A program made the position numbers and the translations under genes. Source: Candidatus Microthrix parvicella Bio17-1 (GTDB lineage: Bacteria > Actinomycetota > Acidimicrobiia > Acidimicrobiales > Microtrichaceae). From it: a stretch of DNA of 64,000 bases. The notes beneath the pieces were generated by a model. It saw only the letters and a list, made by a program, of their open reading frames with translations, ran no database searches and was not told the origin of the DNA. Below, in pieces: positions 1-64,000 of this stretch (within the stretch, counting starts at the first letter, position 1; each line of letters opens with the position of its first letter). The stretch spans positions 1 through 64,000 of the forward strand of contig NZ_AMPG01000003.1 in the NCBI RefSeq assembly GCF_000299415.1. The letters are read 5' to 3'.

Positions 1-246
1 CCTCAACGAATGAAACGACGTGTAGCCCTCAGCACGCCGATCAGCCAGGAACAACTCAGCCTCAGCTTCGCAAAGCGCCTCAACATCGAGACCACCAGAG
101 GCCATCCACCGGCTCACATGCGCGAACAAACGCACCTGATTCGCAGCCGACAACGGCGTATAGCCACTCCGGCCCAGCTCCTCAACGAAACCATCCCGAA
201 ACGGGACCAACGGGCCACACACCCGAACATCCAACGGACCACTCAT
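1..246 (-). CDS. Tyrosine recombinase/integrase, N-terminal part (cut by window edge)
   Basis: Reading leftward from an ATG at 244-246, 82 codons run without a stop to the window edge. The translation (begins MSGPLDVRVCG, contains GYTPLSAANQVRLFAHVSRW) looks like the N-terminal SAM-like core-binding domain that opens many actinobacterial tyrosine recombinases. The catalytic R-H-R-Y domain would lie outside the window. A good ribosome site, AGGAGAG, lies about 7 bases before the ATG and touches a short hairpin (256-275). The repeat block at 299-407 behind it suggests the gene sits just inside the end of a mobile element, possibly a recombinase-in-trio (RIT) type. The family call rests on the N-terminal pattern only. 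Confidence 0.72.
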   Translation of the reverse strand, partial: MSGPLDVRVCGPLVPFRDGFVEELGRSGYTPLSAANQVRLFAHVSRWMASGGLDVEALCEAEAELFLADRRAEGYTSFHSLR

Positions 247-255
247 CGTCACTCT

Positions 256-275
256 CCTGTCCAATAGCGGACAGG
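256..275. promoter_or_regulatory. Hairpin overlapping the recombinase ribosome site
   Basis: CCTGTCC (256-262), spacer AATAGC, GGACAGG (269-275): a perfect 7-bp inverted repeat about 10 bases upstream of the recombinase start. On the minus-strand mRNA its 3' arm runs into the AGGAG ribosome site. It could limit translation or serve as a recombinase or repressor site. The role is inferred. Confidence 0.45.
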
Positions 276-298
276 AAGCCTCGATCAGAACCCCAGGA

Positions 299-407
299 TT
301 ATGCCGAACACGACAACCCAAACTCCGCGCTCACCAACACATCCGCACCACTGTTCGGCATAATCACGGATTCGGCATAATGTGGCTTATGCCGAATGCG
401 GCATAAG
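299..407. repeat. Repeat cluster TTATGCCGAA at the mobile-element end
   Basis: The 10-mer TTATGCCGAA occurs at 299-308 and 387-396, and its reverse complement TTCGGCATAA occurs at 354-363 and 371-380. The copy at the outer edge is part of a perfect 9-bp palindrome, CTTATGCCG-aatg-CGGCATAAG (386-407). Such arrays of short inverted and direct copies next to a recombinase gene are typical of recombinase-binding sites at element ends. The similarity to the HNH gene stops at about 407. Confidence 0.6.
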
Positions 408-1603
408 CCGCAGAGCGGCGAGGCGTTTGAGGGGTTGGTGGGGCCGTTGCGGGAGTGCTCGATCAGGTGGTCGACCTCACACGCGCTCAACGAAACGTGA
501 CACCCGGGCCACACGCAACAGGTGTGGGGGGCGGTGGCTGCGGTGCGGGCCGACCCCGTGAACCGTCGGGCACGGCCAAGATCGATGACGACACCGTTGG
601 CGTCGACGACGATCCGCCGGAACTGACTGAACAGGGTGGTCACCCCCGCTTCGGTCGGATCGACGTCGTGGCCGTCCTGGCTACGGCACATGAAGTCGTC
701 GGGGTCGAACTTGGGTGGCCGGTCGTGCTCCATCGAGCGAAGCATCTCTTCGAACGCGGCGGCGGACCAGTGGATGTTGTGGATGAACCCGGGCGGGATC
801 GCACCGTCGGGTGCGGTTGCGGCGACCTGGAAGATCCGGAACAACGCATCAGCGCGGCGTTGGGCCGGCGTGCGGTTCAGATCCGCGCCGGTCACCGCGT
901 CGCCCAACCGGGCTTTTGCTTCGGCCCAATCGGCCTGAAATTCGGCTTCGACGAACACGTCGAAGATCTCGCGCATCTCAACGCCCTGCAACGACGCGAA
1001 GAAGCCGGTGAGGTCCCACGACGAGTCCCATGGGTTCGGCCGCAACGTGGCGTTGCGGTTCTTGTGGTTGCGTTCGTTGGCCGGTTCGGGACCGTCCTCG
1101 TCGATCAGCCGTTCCCACCGCCGCGTTTTCATTTCGAACTGTTTCGCCGACATGTTGTTCGCGTCGGCCAGGAGTTCGTCCTGGCGGGCCTCCATGGCCG
1201 GGGCGACCCGCTCGTTGGAGTGGACCCGACCGAGGAGGTGCATCTGCTCGGTGCCGATCTCGCCGTTCGACCATGCATCGGCCAGCATGGGGAGATCGCG
1301 GCACGCCTTCGCGGTCTTCTGCCGGGCTGACGATTCTGCCCCGGACAGCCTGGCGACATGCTGGGCCATCGTCCCAGCAGATGCATGCCCGTCATCGACA
1401 TGCAACGCTCGCTGGTCGATGACACCGACCAGCAGGGTGGCCGCCGAGTCGACCCGGCGACGCAACACCTCGACCTCGCGGAGCCACATGATGGCGTCCT
1501 TGCCGTCGGCGGGCGCGACGCCTGCGGCAAACAGGCTGTCCAACGCCGTGTTGGCCTGATCGATGGCGGTTGCTGCTCCCGTCAAGAGCACCTTCGAACT
1601 CAT
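299..1603 (-). CDS. DUF222 / 13E12-family HNH endonuclease, 3' end replaced by element DNA
   Basis: A 434-residue protein of the DUF222 plus C-terminal HNH family, which is repeated many times in actinobacterial genomes. The HNH part shows the zinc-binding CVWPGC, then CEVDHL, then TNPSNASPLCG. In the family an LCxxHHxxKH segment should follow. Here the reading frame instead enters the TTATGCCGAA repeats and ends in about 33 residues translated from them (CRIRHKPHYAESVIMPNSG and on). The final metal/active-site histidines of the motif are therefore lost or accidental, so activity is doubtful. The start is the ATG at 1603, since a TACGAT box ends six bases upstream and no Shine-Dalgarno site is present. 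Confidence 0.75.
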   Translation of the reverse strand: MSSKVLLTGAATAIDQANTALDSLFAAGVAPADGKDAIMWLREVEVLRRRVDSAATLLVGVIDQRALHVDDGHASAGTMAQHVARLSGAESSARQKTAKACRDLPMLADAWSNGEIGTEQMHLLGRVHSNERVAPAMEARQDELLADANNMSAKQFEMKTRRWERLIDEDGPEPANERNHKNRNATLRPNPWDSSWDLTGFFASLQGVEMREIFDVFVEAEFQADWAEAKARLGDAVTGADLNRTPAQRRADALFRIFQVAATAPDGAIPPGFIHNIHWSAAAFEEMLRSMEHDRPPKFDPDDFMCRSQDGHDVDPTEAGVTTLFSQFRRIVVDANGVVIDLGRARRFTGSARTAATAPHTCCVWPGCHVSLSACEVDHLIEHSRNGPTNPSNASPLCGLCRIRHKPHYAESVIMPNSGADVLVSAEFGLSCSA

Positions 1604-1609
1604 GTTCCC

Positions 1610-1615
1610 ATCGTA
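1610..1615 (-). promoter_or_regulatory. -10 box (TACGAT) for a leaderless start
   Basis: On the minus strand TACGAT is followed by six bases and then the ATG of the HNH gene. This places the expected transcription start at the A of the ATG. The same geometry recurs at several genes in the window. Confidence 0.45.
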
Positions 1616-1751
1616 AAGAATGCCTGTGACAACGAAGCACGTCAGGATTGGGTCGATCAGAGCCCGAGCGTCCCTGCGGAACACCACCTGACACACCGGA
1701 ACGATGTCCTGGCGGTCAAGAATCAGGCCACCCAGTGGCGCATCGCCCGGG

Positions 1752-3671
1752 TCAGGAGATGGTGCCGGATTCGCGGAGGCGTTGAACGATCACATCGGCG
1801 GCCTCGTCGGGTGACATGGCGAGGGTGTCGATGTGCACCTCGGGGTCATCGGGTGCCTCGTAGGGCGAGTCGATGCCGGTGAAGTTCTTCAGGTCGCCGC
1901 GTCTGGCCTTGGCGTACAGGCCTTTGACGTCGCGTGCCTCGGCCTCGGCCAAGGGGGTATCGACGAAGATCTCGACGAACCGTCCTTCGCCGGCGCGTTC
2001 GCGGGCCAACTGTCGCTCGGCCCGGAACGGTGAGATGAACGACACGAGCACCACCAGCCCGGCATCGGCCATGAGCCGCGTGACCTCGGCGATTCGGCGG
2101 ATGTTCTCCACCCGGTCGGCGTCGGTGAAGCCCAGGTCGTGGTTGAGCCCGTGGCGCACGTTGTCACCGTCGAGGAGGAAGGTGTGAACGCCCTGGGCGT
2201 GCAGTTGGGCTTCGACCCGGTTGGCGATGGTGGACTTGCCTGAACCGGACAGGCCGGTCAACCACAGCACCGAGGCGCCGTGACCCTTGAGGGTGCCCCG
2301 TGACTCGGCCGTGACGTCAAGGGCCTGCCAGTGCACGTTCTGGCTGCGGCGCAGGGCGAACTGCAACATGCCGGCCCCCACGGTGGCGTTGGTCAGCCGG
2401 TCGATCAGAATGAAGCCGCCCATGTCGCGGTTGACCTCGTAGGGGTCGAACGGGATGGCGCGGTCGGTGGTGATGGTGCACACGCCGATCTCGTTGAGTC
2501 CCAGGGTCTTGGCCGCCAGGTGCTGCAGCGTGTTCACATCGACGGTGTGCTTCGGCGGCGACAGCGTGGCGCCGACGGTGGTGGCGCCCAGCTTCAGCAG
2601 GTAGGGGCGGCCGGGCAGCAACTCCTCCTCCTGCATCCACACGATGTGGGCTTCGAACTGATCGGCGATGGTGGGCGGGTCGGCGTCGGCGCACAGCACG
2701 TCACCCCTGCTGACATCGATCTCGTCGTCGAGCACGATGGTGACCGATTGCCCGGCGACGGCGCGGTCGAGCGGCCCGTCGAAGGTGGTGATCTCTGTGA
2801 CAGTGCTGCGTTTGCCCGACGGCAGTGCCCTGATCGGGTCGCCCACAGCGATGTCGCCGCCGACGATGAGCCCCGAAAACCCGCGGAAGTCGAGGTTGGG
2901 GCGGTTGACCCACTGCACCGGCATGCGGAACGGACTGCGCGTGCCGCGGTCGGCGATCTCGACGGTTTCGAGGTGTTGGAGCAGGGTGGGCCCCCCGTAC
3001 CAGGGAGTGTTGGGGCTGGCCGTGATGATGTTGTCGCCCTTGAGCGCCGAGATCGGGATGCACGTCACGTCGTCGATGCCCAGCTCGGAGGCCAGCTCCC
3101 GGTAACCGGCCTCGATGTCGTTGCAGATCTCCTGGGAGTAGTCGACCAGGTCGAGCTTGTTGATGGCGACGATCACGTGCTCGATGCCCAACAGCGACAC
3201 CAGATAGCTGTGGCGGCGGGTCTGGGTGAGGAGGCCCTTGCGGGCGTCGACGAGGATGACGGCGGCGTCCGCGTTGGAGGCACCGGTGACCATGTTGCGG
3301 GTGTACTGCTCGTGGCCGGGCGTGTCGGCCACGATGAACTTGCGGCGCTCGGTGGAGAAGAACCGGTAGGCCACGTCGATGGTGATGCCCTGCTCACGCT
3401 CGGCGGACAAGCCATCGACCAGGAGCGCAAAGTCGAGGTCGCCGCCCTGGGTGCCGACCCGGCGCGAGTCGGCCTCGAGTGCTGCCAGGTGGTCGTCGAA
3501 CACCAGATGCGACTCGTACAAGAGGCGCCCGATCAGGGTGCTCTTCCCATCATCCACGCTGCCGCAGGTGAGGAAGCGCAGCATGTCCTTGTGCTCGTGG
3601 ACGTCGAGGTAGGCGTCGATGTCCTCGGCGATCAACGCGTTGACACCGTCCTGGATCGTTTGATCGGCCAT
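1752..3671 (-). CDS. cysNC: Bifunctional sulfate adenylyltransferase large subunit / adenylylsulfate kinase
   Basis: 639 residues that fuse two steps of sulfate activation. The N-terminal part is an EF-Tu-like GTPase (P-loop GSVDDGKS near residues 37-44, DTPGH, NKLD) that drives CysD to make adenosine phosphosulfate (APS). The C-terminal part from about residue 460 is APS kinase (P-loop GLSGSGKS near 473-480, [10 protein letters not shown]) that makes PAPS. It acts in the cytoplasm and feeds either sulfonation or PAPS reduction; no reductase gene is in the window. Its ATG shares one base with the cysD stop (TGATG), so the two are translationally coupled. Length and motifs are complete. Confidence 0.95.
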
Positions 3672-4666
3672 CAGAAGTAGCCCTCCTGCTTCTTGGCCTC
3701 CATCGAACCCGACGCATCGAAGTCGATCACGCGGCCCTGACGCTCCGACGTGGTGGTCAACAACATCTCCTGAATCACCGCGGTCAGGGTGTCCGCGGTG
3801 GACTCCACCGCGCCGGTGAGGGGGTAGCAGCCGAGCGTGCGGAACCGAACGCTTCGCATCTGGGGCACCTCGCCCTCATCGAGCGGCATCCGGTCGTCGT
3901 CGACCATGATCAACACGCCGTCGCGTTCCACCACCGGTCGGGGCGCCGCCAGGTACAACGGCACGATGGGGATCTGCTCGCGGTGGATGTACTGCCAGAT
4001 GTCCAGCTCGGTCCAGTTGGACAGCGGGAACACCCGCAGCGACTGTCCAGGCCGGTGGCGCACGTTGTAGGTGCGCCACAACTCGGGCCGCTGTGCCTTG
4101 GGATCCCAACGGTGCTGATCGGAGCGGATCGAGAAGATCCGCTCCTTGGCCCGCGACTTCTCCTCGTCGCGGCGTGCTCCACCGAAGGCAAGATCGAAGC
4201 GGTACTTGTCCAGTGCCTGCTTGAGCCCCTGGGTCTTCCACATGTCGGTGTGCACCGCCGAGCCATGATCAAACGGGTTGATGCCCCGCTCGATGCACTC
4301 GGGGTTCTGGTGGACCAACAGCTCCATCCCGGCCTCGGCCACCATCGAGTCCCGCAACTCGTACATCGCCTTGAACTTCCAGGTGGTGTCGACGTGTAGC
4401 AGCGGGAAGGGTGGAGCCGAGGGGTAAAAGGCTTTGCGGGCCAGGTGCAACATGGTGGCCGAGTCCTTGCCCACCGAATACAGCATCACCGGGTTCTCCG
4501 ACTCGGAGACCGCCTCCCGCATGATCTGGATGCTCTCGGCCTCCAAACGCTGCAAGTGTGTCAGCCGCGCGGTGGCAATGGGCTCGGAGCGGGCGGGTTC
4601 GGTGTTCAGGGACTCGTCGGCCGTCGACGCGTAGGGGGACTCTGTGGTGGGGGACTGAAGGCTCAT
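3671..4666 (-). CDS. cysD: Sulfate adenylyltransferase subunit 2 (ATP sulfurylase)
   Basis: 331 residues of the PAPS-reductase/ATP-pyrophosphatase fold. The family SxGKDS loop is present as [13 protein letters not shown], followed by the typical [34 protein letters not shown] and [14 protein letters not shown] blocks. It adenylates sulfate together with the GTPase part of the downstream fused subunit. The ATG at 4666 gives the normal family N-terminus; an in-frame ATG 17 codons upstream (4717) adds only unconserved residues. No clear Shine-Dalgarno site is visible; TAGCCT at 4677-4682 (minus strand) could be the -10 box. Confidence 0.94.
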
Positions 4667-4994
4667 GAGAACGTCCAGGCTAGGGCCCCCGGACGCATTT
4701 CCGGCACACCTGCGCACAAAGCGGCGTTGTCGATGAGAAGGGCGCTGACATGACGATCAACGTTGAGGACCGGCTCCGCAGGGACCTCGGTCCCGTCGCC
4801 GACCTGCTGGCGACCTCCGGGTCCGATGACGTTGTGTCCCCCTCGTCATCGAGGGAGGCAACGCAGTCGAGTCGAAACGCGGTGCCAAGCAGGGTCGAGG
4901 TGCCGGTGAACCTGACGGCACCGATTGCCATCGCTACGACGCCACAGATTCCGTCCTGGTGCGTGGCTGTTCCTACCCGCGGTAGCATGGAAGT
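4667..4994. other. Intergenic region, possibly a short unrecognised gene or remnant
   Basis: About 330 bases between cysD and the toxin-antitoxin pair. A rightward frame at 4750-4998 (82 codons, begins [21 protein letters not shown]) has a plausible protein-like first third, then turns low-complexity. It would overlap the antitoxin start. I cannot assign it and suspect a decayed gene start. Confidence 0.25.
4973..4988 (+). promoter_or_regulatory. Palindrome overlapping -10 box of the first MazEF-type operon
   Basis: CTACC-CGC-GGTAG (4973-4985) overlaps a TAGCAT -10 box (4983-4988) that ends six bases before the antitoxin ATG. This is the expected position of an autoregulatory operator bound by the ribbon-helix-helix antitoxin, and it predicts a leaderless mRNA. 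Binding is inferred. Confidence 0.45.
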
Positions 4995-5213
4995 ATGAAG
5001 CTGAGTGTCAGCCTTCCCGAGAGTGATGTGGAGTACCTGGACGCCTACGTGCAGGACCAACATCTTGGGTCTCGATCAGCTGCGGTTCAGAAGGCGGTAC
5101 GACTACTTCGCGCCTCCGAGCTTGGTGCTGCCTACGAGGACGCGTGGACCGAGTGGGCGGACGGCGACGACCGAGCCCTCTGGGACGCGGCGGCCGCTGA
5201 CGGTCTCGCCTGA
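4995..5213 (+). CDS. Antitoxin, ribbon-helix-helix type (MazE-like)
   Basis: 72 residues. The start MKLSVSLPESDVEYLDAYV is the beta-strand and first helix of a ribbon-helix-helix DNA-binding domain, and RSAAVQKAVRLL is the second helix. The acidic tail (EDAWTEWADGDDRALWD) would wrap and inhibit the toxin. It overlaps the toxin start by one base (TGATG). This gene order and size are standard for actinobacterial MazEF modules. It should neutralise the downstream RNase and repress its own promoter through the palindrome over the -10 box. Confidence 0.82.
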   Translation: MKLSVSLPESDVEYLDAYVQDQHLGSRSAAVQKAVRLLRASELGAAYEDAWTEWADGDDRALWDAAAADGLA

Positions 5214-5560
5214 TGGGACGTGGAGAGATTCGCTGGGCGGACCTCGATCCAAGTCGTGGCGCCGAGGCGAACAAACGGCGCCCTGCGGTGATTGTGAGCA
5301 ACGACGGTGCCAACACGACGGCTGCACGGTTGGGCCGCGGCGTGATCACCGTGGTTCCGGTCACGTCGAACATCGACCGGGTCTACCCGTTTCAGGTGTT
5401 GCTCCCCAGCGCCACTACGGGTCTTGCTCACGACTTCAAGGCGCAGGCCGAACAGGTTCGGTCGATCGCGGGTGAGCGGGTCGGATCGCTCATCGGGACG
5501 GTCACCGGTGTCCAACTGGCTGCACTCGATGAGGCGCTCCGGCTTCACCTGGCGCTCTGA
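5213..5560 (+). CDS. Toxin, MazF/PemK family endoribonuclease
   Basis: 115 residues, the usual MazF length. The family marks are the opening RGEIRWADLDP, the central KRRPAVIVSND and VVPVTSNI, and the later FQVLLPSATTGL...AQAEQVRSI. MazF enzymes cut mRNA or tRNA at short sequence motifs and arrest growth when the antitoxin is lost. The conserved arginine of RRPAVIV and the serine/threonine of VTSN, both near the active site in this family, are present. It is translationally coupled to the antitoxin gene before it. The cleavage site cannot be predicted from sequence. Confidence 0.87.
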   Translation: MGRGEIRWADLDPSRGAEANKRRPAVIVSNDGANTTAARLGRGVITVVPVTSNIDRVYPFQVLLPSATTGLAHDFKAQAEQVRSIAGERVGSLIGTVTGVQLAALDEALRLHLAL

Positions 5561-5755
5561 CTCCGCACGCATCTGGGATCGTCGCGGCTTCAGCCAGTCC
5601 GTGGGGAACAACGCTGGGAGCATTGGGTGCGAGCGGGTGGCAGGCGTACCCGGTGGATCTCCAAGGTCGCGGCAGGAGCGAGTGGGCGAAAGATGGGGAC
5701 GACTCGCTGGACGACTCAGGTGTGGCCTGAAGGCCGCCCCGGTAGCGTCTCGGTC

Positions 5756-6142
5756 ATGTCAGCAGATCCAGCAGCCATCCTCTCGGCCGTCGAGAGCTAC
5801 ATCAAGTTCTTCTCCACCAACGATCGGGCGGGCTACCTGTCGTTGTTTGCCGATGACGCCTGGGTGGAGGACCCGGTGGGCTCGCCCAAGCACCAGGGCC
5901 TCGACGCGATCGGCGCGTTCTGGGACGGCTCGCGCGAGCTGGCTCCAGAGATCGAGCTCCGCCTGATCAAGGTCAACGTGTGTGGCGGCGAGGTCGCGTT
6001 CCTCATGGAGATCCGACCGATGTTGGGCGACCAGCAGATGGTGATGACCGCCATCGACGTCATGACCTTCGACGATGACGCGCGTGTCACCACGTTGCGG
6101 GCCTACTTTGATATGTCCGAGATGCGTCTCGCCGACGACTGA
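5756..6142 (+). CDS. SnoaL / ketosteroid-isomerase-like (NTF2-fold) protein
   Basis: 128 residues, a single NTF2-like alpha+beta barrel. Visible are the N-terminal helix pair (ILSAVESYIKFFSTNDRAGYLSLFADDA), the typical WVEDPVGSPKHQGLDAIGAFW turn, and a beta-rich C-terminal half ending in a YFDMSEM strand. In lipid- and steroid-degrading actinobacteria, proteins of this size next to thiolases are often annotated as steroid delta-isomerases; the substrate here is unknown. The start at 5756 is preceded by TAGCGT (5743-5748) and seven bases, fitting a leaderless mRNA. Longer in-frame extension upstream is unconserved and arginine-rich. Confidence 0.75.
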   Translation: MSADPAAILSAVESYIKFFSTNDRAGYLSLFADDAWVEDPVGSPKHQGLDAIGAFWDGSRELAPEIELRLIKVNVCGGEVAFLMEIRPMLGDQQMVMTAIDVMTFDDDARVTTLRAYFDMSEMRLADD

Positions 6143-6268
6143 ACCCTGAAGGCCTCCCCACGGGTGGTGCTGGGCGCCCTCATTGGCCCGGTTTCTGACG
6201 AGGCGTCAGACTGGGGCAAACCAGGAGCAGGTTGGCCGTTGTGCAACCTGCCGATCGGGAGGATCACC

Positions 6269-7423
6269 ATGGCCGAGGCCTACATCGTCGACGCAGTCCG
6301 AACCCCGGTGGGGCGACGGGGAGGGGGCCTCTCGGCCGTGCACCCGGCCGACCTGGGTGCCCACTCGCTCAAGGCGCTGATGGAGCGCACCGGCGTGGAC
6401 CCGGGGGCAGTCGAGGATGTGATCTTCGGGTGTGTCGACACGATCGGTGGCCAGGCCGGCGACATCGCCCGCACCTGCTGGCTGGCGGCCGGGCTGCCGG
6501 ACCACGTGCCGGGCACCACCATCGACCGCCAGTGCGGGTCGTCACAACAGGCCGTGCATTTTGCCGCCCAGGGGGTCATGTCGGGCACGTCGGACCTGAT
6601 CGTGGCCGGCGGGGTGCAGCAAATGTCCACCATTCCGATCAGCTCGTCCATGTTGGTCGGCGACCAGTTCGGCTACCCGGACCCGTTCAGTGGCTCGTTG
6701 GGTTGGCAGGAGCGATACGGCGACCAGGAGGTCAGCCAGTTTCGTTCGGCGCAGATGATCGCCGACAAGTGGGACTGCAGCCGCGACGAGATGGAGTCCT
6801 TCGCGGTGGAGAGCCACGAGCGGGCCATCCGGGCACGGGCAGAAGGCCGTTTCGATGCCGAGATCGCCCCGTTTGGCGAGGTGATGGCGGACGAAGGACC
6901 CCGCGAACCCAATTGGGACAAGATCCGCAGCCTCCGGCCCTTGGAGGAGGGAGGCACGATCACTGCGGCGGTGGCCAGCCAGATCTCGGACGCGTCGGCG
7001 GCGTTGCTGATCGCCTCCGAGCAGGCGGTGGAGGACCACGGCCTTACGCCTCGGGCCCGTATCCACCACCTGTCGGTGCGCGCCGACGACCCCGTGTGGA
7101 TGCTGACAGCGCCCATCCCGGCCACCCGTTACGCCCTTCAGAAGTCCGGCCTCACCATGGACGACATCGACCTGGTTGAGATCAACGAGGCGTTTGCCTC
7201 GGTGGTGCTGGCGTGGATGAAGGACCTGGAAGTGCCCCACGACAAAGTGAACGTCAACGGCGGAGCCATTGCGCTGGGGCACCCCCTCGGCGCCACCGGT
7301 GCCCGCCTGATGACCACCCTGCTCGGCGAGCTGGAGCGCACCGGTGGCCGGTACGGGCTGCAGACCATGTGTGAGGGTGGCGGTCAGGCCAACGTGACCA
7401 TCATCGAACGCCTTGGTTCGTGA
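6269..7423 (+). CDS. Acetyl-CoA acetyltransferase (thiolase)
   Basis: 384 residues of the thiolase family. The nucleophilic cysteine is C89 in DRQCGSSQQA, the histidine lies in GGAIALGHPLGATGAR, and the second cysteine is in TMCEGGGQAN near the C-terminus. It either condenses two acetyl-CoA or cleaves 3-ketoacyl-CoA in beta-oxidation. A close paralogue subgroup acts in sterol side-chain degradation, which would suit the other lipid genes here. The ATG at 6269 follows GGGAGG (6257-6262); upstream in-frame codons do not look coding. The position downstream of the NTF2-fold gene suggests co-expression, but 126 bases separate them. Confidence 0.9.
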   Translation: MAEAYIVDAVRTPVGRRGGGLSAVHPADLGAHSLKALMERTGVDPGAVEDVIFGCVDTIGGQAGDIARTCWLAAGLPDHVPGTTIDRQCGSSQQAVHFAAQGVMSGTSDLIVAGGVQQMSTIPISSSMLVGDQFGYPDPFSGSLGWQERYGDQEVSQFRSAQMIADKWDCSRDEMESFAVESHERAIRARAEGRFDAEIAPFGEVMADEGPREPNWDKIRSLRPLEEGGTITAAVASQISDASAALLIASEQAVEDHGLTPRARIHHLSVRADDPVWMLTAPIPATRYALQKSGLTMDDIDLVEINEAFASVVLAWMKDLEVPHDKVNVNGGAIALGHPLGATGARLMTTLLGELERTGGRYGLQTMCEGGGQANVTIIERLGS

Positions 7424-7541
7424 CCCTCGGCTGAGGCCGCTCACGGCAATCGGCCGTGCGACACGTGCTCCGGCGCGAACTCCGGCACACTGGAGGCGTC
7501 TCCCCCATGCCATTCCCGACGTGAAGGCCCGCTGAAGCTCC

Positions 7542-8135
7542 GTGAACCAGGATGTGCTCAACACCTTTTATGCCCTGTTGACCGTCGCAGGTCAGCTGGG
7601 GTTGGTGCTGTGCGGTGCGCTGTGGCTGCTTCGGGGCCGCACGCCTTGGTGGTCGCAGCTGCGCCAGTCGGTGGCTCCGGCGGCGCTCTGGCTGGCCACG
7701 CTGGTGGCTGCGGTCGCCGTGTTCGGCAGCCTGCAGTTGTCGCTCGGCGCCGGGTACACCCCGTGCACCATGTGTTGGTACCAGCGCATCGCCATCTACC
7801 CGCTTGTGGTGGTGTGTGGCGTGGCGGCGCTCAGGCGCGACTCAGCCGTGCGTTTCACCGTGTGGCCGCTGGCAGCGATCGGCGCCGGCATCTCCACCTG
7901 GCATTACATCCACGAGCGTGTGCCTGAGACTGTTGGGGGCAGTTGCGACCCGACGGCGCCCTGCTCGATCCTGTGGATCTGGAAGCTGCACTACATCTCC
8001 ATTCCCATGATGGCCTTCACGACGATGGCCCTGATCGCCACATTGGTGGCGATGGCGCCTCGCTCAGAACACGCCGAGGCCACCAGCTCCGATACCCAAA
8101 CGTCACCAGCGACCCCACGAGGTTCCCATGAGTAA
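7542..8135 (+). CDS. dsbB: Disulfide bond formation protein B (DsbB/BdbC family)
   Basis: 197 residues with four to five membrane helices. The first periplasm-side redox pair is in TPCTMCWYQRI and the second pair in GGSCDPTAPCSIL, as in DsbB/BdbC quinone-linked oxidases. It reoxidises an exported thiol oxidase. The GTG at 7542 opens the first helix. The stop overlaps by eight bases with the next gene, a membrane-anchored thioredoxin, which is probably its partner. The C-terminal tail (RSEHAEATSSDTQTSP) is unconserved and cytoplasmic. Confidence 0.87.
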   Translation: MNQDVLNTFYALLTVAGQLGLVLCGALWLLRGRTPWWSQLRQSVAPAALWLATLVAAVAVFGSLQLSLGAGYTPCTMCWYQRIAIYPLVVVCGVAALRRDSAVRFTVWPLAAIGAGISTWHYIHERVPETVGGSCDPTAPCSILWIWKLHYISIPMMAFTTMALIATLVAMAPRSEHAEATSSDTQTSPATPRGSHE

Positions 8136-8859
8136 TCGTCCCAAGCTGAGCGGCCGTCCCGCCATCCCCGGGTACACACAGAAGCCAGAGTCGACCGGCT
8201 CGGTTCCGGTGTGGGCGATCATCGCCGGCGTTGTGGTGGTGATCGTGATCGCCGCCGGCATCGCTCTGGGCGCGTCGGGCGGCGACGAAAAAAGTGCTGC
8301 GGGGAGCAAGGACAGCGCCCAGGCGGCGGACGCCGCGTACGGCGACAAGGCGACTTCGGAGTTCCGTCCGGTGAAGGTGGACGGCGAGGCCTTGCCGGCG
8401 TTCGAGCAGTCCGAGGGCGACGCGGCGATCGGCATGGCCGCCCCCAAGCTGACGGGTGCCAACTTTGTCAATGATCCGGTGACCGTCGGCGACGGTCCGG
8501 CCATGGTCGTGTTTGGTGCTCACTGGTGTCCGCACTGCCAGCGCGAGGTGCCCAAGCTCACCCAGTGGATCGACGGTGGCCTGCTCCCGGAGGGAGTCAG
8601 CGCCACGTTGGTGTCCACGGGCGTCAAGGAGGACGCCGGCTCCGAGCCCCCGACCGCCTGGGTGGCATCCACCGGCTGGGATGACCCCGTGCTGGTGGAC
8701 AGCGCCCAGAGCGATGCGGCAACGGCCTACGGTCTCTCGGGGTTTCCCTACTTCGTGTTTCTCGATGCCGACGGCAACGTCACGCACCGTGCCTCGGGCG
8801 AGTTGCCCCAGGCACAGATCGAGCAGTACCTGTCGGAGATCGCCCCAAGCGCCAAGTAG
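8128..8859 (+). CDS. Membrane-anchored thioredoxin-like protein (TlpA/DsbE type, CPHC)
   Basis: 243 residues. Residues about 30-50 (VWAIIAGVVVVIVIAAGIAL) form one membrane anchor, followed by a low-complexity linker and a thioredoxin fold with FGAHWCPHCQREVPKL. The cis-proline loop is GFPYFVF. CPHC is the dithiol of DsbA-like oxidants as well as of some TlpA proteins, and the overlap with dsbB suggests it is the oxidant recycled by that protein. It acts outside the membrane. It begins inside the dsbB frame (8128), so translation is coupled. Confidence 0.83.
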   Translation: MSNRPKLSGRPAIPGYTQKPESTGSVPVWAIIAGVVVVIVIAAGIALGASGGDEKSAAGSKDSAQAADAAYGDKATSEFRPVKVDGEALPAFEQSEGDAAIGMAAPKLTGANFVNDPVTVGDGPAMVVFGAHWCPHCQREVPKLTQWIDGGLLPEGVSATLVSTGVKEDAGSEPPTAWVASTGWDDPVLVDSAQSDAATAYGLSGFPYFVFLDADGNVTHRASGELPQAQIEQYLSEIAPSAK

Positions 8860-9307
8860 GCATTGTCCTACCCTGGTAGTGGCTTGGCACCACCAGGACC
8901 AGCATCTCTTCGGGTCGGTTTCCATCTGCCCGAGGAACCGAACGCCCACAGGGGTACCAGCCGTTGGTTGTCGTCGAGCCAGACGTTGTCGCGGTTCCAC
9001 CACAGGGCGCCCGACGCCGACGTACCGAAGATGCCGCCTGCCGGAGTCGCCGCTCGTCGTGGCTCGCACGGACCGCAGGTTGCCGTTGTGCTTGGTTGGG
9101 CTGCCCGCAGCCGTCGGCCTGACGTGTGCTGTTTAGAGGGTTCCTTCTGTCAGTAGGTGAGTCCGGGTACTGAGGATAGACCTGAAATCACATTCGTTTA
9201 TCCACTAAAGCGAGCGTTGTTCGACCTGACCTTCGGTTGATGCAGAGGCATGTCCGTAAGCGGTGTGAGCCGACGGGGTGGTTTCAGCGCCGTGTTTCCT
9301 CCGCCCG
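8860..9307. other. Intergenic region without a supported gene
   Basis: About 450 bases between the thioredoxin gene and the convergent DsbA-family gene. On the minus strand a frame ending near 8873 reads GGIFGTSASGALWWNRDNVW, which looks protein-like. It lacks a start and a ribosome site, so it may be the tail of a decayed gene. Nothing else is recognisable. Confidence 0.3.
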
Positions 9308-10105
<798 letters not shown>

Positions 10106-10193
10106 ATGAGCCGAGCGGTCTGAGGAGTGGAACGCGTTGCACAACGCACCCTACGGTGACACGGCTCACTTCGGCATCCCAGGGGGAATCCAC

Positions 10194-12578
10194 ATGTTGC
10201 ACAGGCGTCGATTGGCGATGCTCGCGGCCGTACCTTTACTGGTGGGGTCCGCGCTCACCGCTTGCTCCGGCAATGATGACGCCGCAGCGAAGAAGGCGCC
10301 GGCGGGTGACCCGGTTGCCAAGTTCGTGCGCACCGCCCCGGGCATGGCTGCCCCCAGCGCGGCCGAACTGGGCCCACACGAGGACGAGGCGACCGGACTG
10401 ACGATCACCCCCGGGGTGGAGACGCTGACCGTGACCGGCGCCAAGAAGTCGGCGGCGGTGGCGCTGGAGAACTCCGATGGGCAGGTCATCCTGACGCTGC
10501 TGGCCGACGACGAGGGCCAGGCGCATTTCGCCTACATCCCAGACAAACCCCTGACGGTGCAATCCGGTGAGGGTGACCTTCCGACGATCGATGGCGATGT
10601 GCTGTTCCCCGGTATCTATCGGGTCCGGTTTGGTGGCAAAATCAGCGCCGACGTGCGCGTGTTGGGCGTCGATGAGGTCGCAGGCGACGATTTTTACGCA
10701 AAGCAGAAGCTTGGCGACGGGTTCGGTTACGTCACGATGCGCGACGGGGTCACGCTGTCGGTCGACGTGTCTCTTCCGGGCCCGATTGAAGACGGTCCCT
10801 ATCCGACCGTGGTGGAATACAGCGGCTATTCACCCTCCAAGCCCGATGAACCCCAACCGGGCTCGATGATCGCGGGCCTCCTCGGGTTCGCCACCGTCGG
10901 TGTCAACATGCGGGGCACCGGTTGCTCGGGTGGCGTTTTCGAGGTGTTCAACCCGGCCCAGCAGGCCGATGGCTACGACGCAATCGAGGCGATTGCCGCC
11001 CAAAGCTGGGTGAAGGGTAACAAGGTGGGCATGGTGGGACTGTCCTATGCGGGCATCGCCCAGTTGTATGTGGCCTCGACCAGGCCGCCTCACCTGGCGG
11101 CCATCGCACCGCAGTCGGTGATCGACGACCCTTGGCGCGAGCAGTGGCCGGGAGGCGTCTACAACGGCGGGTTCACCAAGCAGTGGTTGGAGGAGCGCAC
11201 CAGGCAGGCCGAAGCCGGCGGCCAGTCCTGGGATGGCGAGCGCATCGCCAAAGGCGACAAGACCTGTGGCGCCAACCAGTTGATCCGCAGCCAAAACCTG
11301 GACTTCGGCAAGTTCGGCAAGGCGCTCGTGAACTTCCCGCCTTCGGCGGCGGCCCGGTTCCTCCAGTTGCTCGTGCCGCGTATCGAAGTGCCAACGTTCC
11401 TCACCGGCGGGTATCAGGATGAACAGACCGGCGGACGATTCCCCTATCTGTTCAACAAGTTCGACCCCGACACGTTTCATCGCTTCAAGCTCTACAACGG
11501 GCACCACCCCGATGGGTACAGCCCGATGCTGATCACCGACTGGTATGAGTTCCTGTCCTTCTACGTCGCCGGCGAGATCCCCAACATCGCCGACGGGATC
11601 CGTCAGGCATCAGGCTCAGTGTTCGAGGAGAACTTCGGCATCGATCAAAACTTCGGGGAAAACCGCTTCGCCGATCATCTGCCGGACGACTTCGAGGGTG
11701 CCAAGGCGGCCTACGACGCCGAGTCGCCGGTGCAGGTGCTGGTCGAGTCAGGCGCCGACACCAACCCGGTCGGTACCACGGGCGAGCGGGTGCGCTGGGA
11801 CTTCGACCAGTATCCACCCAAGGATGCCAAGAAGACCACCTGGTATTTCGACGACGATCGGCTACTCAGCGATGCTGCGCCGTCCGGGGAGGGCGCAGAC
11901 AGCTTCGAATACGAACCGGATTCCGGAAGGCTGGCGACCACCTCCGCAAGCTCCACCGACTTTCAGTACTCTCAGACGAAGCTACCCATTCACTATGAGC
12001 AGGCCCCGGAGGGCAACCTGGTGGCCTACGCAACACCAGAGCTGACCAACGACCTGGTGCTGGCCGGCCCTGGCTACCTCGACATGTGGGTGAAGCCGGG
12101 CGCTGACGACGGCGCAGTGCAGGTGGATCTCACCGAGGTGCGTCCCGATGGCGAGGAAACCTACGTCCAGTCTGGTTGGCTCGCCCTGCAACACGCCGGG
12201 GAGTATGCCGAGCTGACCGATGAGTATCAGGTGGAGTACACCTTCATTCAACGTGACCGGGAGGTGCTCAAGCCGGACGAATGGGTGCATCGACGGGTGC
12301 CGATCATGGGCGTCACCCACATCTTCCGCAAGGGCTCCAGGCTGCGCGTCAGCGTGCAGAGTCCCGGCCGAAGCCGACCGTTGTGGTCGTTCGTCAATCC
12401 CGAGGCGCCCGCCGATACGCAGGTGACCATCGGCCGAGGTGGCGAACACGCCACCAGCCTGGTGATGCCCAAGGTCGACGGCCTGGAGATTCCTGAAGGT
12501 CTGCCCGCATGCAACACGCTGCGGGGTCAACCTTGCCGCGACTACATCGAGGTCTCAAACACCCCTGCCGGCGAGTAG
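10194..12578 (+). CDS. Secreted CocE/NonD (X-Pro dipeptidyl-peptidase family) hydrolase, lipoprotein
   Basis: 794 residues. A lipoprotein signal (MLHRRRLAML...LTACSGN) anchors it outside the membrane. An unassigned N-terminal domain of about 170 residues precedes the alpha/beta-hydrolase core: GTGCSGG, then the nucleophile elbow GLSYAG, then PHLAAIAPQS, with the C-terminal jelly-roll domain typical of PepX_C/CocE from about residue 590. Family members cleave X-Pro peptides, cocaine-like esters or glutaryl-amides; the substrate is unknown. The start at 10194 follows a weak GGGGGA site. The catalytic Asp and His lie in the 420-540 region but I did not fix them exactly. Confidence 0.82.
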   Translation: MLHRRRLAMLAAVPLLVGSALTACSGNDDAAAKKAPAGDPVAKFVRTAPGMAAPSAAELGPHEDEATGLTITPGVETLTVTGAKKSAAVALENSDGQVILTLLADDEGQAHFAYIPDKPLTVQSGEGDLPTIDGDVLFPGIYRVRFGGKISADVRVLGVDEVAGDDFYAKQKLGDGFGYVTMRDGVTLSVDVSLPGPIEDGPYPTVVEYSGYSPSKPDEPQPGSMIAGLLGFATVGVNMRGTGCSGGVFEVFNPAQQADGYDAIEAIAAQSWVKGNKVGMVGLSYAGIAQLYVASTRPPHLAAIAPQSVIDDPWREQWPGGVYNGGFTKQWLEERTRQAEAGGQSWDGERIAKGDKTCGANQLIRSQNLDFGKFGKALVNFPPSAAARFLQLLVPRIEVPTFLTGGYQDEQTGGRFPYLFNKFDPDTFHRFKLYNGHHPDGYSPMLITDWYEFLSFYVAGEIPNIADGIRQASGSVFEENFGIDQNFGENRFADHLPDDFEGAKAAYDAESPVQVLVESGADTNPVGTTGERVRWDFDQYPPKDAKKTTWYFDDDRLLSDAAPSGEGADSFEYEPDSGRLATTSASSTDFQYSQTKLPIHYEQAPEGNLVAYATPELTNDLVLAGPGYLDMWVKPGADDGAVQVDLTEVRPDGEETYVQSGWLALQHAGEYAELTDEYQVEYTFIQRDREVLKPDEWVHRRVPIMGVTHIFRKGSRLRVSVQSPGRSRPLWSFVNPEAPADTQVTIGRGGEHATSLVMPKVDGLEIPEGLPACNTLRGQPCRDYIEVSNTPAGE

Positions 12579-12593
12579 CGGCGAGCGGGTCGG

Positions 12594-14021
12594 TCAGGCC
12601 GGCGTTCCTGCGAGCACCGCCTGGGCGGCGTTCCAGCCGCACATTCCGTGCACCCCGGCTCCTGGCGGCGTCGAGGCGGAGCACAACCAGATGCCCGGGT
12701 TGCCGGTGGCGTAGGGATGCGGGGTGAGCCGCGGCCGTGCGATCAACCCGAGCCCGGCCAGTGATCCGCCGGTGATGTCGCCGCCGGGATGGTTGGGGTT
12801 GTCGGCGGCCAGGTCATGGGGTGAGCGCACGGCGCGGGCCAGGATCAGGTCGCGGAAACCGGGTGCAAAGCGCTCGATCTGGGCCTCGATGGCGTCGGTG
12901 CGATCCTCGGTGGAACCGTTGGGCACATGGCAGTAGCCCCACAGCACCGCCTTGCCGGCGGGTGCGCGCGTGGGATCGACCGTCGCGGGCTGTGCGGCCA
13001 GTACAAAGGGCCGCGCCGGGTTGCGACCGCGCACCACCTCGGCCTCGGCGGCAGCGATCTCGGCGGCCGTGCCCCCAAGGTGGACGGTGGAGGCCAGGTG
13101 GGCGTCGGGATTGGTCCACGGCACCGGGCCGTCGAGCGCCCAGTCCACCTTGAACACGCCTGGGCCGCGTCGGCGCCCGGCGAAGGAGCGACGCACCCGT
13201 CGGGGGATCGCCGCCCCGGCGATGGCGGCCAACGCAGCCGCGTCGGTGTCGAAGATGGCCACGTCGTGCGGGGGGAGGTCGCCCAGCGTGCGCACCGTTG
13301 TGTCACACCGAATCTCGCCGCCCAGTTCATGGAGGTAACCGAGCAGCGCTGCGCTGATGGCGGCGGAACCACCCGCGGCAATTGGCCAGCCGCTCTGGTG
13401 CGCCGGGGCCATCAACGCCAGGGCCAGTGCGGTGGTCAGCGGCCGGTTGAGCGGGAGGAACGAGTGGGCGGCGTTACCGGCCAGCAGCGCACCGGCCTCC
13501 GGGGTGGCGAAGTAGCGATCGGACACCATGGTCGCGGGCGTGATGCCGGCCAGTCCCAGGCGGGCCAAAACGACCGGATGGCGAGGCACCCGCAGCATCG
13601 GACCAAGAAAGGCATCGGCAAGCTTGGGCCAGTTGTCGCTCAGGGGGCCCATCATGGCCCGGTACGCGTCGCCGTCGGCGCCGAGCCCGGCGGCGGTCTC
13701 CTCGAGGGAGTGACGCAGAACGCCTGCTCGACCGTCGTCCAGGGGATGGACAAGGGGAATGTCGTGGTGCAGCCAGCGGAGCCCGTGGCGCTCCAGTGGC
13801 CACCGGGAGAATGCCGGCGACCCGCCTCCCAGCGGGTGGACCGCCGAGCACACGTCGTGACGAAACCCGGGCAGCGTCAGCGCCTCGGTGCGGGTGCCTC
13901 CCCCCGGGGTGGCGTTGCCCTCCAGCACCAACACGCTGCGGCCCGCCGCCGCCAAGGTGACTGCGGCCGCCAGACCGTTGGGGCCGGAGCCCACCACCAC
14001 CACATCCCAGCGTTCTCTCAC
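12594..14021 (-). CDS. FAD-dependent phytoene dehydrogenase-like oxidoreductase
   Basis: 475 residues. The N-terminal dinucleotide-binding motif is WDVVVVGSGPNGLAAAVTLA followed by VLVLEGNATPGGGTRTEAL, the standard opening of the CrtI/COG1233 family. The C-terminal FAD signature is present as GIWLCSASTPPGAGVHGMCGWNAAQAVL. Such enzymes desaturate or oxidise carotenoids and other isoprenoids, but many COG1233 members have unknown substrates. The GTG at 14021 is chosen because the family starts directly before the FAD motif; an in-frame ATG 40 codons earlier adds arginine- and tryptophan-rich residues with no family match. Confidence 0.83.
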   Translation of the reverse strand: MRERWDVVVVGSGPNGLAAAVTLAAAGRSVLVLEGNATPGGGTRTEALTLPGFRHDVCSAVHPLGGGSPAFSRWPLERHGLRWLHHDIPLVHPLDDGRAGVLRHSLEETAAGLGADGDAYRAMMGPLSDNWPKLADAFLGPMLRVPRHPVVLARLGLAGITPATMVSDRYFATPEAGALLAGNAAHSFLPLNRPLTTALALALMAPAHQSGWPIAAGGSAAISAALLGYLHELGGEIRCDTTVRTLGDLPPHDVAIFDTDAAALAAIAGAAIPRRVRRSFAGRRRGPGVFKVDWALDGPVPWTNPDAHLASTVHLGGTAAEIAAAEAEVVRGRNPARPFVLAAQPATVDPTRAPAGKAVLWGYCHVPNGSTEDRTDAIEAQIERFAPGFRDLILARAVRSPHDLAADNPNHPGGDITGGSLAGLGLIARPRLTPHPYATGNPGIWLCSASTPPGAGVHGMCGWNAAQAVLAGTPA

Positions 14022-14152
14022 ATCGGCACCGTCACGCCACCAGTGTGCCCGCCCGGCGCCGTTGTCACACAGGTCCCGCCGTTCCTGATACAACGTCAGA
14101 TCCGGCTTGGGCGTGAAGCCCACCGGGTTCGATCGACCCACAGGAGTACCCC

Positions 14153-14992
14153 ATGGCCGAGGCCAGCAGCACCGACCGCCCCCTTGACGAGCAGGTTCGG
14201 CTGGAGATCGTCGACCAGGTGGCCTGGATCACCATCGATCGGCCCGAGAAGGGCAATGCACTCTCGCCGCCGTGTCGCGACCGCATCCGCGACCTGATCA
14301 ATGAGCTCAACGGCAGCTACGCCGCCCGCGCCATCGTGCTGACCGCCGCAGGTGACAAGCTCTTTTGCCCCGGCGCAGACCTGAGCCACCGGGTTCCTTC
14401 GGAGCGCCCCGAAGGTGTGCCCGAGCGAGCGGTTGGCGACGCACGCCGGATGATGCTCGACGGGCAGTACACGCTGTTTCCCGCCATCCTCGACAGCGAG
14501 CTGCCGATCATCGCCGCGGTCAACGGAACGGCTGCCGGCATGGGCGCACACCTGGCATTCGCCTGCGACCTGGTGATCGCCGCAGAAGGCACCAAGTTCA
14601 TCGAGGTGTTCAGCCGTCGGGGCTTGGTGGTCGACGCCCTGGGTGCCTACCTCCTGCCCCGCACCATCGGCCTCCACAAGGCGAAGGAATTGGTGTTGTT
14701 CGCCGACGACCTGCCGGTGGCCGAAGCTGAGCGGCTGGGTCTGGTCAACAAGGTGGTGCCCCGAGACGAGTTGGCGGCGACCGCGGGGGAGTGGGCCGGG
14801 CGGCTTGCATCCGGGCCCACCAAGGCACTTGGCCTGTCGAAGTGGCTGTTGAACCAGAGCTTCGACGTGGATCGCGCCACGATGATGAGCAACGAGGCCA
14901 TCGCCGTGGAGCTCAATACCCACTCGGAAGACTTCGCCGAGGGCATGGCGTCGTTCCGCGAGCGACGCGATCCGGTCTGGCGCGGCTACTGA
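14153..14992 (+). CDS. Enoyl-CoA hydratase/isomerase family protein
   Basis: 279 residues with the crotonase fold. ITIDRPEKGNALS and FCPGADLSH form the CoA-binding face, and VNGTAAGMGAHLAFACDLVIAA carries the oxyanion-hole glycines. In the second half the usual catalytic glutamate segment reads RRGLVVDALGAYLLPRTIG, with Asp where many hydratases carry Glu. The exact reaction (hydratase, isomerase or other) is therefore open. The start at 14153 has GGAGT about eight bases before it. It diverges from the FAD oxidoreductase with 131 bases between. Confidence 0.86.
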   Translation: MAEASSTDRPLDEQVRLEIVDQVAWITIDRPEKGNALSPPCRDRIRDLINELNGSYAARAIVLTAAGDKLFCPGADLSHRVPSERPEGVPERAVGDARRMMLDGQYTLFPAILDSELPIIAAVNGTAAGMGAHLAFACDLVIAAEGTKFIEVFSRRGLVVDALGAYLLPRTIGLHKAKELVLFADDLPVAEAERLGLVNKVVPRDELAATAGEWAGRLASGPTKALGLSKWLLNQSFDVDRATMMSNEAIAVELNTHSEDFAEGMASFRERRDPVWRGY

Positions 14993-15121
14993 TCGCAGGC
15001 CGACCGGCCCCGGGGACCCGGTTCACCGGACATGAAGATAATTCGTTGGTTAGGGTTTGTGGACTCGTCGAATGACGGGGCGGCGAGCACGTTCTTGCCG
15101 ATCAACCAGGAGGTAGGACCA

Positions 15122-16402
15122 GTGAATTCCCACCATGAAGCACCTGCCGCCGTCGAGGCGATGCGGCCTCGACGGCGAGCAACGACGGCCTTGCTCGCCA
15201 CCCTGATGTTGCTGATGGGCCTCGTTGGCGTCGTCGCCACCTCCGGGCCTGCGGGCGCGATGACCGCCGACAGCGGAACCCAAGGACAGATCAACAAAAC
15301 CGGTGACGGCGACGGGGCCGCGGGCAGCGTGGGTTGGTGCAACGGCTTTCTCGGTACGGGATTGCCGGTCGACTACCGCTATCACCTCGACGGGTGGAAC
15401 ACGGTGTGGCAGATGAGTAAGGACGGCGGCGCCACTTGGGCCGATGCGCCAAACGGCTCCACGTTCGCCAACGGCGACCAGGTGAGGGTCACCTTCAACG
15501 CCACCAGCGGCACCGCCCTCGGTAACGAGATCTTCTCTCAGACCCACGCTGGAGGCTCAACATCGGCCCTGACGTCCACACTCAGCGTGCAGAATGCGTC
15601 GGTCAGCCCGCTGACAACCGCAACAGGCGTGGCCGGGGTTCCCAATCCCGGCGGAGCGGTCCGATACGTCAACGACTTCAGCGTGACCGCCGGGCCCTTC
15701 ACGATGAGCGCCGGCAGCCCGAACACGGCGGTGTTCGATGTGACGAACCTCAAGATCGATTCCAGCAACAGGTCCGACTGCAACGCCGGGTTCGATGTGG
15801 CCGCGAAGGACTTGAGCTTCACCATCGTGCGAGAGCCGGTCAACCTGTGCTTGAACCCACCACCGGCCGGCTTCATCGACGTGGCCCCCGGGCAGTACTA
15901 CTCCCTGCCGATCGACTGGTTGGTGGCCAAGGGCATCACCGATGGAACCCTCCCCGGAATGTTCTCGCCGACCCAAAAGGTCACCCGGGGCCAGATGGCC
16001 ATGTTCCTCTGGAGGTATGCCGACTCTCCAACCGGCGCTCCTGACAACGGGTTTAACGACGTGTCTGCCCTCGACTACTACAACGACGCAGTTTCATGGC
16101 TGGTCGACGAAGGCATCACCGGTGGTACCGGTCCGGGCACGTTCTCACCCAACGCTCCGGTGAAGCGCAAGGACATGGCGGTGTTCATCTGGACTGCGGA
16201 GGGTTCACCCGCACCTACCGGGGCCAACCTCTTCACTGACATCCCCGCCAATCAGTACTACACCGATGCGGTGACGTGGATGGCGGAGCAGGGGATCACG
16301 GGCGGCACCGGCCCGGGCACGTTCTCGCCCAACGCTTCGATCATCCGACGCGACATGGCCGTGTTCCTCTACAAGCGCAGCTGCGGAGCACTGCTGACCT
16401 GA
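15122..16402 (+). CDS. Secreted S-layer-homology (SLH) domain protein
   Basis: 426 residues. The N-terminal half starts with a signal peptide (RRATTALLATLMLLMGLVGVVATSGPAGA) and a domain of about 230 residues that I do not recognise. Three SLH modules follow from about residue 255, each with the pattern F-D-(V/I)...YY..A(I/V)..(L/M)...GIT.GT.PG.FSP....R.(D/Q)MA.F(L/I). SLH modules hold proteins to secondary cell-wall polymers. The GTG at 15122 is preceded by a perfect AGGAGGT (15108-15114) at seven bases, a much better site than the ATG 30 codons upstream. Confidence 0.85.
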   Translation: MNSHHEAPAAVEAMRPRRRATTALLATLMLLMGLVGVVATSGPAGAMTADSGTQGQINKTGDGDGAAGSVGWCNGFLGTGLPVDYRYHLDGWNTVWQMSKDGGATWADAPNGSTFANGDQVRVTFNATSGTALGNEIFSQTHAGGSTSALTSTLSVQNASVSPLTTATGVAGVPNPGGAVRYVNDFSVTAGPFTMSAGSPNTAVFDVTNLKIDSSNRSDCNAGFDVAAKDLSFTIVREPVNLCLNPPPAGFIDVAPGQYYSLPIDWLVAKGITDGTLPGMFSPTQKVTRGQMAMFLWRYADSPTGAPDNGFNDVSALDYYNDAVSWLVDEGITGGTGPGTFSPNAPVKRKDMAVFIWTAEGSPAPTGANLFTDIPANQYYTDAVTWMAEQGITGGTGPGTFSPNASIIRRDMAVFLYKRSCGALLT

Positions 16403-16408
16403 CGAAAC

Positions 16409-16426
16409 AAGAACCTGTTCTAGTCT
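16409..16426 (+). promoter_or_regulatory. KstR-like operator half overlapping a -10 box
   Basis: AGAACCTGTTCT (16410-16421) is a perfect 12-bp palindrome containing AACnnGTT, the core of the KstR consensus TnnAACnnGTTnnA known from mycobacterial sterol catabolism. The right flank A at 16422 matches; the left flank T does not. TAGTCT (16421-16426) ends six bases before the GTG of the acyl-CoA dehydrogenase, so a bound TetR-type repressor would cover the -10 box. No regulator gene is in the window. Confidence 0.4.
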
Positions 16427-16432
16427 GTCCTC

Positions 16433-17668
16433 GTGGACTTTGAGGACTCAGCAGTGGAGGGAAAGGCCCGTGCCGAGGCACGGGCCTTTCTCGATCAACA
16501 CGCCGAACTGAAGCGCGGCGACGATCGGGATTGGTCCCGATGGGGTGCCACCACCGATCCCGAGCGGGCCGCCGAATATCGGCGCCGCTGTCGCGAGTGG
16601 CAGACCACCCTGTACGACAATGGCTGGGCCGGCATCACGTGGCCCAAAGAGTGGGGTGGCCGTGGCGGCACCCGCACCGAGCAGATCATCTTCGGTCAGG
16701 AGGCGGCCCGATACGACGTGACGCCAGGGTTCATCGGTGCCGCCCAGGCGCTGGTGGGCCCCACGCTGATCAAGTGGGGCAGCGAGGCGCAGAAGGAGCG
16801 CTACGTTCGCCCGCTGTTGCGCGGCGATGAGGTGTGGTGCCAGTTGTTTAGCGAACCCGGTGCGGGATCGGACCTGTCAAACCTGGCCGCCCGGGCGGTG
16901 GCTGCCGACCACCCGGCTGATGGCTGGGTGGTGGACGGCCAGAAGGTGTGGACCTCCAGCGCCCAACATGCCGATTTCGGCATCCTCTTGGCCCGCACGG
17001 ACCCGGACGTCCCCAAGCACCATGGCATCAGCTTCTTCATCGTCGACATGGCCACGCCCGGCATTGATGTGCGGCCACTGATTCAGGCGCAGGGCGTGGC
17101 CCACTTCAACGAGGTGTTCCTCGACTCGGTTCTGGTACCGGCCGAGAACCTGGTGGGGGAGTTGGGCAATGGGTGGAAGGTGGCTCGCACCACCTTGGGT
17201 AACGAGTCGCAGATGATCTCGGGAGGAGGCCAGGCCAACACCTTCCCCAATGTGCTCGCCACGGCACGTCGGGTTGGCCGCACCGATGATCCAACGGTGC
17301 GCCAGGAACTGGCCAGGGTGTGGGGCAACGAGGCGATCCTGAAATACCTGCAGCTCCGCCTACAGAGCGCCATCGCCCACGAGCGATGGGACCAGATGCT
17401 GCACGGCTCGTTGCTGAAGAACGCATTCACACGGGCGCTCTCACACCGTACGACGCTTGCTGTCGATCTGGAAGGTGCCGAGGGCATGCTGTGGGACGAC
17501 GCCGAGGGTGGCGGGTTCTGGCAGTACCAATGCCTCAACCAGTTCGCTGCCCGCATCGGAGGCGGCACCGAAGAGGTGCACCGCAACAACCTGTCCGAGC
17601 AGGCGCTCGGCCTGCCCCGGGAACAGCGAAGCGACCTCGACCTACCGTGGTCCCAGACCAAGAAGTGA
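16433..17668 (+). CDS. Acyl-CoA dehydrogenase
   Basis: 411 residues, full length for the family. It has the N-terminal helical domain (WQTTLYDNGWAGITWPKEWGG), the FAD-site CQLFSEPGAGSDLSNLAARA, WVVDGQKVWTSSAQHADFGILLART, and the C-terminal helix FAARIGGGTEEVHRNNLSEQALGLPRE. This C-terminal form resembles actinobacterial FadE enzymes of lipid and sterol side-chain breakdown. GTG start, no Shine-Dalgarno site, predicted leaderless, only 30 bases after the SLH gene. The last five codons and the stop lie in the first copy of a 21-bp tandem repeat. Confidence 0.9.
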   Translation: MDFEDSAVEGKARAEARAFLDQHAELKRGDDRDWSRWGATTDPERAAEYRRRCREWQTTLYDNGWAGITWPKEWGGRGGTRTEQIIFGQEAARYDVTPGFIGAAQALVGPTLIKWGSEAQKERYVRPLLRGDEVWCQLFSEPGAGSDLSNLAARAVAADHPADGWVVDGQKVWTSSAQHADFGILLARTDPDVPKHHGISFFIVDMATPGIDVRPLIQAQGVAHFNEVFLDSVLVPAENLVGELGNGWKVARTTLGNESQMISGGGQANTFPNVLATARRVGRTDDPTVRQELARVWGNEAILKYLQLRLQSAIAHERWDQMLHGSLLKNAFTRALSHRTTLAVDLEGAEGMLWDDAEGGGFWQYQCLNQFAARIGGGTEEVHRNNLSEQALGLPREQRSDLDLPWSQTKK

Positions 17669-17710
17669 CAGTCCCAGACCAAGAGGTGACAGTCCCAGAC
17701 CAAGAGCGGC
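17651..17710 (+). repeat. 21-bp tandem repeat, three copies, spanning a stop codon
   Basis: TCCCAGACCAAGAAGTGACAG begins at 17651, with a near-identical copy at 17672 (AAG to AGG) and a third, partial copy at 17693. The stop of the acyl-CoA dehydrogenase (TGA 17666-17668) is in copy one and is copied in phase in copy two. The period is a multiple of three, so the repeat looks like recent slippage at the gene's 3' end. Confidence 0.85.
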
Positions 17711-17777
17711 GGTCGACCGGCTCGGCCCGGCCGACGGTGGATGATCCGACGAATCCGAAATCGTGAGGGGAACCGAC

Positions 17778-18590
17778 ATGGGAATGCTGGACGGCAAGCG
17801 TGCGCTGGTCACCGGTGTGGGGCCCGGCCTGGGCACCGAGGTGGCGCTGGCGTTGGCCCGGGAGGGCGCCGACGTGGCCCTGGTGGCCCGGTCCGAGCGA
17901 GTGACCCCCGAGGTTGCGGCACAGATCGAGGCGATGGGCCGCCGTGCACCGGTGATCGTCGCCAATATTGCCGACGGCGAAGATGTCGCACGTATGGTCT
18001 CTGAGGTTGGCGAGGTGTTCGACGGTCGGGTCGACATCCTGATCAACTCGGCGTTTCGCAGCGGGGACTTCACCACGTTCGCCGACGCAGACCTGGACAA
18101 GTGGCGCAAGATCACCGAGGTCAACCTGTGGGGCGGCCTGGCGGTGACGCAGAAGATGCTGCCGCTGCTCGACGCCGCCGTGGACGAGTTCGATGATGCC
18201 CGCATCGTCATGGTGAACACCATGTCGATCCAACACATCCAGTCGGGCTCGGGGGCCTACGTGGCGTCCAAGGGCGGGCTTGCCGGGGCCACGCAGGTGA
18301 TGGCGCGTGAACTTGGCCCTCGTGGCATCCGGGTGAACTCGGTGCATCCGGGCTACATCTATGGCGACTCGGTGCGGATCTATTTCGAGATGCAGGCCGA
18401 GGCACGCGGGGAGGGAATCACCCCGGAGGACGTGTATGCCGAGGTGGCCTCCGAGACGGCGCTTGGTTATCTGCCGACCCCCGTCGAGATCGCCGGCACC
18501 GTCGTGTTTCTGGCCTCGCCGATGGCCAGGCCCATCACCGGCGCCGCCATTCCGGTCAACTGCGGCCACTGGATCCCCGGCCTCGCTTGA
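17778..18590 (+). CDS. Short-chain dehydrogenase/reductase (SDR)
   Basis: 270 residues, classical SDR fold. NAD(P) is bound at RALVTGVGPGLGTEVALALA. The active-site serine is near TMSIQHIQSG and the YxxxK pair is YVASK. RVNSVHPGYIYGDSVR and the C-terminal ITGAAIPVNCGHWIPG complete the family pattern. The loop ILINSAFRSGD replaces the usual NNAG, as in a number of actinobacterial SDRs. Substrate unknown. The ATG at 17778 follows GAGGGG (17764-17769). It probably lies in the same transcript as the acyl-CoA dehydrogenase, 109 bases upstream, with the 21-bp repeats between. Confidence 0.84.
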   Translation: MGMLDGKRALVTGVGPGLGTEVALALAREGADVALVARSERVTPEVAAQIEAMGRRAPVIVANIADGEDVARMVSEVGEVFDGRVDILINSAFRSGDFTTFADADLDKWRKITEVNLWGGLAVTQKMLPLLDAAVDEFDDARIVMVNTMSIQHIQSGSGAYVASKGGLAGATQVMARELGPRGIRVNSVHPGYIYGDSVRIYFEMQAEARGEGITPEDVYAEVASETALGYLPTPVEIAGTVVFLASPMARPITGAAIPVNCGHWIPGLA

Positions 18591-18594
18591 GATT

Positions 18595-19107
18595 TCAGGA
18601 ACTCGCCCAGTCGGACTTGAGTGCCAGCAAGCTGAGAAACGCGCACATCGCTGCGTCGCTCTTGTTTGAGCCGATCGCTTTGATGGCTCGCTTCGAAGTC
18701 TCAAGCGCTTCAGCGAGGCGCTTGGCATCGAATGCGTCGGCGTGGTCGTAGTCAGCTGAGTGCCGCTGTTCCTGCAAGTCCACGAACGCTTGAGCCACGC
18801 TTCGCACTGCCTGGCTCTTCATCGCCTGATTGGAGAGTGGTTGCGGGTGGAGCCCCTTCCCTGAGGGCAGCTTCTGACAGGTGGCCTTGATGGTCGAGTG
18901 GCTCGGCGTTCGACGAAATCGCTGGACGGCGGCTGGGTCCACCTTGCGGAGAGCCTGTTGGGCAACCGCCTGAGTGAGCCGGTGAAAGAGTGCGTAGTAG
19001 GCATCCGAGACTCCCCGGCGGAGGTCGGCCTGTCTAGGCGCTCCAGCCCTGCTTGGCTGCGACTTCTCGGCCCGATTGAGCAGATGTTGGACCGAGATGT
19101 CAGGCAT
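18595..19107 (-). CDS. HEPN-like protein of a two-gene module
   Basis: 170 residues, nearly all helical. LRRGVSDAYYALFHRLTQAV is a typical first HEPN helix pair. RRTPSHS supplies an R-x4-H spacing like the RNase motif of HEPN toxins, and the later QRHSADYDHADAFDAKRLAEAL resembles the C-terminal HEPN helix. The stop faces the SDR gene only four bases away. The start (19107) overlaps the upstream gene by eight bases, so the two are coupled. HEPN proteins are often RNase toxins or their scaffolds in defence and toxin-antitoxin pairs, but the partner here is not a recognisable MNT or antitoxin. Function is inferred. Confidence 0.5.
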   Translation of the reverse strand: MPDISVQHLLNRAEKSQPSRAGAPRQADLRRGVSDAYYALFHRLTQAVAQQALRKVDPAAVQRFRRTPSHSTIKATCQKLPSGKGLHPQPLSNQAMKSQAVRSVAQAFVDLQEQRHSADYDHADAFDAKRLAEALETSKRAIKAIGSNKSDAAMCAFLSLLALKSDWASS

Positions 19108-19438
19108 CGACACCCTGTGGAGTGTCGCTGTCGACGAAGTGGATGTAGGCAGGGCGATCACCGTTGAGTTCCACGAGTGCCTGGCGCACTCGATCCCTCG
19201 CATCGATCATCTCTGAGACCCCAGGGTCACCCTGGACCGGAATTTCGATAAAGAGCGCTAGCTCATCGGTTGAGTCGGTTGTCCACCTATACCGGACGCC
19301 AACGTGAGGTAGCGGTTTGATTGCTTCGTCGACCCGGTCCCAGGTGGCATAGAAGTACGACTCCATCGGGCCGACGATCTCCGCGTCCGAGTTGAGCACG
19401 TCATCATTGAGAGGCAGAACGTCAAGGATGATGGGCAC
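19100..19438 (-). CDS. Unrecognised small protein, first gene of the HEPN-like module
   Basis: 112 residues, acidic, alpha+beta by composition (begins MPIILDVLPLNDDVLNSDAE; central strand VGVRYRWTTDS; ELALFIEIPVQGDPGVSEMID). No nucleotidyltransferase (GSxxxD) or DNA-binding motif is visible, so it is not a classical MNT antitoxin. The GTG at 19438 has TAAGCT ending six bases upstream and no Shine-Dalgarno site, pointing to a leaderless, independently promoted two-gene operon. The eight-base overlap with the HEPN-like gene argues that the proteins work together. Confidence 0.55.
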   Translation of the reverse strand: MPIILDVLPLNDDVLNSDAEIVGPMESYFYATWDRVDEAIKPLPHVGVRYRWTTDSTDELALFIEIPVQGDPGVSEMIDARDRVRQALVELNGDRPAYIHFVDSDTPQGVDA

Positions 19439-19554
19439 ATTGAGAGCTTACGGCGCTGGACCTCCTCGTGGTTGTCGAATCGGATCGGCACGGCAGTCGG
19501 GCGTAACCTGACGGGTCGTCAGTTCTCGGCAACAACACCTTGGAGCGTGCGGAA

Positions 19555-20466
19555 ATGTCAGGTATTTGCGAAGGACGAGTAGTTGTGGTGACCGGTGCGG
19601 GTCGTGGCCTCGGCCGTGCCCACGCGCTGGAGTTCGCCCGTCAGGGCGCGGCCGTCGTGGTGAACGACGTCGGTGTCGCTCAAGATGGGTCCGACCCCAG
19701 CGCCACGCCCGCCCAAGAGGTGGTCGACGAGATCGTCGCCGCCGGCGGCAAGGCGGCGCCGAGCACCGACGACATCGCCGACTGGGACGGCGCCGCGTCG
19801 CTGATCAACACCGCGGTCGAGACGTTTGGTGGCCTCGACACGCTGGTGAACAACGCCGGCATCGTGCGGGACCGGATGTTCGTGTCGGCCGAGCCGGACG
19901 AGTGGGACGCAGTGATGCACGTGCACCTGCGGGGCCACTTCGCGCCGGCGCGGCACGCCGTGAACTATTGGCGGGCACAGGCGAAGGAAGGCAACCAACG
20001 CCAGGCGCGCATCATCAATACATCCTCAGGCGCCGGGCTGATGGGGTCGATCGCGCAGGCCGCCTACTCTGCGGCCAAGGCGGGCATCGCCACCCTCACC
20101 CTGGTGCAGGCCGCCGAGCTGGGTCGCTACGGCATCACCTCGAATGCGTTGGCCCCATCGGCGCGAACCCGCATGACCGAGGAGGCGTTCCCCGAGATGA
20201 TGGCCCGCCCCGAGGGTGATGAGTTTGATGCCATGGATCCCGCCAACGTGTCCCCCCTGGTGGCATGGCTGGGCTCCGACCTGTCGGGCGACGTCACCGG
20301 CCGGGTGTTCGAGGCCGAGGGCGGCAAGATCGGTATTGCCGAGGGCTGGCGCCACGGCCCGTCGGAGGACAAGGGCGCCCGCTGGGAGGCGGCCGAGTTG
20401 AGCGACGTGGTCGGGCGACTCATCGATGCTGCTGAGACGCCGACGCCGGTGTACGGCGCGGGGTAG
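19555..20466 (+). CDS. Short-chain dehydrogenase (3-hydroxyacyl-CoA dehydrogenase-like)
   Basis: 303 residues. VVVVTGAGRGLGRAHALEFARQGAAVVVNDVG is the start of the peroxisomal-multifunctional-enzyme type of SDR, and NNAGIVRDRMF matches that subgroup as well. The catalytic serines are in NTSSGAGLMGS and the YxxxK pair is YSAAK. The C-terminal extension (FEAEGGKIGIAEGWRHGPSEDKGARWE) is typical of actinobacterial homologues linked to fatty-acid or sterol side-chain oxidation. It likely oxidises a 3-hydroxyacyl-CoA with NAD. The ATG at 19555 is preferred over a TTG at 19540. Confidence 0.86.
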   Translation: MSGICEGRVVVVTGAGRGLGRAHALEFARQGAAVVVNDVGVAQDGSDPSATPAQEVVDEIVAAGGKAAPSTDDIADWDGAASLINTAVETFGGLDTLVNNAGIVRDRMFVSAEPDEWDAVMHVHLRGHFAPARHAVNYWRAQAKEGNQRQARIINTSSGAGLMGSIAQAAYSAAKAGIATLTLVQAAELGRYGITSNALAPSARTRMTEEAFPEMMARPEGDEFDAMDPANVSPLVAWLGSDLSGDVTGRVFEAEGGKIGIAEGWRHGPSEDKGARWEAAELSDVVGRLIDAAETPTPVYGAG

Positions 20467-20479
20467 CCCCGGAGCCGGA

Positions 20480-21121
20480 TCAGCGGCGCCCGAACGACCT
20501 GGCGTGCGGCCCGCGGCCGATGGTGAGGAAGCCGTCCACCGCGCCAATTGAGAGGACGGAGTTGCGGCTGCCGATCGACAGTATCGAGCGGAACGAACCG
20601 ATCGACAGGATCGAGCCAAACGATCCGATGGCACCCAGGGAGCCGATCGACCCTGCAGAGAGGGCGCTGGCGATCGACCCGGCCGACCTCGTGGATGCGA
20701 TGGATCCCACCGAACCGGTGGCGGCGATCGAGCCCGCAGACCCCACCGACGCGATCGATCCGTGGGAGGACTCGACACGTTCGTCGTTCAATCGATCGCC
20801 CTGGTCGGGCCGGACGCCGGCGGTGTCGACACCTTCGTAGTCGTACACCTCGGCGGATTCGCCCCCACTGCCGCCCTGGTCGCTCTCCTCGTCGCCATCC
20901 CCGTCAACCGGCGACGGAAGACCGAGCGAGTGCAACGTGGCCCCCTGAGCGTCGGGCTCGGCGGCGGAGTCCCCGAGTTCCCGCAACACCAACTCGACCA
21001 CTTCGGCGTCCAGCACATCATCCGGGTTGGGATCCACTGCGTAGTCCCCAGGGTGAGAGCGGGACGGATGGCCGGCTCGGGCGTCATCGGGCAAGCCGGG
21101 CTTGTCTGAGTGCTTGGTCAC
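20480..21121 (-). CDS. Uncharacterised protein with 27 tandem xS-hydrophobic tripeptides
   Basis: 213 residues. Residues 1-120 are acidic and probably disordered (GDGDEESDQGGSGGESAEVYDYEG). Residues 121-201 are a nearly unbroken run of tripeptides x-S-[I/V/A/L/F], such as GSI-ASV-GSA-GSI and later LSI-GSF-RSI-LSI. Strict serine every third residue with alternating small and bulky hydrophobics suggests a triangular solenoid or fibrous beta structure. No signal peptide or membrane helix. GTG start with GGGAGGG just upstream. The stop is 13 bases from the SDR gene. I do not recognise a functional family; similar Ser-Ile-Gly-Ser repeats occur in some actinobacterial hypotheticals. Confidence 0.72.
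   Translation of the reverse strand: MTKHSDKPGLPDDARAGHPSRSHPGDYAVDPNPDDVLDAEVVELVLRELGDSAAEPDAQGATLHSLGLPSPVDGDGDEESDQGGSGGESAEVYDYEGVDTAGVRPDQGDRLNDERVESSHGSIASVGSAGSIAATGSVGSIASTRSAGSIASALSAGSIGSLGAIGSFGSILSIGSFRSILSIGSRNSVLSIGAVDGFLTIGRGPHARSFGRR
20519..20761 (-). repeat. Coding repeat: 9-bp unit (GGC TCG ATC-like) x27
   Basis: The DNA behind the tripeptide array is a degenerate 9-bp repeat. The middle codon is serine in nearly every unit, while codon use varies. This points to an old, selected repeat rather than recent slippage. Confidence 0.7.
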
Positions 21122-21304
21122 GAACCCTCCCGTTCTGGTGGCGTGGCCGGTTCAGGGGTCACGTCGGCTGGATGCGTCTCTCAGAGCATCTTTGCCGATC
21201 CGGCCCCACCCGTGTCGACCAAATCGATGGTTTCCCTGACCGGGCGTTGCAGACGTGGCCATGAGACATCGGGGGCTTCGACCCGCCGGCCGGCGTCGAC
21301 GATT

Positions 21305-21676
21305 TCAGCCCCGTTTGAACCATCGTCGCTTGGAGGTTTCGGCGCCGAGGAGCTCGGCGGCCCACTCGGGGTCGTGGGTGGCGATCAGATTGAGCACCTC
21401 GGCTGGGCGAGGGTTCACCAGAAAGTCACCGCCAAAGCCAACGGTGGGCACGGTCTCGTTGCCCCCGGCAGCAGAACGCACGGTGTCGGCTGCGCGCTGA
21501 TCATCCCAAATGTTGAAGGGCAACATCTCGATGCCCGCCCGGGCGAGCCCGTGCTTCAGGGACATGCAGAACGGGCAGCCGGGCCGCCAGTAGAACTCGA
21601 CGAATCGCTCGGTGTCATCGACCTCGGCGGGATCCTGCGACTGGGCTTCTGCGTGCGGGGGATGGTGATCGCTCAT
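21305..21676 (-). CDS. Glutaredoxin-family protein (CPFC)
   Basis: 123 residues. After a polar, unconserved N-terminus of about 30 residues comes a glutaredoxin fold. VEFYWRPGCPFCMSLKHGL holds the CxxC, TVPTVGFGGDFLVNP holds the TVP cis-proline, and the C-terminal helix is PAEVLNLI. In actinobacteria such proteins are often mycoredoxin-like and work with mycothiol. The ATG at 21676 follows TCCTAT/GGAG-type sequence. An upstream in-frame extension is proline-rich and unconserved. Confidence 0.8.
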   Translation of the reverse strand: MSDHHPPHAEAQSQDPAEVDDTERFVEFYWRPGCPFCMSLKHGLARAGIEMLPFNIWDDQRAADTVRSAAGGNETVPTVGFGGDFLVNPRPAEVLNLIATHDPEWAAELLGAETSKRRWFKRG

Positions 21677-21840
21677 AGGAGGGGTCCTTGGGGGAGGGGA
21701 GGTGCAGGCCGTCATCGTCGGGATGCGGCAGCCTGCTGGTATCAACGCAACCCCAACGCTCGGCACATCATTCCCAGGATCGGCCCGTCACAGTGGTGGG
21801 GGATGGGCTAGAAAATGAATCCGGCCAACCGAGGGGGACC

Positions 21841-23025
21841 ATGGCTGACGGAACGATCGACGCCGAGCGGGTGGGCGGCGCCGCCAAGCTGTCGACGGAC
21901 AAGATCACCACCACCACCCGGGATCCCAATGAGTTGGGGCGGCGCATCGGGGCGTGGATGACGGCGTGGCTGCCACAGGGCACCACCGCCGAGGTGTACG
22001 ACGTCGCAAAGCCCGAAGGTAACGGCATGTCGTCGGAGACCCTGCTGTACAGCGCCCGGTGGATTGAGGACGGCACGCCGGTGCAACGACGCTTTGTTGC
22101 GCGCATCGAACCGGAACTCGACAAGGTTCCCATCTTCCCCAGCTACGACCTGCGGTTGCAGTTTGACGTGATGGCGTTGGTGGGAGCGGCCACCGAAGCG
22201 CCGGTGCCGGAGGTGCTGTGGTTCGAAGCGGACGGCGCCGTGATCGGCGCGCCTTTTTTTGTCATGGCCCGCTCCGAAGGGGAGGTGCCGCCCGACGTGA
22301 TGCCCTACACCTTCCCGGACAGCTGTTGGCTGAGCCATGCGTCGACGGCAGACCAAATGCGGTTGCAATGCTCGGCGGTGGAGGCGTTGGTGGGCATCCA
22401 CCAGGTGACCCCGGAAGTTCACGACCTCGACTTCCTGGTGCCGGATCAGCCAGGTGCCACGTCGCTTGAACGGCACCTGGGGGGATGGGAGGACTACCTG
22501 GAATGGGCCACCGCCGACGATCGTTCACCCCTGCTGGACGAGTGCTTCGCCTGGCTTCGGGCCAACCTGCCGGAGGAGGGAGGCGACACCGGCGCGCCCC
22601 GGCTGAGCTGGGGCGACGCCCGCATCGGCAACATGATGTTTGTCGACTTTGAGGTGGCGGCGGTGCTCGACTGGGAGATGGCGTCTGTAGCGCCGCCCGA
22701 GGTGGATCTTGGCTGGATGGTGTACCTGCACCGGTTCTTTCAGGACATCACCACCGACCTTGGCGCTGACGGCATGGCCGAGTTCATGCGCCCGGTGGAC
22801 GTTGTGAGCACCTACGAGGCCGCTTCGGGGCGACGCGTGGGCGATCTCCGTTGGCACATTGCCTACGCGGCCATGCGCCACGGTGTCATCATGCGGCGGG
22901 TCACCGAGCGCGGCGTGCTGTTTGGCGAGGCGGAGCGTCCCGCCGATGCCGACGACATGATCATCCATCGGGCAACCCTCTCCGGCATGCTCGATGGGAC
23001 CTACTGGCAAACGCTCGCGCTGTAG
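21841..23025 (+). CDS. Phosphotransferase family protein (aminoglycoside phosphotransferase/ACAD10 kinase-like)
   Basis: 394 residues of the APH/choline-kinase fold. The nucleotide-binding N-lobe is GNGMSSETLLYSARW..RRFVARIEP, the catalytic loop is LSWGDARIGNMMF (Brenner-like HxDxxxxN variant with GD), and the metal site is VAAVLDWEMASVAPPEVDLGWM. Close relatives in mycobacteria (FadE36-type) lie among lipid genes and are thought to act on hydroxyacyl-CoA-type substrates, not antibiotics. The ATG at 21841 follows GAGGGGGACC. Confidence 0.8.
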   Translation: MADGTIDAERVGGAAKLSTDKITTTTRDPNELGRRIGAWMTAWLPQGTTAEVYDVAKPEGNGMSSETLLYSARWIEDGTPVQRRFVARIEPELDKVPIFPSYDLRLQFDVMALVGAATEAPVPEVLWFEADGAVIGAPFFVMARSEGEVPPDVMPYTFPDSCWLSHASTADQMRLQCSAVEALVGIHQVTPEVHDLDFLVPDQPGATSLERHLGGWEDYLEWATADDRSPLLDECFAWLRANLPEEGGDTGAPRLSWGDARIGNMMFVDFEVAAVLDWEMASVAPPEVDLGWMVYLHRFFQDITTDLGADGMAEFMRPVDVVSTYEAASGRRVGDLRWHIAYAAMRHGVIMRRVTERGVLFGEAERPADADDMIIHRATLSGMLDGTYWQTLAL

Positions 23026-23079
23026 CACGCAAGCGGCGCAGAGGCGCCGAGGTGGCGGGAGGCCATAGGGTGCCCGGCC

Positions 23080-24183
23080 ATGGACGGCAACGAGGCCTTT
23101 CGCCTCACCGCCACCAGTCACGGCGCCGGTTGAGCGTGCAAGCTGGGCCCCGAGGCCCTGGCGCAGGTACTGCGCCACTTGCCGACACCCGACGATCCCG
23201 ACCTGGTGGTTGGCATCGATCATGGCGACGACGCCCTCGTGTGGCGCCGGCCGGACGGACGCGCCCTGGTCTCCACGGTGGACTTCTTCGCGCCGCTGGT
23301 CGACGATCCCGCCACCTGGGGGCGAATCGCGGCGGCCAACGCAGTGTCCGACGTGTACGCCATGGGTGCCGAGCCGCTGTTTGCCGTCAATATCGTGGGC
23401 TGGCCCGCCGACCTCGATCCTGAACTCCTGGGGCAGGTGATGGCCGGCGGGTCGGCGACGGCGGCCGAGGGAGGGTGGGTGGTGGCGGGCGGCCACACCA
23501 TCGATGCACCCGAGCCGTTCTACGGCCAGGCGGTCACCGGTGAGCTGAATCTGAACGACCTCATGACCAACGATGCGGCTGCGCCCGGTGACGCGTTGGT
23601 GTTGACCAAACCCCTGGGCACTGGCCTGGTGGCCACCGCCATCAAACGACTCGAGGTGGCCGACGCTGCACCGGCCGGACGGATCGGACCGCTGGTTGCG
23701 GAGGCGATCGCCGAGATGTCCCGGCTGAACCGCGATGCGGCGCTGGTGGCTCGCCGAGCGGGGGCGCGGGCTGCCACCGACGTCACCGGCTTTGGGCTCG
23801 CCGGCCACCTCCACAAGATGATGGTGGCCTCCGGCGCAGCTGCCGTACTGCATTGGGCCGACCTGCCCCTGCTGGATGGAGTGACGCGGCTCGTGCCCGA
23901 GTTTCAGCCGGGAGGCACTGGACGAAACCTGGGCTGGGTGGGGGATGCGTTGCACGTGGAGGGCTCCGCCCGGGAGGCCGGTGCCAGGCGGGCACTGCTT
24001 GGTGACCCCCAAACCTCCGGGGGGTTGTTGGTGTCGTTGCCGCCGGCCCGGGCGGCGGCGATGGTGGTCGAACTGGTGGCCTCCGGCCATCGTGCGGCCG
24101 TGATCGGTGGGGTGGTTGAAGCTGGGGCGCTGGAGGCCGAGGGTGGCGCCGTGGCGGGTTCGGTCAGGGTTCTCGATGGGTGA
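23080..24183 (+). CDS. selD: Selenide, water dikinase (selenophosphate synthetase), selenocysteine-containing
   Basis: 367 residues if TGA at 23131-23133 is read as selenocysteine. From the ATG at 23080 the frame gives MDGNEAFRLTATSHGAGUA then CKLGPEAL. This is the conserved SelD active-site segment (YSHGAGCGCK in E. coli) with U18 at the catalytic Cys position. The rest is a complete AIRS-type ATP enzyme (VVGIDHGDDALVW, NAVSDVYAMGAEP, GGHTIDAPEPFYG, DVTGFGLAGHLHKM, TSGGLLVSLP). It makes selenophosphate from selenide and ATP. A SECIS-like hairpin is at 23159-23177. Without readthrough, conventional calling would start at 23179 and lose the catalytic site. Confidence 0.92.
23159..23177 (+). 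promoter_or_regulatory. Bacterial SECIS element of selD
   Basis: TGGCGCA (23159-23165), loop GGTAC, TGCGCCA (23171-23177): a perfect 7-bp stem whose loop opens with GGU, 33 bases after the TGA. Bacterial SECIS elements need a short stem with G-U in the apical loop roughly 16-37 bases downstream of the codon, and this fits. Confidence 0.72.
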
Positions 24184-24249
24184 TGTCGGCTCCTGAGCGT
24201 GGCGTCAGGTACGGCCGGCGGCGCGGGTTGCCCCGGTAGCCTCACCCCC

Positions 24250-25209
24250 GTGCTTCCCCTCAGGCTGACCTCATCCCGCCGCGTTCGAGTTGCAGGCGCG
24301 GCGCTTGTTTCCATTGTGATGCTGGCCGGTTGCGCCAACGACGGCGACACCGGCACGGCCGGTGGTTCGGGCAACGATGCCGCCGGCGAGGGGGCAACGA
24401 CCAGCACCGTCGCAAAGGACCCGGTGCTGCTGGAGATCGAGAAACGGGGCGCACCCAAGGTTGAAGTTCCCGATCAGCCCGCCACCAAGCTGGAGGTGAC
24501 CGATCTGGTCGAGGGTACCGGCGACGAGGTGGGTGCCGGTGCCACCGTCACGGCCCACTACACCGGCGTCGGTCAGGCATCGGGCAAACAGTTCGACTCT
24601 TCGTGGGATCGCGGCGAACCATCAGCCTTCTCGCTCAACGAGGTGATCCCCGGCTGGGGTCAGGGCCTGGTGGGCATGAAGGTCGGTGGGCGCCGACGGT
24701 TGGTGATTCCTGGGGACCTGGCTTACGGCGACACGCCCCCCAGCCCCGACATCAAGGCCGGAGAGACCCTGGTTTTCGATGTCGACCTGGTGGGCATCGA
24801 TGAAGCCGGCCCCAAGGTCGATCAAAAGGCCCAGGCCGCTGTGGAGAAGCGGGGTGAGCCGACGGTGACGGTGCCCAAGGAGTTGCCGGTCGAACTGATG
24901 GTGACCGACGACGTGGTGGGTACAGGTGATGAGGTGAAGGCGGGAGACAAGGTCACCGTGGCCTACGTCGGCGTCGGCGCCTCAACCGGCAAGCCGTTCG
25001 ACTCGTCGTGGGTACGTGGTGCACCGGTTACCTTCACCCTCAACGAGGTGATCCCCGGCTGGGGCCAGGGCCTGGTGGGCATGAAGGTCGGTGGGCGTCG
25101 CACGCTGGTGATCCCACCCGAGCTCGCCTACGGCGATACGCCCCCGAGCGATGACATCAAGCCCGGCGAGACGCTGGTGTTCGTGGTCGACCTGGTGGGC
25201 ATCGGCTGA
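24250..25209 (+). CDS. Double-domain FKBP-type peptidyl-prolyl isomerase, lipoprotein
   Basis: 319 residues. A lipoprotein signal (SIVMLAGC) is followed by two tandem FKBP domains of about 105 residues. Each has VTDxVxGTGDEV...VTxxYxGVG..SGKxFDSSW and IPGWGQGLVGMKVGGRR..VIP...AYGDTPPS.DIK. The two copies are near-identical in the IPGWGQG block, indicating an internal duplication. It should assist folding of exported proteins on the outer face of the membrane. The GTG at 24250 has TAGCCT seven bases upstream and no Shine-Dalgarno site. It follows selD closely, but a functional link is not implied. Confidence 0.87.
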   Translation: MLPLRLTSSRRVRVAGAALVSIVMLAGCANDGDTGTAGGSGNDAAGEGATTSTVAKDPVLLEIEKRGAPKVEVPDQPATKLEVTDLVEGTGDEVGAGATVTAHYTGVGQASGKQFDSSWDRGEPSAFSLNEVIPGWGQGLVGMKVGGRRRLVIPGDLAYGDTPPSPDIKAGETLVFDVDLVGIDEAGPKVDQKAQAAVEKRGEPTVTVPKELPVELMVTDDVVGTGDEVKAGDKVTVAYVGVGASTGKPFDSSWVRGAPVTFTLNEVIPGWGQGLVGMKVGGRRTLVIPPELAYGDTPPSDDIKPGETLVFVVDLVGIG

Positions 25210-25249
25210 GGTTTGGTGATCCTGCCCGCTTGGGAAGCCTGATCGTGGG

Positions 25250-26149
25250 TCAGGGCGTGCCGGCGTGGGGCACGCCGACGGTTGCGGTCAGCAGCACCCC
25301 CTCGTTGGCCTCGCTGCGCAGTTGCTCGAAGAAGTCGGGGGCGGCGCAGATCAGCAGCGTGGTGCCGTCGTCACCACCGAGCATGCAGGCGAACGCCCCC
25401 AGGCCCTCCGGCATGGCGATCTCGTCGGTGATCTCGCCGCCCTCGGCCACCCGCACGCAGCGGGCGCCAATGGCGTCGGCAAACCAGATCTGACCTTCGG
25501 CGTCAAGGCAGCACCCGTCGGGGCCGACGGTGACCATGCCGATGGTGTCCTCGAACGAACCCAGGGCCGGGGTGGGCGCCAGCTCAGCCCATACCCGCCG
25601 GTCCGACAGGGTGCCGTCCGGCTGGATGGTGAAAGCGCTGTAGCGGCAGCCCATGGTTTCCCCGACGATCAGGGTGGAGCCGTCAGGGGTGATCACCGAC
25701 CCATTGGGGAACATCAGTTCAGCGGCGGCCACGCTGAGGGTGCCGTCGGGATCCACCCGGATCAATGGGCTGGCAACCGGCGTTTCACCGCCCATCAGGT
25801 CGAATCCGAAACCGCCCACCCAGGCCCGGCCGTTGTCGTCGACCACCATGTCGTTGGCCATGCCGGTGATCAAACCTGACAGGTCGGCGTGGGTGACCAG
25901 CGTGCCGTCCGTCTCCTGACGCAGCACCCGCTGGTCCTTCATCGACACCACCAGCAGGCGCCCGTCGGGCAGCCAGCCGAGGCCGGATGGCTGGGTGTCG
26001 ACCTCCAACACCTGGGTCTCTGTTCCATCGGGGGCGATGGTGAACACGCCGTGTCGGTAGAAGTCGGACACCCACCAGGCGCCGTCGTGCCACCGGGGGC
26101 CCTCGAAGAACTTGCCGCCGGTGGTCAGGGTGCTGAGTTCATGTGCCAT
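25250..26149 (-). CDS. SMP-30/gluconolactonase/LRE-like beta-propeller protein
   Basis: 299 residues, six-bladed propeller of the SMP-30 family. It shows GGKFFEGPRWHDGAWWVSDFYR (metal-binding Glu near residue 18), GWLPDGRLLVVSMKDQRVLR, GMANDMVVDDNGRAWVGGFG (metal-binding Asn/Asp), and CLDAEGQIWFADAIGARCVRV. Members hydrolyse sugar lactones or phosphotriesters; the substrate is unknown. Start at ATG 26149 with TAGCGT (26156-26161, minus strand) exactly six bases before it, so leaderless. Confidence 0.84.
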   Translation of the reverse strand: MAHELSTLTTGGKFFEGPRWHDGAWWVSDFYRHGVFTIAPDGTETQVLEVDTQPSGLGWLPDGRLLVVSMKDQRVLRQETDGTLVTHADLSGLITGMANDMVVDDNGRAWVGGFGFDLMGGETPVASPLIRVDPDGTLSVAAAELMFPNGSVITPDGSTLIVGETMGCRYSAFTIQPDGTLSDRRVWAELAPTPALGSFEDTIGMVTVGPDGCCLDAEGQIWFADAIGARCVRVAEGGEITDEIAMPEGLGAFACMLGGDDGTTLLICAAPDFFEQLRSEANEGVLLTATVGVPHAGTP

Positions 26150-26155
26150 CGGCCC

Positions 26156-26195
26156 ACGCTAATGGGGGCGCTAGAATCTCGTACCTGCGAGGTAC
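26156..26195 (-). promoter_or_regulatory. -10 box and upstream palindrome of the SMP-30 gene
   Basis: TAGCGT lies at 26156-26161 on the minus strand. About 20 bases further upstream, at the -35 position, is the palindrome GTACCT-GCG-AGGTAC (26181-26195). The arrangement suggests a repressor or activator site. It also marks where similarity to the broken permease ends. Confidence 0.4.
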
Positions 26196-27275
26196 GCGGT
26201 TCCGCCGCGTTCACCACCCCAAAGATGATCAGGAACCCGACGCTGCCCATGGTCGAGATGCTGGCCAGGTCGAGGACGTTGGCCAACACGAGAGTGGCGG
26301 CGGCCGGGATGAAGAGTCCAATCAGCGGCCGGTGCCAGATCGGCTTATCCAGACGTTCGGGCAGTTCCCCTTGCGGGCGATCGTGTTGCTGAGTCGCTCG
26401 GTGCCGTACAAGGTGGCATTGATCGCCGAGGCCGTAGAGAGCATGGCCGCGATCGCAATCATCTTAAAACCGACCCCGCCGAGTGCAGGCCGTGCGGCGA
26501 TGGCGAGCGCGTAGTCCCGGGCCTGCACCAACTGGGCCACCGGTACCGATCCCACCGAAACCACCGCCATGAGCAGGTACAGCACGATCACGAACAACAC
26601 CGAGATGTAGTAGGCCTGCGGCAGCGTGCGGCCCGGATCAGCGACATCCTCGGCCGCGTTGGCGATGAGCTCGAATCCCTCATAGGCCAGGAACACGATC
26701 ATCCCGCCGGCCACGAGCGACACCGGAGAACTCCACTGCCCTGGCGCCAGCCGCGATGCCGCGATGCCGAGATGCCCACCGCCACGAAGAGCACCAGGAT
26801 GACGAGCTTGATCACCACCACGATCCGTTCGGCGCGGGCCACCGTCGACGCTGCCGCGACGTTCAGCAGCGTGATGAGGACTATTGCGGCACTCAGAAAC
26901 AGGTGTTTCGTGCCGGCTCGGATCCCGTGGGGCAGCAGGCTCGCCGCAGAGCCGCCGAACGCCTCGTTGACGAAGGTGACCGTGCCGCCTTTGCGTGGGT
27001 ACGACTTCTACAGCAGCGCATAGGGCCGTGCCGTCAGCAGAGCCACGCCGCCGGCCACGAGGAACGCGATCGGCGCACCGCCACTGGTGATCTGCACGGA
27101 CAACCCGAGCACCGCGGAGATCCCCCCACCGACCATCCCACCGACGCCGATGGATACGACGCCCCAGAGCCCGACCTGACGAGACGTGGCACCCTGCTCC
27201 GTGATGCGGCGAGGGTGCCAGCGATCTGGTCGAGAGTCCCCCGAGTGGTGTGCCCGCTGGGGCTCCGGCCGTCAT
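26196..27275 (-). pseudogene. Amino-acid permease (APC family), multiply disrupted
   Basis: Stitching frames on the minus strand gives an APC transporter. It runs from GLWGVVSIGVGGMVGGGISAV through GGTVTFVNEAFGGSAASLLP, WSSPVSLVAGGMIVFLAYEG, FELIANAAEDVADPGRTLPQAYY and MLSTASAINATLYGTERL, ending in the NVLDLASISTMGSVGFLIIFGVVN helix. It is broken by an in-frame TAG at 27008-27010, by frame changes near 26750 and near 26360, and probably near 27215. The last helices are missing. The break next to the truncated IS1380 transposase suggests decay after insertion and deletion. Confidence 0.8.
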
Positions 27276-27289
27276 GCGACCCGCCTGCC

Positions 27290-28808
27290 GATCGCGCGTG
27301 TTGGGTCGGAGGTACTGTGGCTTGGCCGGGCAAGATCAAGTGATCTTCGTGCGGGCGATCGAACGGTGTTGCTCCGGACCTCGGTGACCCGCATCCCAAG
27401 CGGAAGCGAGGCAGCATGTCGAACCACGACGGCGGTGCAGGCGAGTCGGCGGGGCAAGGGCGTGGCGTCACCACCTGGCAGCCATCCCGGAGGCCATGCG
27501 GAACCGCATGGACGCGTACTGGCGGGCGGCGAACGGATCGACACGCAAAGCCCTCGGGTTCGTTCCGTTGGCGCCATCGACGATCGGGACGTTCCTCCGC
27601 TCGTTCAAGTTCGGTCATGTCCGCCAGCTCGACGCGGTGAACAGCCGCCTGTTGGCCAACGCGTGGGCTGCGGGTGCCGGACCGAAACCGGACGAGGAGT
27701 TGGTGGTCGATCTCGACTCGACCGTCACCGAGGTCTACGGCAAACAAAAGCAGGGCGCCTCCTACGGCTACACCGGTGTGTTGGGCTATCACCCGCTGAT
27801 CGCCACCCGTGCCGGCACCGGTGAGGTCCTTGGATCGAGGATGCGTAAAGGCGCCGCCGGGTCCTCCCGTGGGGTTCTCCGGTTCATCGGCGAGGTCCTC
27901 GCCACGATCGGCCGGGCCGGGGTGTGCGGGCCGGTCACGGTCCGGGCCGATTCGGGGTTCTGGTCCTGGAAACTCATCGACAAACTCACCAAGGCCGGTG
28001 TTGGCTGGTCGATCACGGTCCGCCTTGTCCCCAAAATCAAGACAACGATCGCTGCGATCCCTGAAGAGGCTTGGACCACGATCGACTACACCCGTGGCGG
28101 TCACGCCCAGGTCGCCGAAACGATCTACACCACCGGGAAAGGCAAACAGGTCCGCCACGTCCGGCTGGTCGTGCGCCGCACCCGACTCGCTGACACCGCC
28201 CAGGCTGCGATGTGGCCAACCTGGCGCCACCACGCGTTCATCTGCAACAACGCCCTCACCACCGTCGAAGCCGACCGGTTCCACCGCAACCACACTGTCG
28301 TCGAGCTCGCCATCCGCGAACTCAAAGACAACGGACTCGAACACTGCCCATCAGGCAGCTTTGCTGCCAACGGGGCCTGGCTCGCATGCGCCGTCCTCGC
28401 ACACAACCTCACCCGCTGGACAGGGATCATCGGTCTCGACGGCCCAATCCGAACCGCACGCACCATCCGCAACCGGATCATCGCCCTCGCCGGTGCTCTC
28501 GTGAACCGATCCGGCACCCCCACCCTCCGGCTCCCCACCGACTGGCCATGGGCCCACCAATTCCACGCTGCGCTCACCACGATCAGAGCACTCCCCACCG
28601 CCGGACCACCCTGACCCACGGGCCCGGTGGGATGCGCCCCACACACCGACCACCCGTGCGCTCACAACCCAGCCCGGTGCCACGAACCCCTTGGTCCCAC
28701 GCGCCCCAAATCCAGACCAACAGGCCCAACACCGGGCCGACGACCCCACCCAACTCGAACATCCCTCACTACCCTCGGTCAAGAATCCGATCGGTGGATT
28801 CAGGTTAA
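27290..28808 (+). mobile_element. Partial IS1380-type insertion sequence
   Basis: The right end is visible: CGATCGGTGGATTCAGG ends at about 28808, and IS1380 elements commonly end in CCTGAATCC-type termini. No matching inverted copy was found upstream of the transposase, consistent with loss of the left end together with the permease start. The left limit near 27290 is approximate. Confidence 0.6.
27388..28614 (+). pseudogene. IS1380-family transposase, 5'-truncated
   Basis: An intact frame from about 27496 codes for 372 residues of an IS1380-type DDE transposase. Landmarks are APSTIGTFLRSFKFGHVRQLD, the first acidic block VVDLDSTVTEVYG, KQGASYGYTGVLGYHPLIATR, the second RADSGFWSWKLIDKL, and the C-terminal RELKDNGLEHCPSGSFAANG. 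Family members are about 450 residues; the N-terminal helix-turn-helix part is absent. The frame upstream of 27496 (stop at 27385-27387) reads as arginine-rich nonsense. The catalytic core is complete, but without its N-terminus and left end the element is probably immobile. Confidence 0.8.
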
Positions 28809-28931
28809 GTAACCCGGTGACCCGGCGCTGCTATTCCTTTGGAGGCTTGCCATCCAGCGAACAGCGGCATCGACCCCAGGGTGCGAGGCGGCGGCGCGGA
28901 CCGTACCGGCCTTCGTGTCGACTGAGAGGAG
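28615..28931. other. IS right flank and spacer
   Basis: Non-coding C-rich 3' region of the insertion sequence up to its terminus at about 28808, then about 120 bases before phnA with no recognisable gene. Confidence 0.5.
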
Positions 28932-29258
28932 CTACGCCTTCCTCACCTTGTCGGCAATGATCATGATGTTGCGACCGTTCACCTTGCCTTCGATCGGGTG
29001 GTCACCCGCAACCAGGCGTATCGACTTGATTTTGGTCCCGATCTTCACCCCGCCCGACTTCCCGTTGAGCTTCAACTCCTTGATGACGACCACGTCGTCG
29101 CCAGCGACCAACACGGCGCCGTTGACGTCGCGCACCTCGTGCACCTCGTCAGAAAGCTCGGGCAACCAGGCGTGGCCACAGGCGGCACACTCAAAACCAT
29201 CCTCGGCGATGAGTGGTTCGGGCGTGGTGCAGATCGGGCATTGAGGAGCTTCGGTCAC
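28932..29258 (-). CDS. phnA: PhnA/YjdM-family zinc-ribbon protein
   Basis: 108 residues. The N-terminal zinc ribbon is CPICTTPEPLIAEDGFECAACGHAW, and the C-terminal SH3-like PhnA domain is VRDVNGAVLVAGDDVVVIKELKLNGKSGGVKIGTKIKSI...NGRNIMIIADKV. Despite the name, YjdM proteins are not proven phosphonate enzymes and their role is unknown. The protein is complete and well conserved, so it is probably functional although it sits between IS remnants. Confidence 0.88.
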   Translation of the reverse strand: MTEAPQCPICTTPEPLIAEDGFECAACGHAWLPELSDEVHEVRDVNGAVLVAGDDVVVIKELKLNGKSGGVKIGTKIKSIRLVAGDHPIEGKVNGRNIMIIADKVRKA

Positions 29259-29579
29259 TTCAACTTTCTAGCCGCAGGACGGAGCTGTTTGCCTGGCAAT
29301 GTTTCGTCACCTTCATGCCGTGCCACGGTCACGTCCGGTTGGTCTTGGTGAGGGCTAAGTAGTGTCGGGCTCGGTACTCGGCAGCTCCTTCTGCGATGAA
29401 CGCTGCGGCAAGACGAAGGCACATCCCGGTCGATGACCCAGGGGGGCTCTTCGTAGGCAATGGGTGGCCGGCCAGCCGTCTCGATGTTGTGACACGGTCA
29501 CCCTCACTGTTATCGCCTACACGATGAGGTGAGAATACTCTCGCACCAGGGAAGGTGATCGTTCGATGGTCGCATCCGG

Positions 29580-29661
29580 CGTTTGCGAGGACCGCACACG
29601 CGAGCCAGGCCTCGTCGGCGGCGAACAGCCCGGAGGGGCAGTGTTCGAGCCCGTTGTCTTC
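29580..29661 (-). pseudogene. Scrap of a second IS1380-type transposase
   Basis: On the minus strand EDNGLEHCPSGLFAADEAWL then ACAVLAN matches the C-terminal block of the nearby transposase (KDNGLEHCPSGSFAANGAWL, then ACAVLAH), with enough changes to show it is a different copy. Nothing else of the element is recognisable between 29259 and 29723, so only about 27 codons remain. Confidence 0.72.
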
Positions 29662-29711
29662 CCACCGGCCACTCCGGCCTGGATCGCTCACTTACATTCG
29701 CATGCATGGCG

Positions 29712-29717
29712 TATACT
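29712..29717 (+). promoter_or_regulatory. -10 box (TATACT) of the second MazF operon
   Basis: TATACT ends six bases before the antitoxin ATG at 29724, and no Shine-Dalgarno site is present. This predicts a leaderless mRNA. TTACAT at 29692-29697 is a poor -35 at 14-base spacing. Confidence 0.5.
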
Positions 29718-29723
29718 CTCTGT

Positions 29724-29975
29724 ATGACGCAGACCTTGAGCTTCCGAGCTGACCCCTCGCTCGCCGGGGAACTCGATGCTGCTGCGGCCGAGGCAGGTGT
29801 TCCGCGGAGTGAATTGCTGAACCAGGCCATCCGTGAGTTTCTCTACCGCCTTCGATGCGAGCGCGACGCCGAGCGCTACGCATTGCACCCGCTCACGCCA
29901 ACAGAGACAGCGGCTTGGCCAAACGAAGCGTGGCCAGACGATGACACCGACTGGACCGAAGTGTTCCACCAATGA
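29724..29975 (+). CDS. Antitoxin, ribbon-helix-helix type
   Basis: 83 residues. TLSFRADPSLAGELDAAAAEAGVPRSELLNQAIREFLYR is a ribbon-helix-helix DNA-binding domain. The acidic, tryptophan-containing tail (AAWPNEAWPDDDTDWTEVF) is the likely toxin-binding part. Its stop overlaps the toxin start in ATGA (29972-29975). It sits directly after the transposase scrap, in the accessory patch. It is not closely similar to the first antitoxin in the window. Confidence 0.8.
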   Translation: MTQTLSFRADPSLAGELDAAAAEAGVPRSELLNQAIREFLYRLRCERDAERYALHPLTPTETAAWPNEAWPDDDTDWTEVFHQ

Positions 29976-30289
29976 AGCGGGGCGAGATCTGGTTTGCCGA
30001 TGTGGGTCGAGGTGGAGAACGTCCCGTTCTCGTCCTCACCCGCGATCCAGTCGCCGACCGCATTGGCGCAGTCGTGGTGGCCCATCTGACGACGACGATT
30101 CGCGGCCTGACGTCGGAACTCCGGCTGGGCCCCGTCGACGGACTCAAACGGGACTGCGTCGTCTCCTTCGACAACCTCCACACGCTACCGAAATCGTCGT
30201 TTCGTCGACGCGTCGCAGTCTTACGCCCAACGCGACTCGACGACGCCTGCGACCGACTGGCCGACGCACTCGGCTGCGGCAACCGCTGA
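29972..30289 (+). CDS. Toxin, MazF/PemK family endoribonuclease
   Basis: 105 residues. KRGEIWFADVGRGGERPVLVLTRDP is the standard MazF opening with the RPVLVL strand. VVVAHLTTTIRGLTSELRLGP, DCVVSFDNLHTLPKSSFRRRVAVL and the C-terminal helix complete the fold. It should cleave RNA when released from the antitoxin it overlaps. With the pair at 4995-5560 it is the second MazF system in 25 kb, but the two toxins share only family-level motifs. Confidence 0.87.
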   Translation: MKRGEIWFADVGRGGERPVLVLTRDPVADRIGAVVVAHLTTTIRGLTSELRLGPVDGLKRDCVVSFDNLHTLPKSSFRRRVAVLRPTRLDDACDRLADALGCGNR

Positions 30290-30577
30290 TCATCAGACCA
30301 GGGGCTTCTTTCTCGGCGATCTCGGCCGGTTCGACAAGCGCATCATGTTCGAGTAGTCAGGGACATCGCCCCTGCATGCCACCGGGTTCTTCCCGGAGTC
30401 GTTGACGATTCGACAGATCTCGGTTGGTGCCCATGCCTGGGGTCAAATCGCAGCGATGGAGTGACAACTTCTGGCGCTCAGTGTCCGGTGTCTCGATGAG
30501 CGGGCAGAACTCGCTACAGATGAAGAGAATACCGCTGAAGGATCACGATCGGTCGTGCCCAGCGGGATGCCGGGCCG
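30290..30577. other. Intergenic, nothing recognised
   Basis: About 290 bases after the second MazF gene. No frame on either strand has a convincing start, ribosome site and protein-like composition. Confidence 0.4.
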
Positions 30578-30790
30578 TCACCATCCGTAGTCCCAGCTCG
30601 GCCACAACGTCGATTCCGCTACCCGCAGGGTGGCGTCCCGGACGTCGGGTCCAACTGGATCGAGGGCACCGTCGAGCACTTCGACCGCCTGACTCGAAGC
30701 TTCGTCGTCGACCGCCACTCGAACGACCGCGTCCTCGACCAAGTCGACCTCGGCGTAGACCGGATACATGTACTTGACCATCACGGTCAT
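30578..30790 (-). CDS. Small hypothetical protein
   Basis: 70 residues (MVKYMYPVYAEVDLVEDAVVRVAVDD...), acidic and beta-rich, ending in WPSWDYGW. On the minus strand GAGGAGGG lies a few bases before the ATG, an excellent ribosome site. That ATG overlaps (ATGA) the stop of an upstream frame whose last residues (IASIEDPLGWTVLEETSEIELEEGK) also look protein-like but whose start is unclear. A two-gene operon of small proteins is possible. No family recognised. Confidence 0.42.
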   Translation of the reverse strand: MTVMVKYMYPVYAEVDLVEDAVVRVAVDDEASSQAVEVLDGALDPVGPDVRDATLRVAESTLWPSWDYGW

Positions 30791-30990
30791 TTTCCCTCCT
30801 CGAGTTCGATCTCAGATGTTTCCTCGAGAACGGTCCAGCCTAGAGGATCTTCGATCGAGGCAATCGCCCCGCACATACCGGTCCACCGGCAACCCAGCTT
30901 CGAGCCCAGATGCAAGTGAACGTCATTGGAGCACCGCCGCTCCGCGTCACCGTGGCCGAAGTGGGACTGCGGGAGCCTGGTACGGCACCT

Positions 30991-31074
30991 GTTGTGTCGG
31001 AGGGGGGACTTGAACTCCCGCAGTGGTCGTGATGCCCAGTGCCACTCAGTTGCCATTTGTCCTGCAATTGCAGG
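30991..31074 (-). other. tRNA-3'-end-like fragment next to a 14-bp palindrome
   Basis: On the minus strand GGGAG-TTCAAGT-CCCCC-CTCCGAC-A (about 30995-31020) resembles the T-arm, acceptor strand and discriminator of a leucine-type tRNA. No matching 5' acceptor strand (GTCGGAG) occurs within 100 bases. About 50 bases away is the perfect palindrome CCTGCAATTGCAGG (31061-31074). A tRNA 3' scrap at the edge of an accessory region is what an attachment site leaves behind. Tentative. Confidence 0.32.
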
Positions 31075-31180
31075 GGATCTGGCCCTAGAACCCGGGACCA
31101 CCCAATGCGCTGAATCTCACTCGCATCTCGGCCGTTGGCGTCTCCTGAACCCGCGGGATGGTGCGCGCTAGACACTTGAG

Positions 31181-32173
31181 GTGCTCCACGTTGAAGGTCT
31201 TCGCAAGTCCTACGGGGATCATGTGGCGTTGGCCGGAGTGGATCTGCACGTCGAGGCCGGTGAGATCTGCGGCGTTTTGGGCCCCAACGGCGCAGGGAAG
31301 ACCACCCTGGTGTCGGTGATCTGCGGGCTGCTCCGGCCAGACTCGGGCAGCATTCGGGTGGGCCCCCACGATGCCCTCCGCAACAGCAACCAGGCCCGAC
31401 AACTGATCGGCCTGGCTCCGCAGGAGACCGGGATCTATCCGTCGCTGTCGGTGCGGGACAACCTCCGGTTTGCAGGTCAGTTGGTTGGTCTGTGGGGGAA
31501 GGCGCTCGGTGGTCGAATCGCCGAGGTCGCCGAGGCGTTTGAGATGGATGACAAGCTCGATCGGCAGGCACACGGGATGTCCGGTGGCGAGCAGCGCCGC
31601 CTGCACACGGCCATGGCCATCCTGCACCGACCGCCGCTGCTGTTGTTGGACGAACCCACCACCGGCGTGGATGTCGGCTCACGCGTTCGGCTGCTCGGCA
31701 CCATCAAAGCGCTGGCGGCCGAGTGGGGCAGCGCTGTGTGTTACTCCACGCACTACCTGCCGGAGGTGGAGGCGCTGGAGGCCAGCGTCGCCATCCTCGA
31801 CGAAGGCCGGGTGATCGCTCGGGGTGACCCCACCCAGTTGATCGCCGGGCAGGCCGAAGCCGCCATCGAACTGCGCTTCGACGGTGAGGCGCCTGCATCG
31901 GTTGGCGGTCTGGAGTGCGTCCGGCAGGGGACGGTGCTGGTTGTCTCCACCCCCAATCCCGCCGGCGAGTTGCCTGGGGTCATGGCCGCCCTCGGGGACG
32001 ACGTGGCGCGTCTGGAATCGGTGGAGTTGCTCCGGCCCAACCTGGAGAGCCTGTTTCTGGCGCTGACCGGACGTCGCTACGACGTCGAGGGCATCGAAGT
32101 GGGCGAGGTCGTCGGGGCCGCCGAAGGGGTCACCTCAGGCTCGGGGCCGGTGCCTGAGAAGGAACGACCATGA
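31181..32173 (+). CDS. ABC transporter ATP-binding protein (ABC-2 type exporter)
   Basis: 330 residues. Walker A is LGPNGAGKTT, the signature is MSGGEQRRL, Walker B is LLLLDEPTTGVD, with the switch histidine in CYSTHYLPEVEAL. After about residue 225 a DrrA-like C-terminal extension follows. It energises the permease encoded next, overlapping it by four bases (ATGA). The GTG at 31181 has TAGACA ending six bases before it. Substrate unknown; drug or lipid export is typical for the class. Confidence 0.9.
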   Translation: MLHVEGLRKSYGDHVALAGVDLHVEAGEICGVLGPNGAGKTTLVSVICGLLRPDSGSIRVGPHDALRNSNQARQLIGLAPQETGIYPSLSVRDNLRFAGQLVGLWGKALGGRIAEVAEAFEMDDKLDRQAHGMSGGEQRRLHTAMAILHRPPLLLLDEPTTGVDVGSRVRLLGTIKALAAEWGSAVCYSTHYLPEVEALEASVAILDEGRVIARGDPTQLIAGQAEAAIELRFDGEAPASVGGLECVRQGTVLVVSTPNPAGELPGVMAALGDDVARLESVELLRPNLESLFLALTGRRYDVEGIEVGEVVGAAEGVTSGSGPVPEKERP

Positions 32174-33036
32174 CCGAGCACGTCAACCCGGCCGGCGACG
32201 TGACAACACCCGGGGTGGTTCGTGGCCGAACGGAGCGGCCCGGCGCCGCAGTTGCCGGCCGTGGCTCCTTGGGCCGGATCTGGGCGGTCACCCTGCAGGA
32301 TCTTCGCATGGTGAAGGCCGACCCGAGCTTCCTCATCATCATGGTGCTGATGCCCCTGGTTGCCATGGCCTTCCTCAAGGGGGCGTTCGCCCCGGCGATG
32401 GCCCAGCTGGGGGTGCCCAACGCCAACGGCTCCGAACAGGTGGTGCCCGGCACCGCGGTGACGTTCTCGTTCTTTCTCGTGGGGAACGTCGGGTTTGTGA
32501 TCTTTCGCGAGCATGGCTGGCACACCTGGGTGCGGTTGCGGGCCTCGCCGGCGTCAACCTCTGAGATCCTGGCGGGCAAGATCCTGACGCCGGTGCTGTC
32601 GTCGGTGCTGCAACTGACGGTCTTGTTCGGCGTGGGCGCACCGCTGTACGGCCTGACCGTGCAGGGGTCGGTATGGGCGCTCATCCCCGTGTCGTTGGCA
32701 CTGGCGGTGTGCCTCACCATGCTGGGCCTTGCGCTGGCCGCAGTGTGTCGCACCGTGATGCAACTGAACTCGATCGTCAACGTGGGCACGATACTGATGG
32801 GCGGCCTGGGTGGGGCGCTGACACCCTTGGCGACCCTGCCGGGCTGGGCACAGGCCATCGCGCCGGCGGTGCCCAGCTACTGGGCCATGAAGGGATACCA
32901 GGCGGTGATCATCGGCGGCGGAGGTGTGGGCGACGTGACGTCGTCGGTGGGAATGCTCCTGGTGTTCTCGGTGGTGTTCGGCGTGATCGCCCGGATCTTC
33001 TTTCGGGTCGATGATGCCAAGGTGTTTATGGCGTAG
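32170..33036 (+). CDS. ABC-2 type transporter permease
   Basis: 288 residues with six predicted membrane helices (LIIMVLMPLVAMAFLKGAF first, VGMLLVFSVVFGVIARIFF last). The cytoplasmic-loop pattern FREHGWHTWVRLRASPASTSEILAGK is typical of ABC-2 exporters. It pairs with the ATPase whose stop it overlaps. Confidence 0.86.
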   Translation: MTEHVNPAGDVTTPGVVRGRTERPGAAVAGRGSLGRIWAVTLQDLRMVKADPSFLIIMVLMPLVAMAFLKGAFAPAMAQLGVPNANGSEQVVPGTAVTFSFFLVGNVGFVIFREHGWHTWVRLRASPASTSEILAGKILTPVLSSVLQLTVLFGVGAPLYGLTVQGSVWALIPVSLALAVCLTMLGLALAAVCRTVMQLNSIVNVGTILMGGLGGALTPLATLPGWAQAIAPAVPSYWAMKGYQAVIIGGGGVGDVTSSVGMLLVFSVVFGVIARIFFRVDDAKVFMA

Positions 33037-33068
33037 CGATGCCGATGGGCGCTCTGGTTCGAGCGCCT

Positions 33069-33932
33069 TTACAACAACAGGTTGCCGCCGTCGACCGGCA
33101 GGCTGACGCCGGTGATACCACGCGCCTCATCGCTGCACAGCCACAGCACAGCGTTGGCGATGTCGGCCGATTCCAACCACGGTAGATCCAATGCCTGCAT
33201 GGGGTTGAGCACGTCGGCCACGTCCTCGAACGTTGGGTTTTCGAGGTCACCGCGCATCACGCCCGTGAAGTACTCGTTCTCGATCATCGGCGTGCGCACC
33301 GACGACGGGTGAACACTGTTGACCCGAATGTTGTTTGGCGACAGTTCGAGCGCCATCGTCTTCATCAGACCGGTCACGCCGTGCTTCGAGGCGACGTAGG
33401 GCGCCGACACCCACATGCCTTTCAGCCCGGCGATCGACGAGGTCACCACGACCGAGCCGCCCCGGTCGGCCTCGATGATGGCGGGGGCGGCCGCACGCAC
33501 GGTCTTCCAGACGCCGGTCAGGTTGGTGCCGACGATCTCGTCCCAGGCCGCTTCCGACAGTTCGGTGAACAGCGAGGTGGCCATCACCCCGGCGTTGGCC
33601 ACCACCATGTCAAGGCGTCCGAACCGTTCGAGTCCCTCGGCGACAGCGCCCTCCAACGCCGCCAGGTCCCGCACGTCGGCGACTCGGGAAACCATGGCGC
33701 CCCCCACCTGCTCCACCTGGGCCACCGTGGTGGCAAGGTCCTCGGGGGTGGCCATCGGGTAGGGGATCGATTCGAGCTGGGCGGCCAGGTCGACGCCGAT
33801 GACGTTGGCGCCTTCGGCGGCAAAGCGGACTGCGGCCTCGCGGCCCTGCCCCCGGGCGGCGCCGGTGATCAACACCACCTTGTCTTCGAATCGGCGGCGG
33901 CCCTGCTCCGTGGGTACGGATGCTGTGGTCAT
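33069..33932 (-). CDS. Mycofactocin-coupled SDR-family oxidoreductase
   Basis: 287 residues. The cofactor motif VVLITGAARGQGREAAVRFAAEGANVIGVD with GARGQGR, and the insertion before the second strand (LESIPYPMATPEDLATTV), are hallmarks of the mycofactocin-dependent SDR subgroup, which keeps its NAD bound and passes electrons to mycofactocin. NAGVM, SSIAGLKGM, YVASK and ITGVSLPVDGGNLL complete the SDR pattern. The substrate is probably an alcohol. AAGGGG lies seven bases before the ATG. It converges with the ABC exporter genes. Confidence 0.86.
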   Translation of the reverse strand: MTTASVPTEQGRRRFEDKVVLITGAARGQGREAAVRFAAEGANVIGVDLAAQLESIPYPMATPEDLATTVAQVEQVGGAMVSRVADVRDLAALEGAVAEGLERFGRLDMVVANAGVMATSLFTELSEAAWDEIVGTNLTGVWKTVRAAAPAIIEADRGGSVVVTSSIAGLKGMWVSAPYVASKHGVTGLMKTMALELSPNNIRVNSVHPSSVRTPMIENEYFTGVMRGDLENPTFEDVADVLNPMQALDLPWLESADIANAVLWLCSDEARGITGVSLPVDGGNLLL

Positions 33933-33974
33933 GGTTGGTCCCCTTGTTGGATGTCGGCGGATGTGCCGATGTGG

Positions 33975-34880
33975 TCAGGACACCTCGGCCCGGGTTGGAT
34001 CGTCGACGTTCTCGGGGCGCCGCAGCGTGTGGGGCGCCGAAGCGTCGGGAACCCGGTGTACCGGCTGCAGGTCGGCACCCGGCCGAACGCTGGGCACCAG
34101 GTCGTCGGTGTCGATCTGCACGTCGAGTGAGTCGTCGGCCCATGCCTCGGTGACCCCGACCACCGTGGTGATGGTGGCGAAACCCTCCAGCAACAGCGCC
34201 ACGTCGGTATCCGGGGGCGGTACTGCGTCGCTGGGTCGCAGCTCGAACTGTTGCCGGTCGTTGTCGTCGGTGGTGATCGCTGCACGCATGGTGCCAAACG
34301 GGGCAAGGCGGGCCCAGCGCACACCGTGGCAGTCGTCCAGGTCGCACGCCGGCGCGTTCAGGTTCAACACGGTGCGGCTGGGCGCTTCGATCAGCAGGTC
34401 CAACATCTCTACCGCCAACGCCGCGGCGGTCGACCAGTACCAGGGGTGGTCGTCGGCGGTCTCGGCGGCGCTGACCGCCAATCCCGACAGCCCAAAGTTC
34501 TGCCCCGCCAGCGCGGCGCCAACCGTGCCCGAGTGCAGGACGGCCCGACCGGTGTTGGCCCCGGCATTGATTCCCGACACGATCAGGTCGGGTGGCGGCC
34601 CGAAAGCGCCGAGCCGGGCCACCACCACCGTGTAGGCGGGGGCACCGGCCACGGCGTAGGCCTCGACGTGCTCGGCTCCGTCGATGGTCACCCGTTCGGA
34701 TCGGATCTCCCCCAGGTTCACGTAGCTGTCACTGGAGTTGGCCAGCGACGTGCCGGCGCCGCTCCAATCGCTGTCGGGGGCGATCACCACGATCTCGTGA
34801 TCGGTGTCGGCCAGATGCCGCACCAGTTCTTGAAGGCCCTCAGAGGAGATGCCGTCGTCGTTGGTTACCTGAATGCGCAC
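33975..34880 (-). CDS. surE: 5'/3'-nucleotidase SurE
   Basis: 301 residues. It opens with MRIQVTNDDGISSEGLQEL, where the ND-DG residues bind the catalytic metal, followed by VVIAPDSDWSGAGTSL and PDLIVSGINAGANTGRAVLHSGTVGAA. SurE dephosphorylates nucleoside monophosphates and is usual next to stress or repair genes. The C-terminal third is longer than in E. coli and unconserved. GTG start with TACGGT ending six bases upstream (34887-34892, minus strand) and no Shine-Dalgarno site. Confidence 0.9.
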   Translation of the reverse strand: MRIQVTNDDGISSEGLQELVRHLADTDHEIVVIAPDSDWSGAGTSLANSSDSYVNLGEIRSERVTIDGAEHVEAYAVAGAPAYTVVVARLGAFGPPPDLIVSGINAGANTGRAVLHSGTVGAALAGQNFGLSGLAVSAAETADDHPWYWSTAAALAVEMLDLLIEAPSRTVLNLNAPACDLDDCHGVRWARLAPFGTMRAAITTDDNDRQQFELRPSDAVPPPDTDVALLLEGFATITTVVGVTEAWADDSLDVQIDTDDLVPSVRPGADLQPVHRVPDASAPHTLRRPENVDDPTRAEVS

Positions 34881-34937
34881 GTCAGCACCGTAGCCAAATG
34901 TGTGGTTGATCGGGCGCCGTCACCATCGGGGCCGGAA

Positions 34938-34979
34938 CTTCGACGGGCCCGAACGCAGTTGCGTCCGGGCCCGTCGAAG
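34938..34979. terminator. Long perfect hairpin terminator
   Basis: CTTCGACGGGCCCG (34938-34951) pairs perfectly with CGGGCCCGTCGAAG (34966-34979), and the loop continues the stem as ACGCA-gt-TGCGT after one unpaired base on each side. It follows the SHOCT gene (minus strand). No T-run is seen on either side, usual for high-GC actinobacteria. Confidence 0.75.
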
Positions 34980-35010
34980 CGTGAAACCTTCAACCCTCAG
35001 GCGAGGGAAC

Positions 35011-35415
35011 TCAGCCGTGGATCAGCTTCGCCTTCGCAGCGGCGAACTCGGCGTCGTCGAGCTTGCCGCTGTTGTGCAGGTCGGCCAACTTGGTCAACTC
35101 CTCGGCGGTTCCACCGGTTCCGCTCGTACCGGCGGCGTCACGGATGTAGGCCTGCATCGCCTCCTGGTTGTCCTCGGCCGCCTTGACCTGGCGTTGGGCC
35201 ATGCCCGATCCGTTGAAGATCAGGTAGGCGAAAACCCCGAGATAGGGCAGGAAGATGATCAGCACCGACCACAGAGCCTTGGCGACCCCGGACTTGTCAC
35301 TGCGGATGATGTCACCGAAGATCTGGAAGATGAGCATGATCCAGATGAAAAACAGGAAGAACCAGATGATGGACCAGAGGACCTGACCGGTTCCGAACTC
35401 GGCTGCGAGTTGCAA
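35011..35415 (-). CDS. SHOCT-domain membrane protein
   Basis: 134 residues. Two membrane helices (VLWSIIWFFLFFIWIMLIFQIF and KALWSVLIIFLPYLGVFAYLIF) form the PLD-nuclease-N-like module. A charged linker and a C-terminal SHOCT motif follow (EELTKLADLHNSGKLDDAEFAAAKAKLI). SHOCT proteins are common, function unknown. The start is probably a TTG at 35415, with AAAGGGG six bases upstream; longer ATG-initiated frames upstream are arginine-rich noise that overlaps the Nudix gene. Confidence 0.78.
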   Translation of the reverse strand: MQLAAEFGTGQVLWSIIWFFLFFIWIMLIFQIFGDIIRSDKSGVAKALWSVLIIFLPYLGVFAYLIFNGSGMAQRQVKAAEDNQEAMQAYIRDAAGTSGTGGTAEELTKLADLHNSGKLDDAEFAAAKAKLIHG

Positions 35416-35558
35416 GGCAACCCCTTTCGTTGTTGGCGGCACCGCCGCTGTGGGACCTGCCTTCGGTCGAAGGCGGCGATGGAATCTAGCGCAACCCTTC
35501 TTCCAGGTGGACAGGGCGGGACTCGACCCGTCGGGCTGATTGCGGCGGCACCCTCCGG

Positions 35559-36014
35559 CTACCCCAACTCGGCGGAAACCCAGTGGACGACCCGCCGGTA
35601 CACGGAGGCCTTGAAGTAGACCACCCGGTCGACCAGCGCATCGGGTTCGGCCCATCGCCACGACGCAAACTCGGCATCGACCGCAGCCTCCAGGTCGGGC
35701 TCGGCATCGCCGACCGTTCGGGCCAAAAACCAGCGTTGGATCTGGCCCAGGTGGCTTCCGGGGTTGGTGCCGGGAAACGCATACGGCAGCCACTCGTCCA
35801 GTTCGCTCACCCACTCCACCTGCCCCTCACCCAAAGCGGTCTCCTCGGCCAGTTCCCGGCGGGCCGCAGCCTCGGGGCGCTCGTTGCGGTTGATGCCGCC
35901 CTGAGGAAACTGCCAACTGTCGGGGTGATCGGTCCGTTCGAACCACGCCACACGTCCGTCGCTGCGAGCCACCACGATGCCGACGTTTGCCCGGAAGGTT
36001 GCTGCCTTTGCCAC
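35559..36014 (-). CDS. Nudix hydrolase (RppH-like RNA pyrophosphohydrolase)
   Basis: 151 residues. The Nudix box GGINRNERPEAAARRELAEETAL has all core residues (G-x5-E-x7-REUxEE). WQFPQGGI before it and WRWAEPDALVDRVVYFKASVYRRV after it match the RppH/diadenosine-polyphosphate hydrolase subgroup. Most likely removes pyrophosphate from 5'-triphosphate RNA or nucleotides. It diverges from the selenoprotein gene with 98 bases between. Confidence 0.85.
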   Translation of the reverse strand: MAKAATFRANVGIVVARSDGRVAWFERTDHPDSWQFPQGGINRNERPEAAARRELAEETALGEGQVEWVSELDEWLPYAFPGTNPGSHLGQIQRWFLARTVGDAEPDLEAAVDAEFASWRWAEPDALVDRVVYFKASVYRRVVHWVSAELG

Positions 36015-36112
36015 GCCGGCGACCGTATCGGAGCGGCGCGCCCCTCAAGGTGGCGGGTGCCTCAGCCTGGAGGCGGCAGGTAGGGTCCGATGACGCCGAT
36101 CCGGGAGCGCAC

Positions 36113-37147
36113 ATGGTTGCCACCACGTTCATTTCACCGAGTGGGACGTCGGTGGTGGACGCCACCTGGGTCGATGGTTCGCCCGAGCTGGACCTGGCGG
36201 CGTTGCGCCAGGCCACCGGCTGGGAGTTGAACGAGTCCGGGTTCTGCCGGGGCGATCTGTGTGTACCCAACCGCTCCGGCGTCGGGGCCAACGGGCGCGT
36301 GGGGCCACACGGCGTGGCAGCGGCGCTCGATGCGCCGGTCATCATCGATGCCGAGGCGCAGGCCGTGGTGATGGGCGAGCAGCGTTCGCAGCGGGCGCTT
36401 GCGTTGCAAGGAGCCCAGCTGCCGCCCTTCGAACTGCCCGACCTGGGCGGCACGCCGACGCCTTCGTCGACGTGGGCAAACAAGAAGAAGGTGTTGGTGG
36501 TCTTTGCCAGTTGGTGAGGCTGTCGATACGACCTGCCAGGTTGGCAGGCACTGCAGAACGAACTGGGTGACGACAACGTGGTGTTCGTCGCCGTGGCCCT
36601 CGACGACTCGGCCGAAGACGTGGCCGAGTTCGCGACCGACATCGAACTACCCGTCTTGTTGGACCGTCATCACGTGCTCAGCGAAACGCTTGCCGTGTCC
36701 AACGTGCCCACCGTGGTGTGGGTGGACGAGGCCGACCGCATCGTGGTGCCCAACTGGGTTGCGTTCTCCAACGATCTGTTCACCGACTTTCACGGCATGA
36801 AATCGGGTCCGGCGCTCGATGCGATCCGCGGCTGGGTGACCAGGGGTGACGTTCCCGAGGAACTGGCGGTGGATCCAGCGACGATTGGTGATCTCAGCGC
36901 CGATGAGGAGGCTGCCCGGCTGTGGTTTCGTCTCGCCGTGCACCTGCGGGATTTGGGTGACGACGAGGGTGCCTCACAACGCTTCGCACGCGCCGGCGCG
37001 CTGGCTCCGTTCGACTTCACCATTCGTCGAGCGGCGATGCCACTGGTGGGTGACGACCCGTTTGGTCAGCCATTCTTCGACCTGTACGGCCAGTGGGAGG
37101 GGGCGGGCAGCCCCTACCACGGCATCCGCCCGGCGCAGCCCAACTGA
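36113..37147 (+). CDS. Thioredoxin-fold selenoprotein (W-U-G-C redox site)
   Basis: 344 residues if TGA at 36515-36517 is read as selenocysteine (U135). Upstream in frame is KKKVLVVFASW and downstream GCRYDLPGWQALQNELGDDN, giving the ASWUGCRYDLPGW active site of a TlpA/AhpC-like redoxin. The fold then continues (VVFVAVALDDSAED, ELPVLLDRHHVLSETL, SNVPTVVWVDEADRI with the cis-proline) and ends in a helical C-terminal domain. Residues 1-115 are a separate N-terminal domain. The start at 36113 follows GGGAG. Both halves of the thioredoxin fold are coding, so a nonsense mutation is unlikely. Related to no-name ResA-like proteins with Cys at this site. Confidence 0.85.
36532..36548 (+). promoter_or_regulatory. 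Bacterial SECIS element of the thioredoxin-fold selenoprotein
   Basis: CCTGCCA (36532-36538), loop GGT, TGGCAGG (36542-36548): a perfect 7-bp stem closed by a GGU loop that starts 22 bases after the TGA. Spacing and loop closely match the E. coli fdhF element and the selD hairpin in this window. Confidence 0.78.
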
Positions 37148-37278
37148 GCAGGAGCGAGGCCCGACCGGGCACAATCGGCGAGGCCTGACAAAGACGGTGC
37201 ATCATCGTGGCAGACTTGCCACCTTGATCGCCCGATGACCCTGGCGATCCGATGGCACGACCATTTTGGGGAGTATCG

Positions 37279-38778
37279 ATGACAGAAGTCAGCACTGAGC
37301 AGGGCGTCCTCCGGGGCAGCGCCACCGATCACGGAACGAAGTTTCTCGGTATCCCCTATGCGGCGCCCCCGGTGGGAGCGCTTCGCTTTCGGCCGCCGGC
37401 GCCTCCGACGGGTTGGGACGGTGTCCGCGATGCCGCCGAGTTCGGGCCCATCGCCCCGCAAAACCCGTCGATGATGGATGCGATCACCGGCGCCCAACCG
37501 GAGGCGCAGGGTGAGGACTGCCTGTACCTCAACGTCTGGACCCCGGACGTTGCCGGGTCGGCGCCGGTGATGGTGTGGATCCACGGCGGTGGCTTTCAGA
37601 TCGGCTCGGGCTCGTCGCCCATCTACAACGGAGAGGCCTTCGCCCGCGACGGTGTGGTGCTGGTCAGCCTCAACTACCGCTTGGGTGAGCTGGGTTTCAT
37701 GGAACTGGGCGCCATCGATCCGGGCTACGCGGGCAGCGGTAACAACGGTTTGCGCGACCAGATCGCAGCGCTCGAATGGGTGCGCGACAACATTGCGACG
37801 TTTGGAGGAGACCCCGCCAACGTCACCGTGTTTGGCGAGTCGGCCGGCTCGATGTCGGTCAGCCTGCTGTTGGCCTCCGATGCCGTGAGCGGTCTGTTCC
37901 ATCGGGCGATCTGCGAATCCGGTGGCGTGAACGCAGCCTCCGATCCCGACGCGGCCCACACGTTGGCGGCCCAGTACCTGGCCGGTTCGGGTGTGGACGA
38001 CGTGGCCGGGTTGGTGGCGCTGTCCGTCGAGGAACTGCTTGGGGTCCAGTCGAAGGTGCTCATGGAACGCTTCGCAGACGTGGAGGCAACGATCGAGGCG
38101 GGAGGTGACCCGCTGACCTTTCTGCCGTTCCGGCCCGTGACCGACGGCGACCTGGTTCCCCACGACCCGCTGGCCACCATTGCAAACGGCTCGGCCACCG
38201 GCATCGACGTTTTGGTGGGGTACAACGCCGAGGAGTGGAACCTGTTTGCGCTCATGGACGCCTCGGCCATCGACGACGCGGCATTGGAGCGACGCCTCGA
38301 GTTGGTGAGCGGCAACGGTGCGCCCTTGGCCAGTGCCTATCGAACGGTCAACCCGGACGCTTCGGCCAAGGACCTGCTGAACTTCGCGTTTACCGACCTG
38401 CTGTTTCGTCGTCCGGCCGCCCAGGTGTTGGCCGCTCAGGAAGGCCACGGAGCCACCTTCGCCTACCGGTTTTCGTGGCAGAGCCCGTCGATGGGCGGCA
38501 TGTTGGGTGCGGCGCATGCCATGGAATTGCCGTTCGTGTTCGATCTGGCCCACGCGCCCGGCATTGACGTGCTGGTGGGCCCGGACGCCCCGCAGGTGTT
38601 GTCCAACGCGGTGCACGGCGCATGGGTGGCCTTCGCCAAGTCCGGCACGGCGACGCTGCCGGACGGCCCGGAGTGGAGCGAGTGGCGCAGCGATGCACCC
38701 AACACCATGGACCTCAACGAACTGTGCCGGCCGATCTTCGATGTCCATGACGTCGTCGACGCGGCGTGGGAGGGCTGA
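37279..38778 (+). CDS. Type-B carboxylesterase
   Basis: 499 residues. The nucleophile elbow is VFGESAGSMSVSLLL, the oxyanion hole is WIHGGGFQIGS, and the family start pattern is KFLGIPYAAPPVGALRFRPP with EDCLYLNVWTP. The acidic residue probably lies in DVLVGYNAEEW and the histidine in GMLGAAHAMELPFVF. It hydrolyses esters of unknown type; there is no signal peptide, so it is cytoplasmic. The ATG at 37279 follows GGGGAG. Confidence 0.9.
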   Translation: MTEVSTEQGVLRGSATDHGTKFLGIPYAAPPVGALRFRPPAPPTGWDGVRDAAEFGPIAPQNPSMMDAITGAQPEAQGEDCLYLNVWTPDVAGSAPVMVWIHGGGFQIGSGSSPIYNGEAFARDGVVLVSLNYRLGELGFMELGAIDPGYAGSGNNGLRDQIAALEWVRDNIATFGGDPANVTVFGESAGSMSVSLLLASDAVSGLFHRAICESGGVNAASDPDAAHTLAAQYLAGSGVDDVAGLVALSVEELLGVQSKVLMERFADVEATIEAGGDPLTFLPFRPVTDGDLVPHDPLATIANGSATGIDVLVGYNAEEWNLFALMDASAIDDAALERRLELVSGNGAPLASAYRTVNPDASAKDLLNFAFTDLLFRRPAAQVLAAQEGHGATFAYRFSWQSPSMGGMLGAAHAMELPFVFDLAHAPGIDVLVGPDAPQVLSNAVHGAWVAFAKSGTATLPDGPEWSEWRSDAPNTMDLNELCRPIFDVHDVVDAAWEG

Positions 38779-38816
38779 TCCTGTCACCCCGGGCTGAACC
38801 AACCGGAGCCTGAGTG

Positions 38817-39551
38817 ATGCCCAGCGTCGTCGGGTTCGTGGCGCTGGCGCTGGGCGTCGTGCTGGGCTCCACGCTCAACGCCGCGGCCGGGTTTGGGTTT
38901 TCGCTGCTGACCGTGCCGCTGATGGCCTTGGTGATCGGCCCGAAGGAGGCCGTGGTGTTGTCGGCGGTCATGAGCGTCGGAAGCAACGGCACGGTGGCCT
39001 GGCAGAGTCGCGGCGACATCGAGCGGGGCATCGGTGGCCGGCTCCTCGGAGGGGCGCTGCTGGGTATGCCGGTGGGGTTGGTGGCGCTCAGCAAGCTCGA
39101 CGCCAAGCCGCTCCAGGTGCTGATCGGCGTGGCGGTGCTGGCGTCGGCGGGGGTACTCGCGCTCGGTATCCAGCTTCACCGGCCAAACTCCCCGACCGAC
39201 GTGGGCGTGGGGTTCGTTTCCGGCATGTTCAAGACGTCGGTTGGTGTCAGCGGCCCGCCGGTGGTGATCTTGTTGCAGGGGCGTGGGTTGGCCAAGGCGG
39301 CGTTTCGGGCCACGTCGGCGACGGTGATCGTTGTGATCAACTTCGTGTCGCTGGTCTTGTTCGCCGGGGCGGGTCAGTTTGACCGGGTGGTGTTGGCCGC
39401 CGCACTGGTCAGCCTGCCTGCGTTGCCCGTGGGTTACTGGCTGGGCGACCGGATCCATGAGCGAGTGCCCGAGTCACGTTTTCGCTCCCTGGTCCTGGTC
39501 ATGGTGGCCATCAGCGCCGGGCTGGCGTTGTACGGCGCCATCGCCGGGTAG
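38817..39551 (+). CDS. TauE/SafE-family membrane permease
   Basis: 244 residues with about eight hydrophobic helices. The family patterns are LNAAAGFGFSLLTVPLMAL in the first repeat and GMFKTSVGVSGPPVVILL in the second. Members export or import sulfite, sulfonates or other organic anions. The ATG at 38817 or the GTG three bases before it may be used; GGAG precedes both. Confidence 0.85.
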   Translation: MPSVVGFVALALGVVLGSTLNAAAGFGFSLLTVPLMALVIGPKEAVVLSAVMSVGSNGTVAWQSRGDIERGIGGRLLGGALLGMPVGLVALSKLDAKPLQVLIGVAVLASAGVLALGIQLHRPNSPTDVGVGFVSGMFKTSVGVSGPPVVILLQGRGLAKAAFRATSATVIVVINFVSLVLFAGAGQFDRVVLAAALVSLPALPVGYWLGDRIHERVPESRFRSLVLVMVAISAGLALYGAIAG

Positions 39552-39570
39552 CGAACGACCGTAACCGGAC

Positions 39571-40773
39571 CTACCTCAATGTGAACCCCAGATGAAACGA
39601 CCGGACCGCACGGGCAAAAATGTTGGGTTCCACATCCGGCTCGGTTACCGGGGAGAGACCGGTGATCCGTTTGGTCAGCTCCTCAAACAGAATCGCCAGC
39701 TCGTAGCGGGCCAGGTTGGCGCCGATACAGAAGTGGGTGCCCTGACCAAATCCGAGGTGGGGGTTGGGCGACCGGGTCGTATCAAAACGGTTGGGGTCGT
39801 CGAACACGCGTGGGTCTCGGTTGGCTGCCGGATAGAGCAGGATGAGGCGGTCGCCCTCGGCCAGATCGGCCCCGGCCAGGCTGGTGTCGGCGGCAGCGTT
39901 TCGGAAGAAGTTGTTGAGCGGAGACACCCAGCGGATCACCTCCTCGACGGCGGTGGGTATGGCCTCGGGATGCGCTGCCAGGTGGTTCCACTGGTCGGGG
40001 TGATCGCAGAACGTTCTCAGGCCGTGACTGATGGCGGTGCGGGTGGTCTCGGCGCCACCGGCGATGAACAGACCCACCTCGTGGTACAAACGAATGCTGT
40101 CGTAGGTGAAGCCGTCGATGTCGGCGTTGGCCCACACCGACACCAGGTCGTCCGCCGGTTGCGTTCTGCGCTGCTTCGCCAGCGGCTGGAGCACCCCGTT
40201 GAAGGCCACGATGGCGTTGAACAGGTCCTGTGCGGCGACCTGGTCGTGTTCGACGGCGTCGATACGCATCAGTGCCTCGGACCACTCCTTGATGTCCCGC
40301 CAGGACTCCTCGGGAAAGCCCAGCAGCCGGGCGGTGAGGCGGCACGGCAGCTGCGACGCCAACTCGTCGATCACCTCAAGGTCACCCCGGCCGTCCGTCC
40401 CGCCGGTCAGCGCCGCATCGAGCAGTTCGCCGATGGTGGCCCGCAGCCAGTCCTCGTGCCTGCGCACGGCTTTGGGGGTGAATCGGCTCGACACCAGATG
40501 GCGTTGGCGCAGGTGCTCGGGGTCATCGAGGGCGATCATGTTGTTCTCGCCCGGCGATAACAGCGAGCGGTACCCGGGCCCGGACGTGAAGTCCTCGTTT
40601 CGTCGCTCGGCCTCCCTCAGGTGAGCGTGCTGCGCCACCACCCACAGCCCGTTGACATCCCGAGCGAGTTCATCGGTGGCCAGCAGTTCGGCCCACAAAG
40701 CCTGTGGATCGGTTTGGTACAACTCAGGATCGAGCAGATTCAGGTTTTGGAGCGGGCCGGTTGCGGTGGTCAT
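39571..40773 (-). CDS. Cytochrome P450
   Basis: 400 residues. The I-helix is GLFIAGGAETTRTAISHGL, the K-helix ExxR is EEVIRW, and the heme loop is HLGFGQGTHFCIGANLARYELA with the axial cysteine. The PLNNFFRNAAADT segment resembles CYP125/CYP142-type steroid or lipid hydroxylases. It needs a ferredoxin partner, which is not in the window. The ATG at 40773 follows GGAG. A TetR-like palindrome (40805-40822) lies just upstream, between it and the divergent hydrolase. Confidence 0.92.
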   Translation of the reverse strand: MTTATGPLQNLNLLDPELYQTDPQALWAELLATDELARDVNGLWVVAQHAHLREAERRNEDFTSGPGYRSLLSPGENNMIALDDPEHLRQRHLVSSRFTPKAVRRHEDWLRATIGELLDAALTGGTDGRGDLEVIDELASQLPCRLTARLLGFPEESWRDIKEWSEALMRIDAVEHDQVAAQDLFNAIVAFNGVLQPLAKQRRTQPADDLVSVWANADIDGFTYDSIRLYHEVGLFIAGGAETTRTAISHGLRTFCDHPDQWNHLAAHPEAIPTAVEEVIRWVSPLNNFFRNAAADTSLAGADLAEGDRLILLYPAANRDPRVFDDPNRFDTTRSPNPHLGFGQGTHFCIGANLARYELAILFEELTKRITGLSPVTEPDVEPNIFARAVRSFHLGFTLR

Positions 40774-40804
40774 GAGCGCTCCAACTGGTACCTGTCGGCA
40801 AGAA

Positions 40805-40822
40805 CTTGACCGTTTGGTCAAG
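40805..40822. promoter_or_regulatory. TetR-type operator between P450 and dienelactone hydrolase
   Basis: CTTGACC-gttt-GGTCAAG: a perfect 7-bp inverted repeat with a four-base spacer, in the 101-base gap between two divergent genes. The size and TTGACC..GGTCAA arms are typical of TetR/FadR-like operators in actinobacterial lipid genes. No regulator gene is adjacent. Confidence 0.55.
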
Positions 40823-40874
40823 AGGTCGGCATGGTAACGCCCAATCTGGCGGAGTGCCTGGCAGACTGGCAGGC

Positions 40875-41711
40875 ATGGCATCGTCAAACGACCCGCTCTA
40901 CGACTTCGACAGAAGCCCGTTTACCGATGAGGGCGTCACCCGGGAGGTGTACCGCAGCGGGGAGGGGCCCAACTGCATCGTGATGGCCGAGATACCAGGC
41001 ATCACGCCGCTCGTGGCCGACTTCGCTCGACGTGTTCGTGAGCTTGGCTGTTCGGTGACGTTGCCCGTGTTGTTCGGTGACCCGGGCCGAGCACCCAGCC
41101 CCGGCTACATCACCAAGTCGGTGACCAAGGCGTGTGTGGCCTCCGAGTTCGCCGCCTTCGCCGCCAAGCGAACCGCACCGATCTCATCGTGGTTGCGTGC
41201 GCTGGCTGCTGCCGAGCACGAGCGTTGCGGCGGGCCCGGTGTGGGCGCCGTGGGCATGTGTTTCACCGGTGGGTTTGCGTTGGGCATGATGGTGGAGGAA
41301 TCGGTCGTCGCACCGGTGCTCAGCCAGCCGTCGCTGCCGCTGGGGTTCGGCAGGAAGCGGCGGGCGGGCCTTCACCTCAGCCCACAGGATCGTCTTGCCG
41401 TGAAGGCCCGGGCCGACGCCGGAGTGTGCGTCATGGCGGCCCGCTTCACCGACGATCCTCTGGTGCCAAAGCGTCGCTTCGACGCGATGAAGAAGCTCTT
41501 GGGCGACAACTTCATTGGGATCGAGATCGACTCGTCGAAAGGCAACCCGTACGGCATCGATCACGGCGCGCACTCGGTGCTCACCGAGCACCTCGTCGAT
41601 GAGCCGGGCCACCCCACCAGGGATGCGCTCGACCGGGTGTTGGACTTCCTCGCCGATCGTTTGCTGCCCGCTGCGGGCCGAGAAGCCGCCGGCCTGAGCA
41701 ACCTGGCCTGA
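40875..41711 (+). CDS. Dienelactone hydrolase family protein
   Basis: 278 residues, alpha/beta hydrolase. GVGAVGMCFTGGFAL is the nucleophile elbow with cysteine in place of serine (G-x-C-x-G), as in dienelactone hydrolases. VMAEIPGITPLVADFARRV is the first strand region. The aspartate is likely in ARFTDDPLVPKRRF and the histidine in GIDHGAHSVLTEHL. It may share control with the divergent P450. Confidence 0.83.
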   Translation: MASSNDPLYDFDRSPFTDEGVTREVYRSGEGPNCIVMAEIPGITPLVADFARRVRELGCSVTLPVLFGDPGRAPSPGYITKSVTKACVASEFAAFAAKRTAPISSWLRALAAAEHERCGGPGVGAVGMCFTGGFALGMMVEESVVAPVLSQPSLPLGFGRKRRAGLHLSPQDRLAVKARADAGVCVMAARFTDDPLVPKRRFDAMKKLLGDNFIGIEIDSSKGNPYGIDHGAHSVLTEHLVDEPGHPTRDALDRVLDFLADRLLPAAGREAAGLSNLA

Positions 41712-41764
41712 GCAACCTGGCAGGGTTGGCCCGTAGCCGAGGGTTCAGTGGGTAGCCCGGCAGG

Positions 41765-42985
41765 TCACCCGGGCTCGTCCGCCGCGTCGTCCGTGGGCTC
41801 GTTGGCGCCGTCAGCGCAAACCTCGGCCAGGGGCACCTCGGCCTTGCCAGGACCGCCGAGTGGTTCCGGCGGCGCATCGGTGCGGGTGTCGTCCGACAAC
41901 AGATTGCGTTCGGAACGCAGCCGCAGCTCGTTTCCAACCGCCGAGATCACCGCAGCCGCGGGAACCGACAGGAACGCGCCGACGATGCCCAGCATCGCCG
42001 ACCCGGTGGCGAGGGCCACCAGAATCACGATTGGATGAAGCGACACGGCCCGGCGCATGATCACCGGCTGCAGGATGTGGCCCTCCAACTGCTGCACGGC
42101 GATCACCGCGGCCAGCACCAACAGGGCGGTCAAGGGGCCGCCATCGGCGAGTGCCACCAGAACCGCCACGAGGCCGGCCACCGTGGCGCCGATCACCGGG
42201 AGGAATCCGCCGAGAAACACCAGCATGGTCAGCGGGATCACCAGCGGGACGCCAAGCACCAGCAGAGCCAGGCCGATGCCGAGGGCATCGATGAGCGCAA
42301 TGGTTGCGGTGCCCCGCACATAACCCGACAGTGCGGTCCACGCCCTCGATCCCAACGCCGTGGCGGTCGAGCGGTAGCTCGCCGGTAACCGATCGTCCGC
42401 CCAGGCCATCAGATCCTCGGAGTCCTTCGTCACGAAGAACAGCACCACCACCAACAGGGCAAGCCCGGCGAAGAACTCAAATGCGGTCGAGGCACCCTTG
42501 ACCACGCTTTCCACCACGCCGGTATTGCCCGAGCTCAGTGAGTCGCCCAGGCGCGATCCAAAGTCTTTGAGCTCGTCGCGGTCGTAGCCGATCGGTCCCG
42601 ATTCCACCCAGTCCAGGACCGACTCGTAGCCGTCTTCCATCTTGGGGCCCAGATCGCCCAACTGGTTGGCAAAGCTGGGCGCCAATGCTGCGACGCCCAG
42701 CATGAGTACTGCGATCGATCCCAGCACCACGATTGACGCCGCGATGCTGGGCTTCATGCCGCGGCGTACCAGCGCGTCGCGCGGCGGAATGGTCAGCGTG
42801 GACAGCACCGCCACCGTCATCAAGGGCAACGTGACCACCAGGAAGTGTGTGACCAGCCAGTACACGGCGATCATGCCCAACAACAACAGCCCAAGTTGCC
42901 ACGCCCAGGCGGACGAGCGGCGTAGCCACCGAGGGGTCAGCCGCTCGTCTTCGCTTTCGATCGGCTGGGTCGTGCCCTTATCCAT
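41765..42985 (-). CDS. AI-2E family transporter
   Basis: 406 residues. It has the family layout: two N-terminal helices (AWQLGLLLLGMIAVYWLV, THFLVVTLPLMTVAVLSTL), a third (IAASIVVLGSIAVLMLGVAAL), a soluble segment of about 70 residues, then a five-helix bundle with GFLPVIGATVAGLVAVLVAL and QQLEGHILQPVIMRRAVSLHP. Members move autoinducer-2, sodium or other solutes; the substrate is unknown. The start at 42985 overlaps the upstream PPOX-like gene by eight bases. Confidence 0.87.
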   Translation of the reverse strand: MDKGTTQPIESEDERLTPRWLRRSSAWAWQLGLLLLGMIAVYWLVTHFLVVTLPLMTVAVLSTLTIPPRDALVRRGMKPSIAASIVVLGSIAVLMLGVAALAPSFANQLGDLGPKMEDGYESVLDWVESGPIGYDRDELKDFGSRLGDSLSSGNTGVVESVVKGASTAFEFFAGLALLVVVLFFVTKDSEDLMAWADDRLPASYRSTATALGSRAWTALSGYVRGTATIALIDALGIGLALLVLGVPLVIPLTMLVFLGGFLPVIGATVAGLVAVLVALADGGPLTALLVLAAVIAVQQLEGHILQPVIMRRAVSLHPIVILVALATGSAMLGIVGAFLSVPAAAVISAVGNELRLRSERNLLSDDTRTDAPPEPLGGPGKAEVPLAEVCADGANEPTDDAADEPG

Positions 42986-43337
42986 TGGCGAGGGGCTCGC
43001 AGTCAACGGTGCAGTCCGGGTTGGATGCCGGGCGGTGGCGGATGGCGCCGGTGGGGGCGACACGCAGGGTCTCTCCGTGCAACGTTGCATCGCCGTCGAC
43101 GATCAGGCTGAATTCGCCCTCGGTCGGCGCAGGCCACAGCAGGCTGACGTTCGAACGAGCGGTGGCGTTGGCACCGGTTGTCCGGCCTGCCGCACAGGTC
43201 AGCGCTCCGTTGGACAGCTTCAGGGTGACGTGGCTGATGTGTGGCCGTAGGTCGTCGCTCGTGGTTAACAGGAAGGCATGGTTACCGTATCGATCCAGTG
43301 CAACGGCGAGTTCTTCGAGTTCCACGGGATGGCTCAT
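42978..43337 (-). CDS. Pyridoxamine-5'-phosphate-oxidase-like (split barrel) protein
   Basis: 119 residues. LAVALDRYGNHAFLLTTSDDLRPHISHVTL and CAAGRTTGANATARSNVSLLWPAPTEGEFSLIVDGDATL form the flavin split-barrel fold of PPOX/F420-dependent proteins. Small actinobacterial members of this size often bind F420 or heme-breakdown products. It is coupled by overlap to the AI-2E-like gene. No specific reaction can be named. Confidence 0.74.
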   Translation of the reverse strand: MSHPVELEELAVALDRYGNHAFLLTTSDDLRPHISHVTLKLSNGALTCAAGRTTGANATARSNVSLLWPAPTEGEFSLIVDGDATLHGETLRVAPTGAIRHRPASNPDCTVDCEPLANG

Positions 43338-43488
43338 GGGTGCGCACGTTACCGGAGGGTGAACGAAGCAGCCGGGGCCCGCCTCGCGTCAAGTCATGAC
43401 GGGCGGTTATCATGGTCGCTCACGCGAACCGAGCCACCTCTCGCCGTTGGGGCGATGCCGCTGCTCGTCGCCCCGTATGGAGAGAGCT

Positions 43489-46041
<2,553 letters not shown>

Positions 46042-46096
46042 GCCGTTCGGCACCGGAGCGGGCGTCCCAGCCCGGCCTCGCCTCAGTCGAACCTCA

Positions 46097-46135
46097 CAGT
46101 GATCGCACCCATGCCACATCTGGGTGTGATCACTG
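46097..46135. terminator. First of two tandem hairpins after deaD
   Basis: CAGTGATCGCACCCA (46097-46111), nine-base loop, TGGGTGTGATCACTG (46121-46135): a 15-bp stem with one G-U pair. It follows deaD and precedes ccmF, so termination is the simplest role. Confidence 0.65.
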
Positions 46136-46145
46136 CGGACCGGGT

Positions 46146-46188
46146 CACAGCGATCACACCCAGATCCACCTTGGGTGCGATCGCTGTG
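46146..46188. terminator. Second tandem hairpin, sequence-related to the first
   Basis: CACAGCGATCACACCCA (46146-46162), nine-base loop, TGGGTGCGATCGCTGTG (46172-46188): a 17-bp stem with one mismatch. Its arms can also pair with those of the first hairpin, giving an alternative fold. Confidence 0.6.
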
Positions 46189-46303
46189 TTGCCCTCAAGC
46201 CGGTCGATGGGCGCGTGCTGTCGCGTCCTCAGCAAGTTTGGTGCCTCGGGATGCCGATCCTGGCCGGTGCTGGTCGTGACCTGATCGGCCCTACGCTCTC
46301 AAC

Positions 46304-48148
46304 GTGAACGTCGTGGCGCTCGGCCTGCTGGGCATGGCAGCGGTGGCCGGTGCCGTGTCGGCGTGGCGCACCGATCTTCGCGCTGCCCGCCTGGTGATGG
46401 TGACCGTCTGGTGGCTGGCGACGGCCTACCTCATCACCCGGTTTGTGGCCCTCGATCTTGGTCTGGCCGAGGTGGCGGCGTACTCACGCGCCGAACTGCC
46501 ATCGTGGCTGCGCGGCGCCGGTGCCTGGGCGGGCCCGTCCGGCTCGCTCCTCCTGTGGATGACCCTGATGGTCACCGCTGTCGTGCTTGCATCCCCGCGT
46601 GGCGGCCCGGCAACTCGGGACCGACCTGCCGCCCAGGAACGGCAGTCTCGTCCCGGGCCCGATTGGGTGGGCCGCGACTTGGCCGCCAGGTTGGCCGGGC
46701 TGGTCAGCGTCGTTGGGGCGATCGTTCTGGCGGTCTTCGCCAACCCGTTCCGACTGGCTACGGCTGTTCCGGTCAACGGCCGCGGGCTGTCCCCGGTTTT
46801 GGAGCACCCGGCGATGTTGATTCACCCGCCGCTGCTGTACTTGGCCCAGGCCTCCGTGATCTTCGCCGCGCTCTGGGCCACCTTGGGCGCCAACAACGGG
46901 CGGAGGCAGTGGCCTGGCCGGGCGCCAGTGGCGGGTGCGGCGGCACTACTGGTGCTCGCCACGCTGATTGGGGCCTGGTGGGCTCATGACGAGTTGGGCT
47001 GGGGCGGATGGTGGGCCTGGGATCCGGTAGAGAACACCGCTTTGGCACCGTTGGCGGCGCTGATCGCCTCGCTGCACGCCTCCTCGGTCGTAGCTCGGCT
47101 CCGCTGGGTGCAGGCGGCCGCCGGGTTGGTGCTGCTTGGCGTGGCGGCGGCGCGATCCGGCCTTGCCTCTTCGGTGCACGCCTTCGCTTCGAACGCGGGC
47201 CCCGCAGTGTTCATCGGCCTAGCCGGAGTCGCCGTGTTGGGGCTGACCTTGCGGGCGGTGTTGTCCGACACCGAAACCGGGGTGGCCAACCGTGCCCGGG
47301 GCCACGGGTCCACACCCGGGTTCGAGCATGAGGTTGCACCGGGCGATCTCGCTCGACGCCAAGTGGGGATGATCGTGGGTGCTGCCACGATGTGGGTGGT
47401 GATGGTGGTGGTCACCGGCGAACTGGCTGCGATGTCGTTGGGAGCCGGGTGGCTGGGGGCGGGCCCGTCGGGGGCGAACGCCGGCCGAGTGGCGTTGGAT
47501 GGCGGGTTGGTCGGTCGGTTGATGATCCCGGCGGGTATGACGCTGCTGGTGGGGCTGATGGCGTACGGCTGGCGTGCCCCCCGATGGGTTGGCATGGTGC
47601 TGGCCCACGTGGGTGTGGTTGTATTCGCGGTAGGCGTGATCGCGTCGCTGGGGGACTGGCGCGAGTTCGCCGTGGTACCGGTTGATGGGCAGACCGAACT
47701 CCGTGGGGAGCGGGTCAGGGTGGGCAGCCCACGGGTGAGCGACGATCGGCTGGACCTGCAGCGCGTCGAGGTGACGGTGACCCTTGGCGGTTCGACCTAT
47801 CGGTCGCGCATCGACCGGTATCCCGACCTCGACCGAACCCGTGCCCGGCCAAGCCGAACGCTGGACTGGCGAGGAGAGACCGAGGTGGTGGCCGCCTACA
47901 TCGACGACGATCGGGTGGGCTTGGAGGTGCGTCGGCACCCAGGCCTGGGTCAGGTGTGGGCCGGCGGCCTACTCGCGGCGACCGGCCTGGCGGTCACCGC
48001 AGCGACCGCCCTCCGTCGGCGTCGGACGGAAGGCGATGGTCCAAATGATGGTGAGCAACCTGGTATCAGCGCACTGACACGAAGGGCGCGTACGCCTTTG
48101 GTTTCGGGTCGTCGCGGCTCAACGGCTCAGCCTTCGTCGGAACTCTGA
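46304..48148 (+). CDS. ccmF: Cytochrome c-type biogenesis protein CcmF
   Basis: 614 residues with about 14 membrane helices. The heme-handling WWD segment is LGWGGWWAWDPVENTALAPLAAL, and the conserved LEHPAMLIHPPLLYLAQ supplies the histidines. CcmF is the heme lyase core of system I cytochrome c maturation. It is slightly shorter than proteobacterial CcmF, and no ccmE, ccmG or ccmH gene is adjacent. The periplasmic domain near the C-terminus (VVPVDGQTELRGERVRVGSPR) is present. GTG start with TACGCT ending six bases upstream, predicted leaderless. Confidence 0.86.
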   Translation: MNVVALGLLGMAAVAGAVSAWRTDLRAARLVMVTVWWLATAYLITRFVALDLGLAEVAAYSRAELPSWLRGAGAWAGPSGSLLLWMTLMVTAVVLASPRGGPATRDRPAAQERQSRPGPDWVGRDLAARLAGLVSVVGAIVLAVFANPFRLATAVPVNGRGLSPVLEHPAMLIHPPLLYLAQASVIFAALWATLGANNGRRQWPGRAPVAGAAALLVLATLIGAWWAHDELGWGGWWAWDPVENTALAPLAALIASLHASSVVARLRWVQAAAGLVLLGVAAARSGLASSVHAFASNAGPAVFIGLAGVAVLGLTLRAVLSDTETGVANRARGHGSTPGFEHEVAPGDLARRQVGMIVGAATMWVVMVVVTGELAAMSLGAGWLGAGPSGANAGRVALDGGLVGRLMIPAGMTLLVGLMAYGWRAPRWVGMVLAHVGVVVFAVGVIASLGDWREFAVVPVDGQTELRGERVRVGSPRVSDDRLDLQRVEVTVTLGGSTYRSRIDRYPDLDRTRARPSRTLDWRGETEVVAAYIDDDRVGLEVRRHPGLGQVWAGGLLAATGLAVTAATALRRRRTEGDGPNDGEQPGISALTRRARTPLVSGRRGSTAQPSSEL

Positions 48149-48350
48149 CAGTCGAGGATGTCCCAGGCAACAGGGCAGCCAGGGTTTCGGCGCGACCGCT
48201 GAGTCACGCACAGCCCCGACGTGTTCCATGCGGGCCTCGCTCATCCCTGACCAACGACTCGCCACCGGTGCTACGCAGCCGGGCTTGTGGCCAGCGCTTC
48301 AGCGATGAAGCCTCATTCGATCCGGAGAACGGGTTGAACCCTCGCTCAAA

Positions 48351-48372
48351 TATGGCCATACTTATGGCCATG
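48351..48372 (+). promoter_or_regulatory. Two TATGGCCAT palindromes over the antitoxin promoter/start
   Basis: TATGGCCATA (48351-48360) and TATGGCCATG (48363-48372) are direct copies of a palindromic unit spaced 12 bases apart. They overlap a CATACTT -10-like box and the alternative ATG codons of the antitoxin. This suits cooperative autorepression by a Phd/YefM dimer pair. Confidence 0.5.
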
Positions 48373-48654
48373 ATGGCTCAGGAACACCTTGCTCTAGCGG
48401 ACGTGAAGAACCGGCTCTCCGAAGTCGTGGACCAGCTGGAACGGGAGCATGGGCGCGTCGTCGTCACGAAGCATGGCCGACCCGCAGTCGTAATGCTGAG
48501 TGTTGAGGACCTTGAGTCGCTGGAGGAGACCTTAGAGATCATGAGCGATCAGCAGCTGATGGACGAAATTCGGGAAGGCCGTGCCGAACTTGCCGCTGGC
48601 CGGGGCGAAGTGCTCACCCACGAAGAGGTTCTCGCTCAGGTCACGCCTGAATGA
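48370..48654 (+). CDS. Antitoxin, Phd/YefM family
   Basis: 94 residues. LALADVKNRLSEVVDQLEREHGRVVVTKHGRPAVVMLSVEDLESLEETLEIM is the Phd/YefM DNA-binding fold. The C-terminal tail (DEIREGRAELAAGRGEVLTHEEVLAQV) binds toxin. In-frame ATG codons lie at 48352, 48364, 48370 and 48373. 48370 or 48373 fits a leaderless start after the CATACTT box. The stop overlaps the toxin start (ATGA). Confidence 0.86.
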   Translation: MMAQEHLALADVKNRLSEVVDQLEREHGRVVVTKHGRPAVVMLSVEDLESLEETLEIMSDQQLMDEIREGRAELAAGRGEVLTHEEVLAQVTPE

Positions 48655-48926
48655 GTGAGCGTCGATTTGAGGTGGAGTGGTCCCCCCGCGCCAAGCGGTC
48701 ACTCAATCGACTTCCTGAGAAGGTCGTGGCTGCATGTGTGGGGTTCGTCCATGGTGGCTTGTTGGACAATCCCCACCGGGTTGGTAAGCCACTCCGATTC
48801 GACTTGGAGGGTTCCTACAGCGCCCGCCGCGGCGACTTCCGGGTCATCTACGAGATTGATGACGAGGAACGTCGAGTCAGGGTCGCGATCATTCAGCACC
48901 GAAGTGACGTATATCGACCTCAGTAG
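48651..48926 (+). CDS. Toxin, RelE/ParE superfamily
   Basis: 91 residues. FEVEWSPRAKRSLNRLPEKVVAACVGFV, then GKPLRFDLEGSYSARRGDFRVIYEIDDEERRVRVAIIQHRSDVYR: this is the RelE fold with the basic RRGDFRVIYEI and C-terminal HRSDVY motifs of mRNA-cleaving members. It should cut mRNA in the ribosome when freed from the coupled antitoxin. It faces the end of the giant VWA gene. Confidence 0.88.
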   Translation: MSERRFEVEWSPRAKRSLNRLPEKVVAACVGFVHGGLLDNPHRVGKPLRFDLEGSYSARRGDFRVIYEIDDEERRVRVAIIQHRSDVYRPQ

Positions 48927-49025
48927 GTGACCGCAGACCGGCAGCACCAGGTGGGAGGGCTCAGTGTCTGGGGACTCCGCCGGCAGCCGCCCATTTGGAA
49001 TCTCTCCTCACTGAAGACTCCTGAG

Positions 49026-52000
49026 TCAGTTGTGATCCCGGCGGCGGCGCTTGGCGGCCAGCAGCGAGTCGAGGGTCGAGTCGGACCCGGAGCCGGCCTG
49101 AGGTTTCGGTGCCTTCGGTTTGGCCTCCGGACGGGGCGGCGCCACGGCGCGGTCAGACGGCGCAGCGGGCGGTGGTGACTTGGCTGGAGCGCCGGGACTC
49201 ATTGGATCGGGTCTGGGTGGGCCCGGATTGGCGGTGGCCGCCGGAGGCACTGCCCCCTTGGCTCGGCGGGCGGTGATGAACGAGGTGACTTCGTCCAGGC
49301 CGGTGCGCTGACGCAGCGACTCCACGACGGTTGCGGCGCCGGATCGACGCAGACGGGACATGGCGATCGTCATCGGCCACAGCAGCGCGGCGGCCAGCAG
49401 CAGCCGGCGCCGCAGATCGACCCGGTGGTTCCCGGGGGTAAGGCCGTCGGCGTCGAACGCCTGGGTGGCCCGGATGAGTCCGCGTCCGCCGGTTTGGGTG
49501 GACAGCGACTTCAGCGTCTCGGTGTCGGCGCCTTGGGACAGATACTCGCGTGAGTAGCCCAACTCGGCGGTGGTGGAGATGGCGGCGTCGCTCTTCCCGT
49601 TGGTTGTGCCGTTGGCAGCGGCCGTGACACCAACGCCGTAGGTGCCGGCGGCGCCAGTCTCGGCGGTGCCGGTGAACGTGCGGTCGTCGTTGCGCACCAT
49701 CGTGACGGCTTGCTCCTTCCCGGCGGGGTCGACCACCTGAGCGGTCACGGTGGCGCCATCGGGCACCGGCTCGTCGAAGGCGGCCTCGATGGTGGCCGAG
49801 GCGCCGTCGAAGCGCATCTGGGCCGATCCGGCGGGGGCGGGAAGGATGGCGCGAATCACGTCGGAGTAGAACCGGCTGGAACCGTCCCACCCTTTCCACG
49901 CGCTGGACCAGCGCTCACCGGAGTCCGACGTCCATGAGGACACCTGGCCCAGTCCCACCCGCCAGGTGGCCAGCAACGGGTCCTTCTCGTCGCCGATGCG
50001 GAGGTGTTGGGTGGCGCTCGGTCTGGGCGTGGTGGCCAGGTACCCGCTGATGGGCGGGGCCGACGTGAGGTTGGCGACCACCGGGGCATTGGAGGAGATC
50101 TCGGGAAGAAAGTTGCCCTCCACGATCAGCCGGCGGGCCACCACCTTGGTCTCCTCCAACAGCAGGTCGGGCAGCTCCTTCAGGTCGCGTCCGGCGTAGT
50201 AGCGGCCGCCCCCGGCGTCGGCGATGCCACGCAGCGCCTCGGCGGCACCCTCGCCCGTGCCCATCACCGACACGGTGATGCCCTCGTCGCGGAGATGCTT
50301 GGCCTGAGCGGCCAGGGCCCGCAGCTTGGTGGTATCGGTGAAGCCGTCGGTGAACAGCACGATGTGGCGCAGCGAGGCATCGGAGTTTCGCAGTCGCTCT
50401 GCCGACATGGTCAGGCTGGGGTCGAGGTTGGTGAGCTGCTCGGAGTGCGTGATGTCGTTCATCTGCTTCTTGGCCTTGGTCCCGTCACCCACCGGGCCGA
50501 GGTCGAGCAGCCATCGCTGCCGGTCGTCCAGCGCCAGCACGCCGACCTCGTCCTCCGGCTTGAACGCCTCCAACGATCGAACCGCCGAGTCGCGGGCGAT
50601 GTCGGTTTTGGTGACACCTCCCTCCAGGCGAGAGTTGCTGCCGTCAGCGTCGTCGGCGCAGTGGCAGGCGCCCATCGATCCGGACACGTCCACGGCGAAC
50701 ACCTGCGCCACCTTGGAGCGCCGCTTGGGATCCTTGGCCTCCGACGTCACCGGCAGCAACTCCTCCAGGCGGCTGCCCAGGTAATCGCCTGCGCCGTAGC
50801 TCGACGTGCCGCCCATCACCAGCAGTCCGGTGCCCAACTGGCGAACGGAGGAGCTGATCGCATCGGTCTGCTCGCTGCTCAGTCGCTTGGCAGCCACGTT
50901 GACCAGCACGACCGCGTCCACACCGGCGAGGTCGGACAGGCCACCGAGCTGTTCAGGGGATGTCACCTTGGTGGCCGTTCCGGCCGCGTTGAGTGCAGCT
51001 GCCAGGGTGTTGGCGCCGCCGGGGGAGCCCTCCACCAGCAGCACCGACGGCCGCCCCTCCACCCGGGTGGATGCCCGGGACTCGTCGTTCTCGAACACGC
51101 CGTTGTTGGGCCCGGCCACCCGGGCGGTCCATTCGATGTTGGCCTCGTCGCCGGCCGGTTGCGTGAAGCTGACCAACGAGTTTCCCGCCGACAGGTCGGA
51201 AAGCTTGGAGTCGACCTCCTTGCCGTCGCGCAGCAGCGTGACGTTGGCCTGCTGTGCCACGGTGACGTTGACGTTGACGTCGATCGTGAGCTGGTCGGTG
51301 GCCCGGGCCCGTGACGGCACGTCGACCGACACGACCGACACATCGGCGCCGAACGCCGGGTCGATCTCCACCGAGTCGACTGCCACCTCGGCCCGCTTCA
51401 GGCGGGCGGTCTCGATGCCGAGGTCCTCGCCGGTGGTCTGGCGTCCGTCGGAGATCACCACGATGCGCCGGGCATGGTCGGGCGGGGCCATCGCCCCGGC
51501 GACCCGCAGGCCCGATGCCAGGTCGGTAGCCGAACCATCTACCTCGGTGCGGGGCGCGCCCCAAGCCAGGTCGGCCTTCACCGCAGCGTCCACCCGGGCC
51601 TGGGCGCCGACTACCACGACGCCCGCCACCGATCCCGACGGTTGTTTGGCCAGGGCCTCCCGCACGGTGCCAACGACGTCGTCCCGGCTGGCTGCCAGCG
51701 AGTCGGAGGTGTCGACGACGAACACCGTTGCCACCGCGTCGGACGAGCGGTGGAACGATGGCGCCCAGAGTGCCGCCAACAACAGCACCACAATGGCGAT
51801 GCGCAGGTATTCCGAGCGGCGCCACTGGCGCTGTGGAACGCCACGCCGACGTCGACCGATCAACCATTCCACGGCGATCACCAGGAGCGCCGTCAGGATC
51901 AACGCTCCGACGAGCGACTTCGTGACCGGCTCGCCCTCGCCGCCCCGGTCGCCTCGGATGCCGGGGATCGCCAACTGGTCGGTCGGGGCCACCTGGGTCT

Positions 52001-53666
52001 CGACCGGGTCGGCATTGACCACCACGGTGCGCTCGCCCTGGTCCTCGGTGCGCACCGTCCAGAAACCGGTGCGATCCACCATCGGCGCCGGGTTGCCAGG
52101 CCGCACGGTGGTCTCGCTGCCCGACGGTGAGGTCACCGCCGCGTCGGCGCCCACGGCCAGGTTGAGTGCGTCCCCGACGTGTAGGTCGCCGCCCACCAGG
52201 TCGGTGCGACCCAGGGTGGCGATGACGCGGTCGCCCAGCACCGGGAAGGCGGGCAGAAGTCCCAGGTTGGTCTGCGAAAGCGGGGCGGCGAGATACACGA
52301 ACCCGACGTTGGCGTCGCGGCCCTGGACCAGCAGCGGTGCACCCTCGGCGGCGATCAGGGTGGAGGCGGCCGGGGCGTCGATGCGCTGGGCCGAGGCGAA
52401 TGCCAGGCCCCGCAGGTCGAGGTCGGCCAGCAGGTCGACGTCGCTACGAATCAGGGTTGGCACCGGGTCCTCGACGGTGTCGCCGACGCGGACCGCTTGT
52501 GTGCCGCCGGGCGGGGCGATGGCCAGGTAGGGCACGGCGATGTTGGCGGGTACCGGCGCCTGGTCGAACACCGCCAGGTCGATCCCGGCCAGCGGGCCCC
52601 CGGCCTTGGGGTCGGCACCGGCAGCAGCGGTGGCCGCTGCAAACTTCTCCGGGCTGGTCCGCGTGGCCTTCACCTGCGGGTTGGACGACAGCAGGGCGTC
52701 GACGAACGGGTTGGCTGCCCCGACCACCAGTACGTCGAGCGACGATTCCGATGGTCCGGCCGCATACGCGTGATCGTCGAGACGCAACACATCGTCGCCA
52801 TCGAGCAGCACCTCGATGCGTTTGCCGACCGGGACGTCCAGCGCCGTCTCGACGCTGCCCCGTTTGGTCACCTTGGTGGAGGTGGTGCCCCGGGTGCGCC
52901 CATCGACGTCGAAGCGGGCCACCCGTGTGGCGTCCCGGTCGCCTGAGTTGGTCAGCGTCGCCTGCACATGCAGCGAGGCGCCCCGGGGCGTGACGACCAC
53001 GTTGGTGACGCCGACGTTCACGTCCGATCGCCCCACCCCGACCAGACGGGTGCCTGCCGGTAGCTGCCGGATCGCCGAGTCGTCGAGGCCCCCGTCGGAG
53101 ATCAGCACGTGCTCCACGGACTGGTCGGGACGCTCCAGACTGGTGGCCAGCGACCCGGTGGCAGCGGCGTCAAAACCGCCTTCGGATGCCCTGATGGCGT
53201 CCAGGCGACCGCCGATGTCGGTCGCCGGAGTCTCGCCGGCGAGGATCTGAGCGGGTGCACCGGTGGAGATCAGCGACACCCGGGTGGTTGCCCCCAGCCC
53301 GTCGACCACCTTGGACACCTGGCCGCGAGCCTCGTCCACGCGGGTCGGGCTGCCGTCGGTGCCGCCCATCGAGGACGACGTGTCCACCATGATGACGACA
53401 TGTTCGGCCGACGTTCGGCCGGTGTTCAGGGCGGGTCCGGCCAGGGCGGCGGCCAGCAGCGCCACCGCCAGTAGTTGCAGCAGCAGCGGGATCGACCAGC
53501 GCAGCCGCTGCCAGGGCCTGGCGGCGGCTACCGGCCGGTCGATCGACTCCCATTCCAGGGTGGAGGCCACCTCCACCTGCGTGCGCTGGGCCTTCAGGAT
53601 GTGCAGGGCGATGATCGGGATCACCAGGGTGGCCAGCCACCATCCCGCCGGGTTGGCAAAGCTCAC
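49026..53666 (-). CDS. Giant BatA/VWA fusion protein with three MIDAS sites
   Basis: 1546 residues. The N-terminus is BatA-like (two membrane helices, then a VWA domain with MIDAS DTSSS at about residue 95). A further membrane helix near 600 and a second VWA with DTSDS near 650 follow. Next comes a glutamine-amidotransferase-like region (VEGRPSVLLVEGSPGGANTL) with a third VWA, DVSGS, near 990. A C-terminal membrane helix (RRLLLAAALLWPMTIAMSRL) and a Pro/Lys-rich cytoplasmic tail end it. In most bacteria these are separate genes (BatA, BatB-like, GATase/VWA). It is the last gene of the MoxR operon. GTG start with AGAGG seven bases upstream. Confidence 0.85.
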   Translation of the reverse strand: MSFANPAGWWLATLVIPIIALHILKAQRTQVEVASTLEWESIDRPVAAARPWQRLRWSIPLLLQLLAVALLAAALAGPALNTGRTSAEHVVIMVDTSSSMGGTDGSPTRVDEARGQVSKVVDGLGATTRVSLISTGAPAQILAGETPATDIGGRLDAIRASEGGFDAAATGSLATSLERPDQSVEHVLISDGGLDDSAIRQLPAGTRLVGVGRSDVNVGVTNVVVTPRGASLHVQATLTNSGDRDATRVARFDVDGRTRGTTSTKVTKRGSVETALDVPVGKRIEVLLDGDDVLRLDDHAYAAGPSESSLDVLVVGAANPFVDALLSSNPQVKATRTSPEKFAAATAAAGADPKAGGPLAGIDLAVFDQAPVPANIAVPYLAIAPPGGTQAVRVGDTVEDPVPTLIRSDVDLLADLDLRGLAFASAQRIDAPAASTLIAAEGAPLLVQGRDANVGFVYLAAPLSQTNLGLLPAFPVLGDRVIATLGRTDLVGGDLHVGDALNLAVGADAAVTSPSGSETTVRPGNPAPMVDRTGFWTVRTEDQGERTVVVNADPVETQVAPTDQLAIPGIRGDRGGEGEPVTKSLVGALILTALLVIAVEWLIGRRRRGVPQRQWRRSEYLRIAIVVLLLAALWAPSFHRSSDAVATVFVVDTSDSLAASRDDVVGTVREALAKQPSGSVAGVVVVGAQARVDAAVKADLAWGAPRTEVDGSATDLASGLRVAGAMAPPDHARRIVVISDGRQTTGEDLGIETARLKRAEVAVDSVEIDPAFGADVSVVSVDVPSRARATDQLTIDVNVNVTVAQQANVTLLRDGKEVDSKLSDLSAGNSLVSFTQPAGDEANIEWTARVAGPNNGVFENDESRASTRVEGRPSVLLVEGSPGGANTLAAALNAAGTATKVTSPEQLGGLSDLAGVDAVVLVNVAAKRLSSEQTDAISSSVRQLGTGLLVMGGTSSYGAGDYLGSRLEELLPVTSEAKDPKRRSKVAQVFAVDVSGSMGACHCADDADGSNSRLEGGVTKTDIARDSAVRSLEAFKPEDEVGVLALDDRQRWLLDLGPVGDGTKAKKQMNDITHSEQLTNLDPSLTMSAERLRNSDASLRHIVLFTDGFTDTTKLRALAAQAKHLRDEGITVSVMGTGEGAAEALRGIADAGGGRYYAGRDLKELPDLLLEETKVVARRLIVEGNFLPEISSNAPVVANLTSAPPISGYLATTPRPSATQHLRIGDEKDPLLATWRVGLGQVSSWTSDSGERWSSAWKGWDGSSRFYSDVIRAILPAPAGSAQMRFDGASATIEAAFDEPVPDGATVTAQVVDPAGKEQAVTMVRNDDRTFTGTAETGAAGTYGVGVTAAANGTTNGKSDAAISTTAELGYSREYLSQGADTETLKSLSTQTGGRGLIRATQAFDADGLTPGNHRVDLRRRLLLAAALLWPMTIAMSRLRRSGAATVVESLRQRTGLDEVTSFITARRAKGAVPPAATANPGPPRPDPMSPGAPAKSPPPAAPSDRAVAPPRPEAKPKAPKPQAGSGSDSTLDSLLAAKRRRRDHN

Positions 53667-53733
53667 TGCGAAACCTCTGCGGTACCGACGCTCAGCATGA
53701 CTCCGCGGAAGGGGAGCGACAGCACCGGTACCC

Positions 53734-54609
53734 TCATCGGGCCACCCCGGTGCCCATCAGGGCCGGGATCACGGCGCCGAGCAGGTCGTCGGCGGCGTCG
53801 ACGTGCACCCATCGGCCGTCGTTGCGCAGCACGTGACGCTCCAGCGCCGCCCGCCGATCCAGCCGCCGCTGGGTGAATGCCGCCACCTGCCGGGGGTTGA
53901 CGTCCACATCCACCCGATGGCCGGTCTCGACATCAACCAGCTGTACCTCGCCGGCCAGGTCGGGGTGATCGTCCTCGACGGAGGAGACGCCGATGGCGAT
54001 CAGCTGCTCCCGGCGGGCGGTCAACTGGTCGAGGGCGGCGGACCAATCGGGAGTGAGAAAGTCGGAGATCACCACCAGCAGGCCTGCCCGCCGGGGCATC
54101 ACCATCAGATGTCGGGCCAGCTCGGCCAGAGGAGTGGGTCCGGCCGGGGTCCATCCCGCCATCGTCCGCAGCAGCAGGGGGATGGCGCCGCGGCCCCGGT
54201 AGCGGCGGGGCGTGCGGTCGGCCAGGGTGGCAACGCTGACCGACTCGTTGCGCACCAGGGCCATCGCTGCGATGGCGGCGCCAGTGCGCAGCGCCTGGGC
54301 GAACTTGTCGCCCAACTTCATCGAGGCCGACGTGTCGATCACCAGTTGCACGCTGAGGTCCACGTCGGCCTCGTAGAGGCGGATCAACACCTGGTCGAGC
54401 CGGGCCCACGCCTGCTGGTCGATCGATCGTGGGTCGTCGCCGGGTTGGTACTCCCGCCAGTCGGCGAAGTCGAGCGACCGGCCCCGCCGGCGCGACCGGT
54501 GCGCGCCGGCGAACCCGTCGCTCACCGGCCGGTCGAGGTGCATCGCCAGGCGCTCGACCCGCGCCAGTTCGTCGGGGGCGAGCACCAACGGGGCGGCGGC
54601 GGTCGCCAC
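53734..54609 (-). CDS. DUF58 VWA-like protein
   Basis: 291 residues. GRSLDFADWREYQPGDDPRSIDQQAWARLDQVLIRLYEADVDLSVQLVIDTSASM is the DUF58 core followed by a VWA domain with MIDAS DTSAS, then LLVVISDFLTP. DUF58 proteins accompany MoxR ATPases almost everywhere. The GTG at 54609 is chosen because it begins directly after the moxR stop (five bases between). The longer frame upstream lies antisense in phase to moxR and is arginine/histidine noise. Confidence 0.88.
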   Translation of the reverse strand: MATAAAPLVLAPDELARVERLAMHLDRPVSDGFAGAHRSRRRGRSLDFADWREYQPGDDPRSIDQQAWARLDQVLIRLYEADVDLSVQLVIDTSASMKLGDKFAQALRTGAAIAAMALVRNESVSVATLADRTPRRYRGRGAIPLLLRTMAGWTPAGPTPLAELARHLMVMPRRAGLLVVISDFLTPDWSAALDQLTARREQLIAIGVSSVEDDHPDLAGEVQLVDVETGHRVDVDVNPRQVAAFTQRRLDRRAALERHVLRNDGRWVHVDAADDLLGAVIPALMGTGVAR

Positions 54610-54614
54610 GGGGG

Positions 54615-55589
<975 letters not shown>

Positions 55590-55601
55590 CTGGCGTTCCT
55601 C

Positions 55602-57260
55602 TTAGTTGGAGGGGATCGTCGGCGACCCCGAGAGCTGTTCGAAATAGTCGGCCATCACCTGACGGGAGGCGGGCGGCAGCTGTGGGTCGTCGAGGGCCCG
55701 GGTGGCCGCGTCGTTGTAGCGGGCAACCGCGTCGCTCAGCGGCAGCCGGGCCGCGCCTCGTTGGGAGGGTGCCTGGCCCTTGCCGACGTCCTGGTCGAGG
55801 TCGCCGCCGTTGCCCTGCTGGGCACCCTCGGCATCGCTCGATCCGGACGGTTCGGGGGCAAAGACGTCGGAGACTGTGGCCTCGACCTTGTTGGCGTCGG
55901 TGCCCAGGCCCTGGCCTGCATCACCCGGCCGGCCCTTCCCGCCCTTGCCTGAACCGCCGCCGTTGCGCTTGCCGGCGCCCACCGTGCCGGACGGGCTGCC
56001 GTCCGCGCCGGCGCCCTTGCCGGCGCCTCCCTTGCCCTTGCCTTGGCCTTGGCCTTGGCCCTTGCCTTGGCCCTTGCCTTGGCCCTTGCCTTGGTCCTCG
56101 CCGGGTGCCGCCTGTGCGCGGGCATCACCGGAGTTGGCGCTGGGGTTGGCGGCCGAAGCCACATCGGCCCGCGCCGCTCCGGTGGCACCGGCGGCCTGCC
56201 GGGCCTCGCCACGTTGACCCACCGACTTGGCCTGTGCCGCCTGAGCCGCAGCCGCAGCCTCCAACGTCGCGGCGGCGCCGGGGTCGTCCGCCTTGACGGC
56301 CTCCTCCGCCGCTTTCATGGCCTCGGCCACCTCGGGCGCCCCGGCTGCCTGCGTGGCCGCCAGGTCTTCCAGCCGCTTCGCCAGCTCGGCCTTCTGGTCT
56401 GCGTTGAGCGAGGCCAACGAGCCGGCCGATTCCGCCAGCCGGCCGGCAGCATCGCTCGGCGTCTCACCGGGCGGGGCCCCGTCACCAGGCTTTTGGGCTC
56501 CGGGCAACGGGCGGGCGGCCAGCGAGGCGTCCAGCCCGGCCGTCGCGGCCAGCGCCGAGTCGAGGTTTGCTCCGGCGTCGGTCTGCAGCTTGGCTTCGGC
56601 GTCGACCAGCGCCTCGGTGGCAGCTGCAGCATCGAGGCCGTCAAGGTCCTGGGCCAGGGCATTCAGCTTGTCGGCTGCCGCAGCATCGTCGCCCAGCTTG
56701 TCGGCTGCGGCCTCCAGGTCGTCCTGGGCGCGCTCCACCGCAGCCGTCTCCCGTCGGCGCTGCTCCCGGGCCGAATCCTGAGGATTGTCGAGGAATGCCA
56801 GCCCGGCCGCACACAGCACGGTCAGCCCGGCGACGCCGAGGTACCGCCCCACCTCGTGTCGGGGACCGATGAGGCTCGCCGGCACCGCGCGCTTCAGCTC
56901 GGCCGACCCGGCCACCCTCGAGGCCCGCTCGGAAATCCGCTCGCTGAACTGCGGTGAACCCTCTGCGAATTCGAGGTAGGCGGCCAGGGCGTCGTGGCTG
57001 CCCAGGCCGTGATCGGCCACGTGGGCAACGGCGGCCTCGGGCATCGGACGGGTCGCCGCCCAGGCGACCCAGGCCGCCAGCACCACCACGGGCACCAGCA
57101 GGGCCAGCAACTCAATCGGCTGCCACGCCACCCAGCGGGCTGTCAGCACCCCGGCCAGCGTGCAGAGCGCCGCCACCCAGGCGAGCCGGACGACGGCCCG
57201 CCCGGCGATGATCCCACGCAGCCGCCGGCGGGCGGCACCCAGCAACTGCTCGGGCGTCAT
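55602..57260 (-). CDS. DUF4175-like membrane protein with Gly-Lys-Gln repeats
   Basis: 552 residues. Two N-terminal membrane helices (VRLAWVAALCTLAGVLTARWV, LLALLVPVVVLAAWVAWAA), a third near residue 135, then about 220 residues of Ala-rich coiled helix (DDLEAAADKLGDDAAAADKL and on). A low-complexity stretch built of GKGQ units (KGQGKGQGKGQGQGQGKGK) follows, then a C-terminal helix. The layout resembles DUF4175 proteins that lie in MoxR/VWA operons. It overlaps the permease gene by four bases (ATGA). Function unknown. Confidence 0.68.
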   Translation of the reverse strand: MTPEQLLGAARRRLRGIIAGRAVVRLAWVAALCTLAGVLTARWVAWQPIELLALLVPVVVLAAWVAWAATRPMPEAAVAHVADHGLGSHDALAAYLEFAEGSPQFSERISERASRVAGSAELKRAVPASLIGPRHEVGRYLGVAGLTVLCAAGLAFLDNPQDSAREQRRRETAAVERAQDDLEAAADKLGDDAAAADKLNALAQDLDGLDAAAATEALVDAEAKLQTDAGANLDSALAATAGLDASLAARPLPGAQKPGDGAPPGETPSDAAGRLAESAGSLASLNADQKAELAKRLEDLAATQAAGAPEVAEAMKAAEEAVKADDPGAAATLEAAAAAQAAQAKSVGQRGEARQAAGATGAARADVASAANPSANSGDARAQAAPGEDQGKGQGKGQGKGQGQGQGKGKGGAGKGAGADGSPSGTVGAGKRNGGGSGKGGKGRPGDAGQGLGTDANKVEATVSDVFAPEPSGSSDAEGAQQGNGGDLDQDVGKGQAPSQRGAARLPLSDAVARYNDAATRALDDPQLPPASRQVMADYFEQLSGSPTIPSN

Positions 57261-58153
57261 CGGTCCCTGACGGTCGGGGCGGTCACCGAACGACGGGCGA
57301 TCAACAACGACCCGAACGTGATCACGGCCCACCACACCAGCGACCACACGCGTCCCGAGGTGCCGGCGAACCCGCCGGTGTCCACCGATCCCACGGTGCC
57401 CACCCACGAAAAGAGCGACACCGGTGAGAACGACCCCAGGAGGCGCAACACGCTGCGGTCACCCTGGAAGCCAAGGTTGCGGGATCCAACCATGAACGCG
57501 ACACCCATCATGACGAACGGGCCCACCATGAGAAATCCGGTGGCGAGCAACGAGGTGATGATGGCGCTGACGGACCGTCGCAGCGCGGCACTGATCGCCA
57601 ACGCCATCGCCGCCAGCTCCACGCACACCAAAAACAGCAGGCCAAACGACTTGAGCACTCCGGACAGCGTCACGCCACCCACCAGAAACGGGATGGTCAT
57701 CGCCGGTGCCAGGCATGTCAGCAACAACAGCAGGTAGGCCAGCGAGGACACCAGCTTTCCGGCCACGATGTCCGAGGGGCGCAGCGACGTCAACTGCAAG
57801 GGTTGCAGCGTCTGGGCGTCTCGCTCGCTGGCGATCGATCCGCCCAGTACCGCGGGCACGAGCACCATCAACGCCAGTAGCGCCGTCACCATCAACGCGA
57901 AAAACATCGGCTCACCGAAGTTGTCCACCTGGTTGACGCTGATGCCGTCGGCCATCATGGCTCCGGCTCCACCGAAGCCCTGATCCATCAGGTCGTTCTG
58001 CTGGTTGGAGGTGCCCGCCAGATAGGCGATGACCACGGCGACGCCGGGCAGGAACACCATGAGGGGAATGCCCCACGCCGCCAGGCCGCCCCGAAAGCGC
58101 CGCATGAACTCCAGTCGTACCAGTGGGTTCGAGAAGAGCGAGGGCGCGTTCAC
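57257..58153 (-). CDS. ABC-2 type permease
   Basis: 298 residues with six hydrophobic helices (GIPLMVFLPGVAVVIAYLAGT first, WSLVWWAVITFGSLLIARR last) and the ABC-2 cytoplasmic pattern GGSIASERDAQTLQPLQLTSLRPSDIVAGKLVSSLAYLLLLL. It pairs with the ATPase encoded 58 bases upstream and resembles permeases of gliding or Nos-type exporters. Confidence 0.86.
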   Translation of the reverse strand: MNAPSLFSNPLVRLEFMRRFRGGLAAWGIPLMVFLPGVAVVIAYLAGTSNQQNDLMDQGFGGAGAMMADGISVNQVDNFGEPMFFALMVTALLALMVLVPAVLGGSIASERDAQTLQPLQLTSLRPSDIVAGKLVSSLAYLLLLLTCLAPAMTIPFLVGGVTLSGVLKSFGLLFLVCVELAAMALAISAALRRSVSAIITSLLATGFLMVGPFVMMGVAFMVGSRNLGFQGDRSVLRLLGSFSPVSLFSWVGTVGSVDTGGFAGTSGRVWSLVWWAVITFGSLLIARRSVTAPTVRDR

Positions 58154-58211
58154 GTGTTCACACTCCCGCCAGGAGCCGGGGTTCGGGTTGGCCCAACACG
58201 TGGTGGCTGCA

Positions 58212-59126
58212 TCAGTTCAGGTCTCCTCGGGTGAGGGCGAGGAATCGCTCCTCAAGGCCGGTGACGCCTTCAGTCACCGACACCACCGGGCGGCCGTCGG
58301 CGACCAGCTTTCGTACCAGTTCCACCTGCGCGTCCTCGTCGGCGACGGTGAACGTCTCGGTCCCACCGCCGGTGAAGGTCACCACCACGGCACGCTCGGC
58401 CGGTGCACCCAGGTCTTCAAAACCGACCAGATGTCCGCGCTCCAGGATGATGGCGTGGGAGCACATCGCCTCGAGCTCGCCGAGGATGTGCGAGCTGATC
58501 AGCACCGTGGTGCCCATCGTCTGCAGGTGCAACAGGATGTCTTTCAGCTCAACTCGGGCCCGCGGGTCAAGCCCGGATGCGGGCTCGTCCAGGATCAGCA
58601 GCTTGGGTTGATGAACCAGTGCCCTGGCCAGGGCGATGCGCTGTTTCATGCCTCGGGACAGCGTGTTGACGTCGCTGTCCCGCTTGGTTTCCAGGTCCAC
58701 CAACTCCAGCAGACCATCGACGATCGCCTGCTGGTCATCCCGGGGGATGCGGTAGGCGTCGGCAAAAAACCGCAGGTATTCGGTGACCGTCAAACCGGCG
58801 TAGGTGCCCAGCACGTCGGGCACATAACCGATCAGCGGCCGAATCTCAGCTGGTTTGGTGGTCGACCGGCCGAACACCGTCGCCGTGCCGTAGGTGGGTT
58901 TCAGCAGGGTGGCCACGATGGACATCAGCGTGGACTTGCCGGCGCCGTTGGGGCCGATCAGGGCACATACCGAGCCGGTGGGTACCACCACGGAAACCTC
59001 GCTGAGGGCGGTGTTCTTGCCGTAGGCCTTGGTGAGACGTGACGTCACCACCGCAGCGTCGTCGGTCTCCGGCCCAGATGGTCCGGGAATCATCGTGGGG
59101 GTGGGAGAGCTCTCGGCAGCGGTCAA
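58212..59126 (-). CDS. ABC transporter ATP-binding protein
   Basis: 304 residues from a TTG start at 59126. GGAGG five bases before that TTG and a four-base TTGA overlap with the upstream stop favour it over the ATG at 59093. Walker A is LIGPNGAGKST, the signature is LSRGMKQRIAL, Walker B is LLILDEPASGLD, the switch His is in ISSHILGELEAM. It should energise the adjacent permease in the MoxR/VWA operon. Confidence 0.9.
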   Translation of the reverse strand: MTAAESSPTPTMIPGPSGPETDDAAVVTSRLTKAYGKNTALSEVSVVVPTGSVCALIGPNGAGKSTLMSIVATLLKPTYGTATVFGRSTTKPAEIRPLIGYVPDVLGTYAGLTVTEYLRFFADAYRIPRDDQQAIVDGLLELVDLETKRDSDVNTLSRGMKQRIALARALVHQPKLLILDEPASGLDPRARVELKDILLHLQTMGTTVLISSHILGELEAMCSHAIILERGHLVGFEDLGAPAERAVVVTFTGGGTETFTVADEDAQVELVRKLVADGRPVVSVTEGVTGLEERFLALTRGDLN

Positions 59127-61363
59127 GGCGCCTCCGAGCAGTTGAGCGCGGCCGCCGGGTTGGCGGCCAGGTTGGACGTGAAGCGCAGGAACACAGCGTC
59201 TCCGGCCTTGATGGCGGGAAGCCTGTAGCGCTGGGCCTCGTTGGGCTCGGCGAAGCGCTTGTCGTTGAACCGTCCGTCCTTCATGGGGAGTGGCTCCCAC
59301 GTGGCGCCGGTCCACAGCTGGGCGTCGTCGATCACGGTGTGCGCGGCGCACACGGCCGCCGGCAGATCGAGTGGCGACGAGATCCGAACGAAGGTCGGCA
59401 GTGGTTCTGAGGTCGGATCGGATTGAGCCGCTCCCACCACCGTGGCAGGGCTTGGTGTTGGCATGTCGGCCGGAGGTTCGGCGCTCGGAAGCCCGTCAAG
59501 ACCAACCGGAGGGGCCCCACCGCCTTCGTCGAAATCGTCGACGGGGAGGCCGCTGTCGTCTTCGAGGCCGGTCGCGTCGATGATCGCATTCGGGTCGATG
59601 AGCGGCTCGCCGACGGTCTCCACCTTGATGCTGGTCCCCGCGCCCGCTGTTGGGTCGTTCTTGGGTGGAACCACCGGCGCGCTGACGGTGACGTACAGCG
59701 ACGTTTTGTGAGAGTTGCCGCCCACGTTCAACGGGGCGTTCAGCGTGCCGGAGACGGTGATGCGACCACGCGCTGCCACGGGCTTCACGCCGCCCTGACC
59801 GAACTGATCGCCTGGGGGGAGGCCGGTGCAAAACATGTCCACGCACCCGCCGTCGACGTTGCTCGACGGGAAGACCTCCGTCAACGGATTGAGATCCTCG
59901 GTGGCCTCGAACTCCATCTTCTCGGTGGCACCCGCCGCTACATCGCCGAACCCCCGTTGCCGAGAAAAGCCGCCGATGTTCACGTCGACGAGCGGGCCCG
60001 CAGTGTGGTTGGTCACCGACACGTCGACCTTCCCGTCCGGGCGGTCCACGGCATTCAGCGACACCGCGGCGCCGTCATCAACCGACACCGTGCCGATGCC
60101 CGCGTAGCCGAAGTCGTTCGTGCCCAATGGTTGCTCGGCGCGCCGGTCGGTGCCACTGCCGGTCATAACCGCCCGTGGTTTGGACGCCCACACCTCTCCC
60201 TGGTCGCCGAGCACCAACTCCGAGTCGTCGGGGGTGGTGCCCAGAGCCAGCATGCCGCTGGTGCCCCATTCGGTTGACACGGCCGAGCCGATGGCCGTGG
60301 TGGACGCATCGGCCAGGGCCCCGCGACCTGCCAACAGCAGCGCTCCGGCGACGACGAGCGACATGGTCGGTGCGGCCAGCCACATCAGGCGCCGCCGCTT
60401 TCGAGACCGCAGCGCCCACCACAGGACCGGTCCCACCAACAACGCGGTGACCAGTACCGCCAGGCCGATGACCCACGCCGGGAGGTAGCTGACCTGGAGG
60501 AAACCGACGCCTCCCAGCATGTCGTTCCACATCCCGTCGGGTCCGAAGCCCAGGTCGTCGATGAACTGCTCCTGGCCCGGCTGCCCATCGGCGGCGACGG
60601 CCGGTTCCACCACCTGCGACCAGTCACCCTTCGCCCCCAGCCCATTGGTAAAACGCACCCACCCCGTGCCCACGGCCGTGCGGTCTCCCGCCTCGGCCGC
60701 TGTGCCAAGCACTGGCAGCGGGTCGGTGCGGGCCTGGTCCAGCGCCAGGTTGCCGCCCCTCGCCACCCAGGCCGAGACCCGCCGTTGCTGGTCGTCGCTC
60801 AGGCGTTCGACGTCGCCGGGACCGAGCACCAGGGCGCCCAACGCGTCCAACGCGCCTGGGACGTCGAGCAGTTCTGAGTCCAGCGGGATGAGGGTGGCCT
60901 CGTCGATCTTGGCAATCGACGGTACGTTCCGCGGCTTGTTCCCGCCGGAGATCGAGGTGCCGATGCCAACGACGTTGGCCCGTTCGTTCTTCGGGTCCAA
61001 CAGAAACTCGCCCGACCCGAGGCGATCCCCGTCGAGCGTCCGGACGGTGGCCTCGATGCGTCCCGACGGGCGAGGCATGACTGCGTTGGTCTGTGTCGGT
61101 GCACCGGAGTTCAGCTCCACCCGGTAGAACTGGCTGCCGGTCGAAGTGGTCACTTCAAGGTTGACAGTGCGGGATGACTCCGACCGGAGGGTGACCCGCA
61201 CGGGTAGACGCGGGGCTGTGGGCACCACGCCGGCCGGCCCGGGTTGCACCGTGACCTCGACCCCGTCCGGCTGGGCGCCGGCCGGGGGGTTGCCCAGCGA
61301 CAGGGCGACCAAGGCCAACAGCGTGGTCGCAAGCGTTGCGCCCAACCGGCGCGTTCGGGTCAC
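59123..61363 (-). CDS. Secreted/membrane protein of unknown family, first gene of the MoxR/VWA operon
   Basis: 746 residues. A signal peptide (LGATLATTLLALVALSLGNPPAGA) is followed by a beta-rich external domain. Next is a segment with GNLALDQARTDPLPVLGTA (Rossmann-like) and two membrane helices near 305-325 and 335-355 (VIGLAVLVTALLVGPVLWWAL; LAAPTMSLVVAGALLLAG). A long second external domain and an Asp/Gly/Pro-rich linker end it. No enzymatic motif seen. The order resembles the extracytoplasmic GldG-type subunit found with ABC exporters in gliding and secretion loci, but the sequence link is weak. GTG start; possible promoter in 61364-61513. Confidence 0.65.
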   Translation of the reverse strand: MTRTRRLGATLATTLLALVALSLGNPPAGAQPDGVEVTVQPGPAGVVPTAPRLPVRVTLRSESSRTVNLEVTTSTGSQFYRVELNSGAPTQTNAVMPRPSGRIEATVRTLDGDRLGSGEFLLDPKNERANVVGIGTSISGGNKPRNVPSIAKIDEATLIPLDSELLDVPGALDALGALVLGPGDVERLSDDQQRRVSAWVARGGNLALDQARTDPLPVLGTAAEAGDRTAVGTGWVRFTNGLGAKGDWSQVVEPAVAADGQPGQEQFIDDLGFGPDGMWNDMLGGVGFLQVSYLPAWVIGLAVLVTALLVGPVLWWALRSRKRRRLMWLAAPTMSLVVAGALLLAGRGALADASTTAIGSAVSTEWGTSGMLALGTTPDDSELVLGDQGEVWASKPRAVMTGSGTDRRAEQPLGTNDFGYAGIGTVSVDDGAAVSLNAVDRPDGKVDVSVTNHTAGPLVDVNIGGFSRQRGFGDVAAGATEKMEFEATEDLNPLTEVFPSSNVDGGCVDMFCTGLPPGDQFGQGGVKPVAARGRITVSGTLNAPLNVGGNSHKTSLYVTVSAPVVPPKNDPTAGAGTSIKVETVGEPLIDPNAIIDATGLEDDSGLPVDDFDEGGGAPPVGLDGLPSAEPPADMPTPSPATVVGAAQSDPTSEPLPTFVRISSPLDLPAAVCAAHTVIDDAQLWTGATWEPLPMKDGRFNDKRFAEPNEAQRYRLPAIKAGDAVFLRFTSNLAANPAAALNCSEAP

Positions 61364-61513
61364 AGGATGGTTCCGGAGGGCATGTCGTCGCCATTTCCGC
61401 TCGTTAAAGCCACCTTGAACCGCCGTTCATCGTTGTGCGAATCCTAGCTTCGAGTGGCAGTGTGCACCGCGAGGTTCGCGCGCATTCGCACGATCGGCGC
61501 TATTGAAGGCTGC
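61364..61513. promoter_or_regulatory. Putative promoter region of the MoxR/VWA operon
   Basis: 150 bases between the DUF971 stop and the first gene of the operon. It is AT-richer than its surroundings around 61400-61450 and contains no gene. No strong -10/-35 pair was identified. Confidence 0.3.
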
Positions 61514-61951
61514 CTACTCGTCCGGTTGGCCCTTGGGGGACCCACCGAGACCGGAGTCGGGGAGATAGGTCGGCTCGCCGTCATACCAGCGCCGCAGCGA
61601 GGTGAACGGATAGATCCCGGCCGAGTGGCCGTCGTTCCAGGTGAACGTCAGCGCCCAGGCTCCGTGCAGCGCGGCATCGGTGATGAGTAGTGGTCTGGGG
61701 CTGCGGGGCTCCGGCCATGCCTCCAGCCCCTGATCGCGTCGGCTGCGGCATCCTGCACACGGGCAGGCTCGGCGCAGGTCCTCCAAACCAAACACCGCCA
61801 CCTCGCCATCGGCGAACGTGACGGTGACCGACTCTGCCTTCTCCACCTCGATGTTCTCGACAGCCACCCGGTCTCGTTCGGTCTGGTTGGGGGGACCGGT
61901 GGTGCCCGCCGGATTCATCTCGGGGGCGGGCGTGAAGCCAGGGTCGATCAT
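61514..61951 (-). CDS. DUF971 (gamma-butyrobetaine hydroxylase-like N-terminal) protein
   Basis: 145 residues. VAVENIEVEKAESVTVTFADGEVAVFGLEDLRRACPCAGCRSRR and LTFTWNDGHSAGIYPFTSLRRW match the DUF971 zinc-ribbon-like domain seen alone in many bacteria near iron-sulfur or Mrp genes. The cysteines of CPCAGC are present. Its ATG overlaps the stop of the preceding frame in TGATG. Function unknown. Confidence 0.82.
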   Translation of the reverse strand: MIDPGFTPAPEMNPAGTTGPPNQTERDRVAVENIEVEKAESVTVTFADGEVAVFGLEDLRRACPCAGCRSRRDQGLEAWPEPRSPRPLLITDAALHGAWALTFTWNDGHSAGIYPFTSLRRWYDGEPTYLPDSGLGGSPKGQPDE

Positions 61952-62269
61952 CACCCCATGCTGTCGCAGAACCGACCAGAACGACGAGCCCCACGCCACG
62001 CCGCCATGGCGCCGGGCGTCGAGGTGTTGGTTACTCTGCGAGATTTCGAGCCCCGCTGAAGGAGTTCGTCCACGCCCAACTTCTGGGGCCACCAGGCCAG
62101 GTGCTCGTCGTCGAGCGTCGCTCGCGGAGCCTCAAGAATCGCCACCATTCCCGCCAACTGGCCGTCGGAGGGTGTCGCCGACGTGGAACCGGGTTGGATC
62201 GAACTCTTCGACCAGGATCTCCACGGCAGCAATGTCGGGCTCGATCACGATGTCGATGTGCCGGGTCAT
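61951..62269 (-). pseudogene. Small gene with one frame change, coupled at both ends
   Basis: From ATG 62269 (ATGA overlap with the upstream gene) the frame reads MTRHIDIVIEPDIAAVEILVEEFDPTRFHVGDT and then soon hits a stop. In the +1 frame it continues PSDGQLAGMVAILEAPRATLDDEHLAWWPQKLGVDELLQRG to a stop at 61951, which overlaps the DUF971 start. The overlaps at both ends argue that a single protein of about 105 residues was intended. The change lies near an ACACCCTCC run (about 62170). A sequencing error, a real mutation or a +1 shift are all possible. Confidence 0.5.
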
Positions 62270-64000
62270 CCTCGGTGTTCGGGAAACGGGTACGGGCCGG
62301 CGGATGCCGCCACCCGGTTGTAGCGACGTCGGCCCCTGCCGTCGGCGTCCAACCAGTCACGCACCATGGTGGCCTTGCTGGTCATCGCCGCCTTGGACAC
62401 GGTAGGGAACGCGTCAATCAGCTGTTGTGGGGTGAGCTTTTTGCCAAAGCCGAACAGTCGGGACATCGAGTCGAAGGCGCTGTGCACCTGCGCCACCGCG
62501 TAGGTGATCGCGGCCGCCCAGACGTCGGGTCGCCCCCGAAGGAACTGCTGGGTGTGTGTACCGGCCAGGTCCATCGTCATGCGCCTGGCCGAGGTGAGAT
62601 GGTCGGGGGTGAACAGCCGGGTCAGCACCGGTTCGGCGATCGCCAACACCGCCTGGCACTGTTCCACCGCCTCATCGGGCACGTGATCCCACATCATGGG
62701 GGCGGCGCCCTTTGCGGGCCACACGAGGTCTGTGGTCCAGGCCTGCCGGTCGTCCCAGTCGCCGACCAACTGTTGGATCGCCTCCGGGTCGTCCAGGTCG
62801 AGGCCCCGCTCCGCTGCCATCCGGATCATCTGGAGCATGGGGTTATCGAGGTCGTCGCCGTTGTGGCCGACTGCAGACCCGTAATGCTCGTCGAGGGCTG
62901 CGAGAGCCGCGTCGGTAACCGACTGCGCCCACCCCTTCAGCCGGTGGCAATATCCGATCCACGTGGAGAGCACCGGCTTGAGTATTTCGTCGGTGGCGTC
63001 GTCGGCGATCACCTTCTGTCCGTAGAAGTGAAGAAACCCCTCCACCACCATGGGGGACCAGCGGTGGATGTCGCCTCCGGCGTACCGCTCGGCGTAGTCG
63101 ATGAAGAGCTCGCAAAACTCCCCGACCTCCTGCGCCAGTTCGGGGTCGTCGGTGTATCCCAACTGTTCCGCGACGCCGTCGGCGTTGAGAAAGTCCTTGA
63201 TCAGCTCTTCCCGCTCGTTGTGCGTGGCCGGCTCGGGCTCCGGAGGTTCGACCGAGGGCACGCCGCCGAGGATCTGGCGGGCCAGCGGCGTGTACAGGTA
63301 GGAGTCGTCGGCGACGGGAGCGTCGACCATGAGGTCGGTGATGTCCATGGCGTGGCAGATGAGCCCCGCCGCCTCGGCGACGTCGATCGATTCGAGGTGG
63401 CGGATCACGTCCGCACGGCAGGGCGGATCGTTCGGGCCAGGTTGCCAGGGGGTGCCGGGCGTAAACACGCGGCGGTACGCATCGATCGTGGTTACCAGGA
63501 ACTCCTGAACGAATGGCCCCTCCTGAACGATGATGCTGGCGAACAGCACCTGGTCGGACCAGCCGCCCGGCCAGCGCAGCTCGACACCGATGGTGGAGAG
63601 GTCGCCGAGGTCATCCCAGCCGTGCCAGCCACCGATGGCTGTGGCGTTCCACACGGCATCGGCCCACAATGGCGCGCCGATCTTCGATTCCAGCCGGTCG
63701 ATCCGCCGTGTCAACTCCGCGTGGGCCGACGAGGCGCAGAAGGGGAGAATCGGCCGGAGGCAGTCGACGTAACGCGCCTCGGGCCGGAACTGCTGGCTCT
63801 CGGCAAGGGCCAGAGCCGCCGAGGTCAACATGTCCTCGGCGTCACCCGGGGGCGCCATGCCGGTGATCCTGCTGGGGCGCGACGAAGCGGGCCCACCGGG
63901 CAACGGTTGGTCGGCGGCGATCGACTGTGTCAGCCCGACCAACTCACACGCCATCCGTTCGATCTCCGACGGGTGATCGTCGCGGTCTGGGCTGAAGAGG
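62266..64000 (-). CDS. Large DUF6398-like protein (cut by window edge)
   Basis: The frame is open to the right edge, so the true start lies outside; the first internal ATG is at 63954. About 578 residues are visible. Near the C-terminus FLRGRPDVWAAAITYAVAQVHSAFD followed by a helix-turn-helix-like DAFPTVSKAAMTSKATMVRDWL resembles the DUF6398 domain. The middle has a helical domain (FCELFIDYAERYAGGDIHRWSPMVVEGFLHFYGQKV). The N-terminal part (ESKIGAPLWADAVWNATAIGGWHGWDDLG) is unrecognised. It leads the DUF971 operon by a four-base overlap. Confidence 0.6.
   Translation of the reverse strand, partial: LFSPDRDDHPSEIERMACELVGLTQSIAADQPLPGGPASSRPSRITGMAPPGDAEDMLTSAALALAESQQFRPEARYVDCLRPILPFCASSAHAELTRRIDRLESKIGAPLWADAVWNATAIGGWHGWDDLGDLSTIGVELRWPGGWSDQVLFASIIVQEGPFVQEFLVTTIDAYRRVFTPGTPWQPGPNDPPCRADVIRHLESIDVAEAAGLICHAMDITDLMVDAPVADDSYLYTPLARQILGGVPSVEPPEPEPATHNEREELIKDFLNADGVAEQLGYTDDPELAQEVGEFCELFIDYAERYAGGDIHRWSPMVVEGFLHFYGQKVIADDATDEILKPVLSTWIGYCHRLKGWAQSVTDAALAALDEHYGSAVGHNGDDLDNPMLQMIRMAAERGLDLDDPEAIQQLVGDWDDRQAWTTDLVWPAKGAAPMMWDHVPDEAVEQCQAVLAIAEPVLTRLFTPDHLTSARRMTMDLAGTHTQQFLRGRPDVWAAAITYAVAQVHSAFDSMSRLFGFGKKLTPQQLIDAFPTVSKAAMTSKATMVRDWLDADGRGRRRYNRVAASAGPYPFPEHRG

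Follow-up and report, generated by a model that had tools for sequence, protein, structure and literature searches.

The gene at 36113..37147 (+) of the window, by which the whole 64-kb stretch of DNA analysed here is meant, is almost certainly a genuine selenoprotein gene, to judge from its sequence and those of its relatives. An in-frame TGA (36515-36517, +) very probably directs the insertion of selenocysteine (Sec) into the active site of an enzyme that acts on disulfides, as residue U135 of a predicted 344-residue product, and homologues run nearly the full length of this product with either TGA or a Cys codon at that position. The protein belongs, as a divergent member, to a selenoprotein group already known and represents no new type; what is new here is modest, consisting of a shorter sister subfamily in which Sec- and Cys-containing members are mixed and which carries an N-terminal CX4C pair.

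Reading frame and Sec machinery

The reading frame begins with ATG at 36113, just 3' of a ribosome-binding-like GGGAG, and ends with a terminal TGA at 37145-37147, the TGA at residue 135 being its sole internal stop, in agreement with the single-TGA open frame described by the sequence-only reading. Only two stops occur in this frame, versus four and six in the remaining frames of the + strand, and read-through yields the core VVFASWUGCRYDLPGW around U135.

The source genome (G000; 13 contigs, 4.2 Mb, 95% complete) encodes the components required for Sec utilization. A single Rfam match to tRNA-Sec scored 67.8 bits, over the cut-off, and was also called as tRNA-SeC with anticodon tca by ARAGORN, while profile searches found selA (394.5 bits) adjacent to selB (262.6 bits) on contig C4, and selD (TIGR00476, 345.6 bits) inside the window. 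The absence of selA, selB and tRNA-Sec had been named in advance as an outcome that would speak against the gene; all three are present, as is selD.

The selD gene, at 23080-24183 (+) of the window, is itself a selenoprotein gene, with an in-frame TGA (23131-23133) at the catalytic place (SHGAG-U-ACKLGP) that is followed 3' by the perfect inverted repeat TGGCGCAG-GTA-CTGCGCCA. Some 12 kb separates selD from the selenoprotein gene at 36113..37147, and selAB and the tRNA-Sec gene are located on other contigs. Additional matches to the selB profile, in 400-residue frames at contig ends (G000:C9:52553-53656 and G000:C6:99-956; 192.9 and 192.8 bits), are probably the elongation factor Tu gene at two contig ends.

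Sec/Cys exchange and the SECIS-like hairpin

A search of the read-through protein against its own genome and 60 related genomes returned 34 matches in 24 of the 61 genomes. Twenty-one loci were aligned, leaving out three strong matches without a locus (all from genome G036, all with TGA) and ten weak ones (33.8 bits or less); alignment A1 comprises 19 of these 21, two near-copies of L022 being omitted. The codon for residue 135 is TGA in 13 of the 21 loci and a Cys codon in the remaining eight, so the Cys homologues that the sequence-only reading had called for do exist, and a UGC or CGC active site was found in 21/21 loci, which had been aligned without a motif filter. In G036, five matches to the family were observed on contigs C140, C156, C164, C176 and C193, all with an in-frame TGA and one with two.

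The same exchange is seen at a broader scale. A profile search of the class matched 100 of 247 genomes, 26 of which were dropped (23 with weak TlpA-like matches only; G090, G259 and G282 with fragments only). The best match in the retained genomes carries TGA in 62 and no stop (Cys form) in 12, and, in this class sample, selA occurs in 60 of the 62 TGA-form genomes versus 1 of the 12 Cys-form genomes (Fisher p 2e-10). The exceptions are G238 (79% complete) and G226 (70% complete), which have the TGA form without selA, and G214, which has the Cys form with selA. No genome in the class search scored higher for SelA (602.9 bits) than G214 (locus L142), which has 5% contamination and whose selA contig may be foreign. 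The fragment-only genome G259 holds a TGA fragment together with selA.

For Cys-form controls, contigs were scanned with a pattern ending in CGC, which detects Cys forms only and provides no census; 108 stretches were found, 105 of them relatives, of which 80 were kept. The named relatives among these 80 belong mostly to Acidimicrobiia and other Actinomycetota (Nocardioides, Frankia), and a few are labelled Gammaproteobacteria, Planctomycetota or Acidobacteria. On a 102-row tree, from which two short rows were omitted, the Sec/Cys labels need 14 changes, at least seven of them forced by well-supported branches. The window protein (L015) forms a branch by itself (0.93), surrounded by a mixture of Sec and Cys rows.

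In bacterial Sec insertion, SelB recognises a hairpin in the mRNA of the kind found here shortly 3' of the TGA and conserved beyond the protein sequence. The SECIS-like element occupies 36532-36548 (+), within the coding frame (DLPGWQ codons), and reads CCTGCCA-GGT-TGGCAGG, with 14 bases between the TGA and the first hairpin base and the loop starting at the 22nd base past the TGA. It had been described as a hairpin with a perfect GGU loop; the hairpin is present, and its structure is better written CTGCC-A-GG-U-(U)-GGCAG (in full, C-CTGCC-A-GG-T-(T)-GGCAG-G), with a two-base tip, an A-U closing pair and an unpaired U alongside. In 33 aligned TGA forms, this bulged-U register gave a covariation score of 0.220 with 98.7% of cells paired, a score reached by 0 of 500 shuffles, compared with 0.074 and 89.6% for the less supported GGU-loop register. 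The innermost pair, N:N', is CG in 21, AU in 6 and GC in 6 of these forms and unpaired in none. This covariation falls at synonymous sites; among TGA forms of the first set, the codon pairs are CCC-GGG (14) and CCA-GGT (6) with LPGW, and CCG-GTC (6) and CCC-GTG (7) with LPVW.

For counting, the full stem was defined as [C/T]TG-CC-N...N'-T-GG-C[A/G][G/A], in which N is the third position of the Pro codon, N' is that of the codon after it, and the two must form a Watson-Crick pair. Scanning of 134 loci gave 118 hits in 117 of them, which collapsed to 104 distinct 60-mers starting at the redox codon (33 TGA, 71 Cys); the scan pattern restricted positions -5 to -1, +1, +2 and a Leu/Met, so that conservation there partly reflects how this set was picked. 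The 17 loci without a pattern hit comprise four other thioredoxins of the window's genome (L010-L013) and 13 family loci that were read separately, namely 12 Cys forms, of which three have the full stem, and a single TGA form, L153, in which one outer stem pair is broken and N:N' is kept. The full stem occurs in 33/33 TGA forms versus 9/71 Cys forms in the first count (p 3e-19) and in 33/34 versus 12/83 with the 13 loci added (p 6e-18), while the N:N' pair alone is complementary in 34/34 versus 30/83 (p 7e-12). Because the hairpin overlaps the conserved DLPGWQ, stem conservation is partly driven by the protein; with the identical peptide LPGWQ, the stem is found in 20/20 TGA forms versus 10/32 Cys forms (p 3e-7).

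As the sequences are related, independent contrasts were taken on the tree, using, like the covariation count and the tree itself, the rows of the first count and none of the 13 added loci. Seven independent Sec/Cys contrasts could be drawn where branch support was good; on average 5.4 of them pair the stem with Sec, and none runs the other way (median p 0.03). For the N:N' pair alone, the corresponding figures are 3.7 and none, which is not significant (median p 0.125). Energetically, the window hairpin is unexceptional (z 0.49; equalled or bettered by 134 of 200 shuffles), so that its folding energy provides no evidence; the evidence comes instead from the comparison of relatives. No Rfam SECIS match at E 1 or better was found in 22900-37400 of the window. 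A flavi_FSE match at 25899-25961 (-) reached 28.3 bits against a cut-off of 43 and is very likely due to chance.

These comparisons bear on two other explanations of the TGA. If it were an ordinary stop, two separate proteins would be encoded, and a GTG-started ORF (36578-37147) is indeed available downstream; such a division, however, would cut the thioredoxin domain inside its own active site, whereas the whole frame is fused via a Cys codon in 8 of the 21 loci and TGA forms co-occur with selA and retain the SECIS stem. This explanation is contradicted by the comparative results and is very improbable. That the TGA arose in a Cys gene by a recent nonsense mutation or a sequencing error is scarcely credible: a single base change would suffice to turn TGC or TGT into TGA, but a TGA in the same frame recurs in 62 of the 247 sampled class genomes, 34 distinct TGA forms were read at the redox codon, and the tree requires 14 changes of label. 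The homologues, the class sample and the stem data contradict such a mutation or error.

Domain architecture and family placement

An AlphaFold model built from 19 rows (pLDDT 91.1, pTM 0.88) places residues 94-248 (36392..36856, +) in a thioredoxin-fold domain of the ResA/TlpA/DsbE type, which contains W134-U135-G136-C137 and the cis-Pro P199. Pfam matches to Redoxin (44.0 bits) and AhpC-TSA (40.7 bits) are both over the cut-off, a Foldseek search of this part of the model gave 1.6e-9 to ResA, and VIA-align superposed it on 3gl3 with Z 18.1 (rmsd 2.1 Å, 138 aligned); DsbE and ResA-type chains fill the first 11 places among the structural matches (Z 18.1-17.1). In the model, U135 is located just before the active-site helix, and G136, C137 and P199 are invariant in 19/19 rows of A1. 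The proposal that Sec replaces the first redox Cys of such a fold is borne out by the Cys homologues at the same place, as is the proposed cis-proline loop by P199.

ResA, TlpA and DsbE (CcmG) are exported thiol-disulfide oxidoreductases with a CxxC motif. The window protein shares their fold and cis-Pro but differs in having U-x-C in place of CxxC, in two extra domains and in the lack of a recognizable export signal or membrane anchor: no signal-peptide-like hydrophobic stretch was detected in the first 70 residues of any of the 19 rows, the maximum 19-residue hydropathy being 1.35 in this simple hydropathy test.

The N-terminal domain (residues 1-96; 36113..36400, +) is modelled confidently (pLDDT 93.9) and carries C45 and C50, a CX4C pair that is invariant in 19/19 rows of A1. 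It has no Pfam match and no clear match in the PDB (best Foldseek E 0.45), which is no proof of a new fold. The N-domains of pilus ushers gave the best VIA-align score, a Z of only 5.9, and were not taken as relatives. The C-terminal domain (residues ~249-344; 36857..37144, +) is helical in the model and TPR-like, with a weak TPR_2 match under the Pfam cut-off (E 0.021 in the window protein, 0.00053 in its relative L016).

The closest described family is NCBIfam NF041054 (ResA-like WAxxUGC, WAxxUGC_long), with which the window protein shares the N-terminal CX4C domain, the thioredoxin domain and the UGC motif, the motif reading WAxxUGC in the family and FASWUGC in the window. The window protein scores 172.6 bits, under the curated cut-off of 300; the main alignment begins at residue 25, covers the N-terminal and thioredoxin parts and stops near position 204 of the 354 in the profile, with a second, weak stretch at about residues 236-314 (20.9 bits). 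All 19 A1 members match NF041054 at E 0.001 or better. Among ten relatives scored singly, L030, L031 and L040 match over the full length with 485-580 bits, while L016, L017, L018, L020, L021, L027 and L029 reach 177-240 bits. Because the scores split in this way into a long and a short type, and the window protein falls with the latter, profile comparison assigns it to a shorter sister subfamily of NF041054 and not to the family itself. No paper naming this shorter subfamily was found in the literature search.

Selenoproteins of this description have been on record for some time. The table of previously described families in the 2008 Global Ocean Sampling survey includes a 'Prx-like (UGC-containing)' entry (pfam00578), for which it counts 46 selenoproteins from 15 samples alongside 855 Cys homologues, with a reported higher abundance outside marine samples (PMC2398784). 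The entry is repeated in a 2022 review (PMC9312934), and Table 1 of a 2026 review lists a 'UGC-containing TlpA disulfide reductase family protein' (PMC13188914); in the available portion of the main text of PMC5029168, a 2016 paper cited by the latter, 'UGC' was not found. The window protein, with UGC at 135-137 within its AhpC-TSA match, resembles the 2008 entry in having UGC in an AhpC-TSA/TlpA-type domain, a likeness of description and not of compared sequences. The suggestion of a new selenoprotein type accordingly gives way, given the 2008 tabulation and the NF041054 alignment. The related proposal that the N-terminal 115 residues and the C-terminal domain fall outside known families is not supported for the N-terminal residues, where NF041054 aligns from residue 25; it holds in part in that the C-terminal half differs from NF041054 and the N-terminal domain is without a Pfam match.

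Proposed function

The product is quite probably a single cytosolic selenoprotein of 344 residues, in which Sec135, inserted under the direction of SelB and the hairpin, forms a selenenylsulfide with C137 in the course of disulfide reduction or exchange. In this mechanism, SelB and Sec-tRNA would decode the UGA at 36515-36517 with the aid of the hairpin 14 bases downstream, and Sec135 of W-U-G-C would act as the attacking selenol, its U-x-C pair having a single intervening residue where the usual C-x-x-C has two. The protein would most likely serve as a cytosolic selenol/thiol-disulfide reductase, acting on disulfides of a protein or a small molecule; we infer this chemistry and location from the predicted fold, the U-x-C motif and the hydropathy test. 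Conservation and fold also prompt the guess that the C45/C50 pair may relay electrons to or from the U135 centre and that the TPR-like domain may bind a partner. In the available literature passages, no measured chemistry was found for a UxC, as opposed to UxxC, selenol centre of this kind.

A selenium-dependent peroxidase of the peroxiredoxin type, in which Sec135 would attack peroxide directly and C137 would resolve the intermediate, is an unlikely explanation with some points in its favour. Peroxiredoxins carry the motif PxxxT/SxxC, with the redox residue last, whereas position -7 of the family is L, V or I in 104/104 distinct sequences and never Pro, which speaks against a classical peroxiredoxin. 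The Redoxin and AhpC-TSA domains both score over their cut-offs, the structural search also returned peroxidase-type chains (5enu, Z 16.4; 9a4d, Z 16.1; 5iow, Z 14.8) and the thioredoxin-dependent thiol peroxidase model NF006960 matches 8 of the 19 members at E 0.001 or better, but the ResA model NF002854 matches 19/19 and the 11 best structural matches are of the DsbE and ResA types. The 2008 label 'Prx-like' also points toward a peroxidase (PMC2398784).

The gene neighbourhood offers little guidance on the substrate of the preferred disulfide reductase. Pfam matches of the neighbours in the window (SDR, SurE, ABC-2 transporter, carboxylesterase, P450 and AI-2E) suggest nothing specific, and no neighbour gene is widely shared or indicates a substrate, the commonest cluster occurring in 15 of 103 loci, many of which have only about 1.5 kb of flank.

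A more far-reaching picture is offered tentatively and is doubtful as a whole, in which two redox centres would cooperate in one cytosolic chain, the familyless N-terminal CX4C domain passing electrons to the U-x-C thioredoxin centre beside a TPR-like partner domain, within a subfamily in which Sec and Cys would replace each other time and again, a SECIS being gained or lost at synonymous sites along the way. Since the subfamily lies under the NF041054 cut-off, annotation relying on that model is expected to miss it and to split the gene. The mixture of Sec and Cys forms among relatives makes the family a good natural test of selenium-for-sulfur swaps in bacteria and of SECIS decay.
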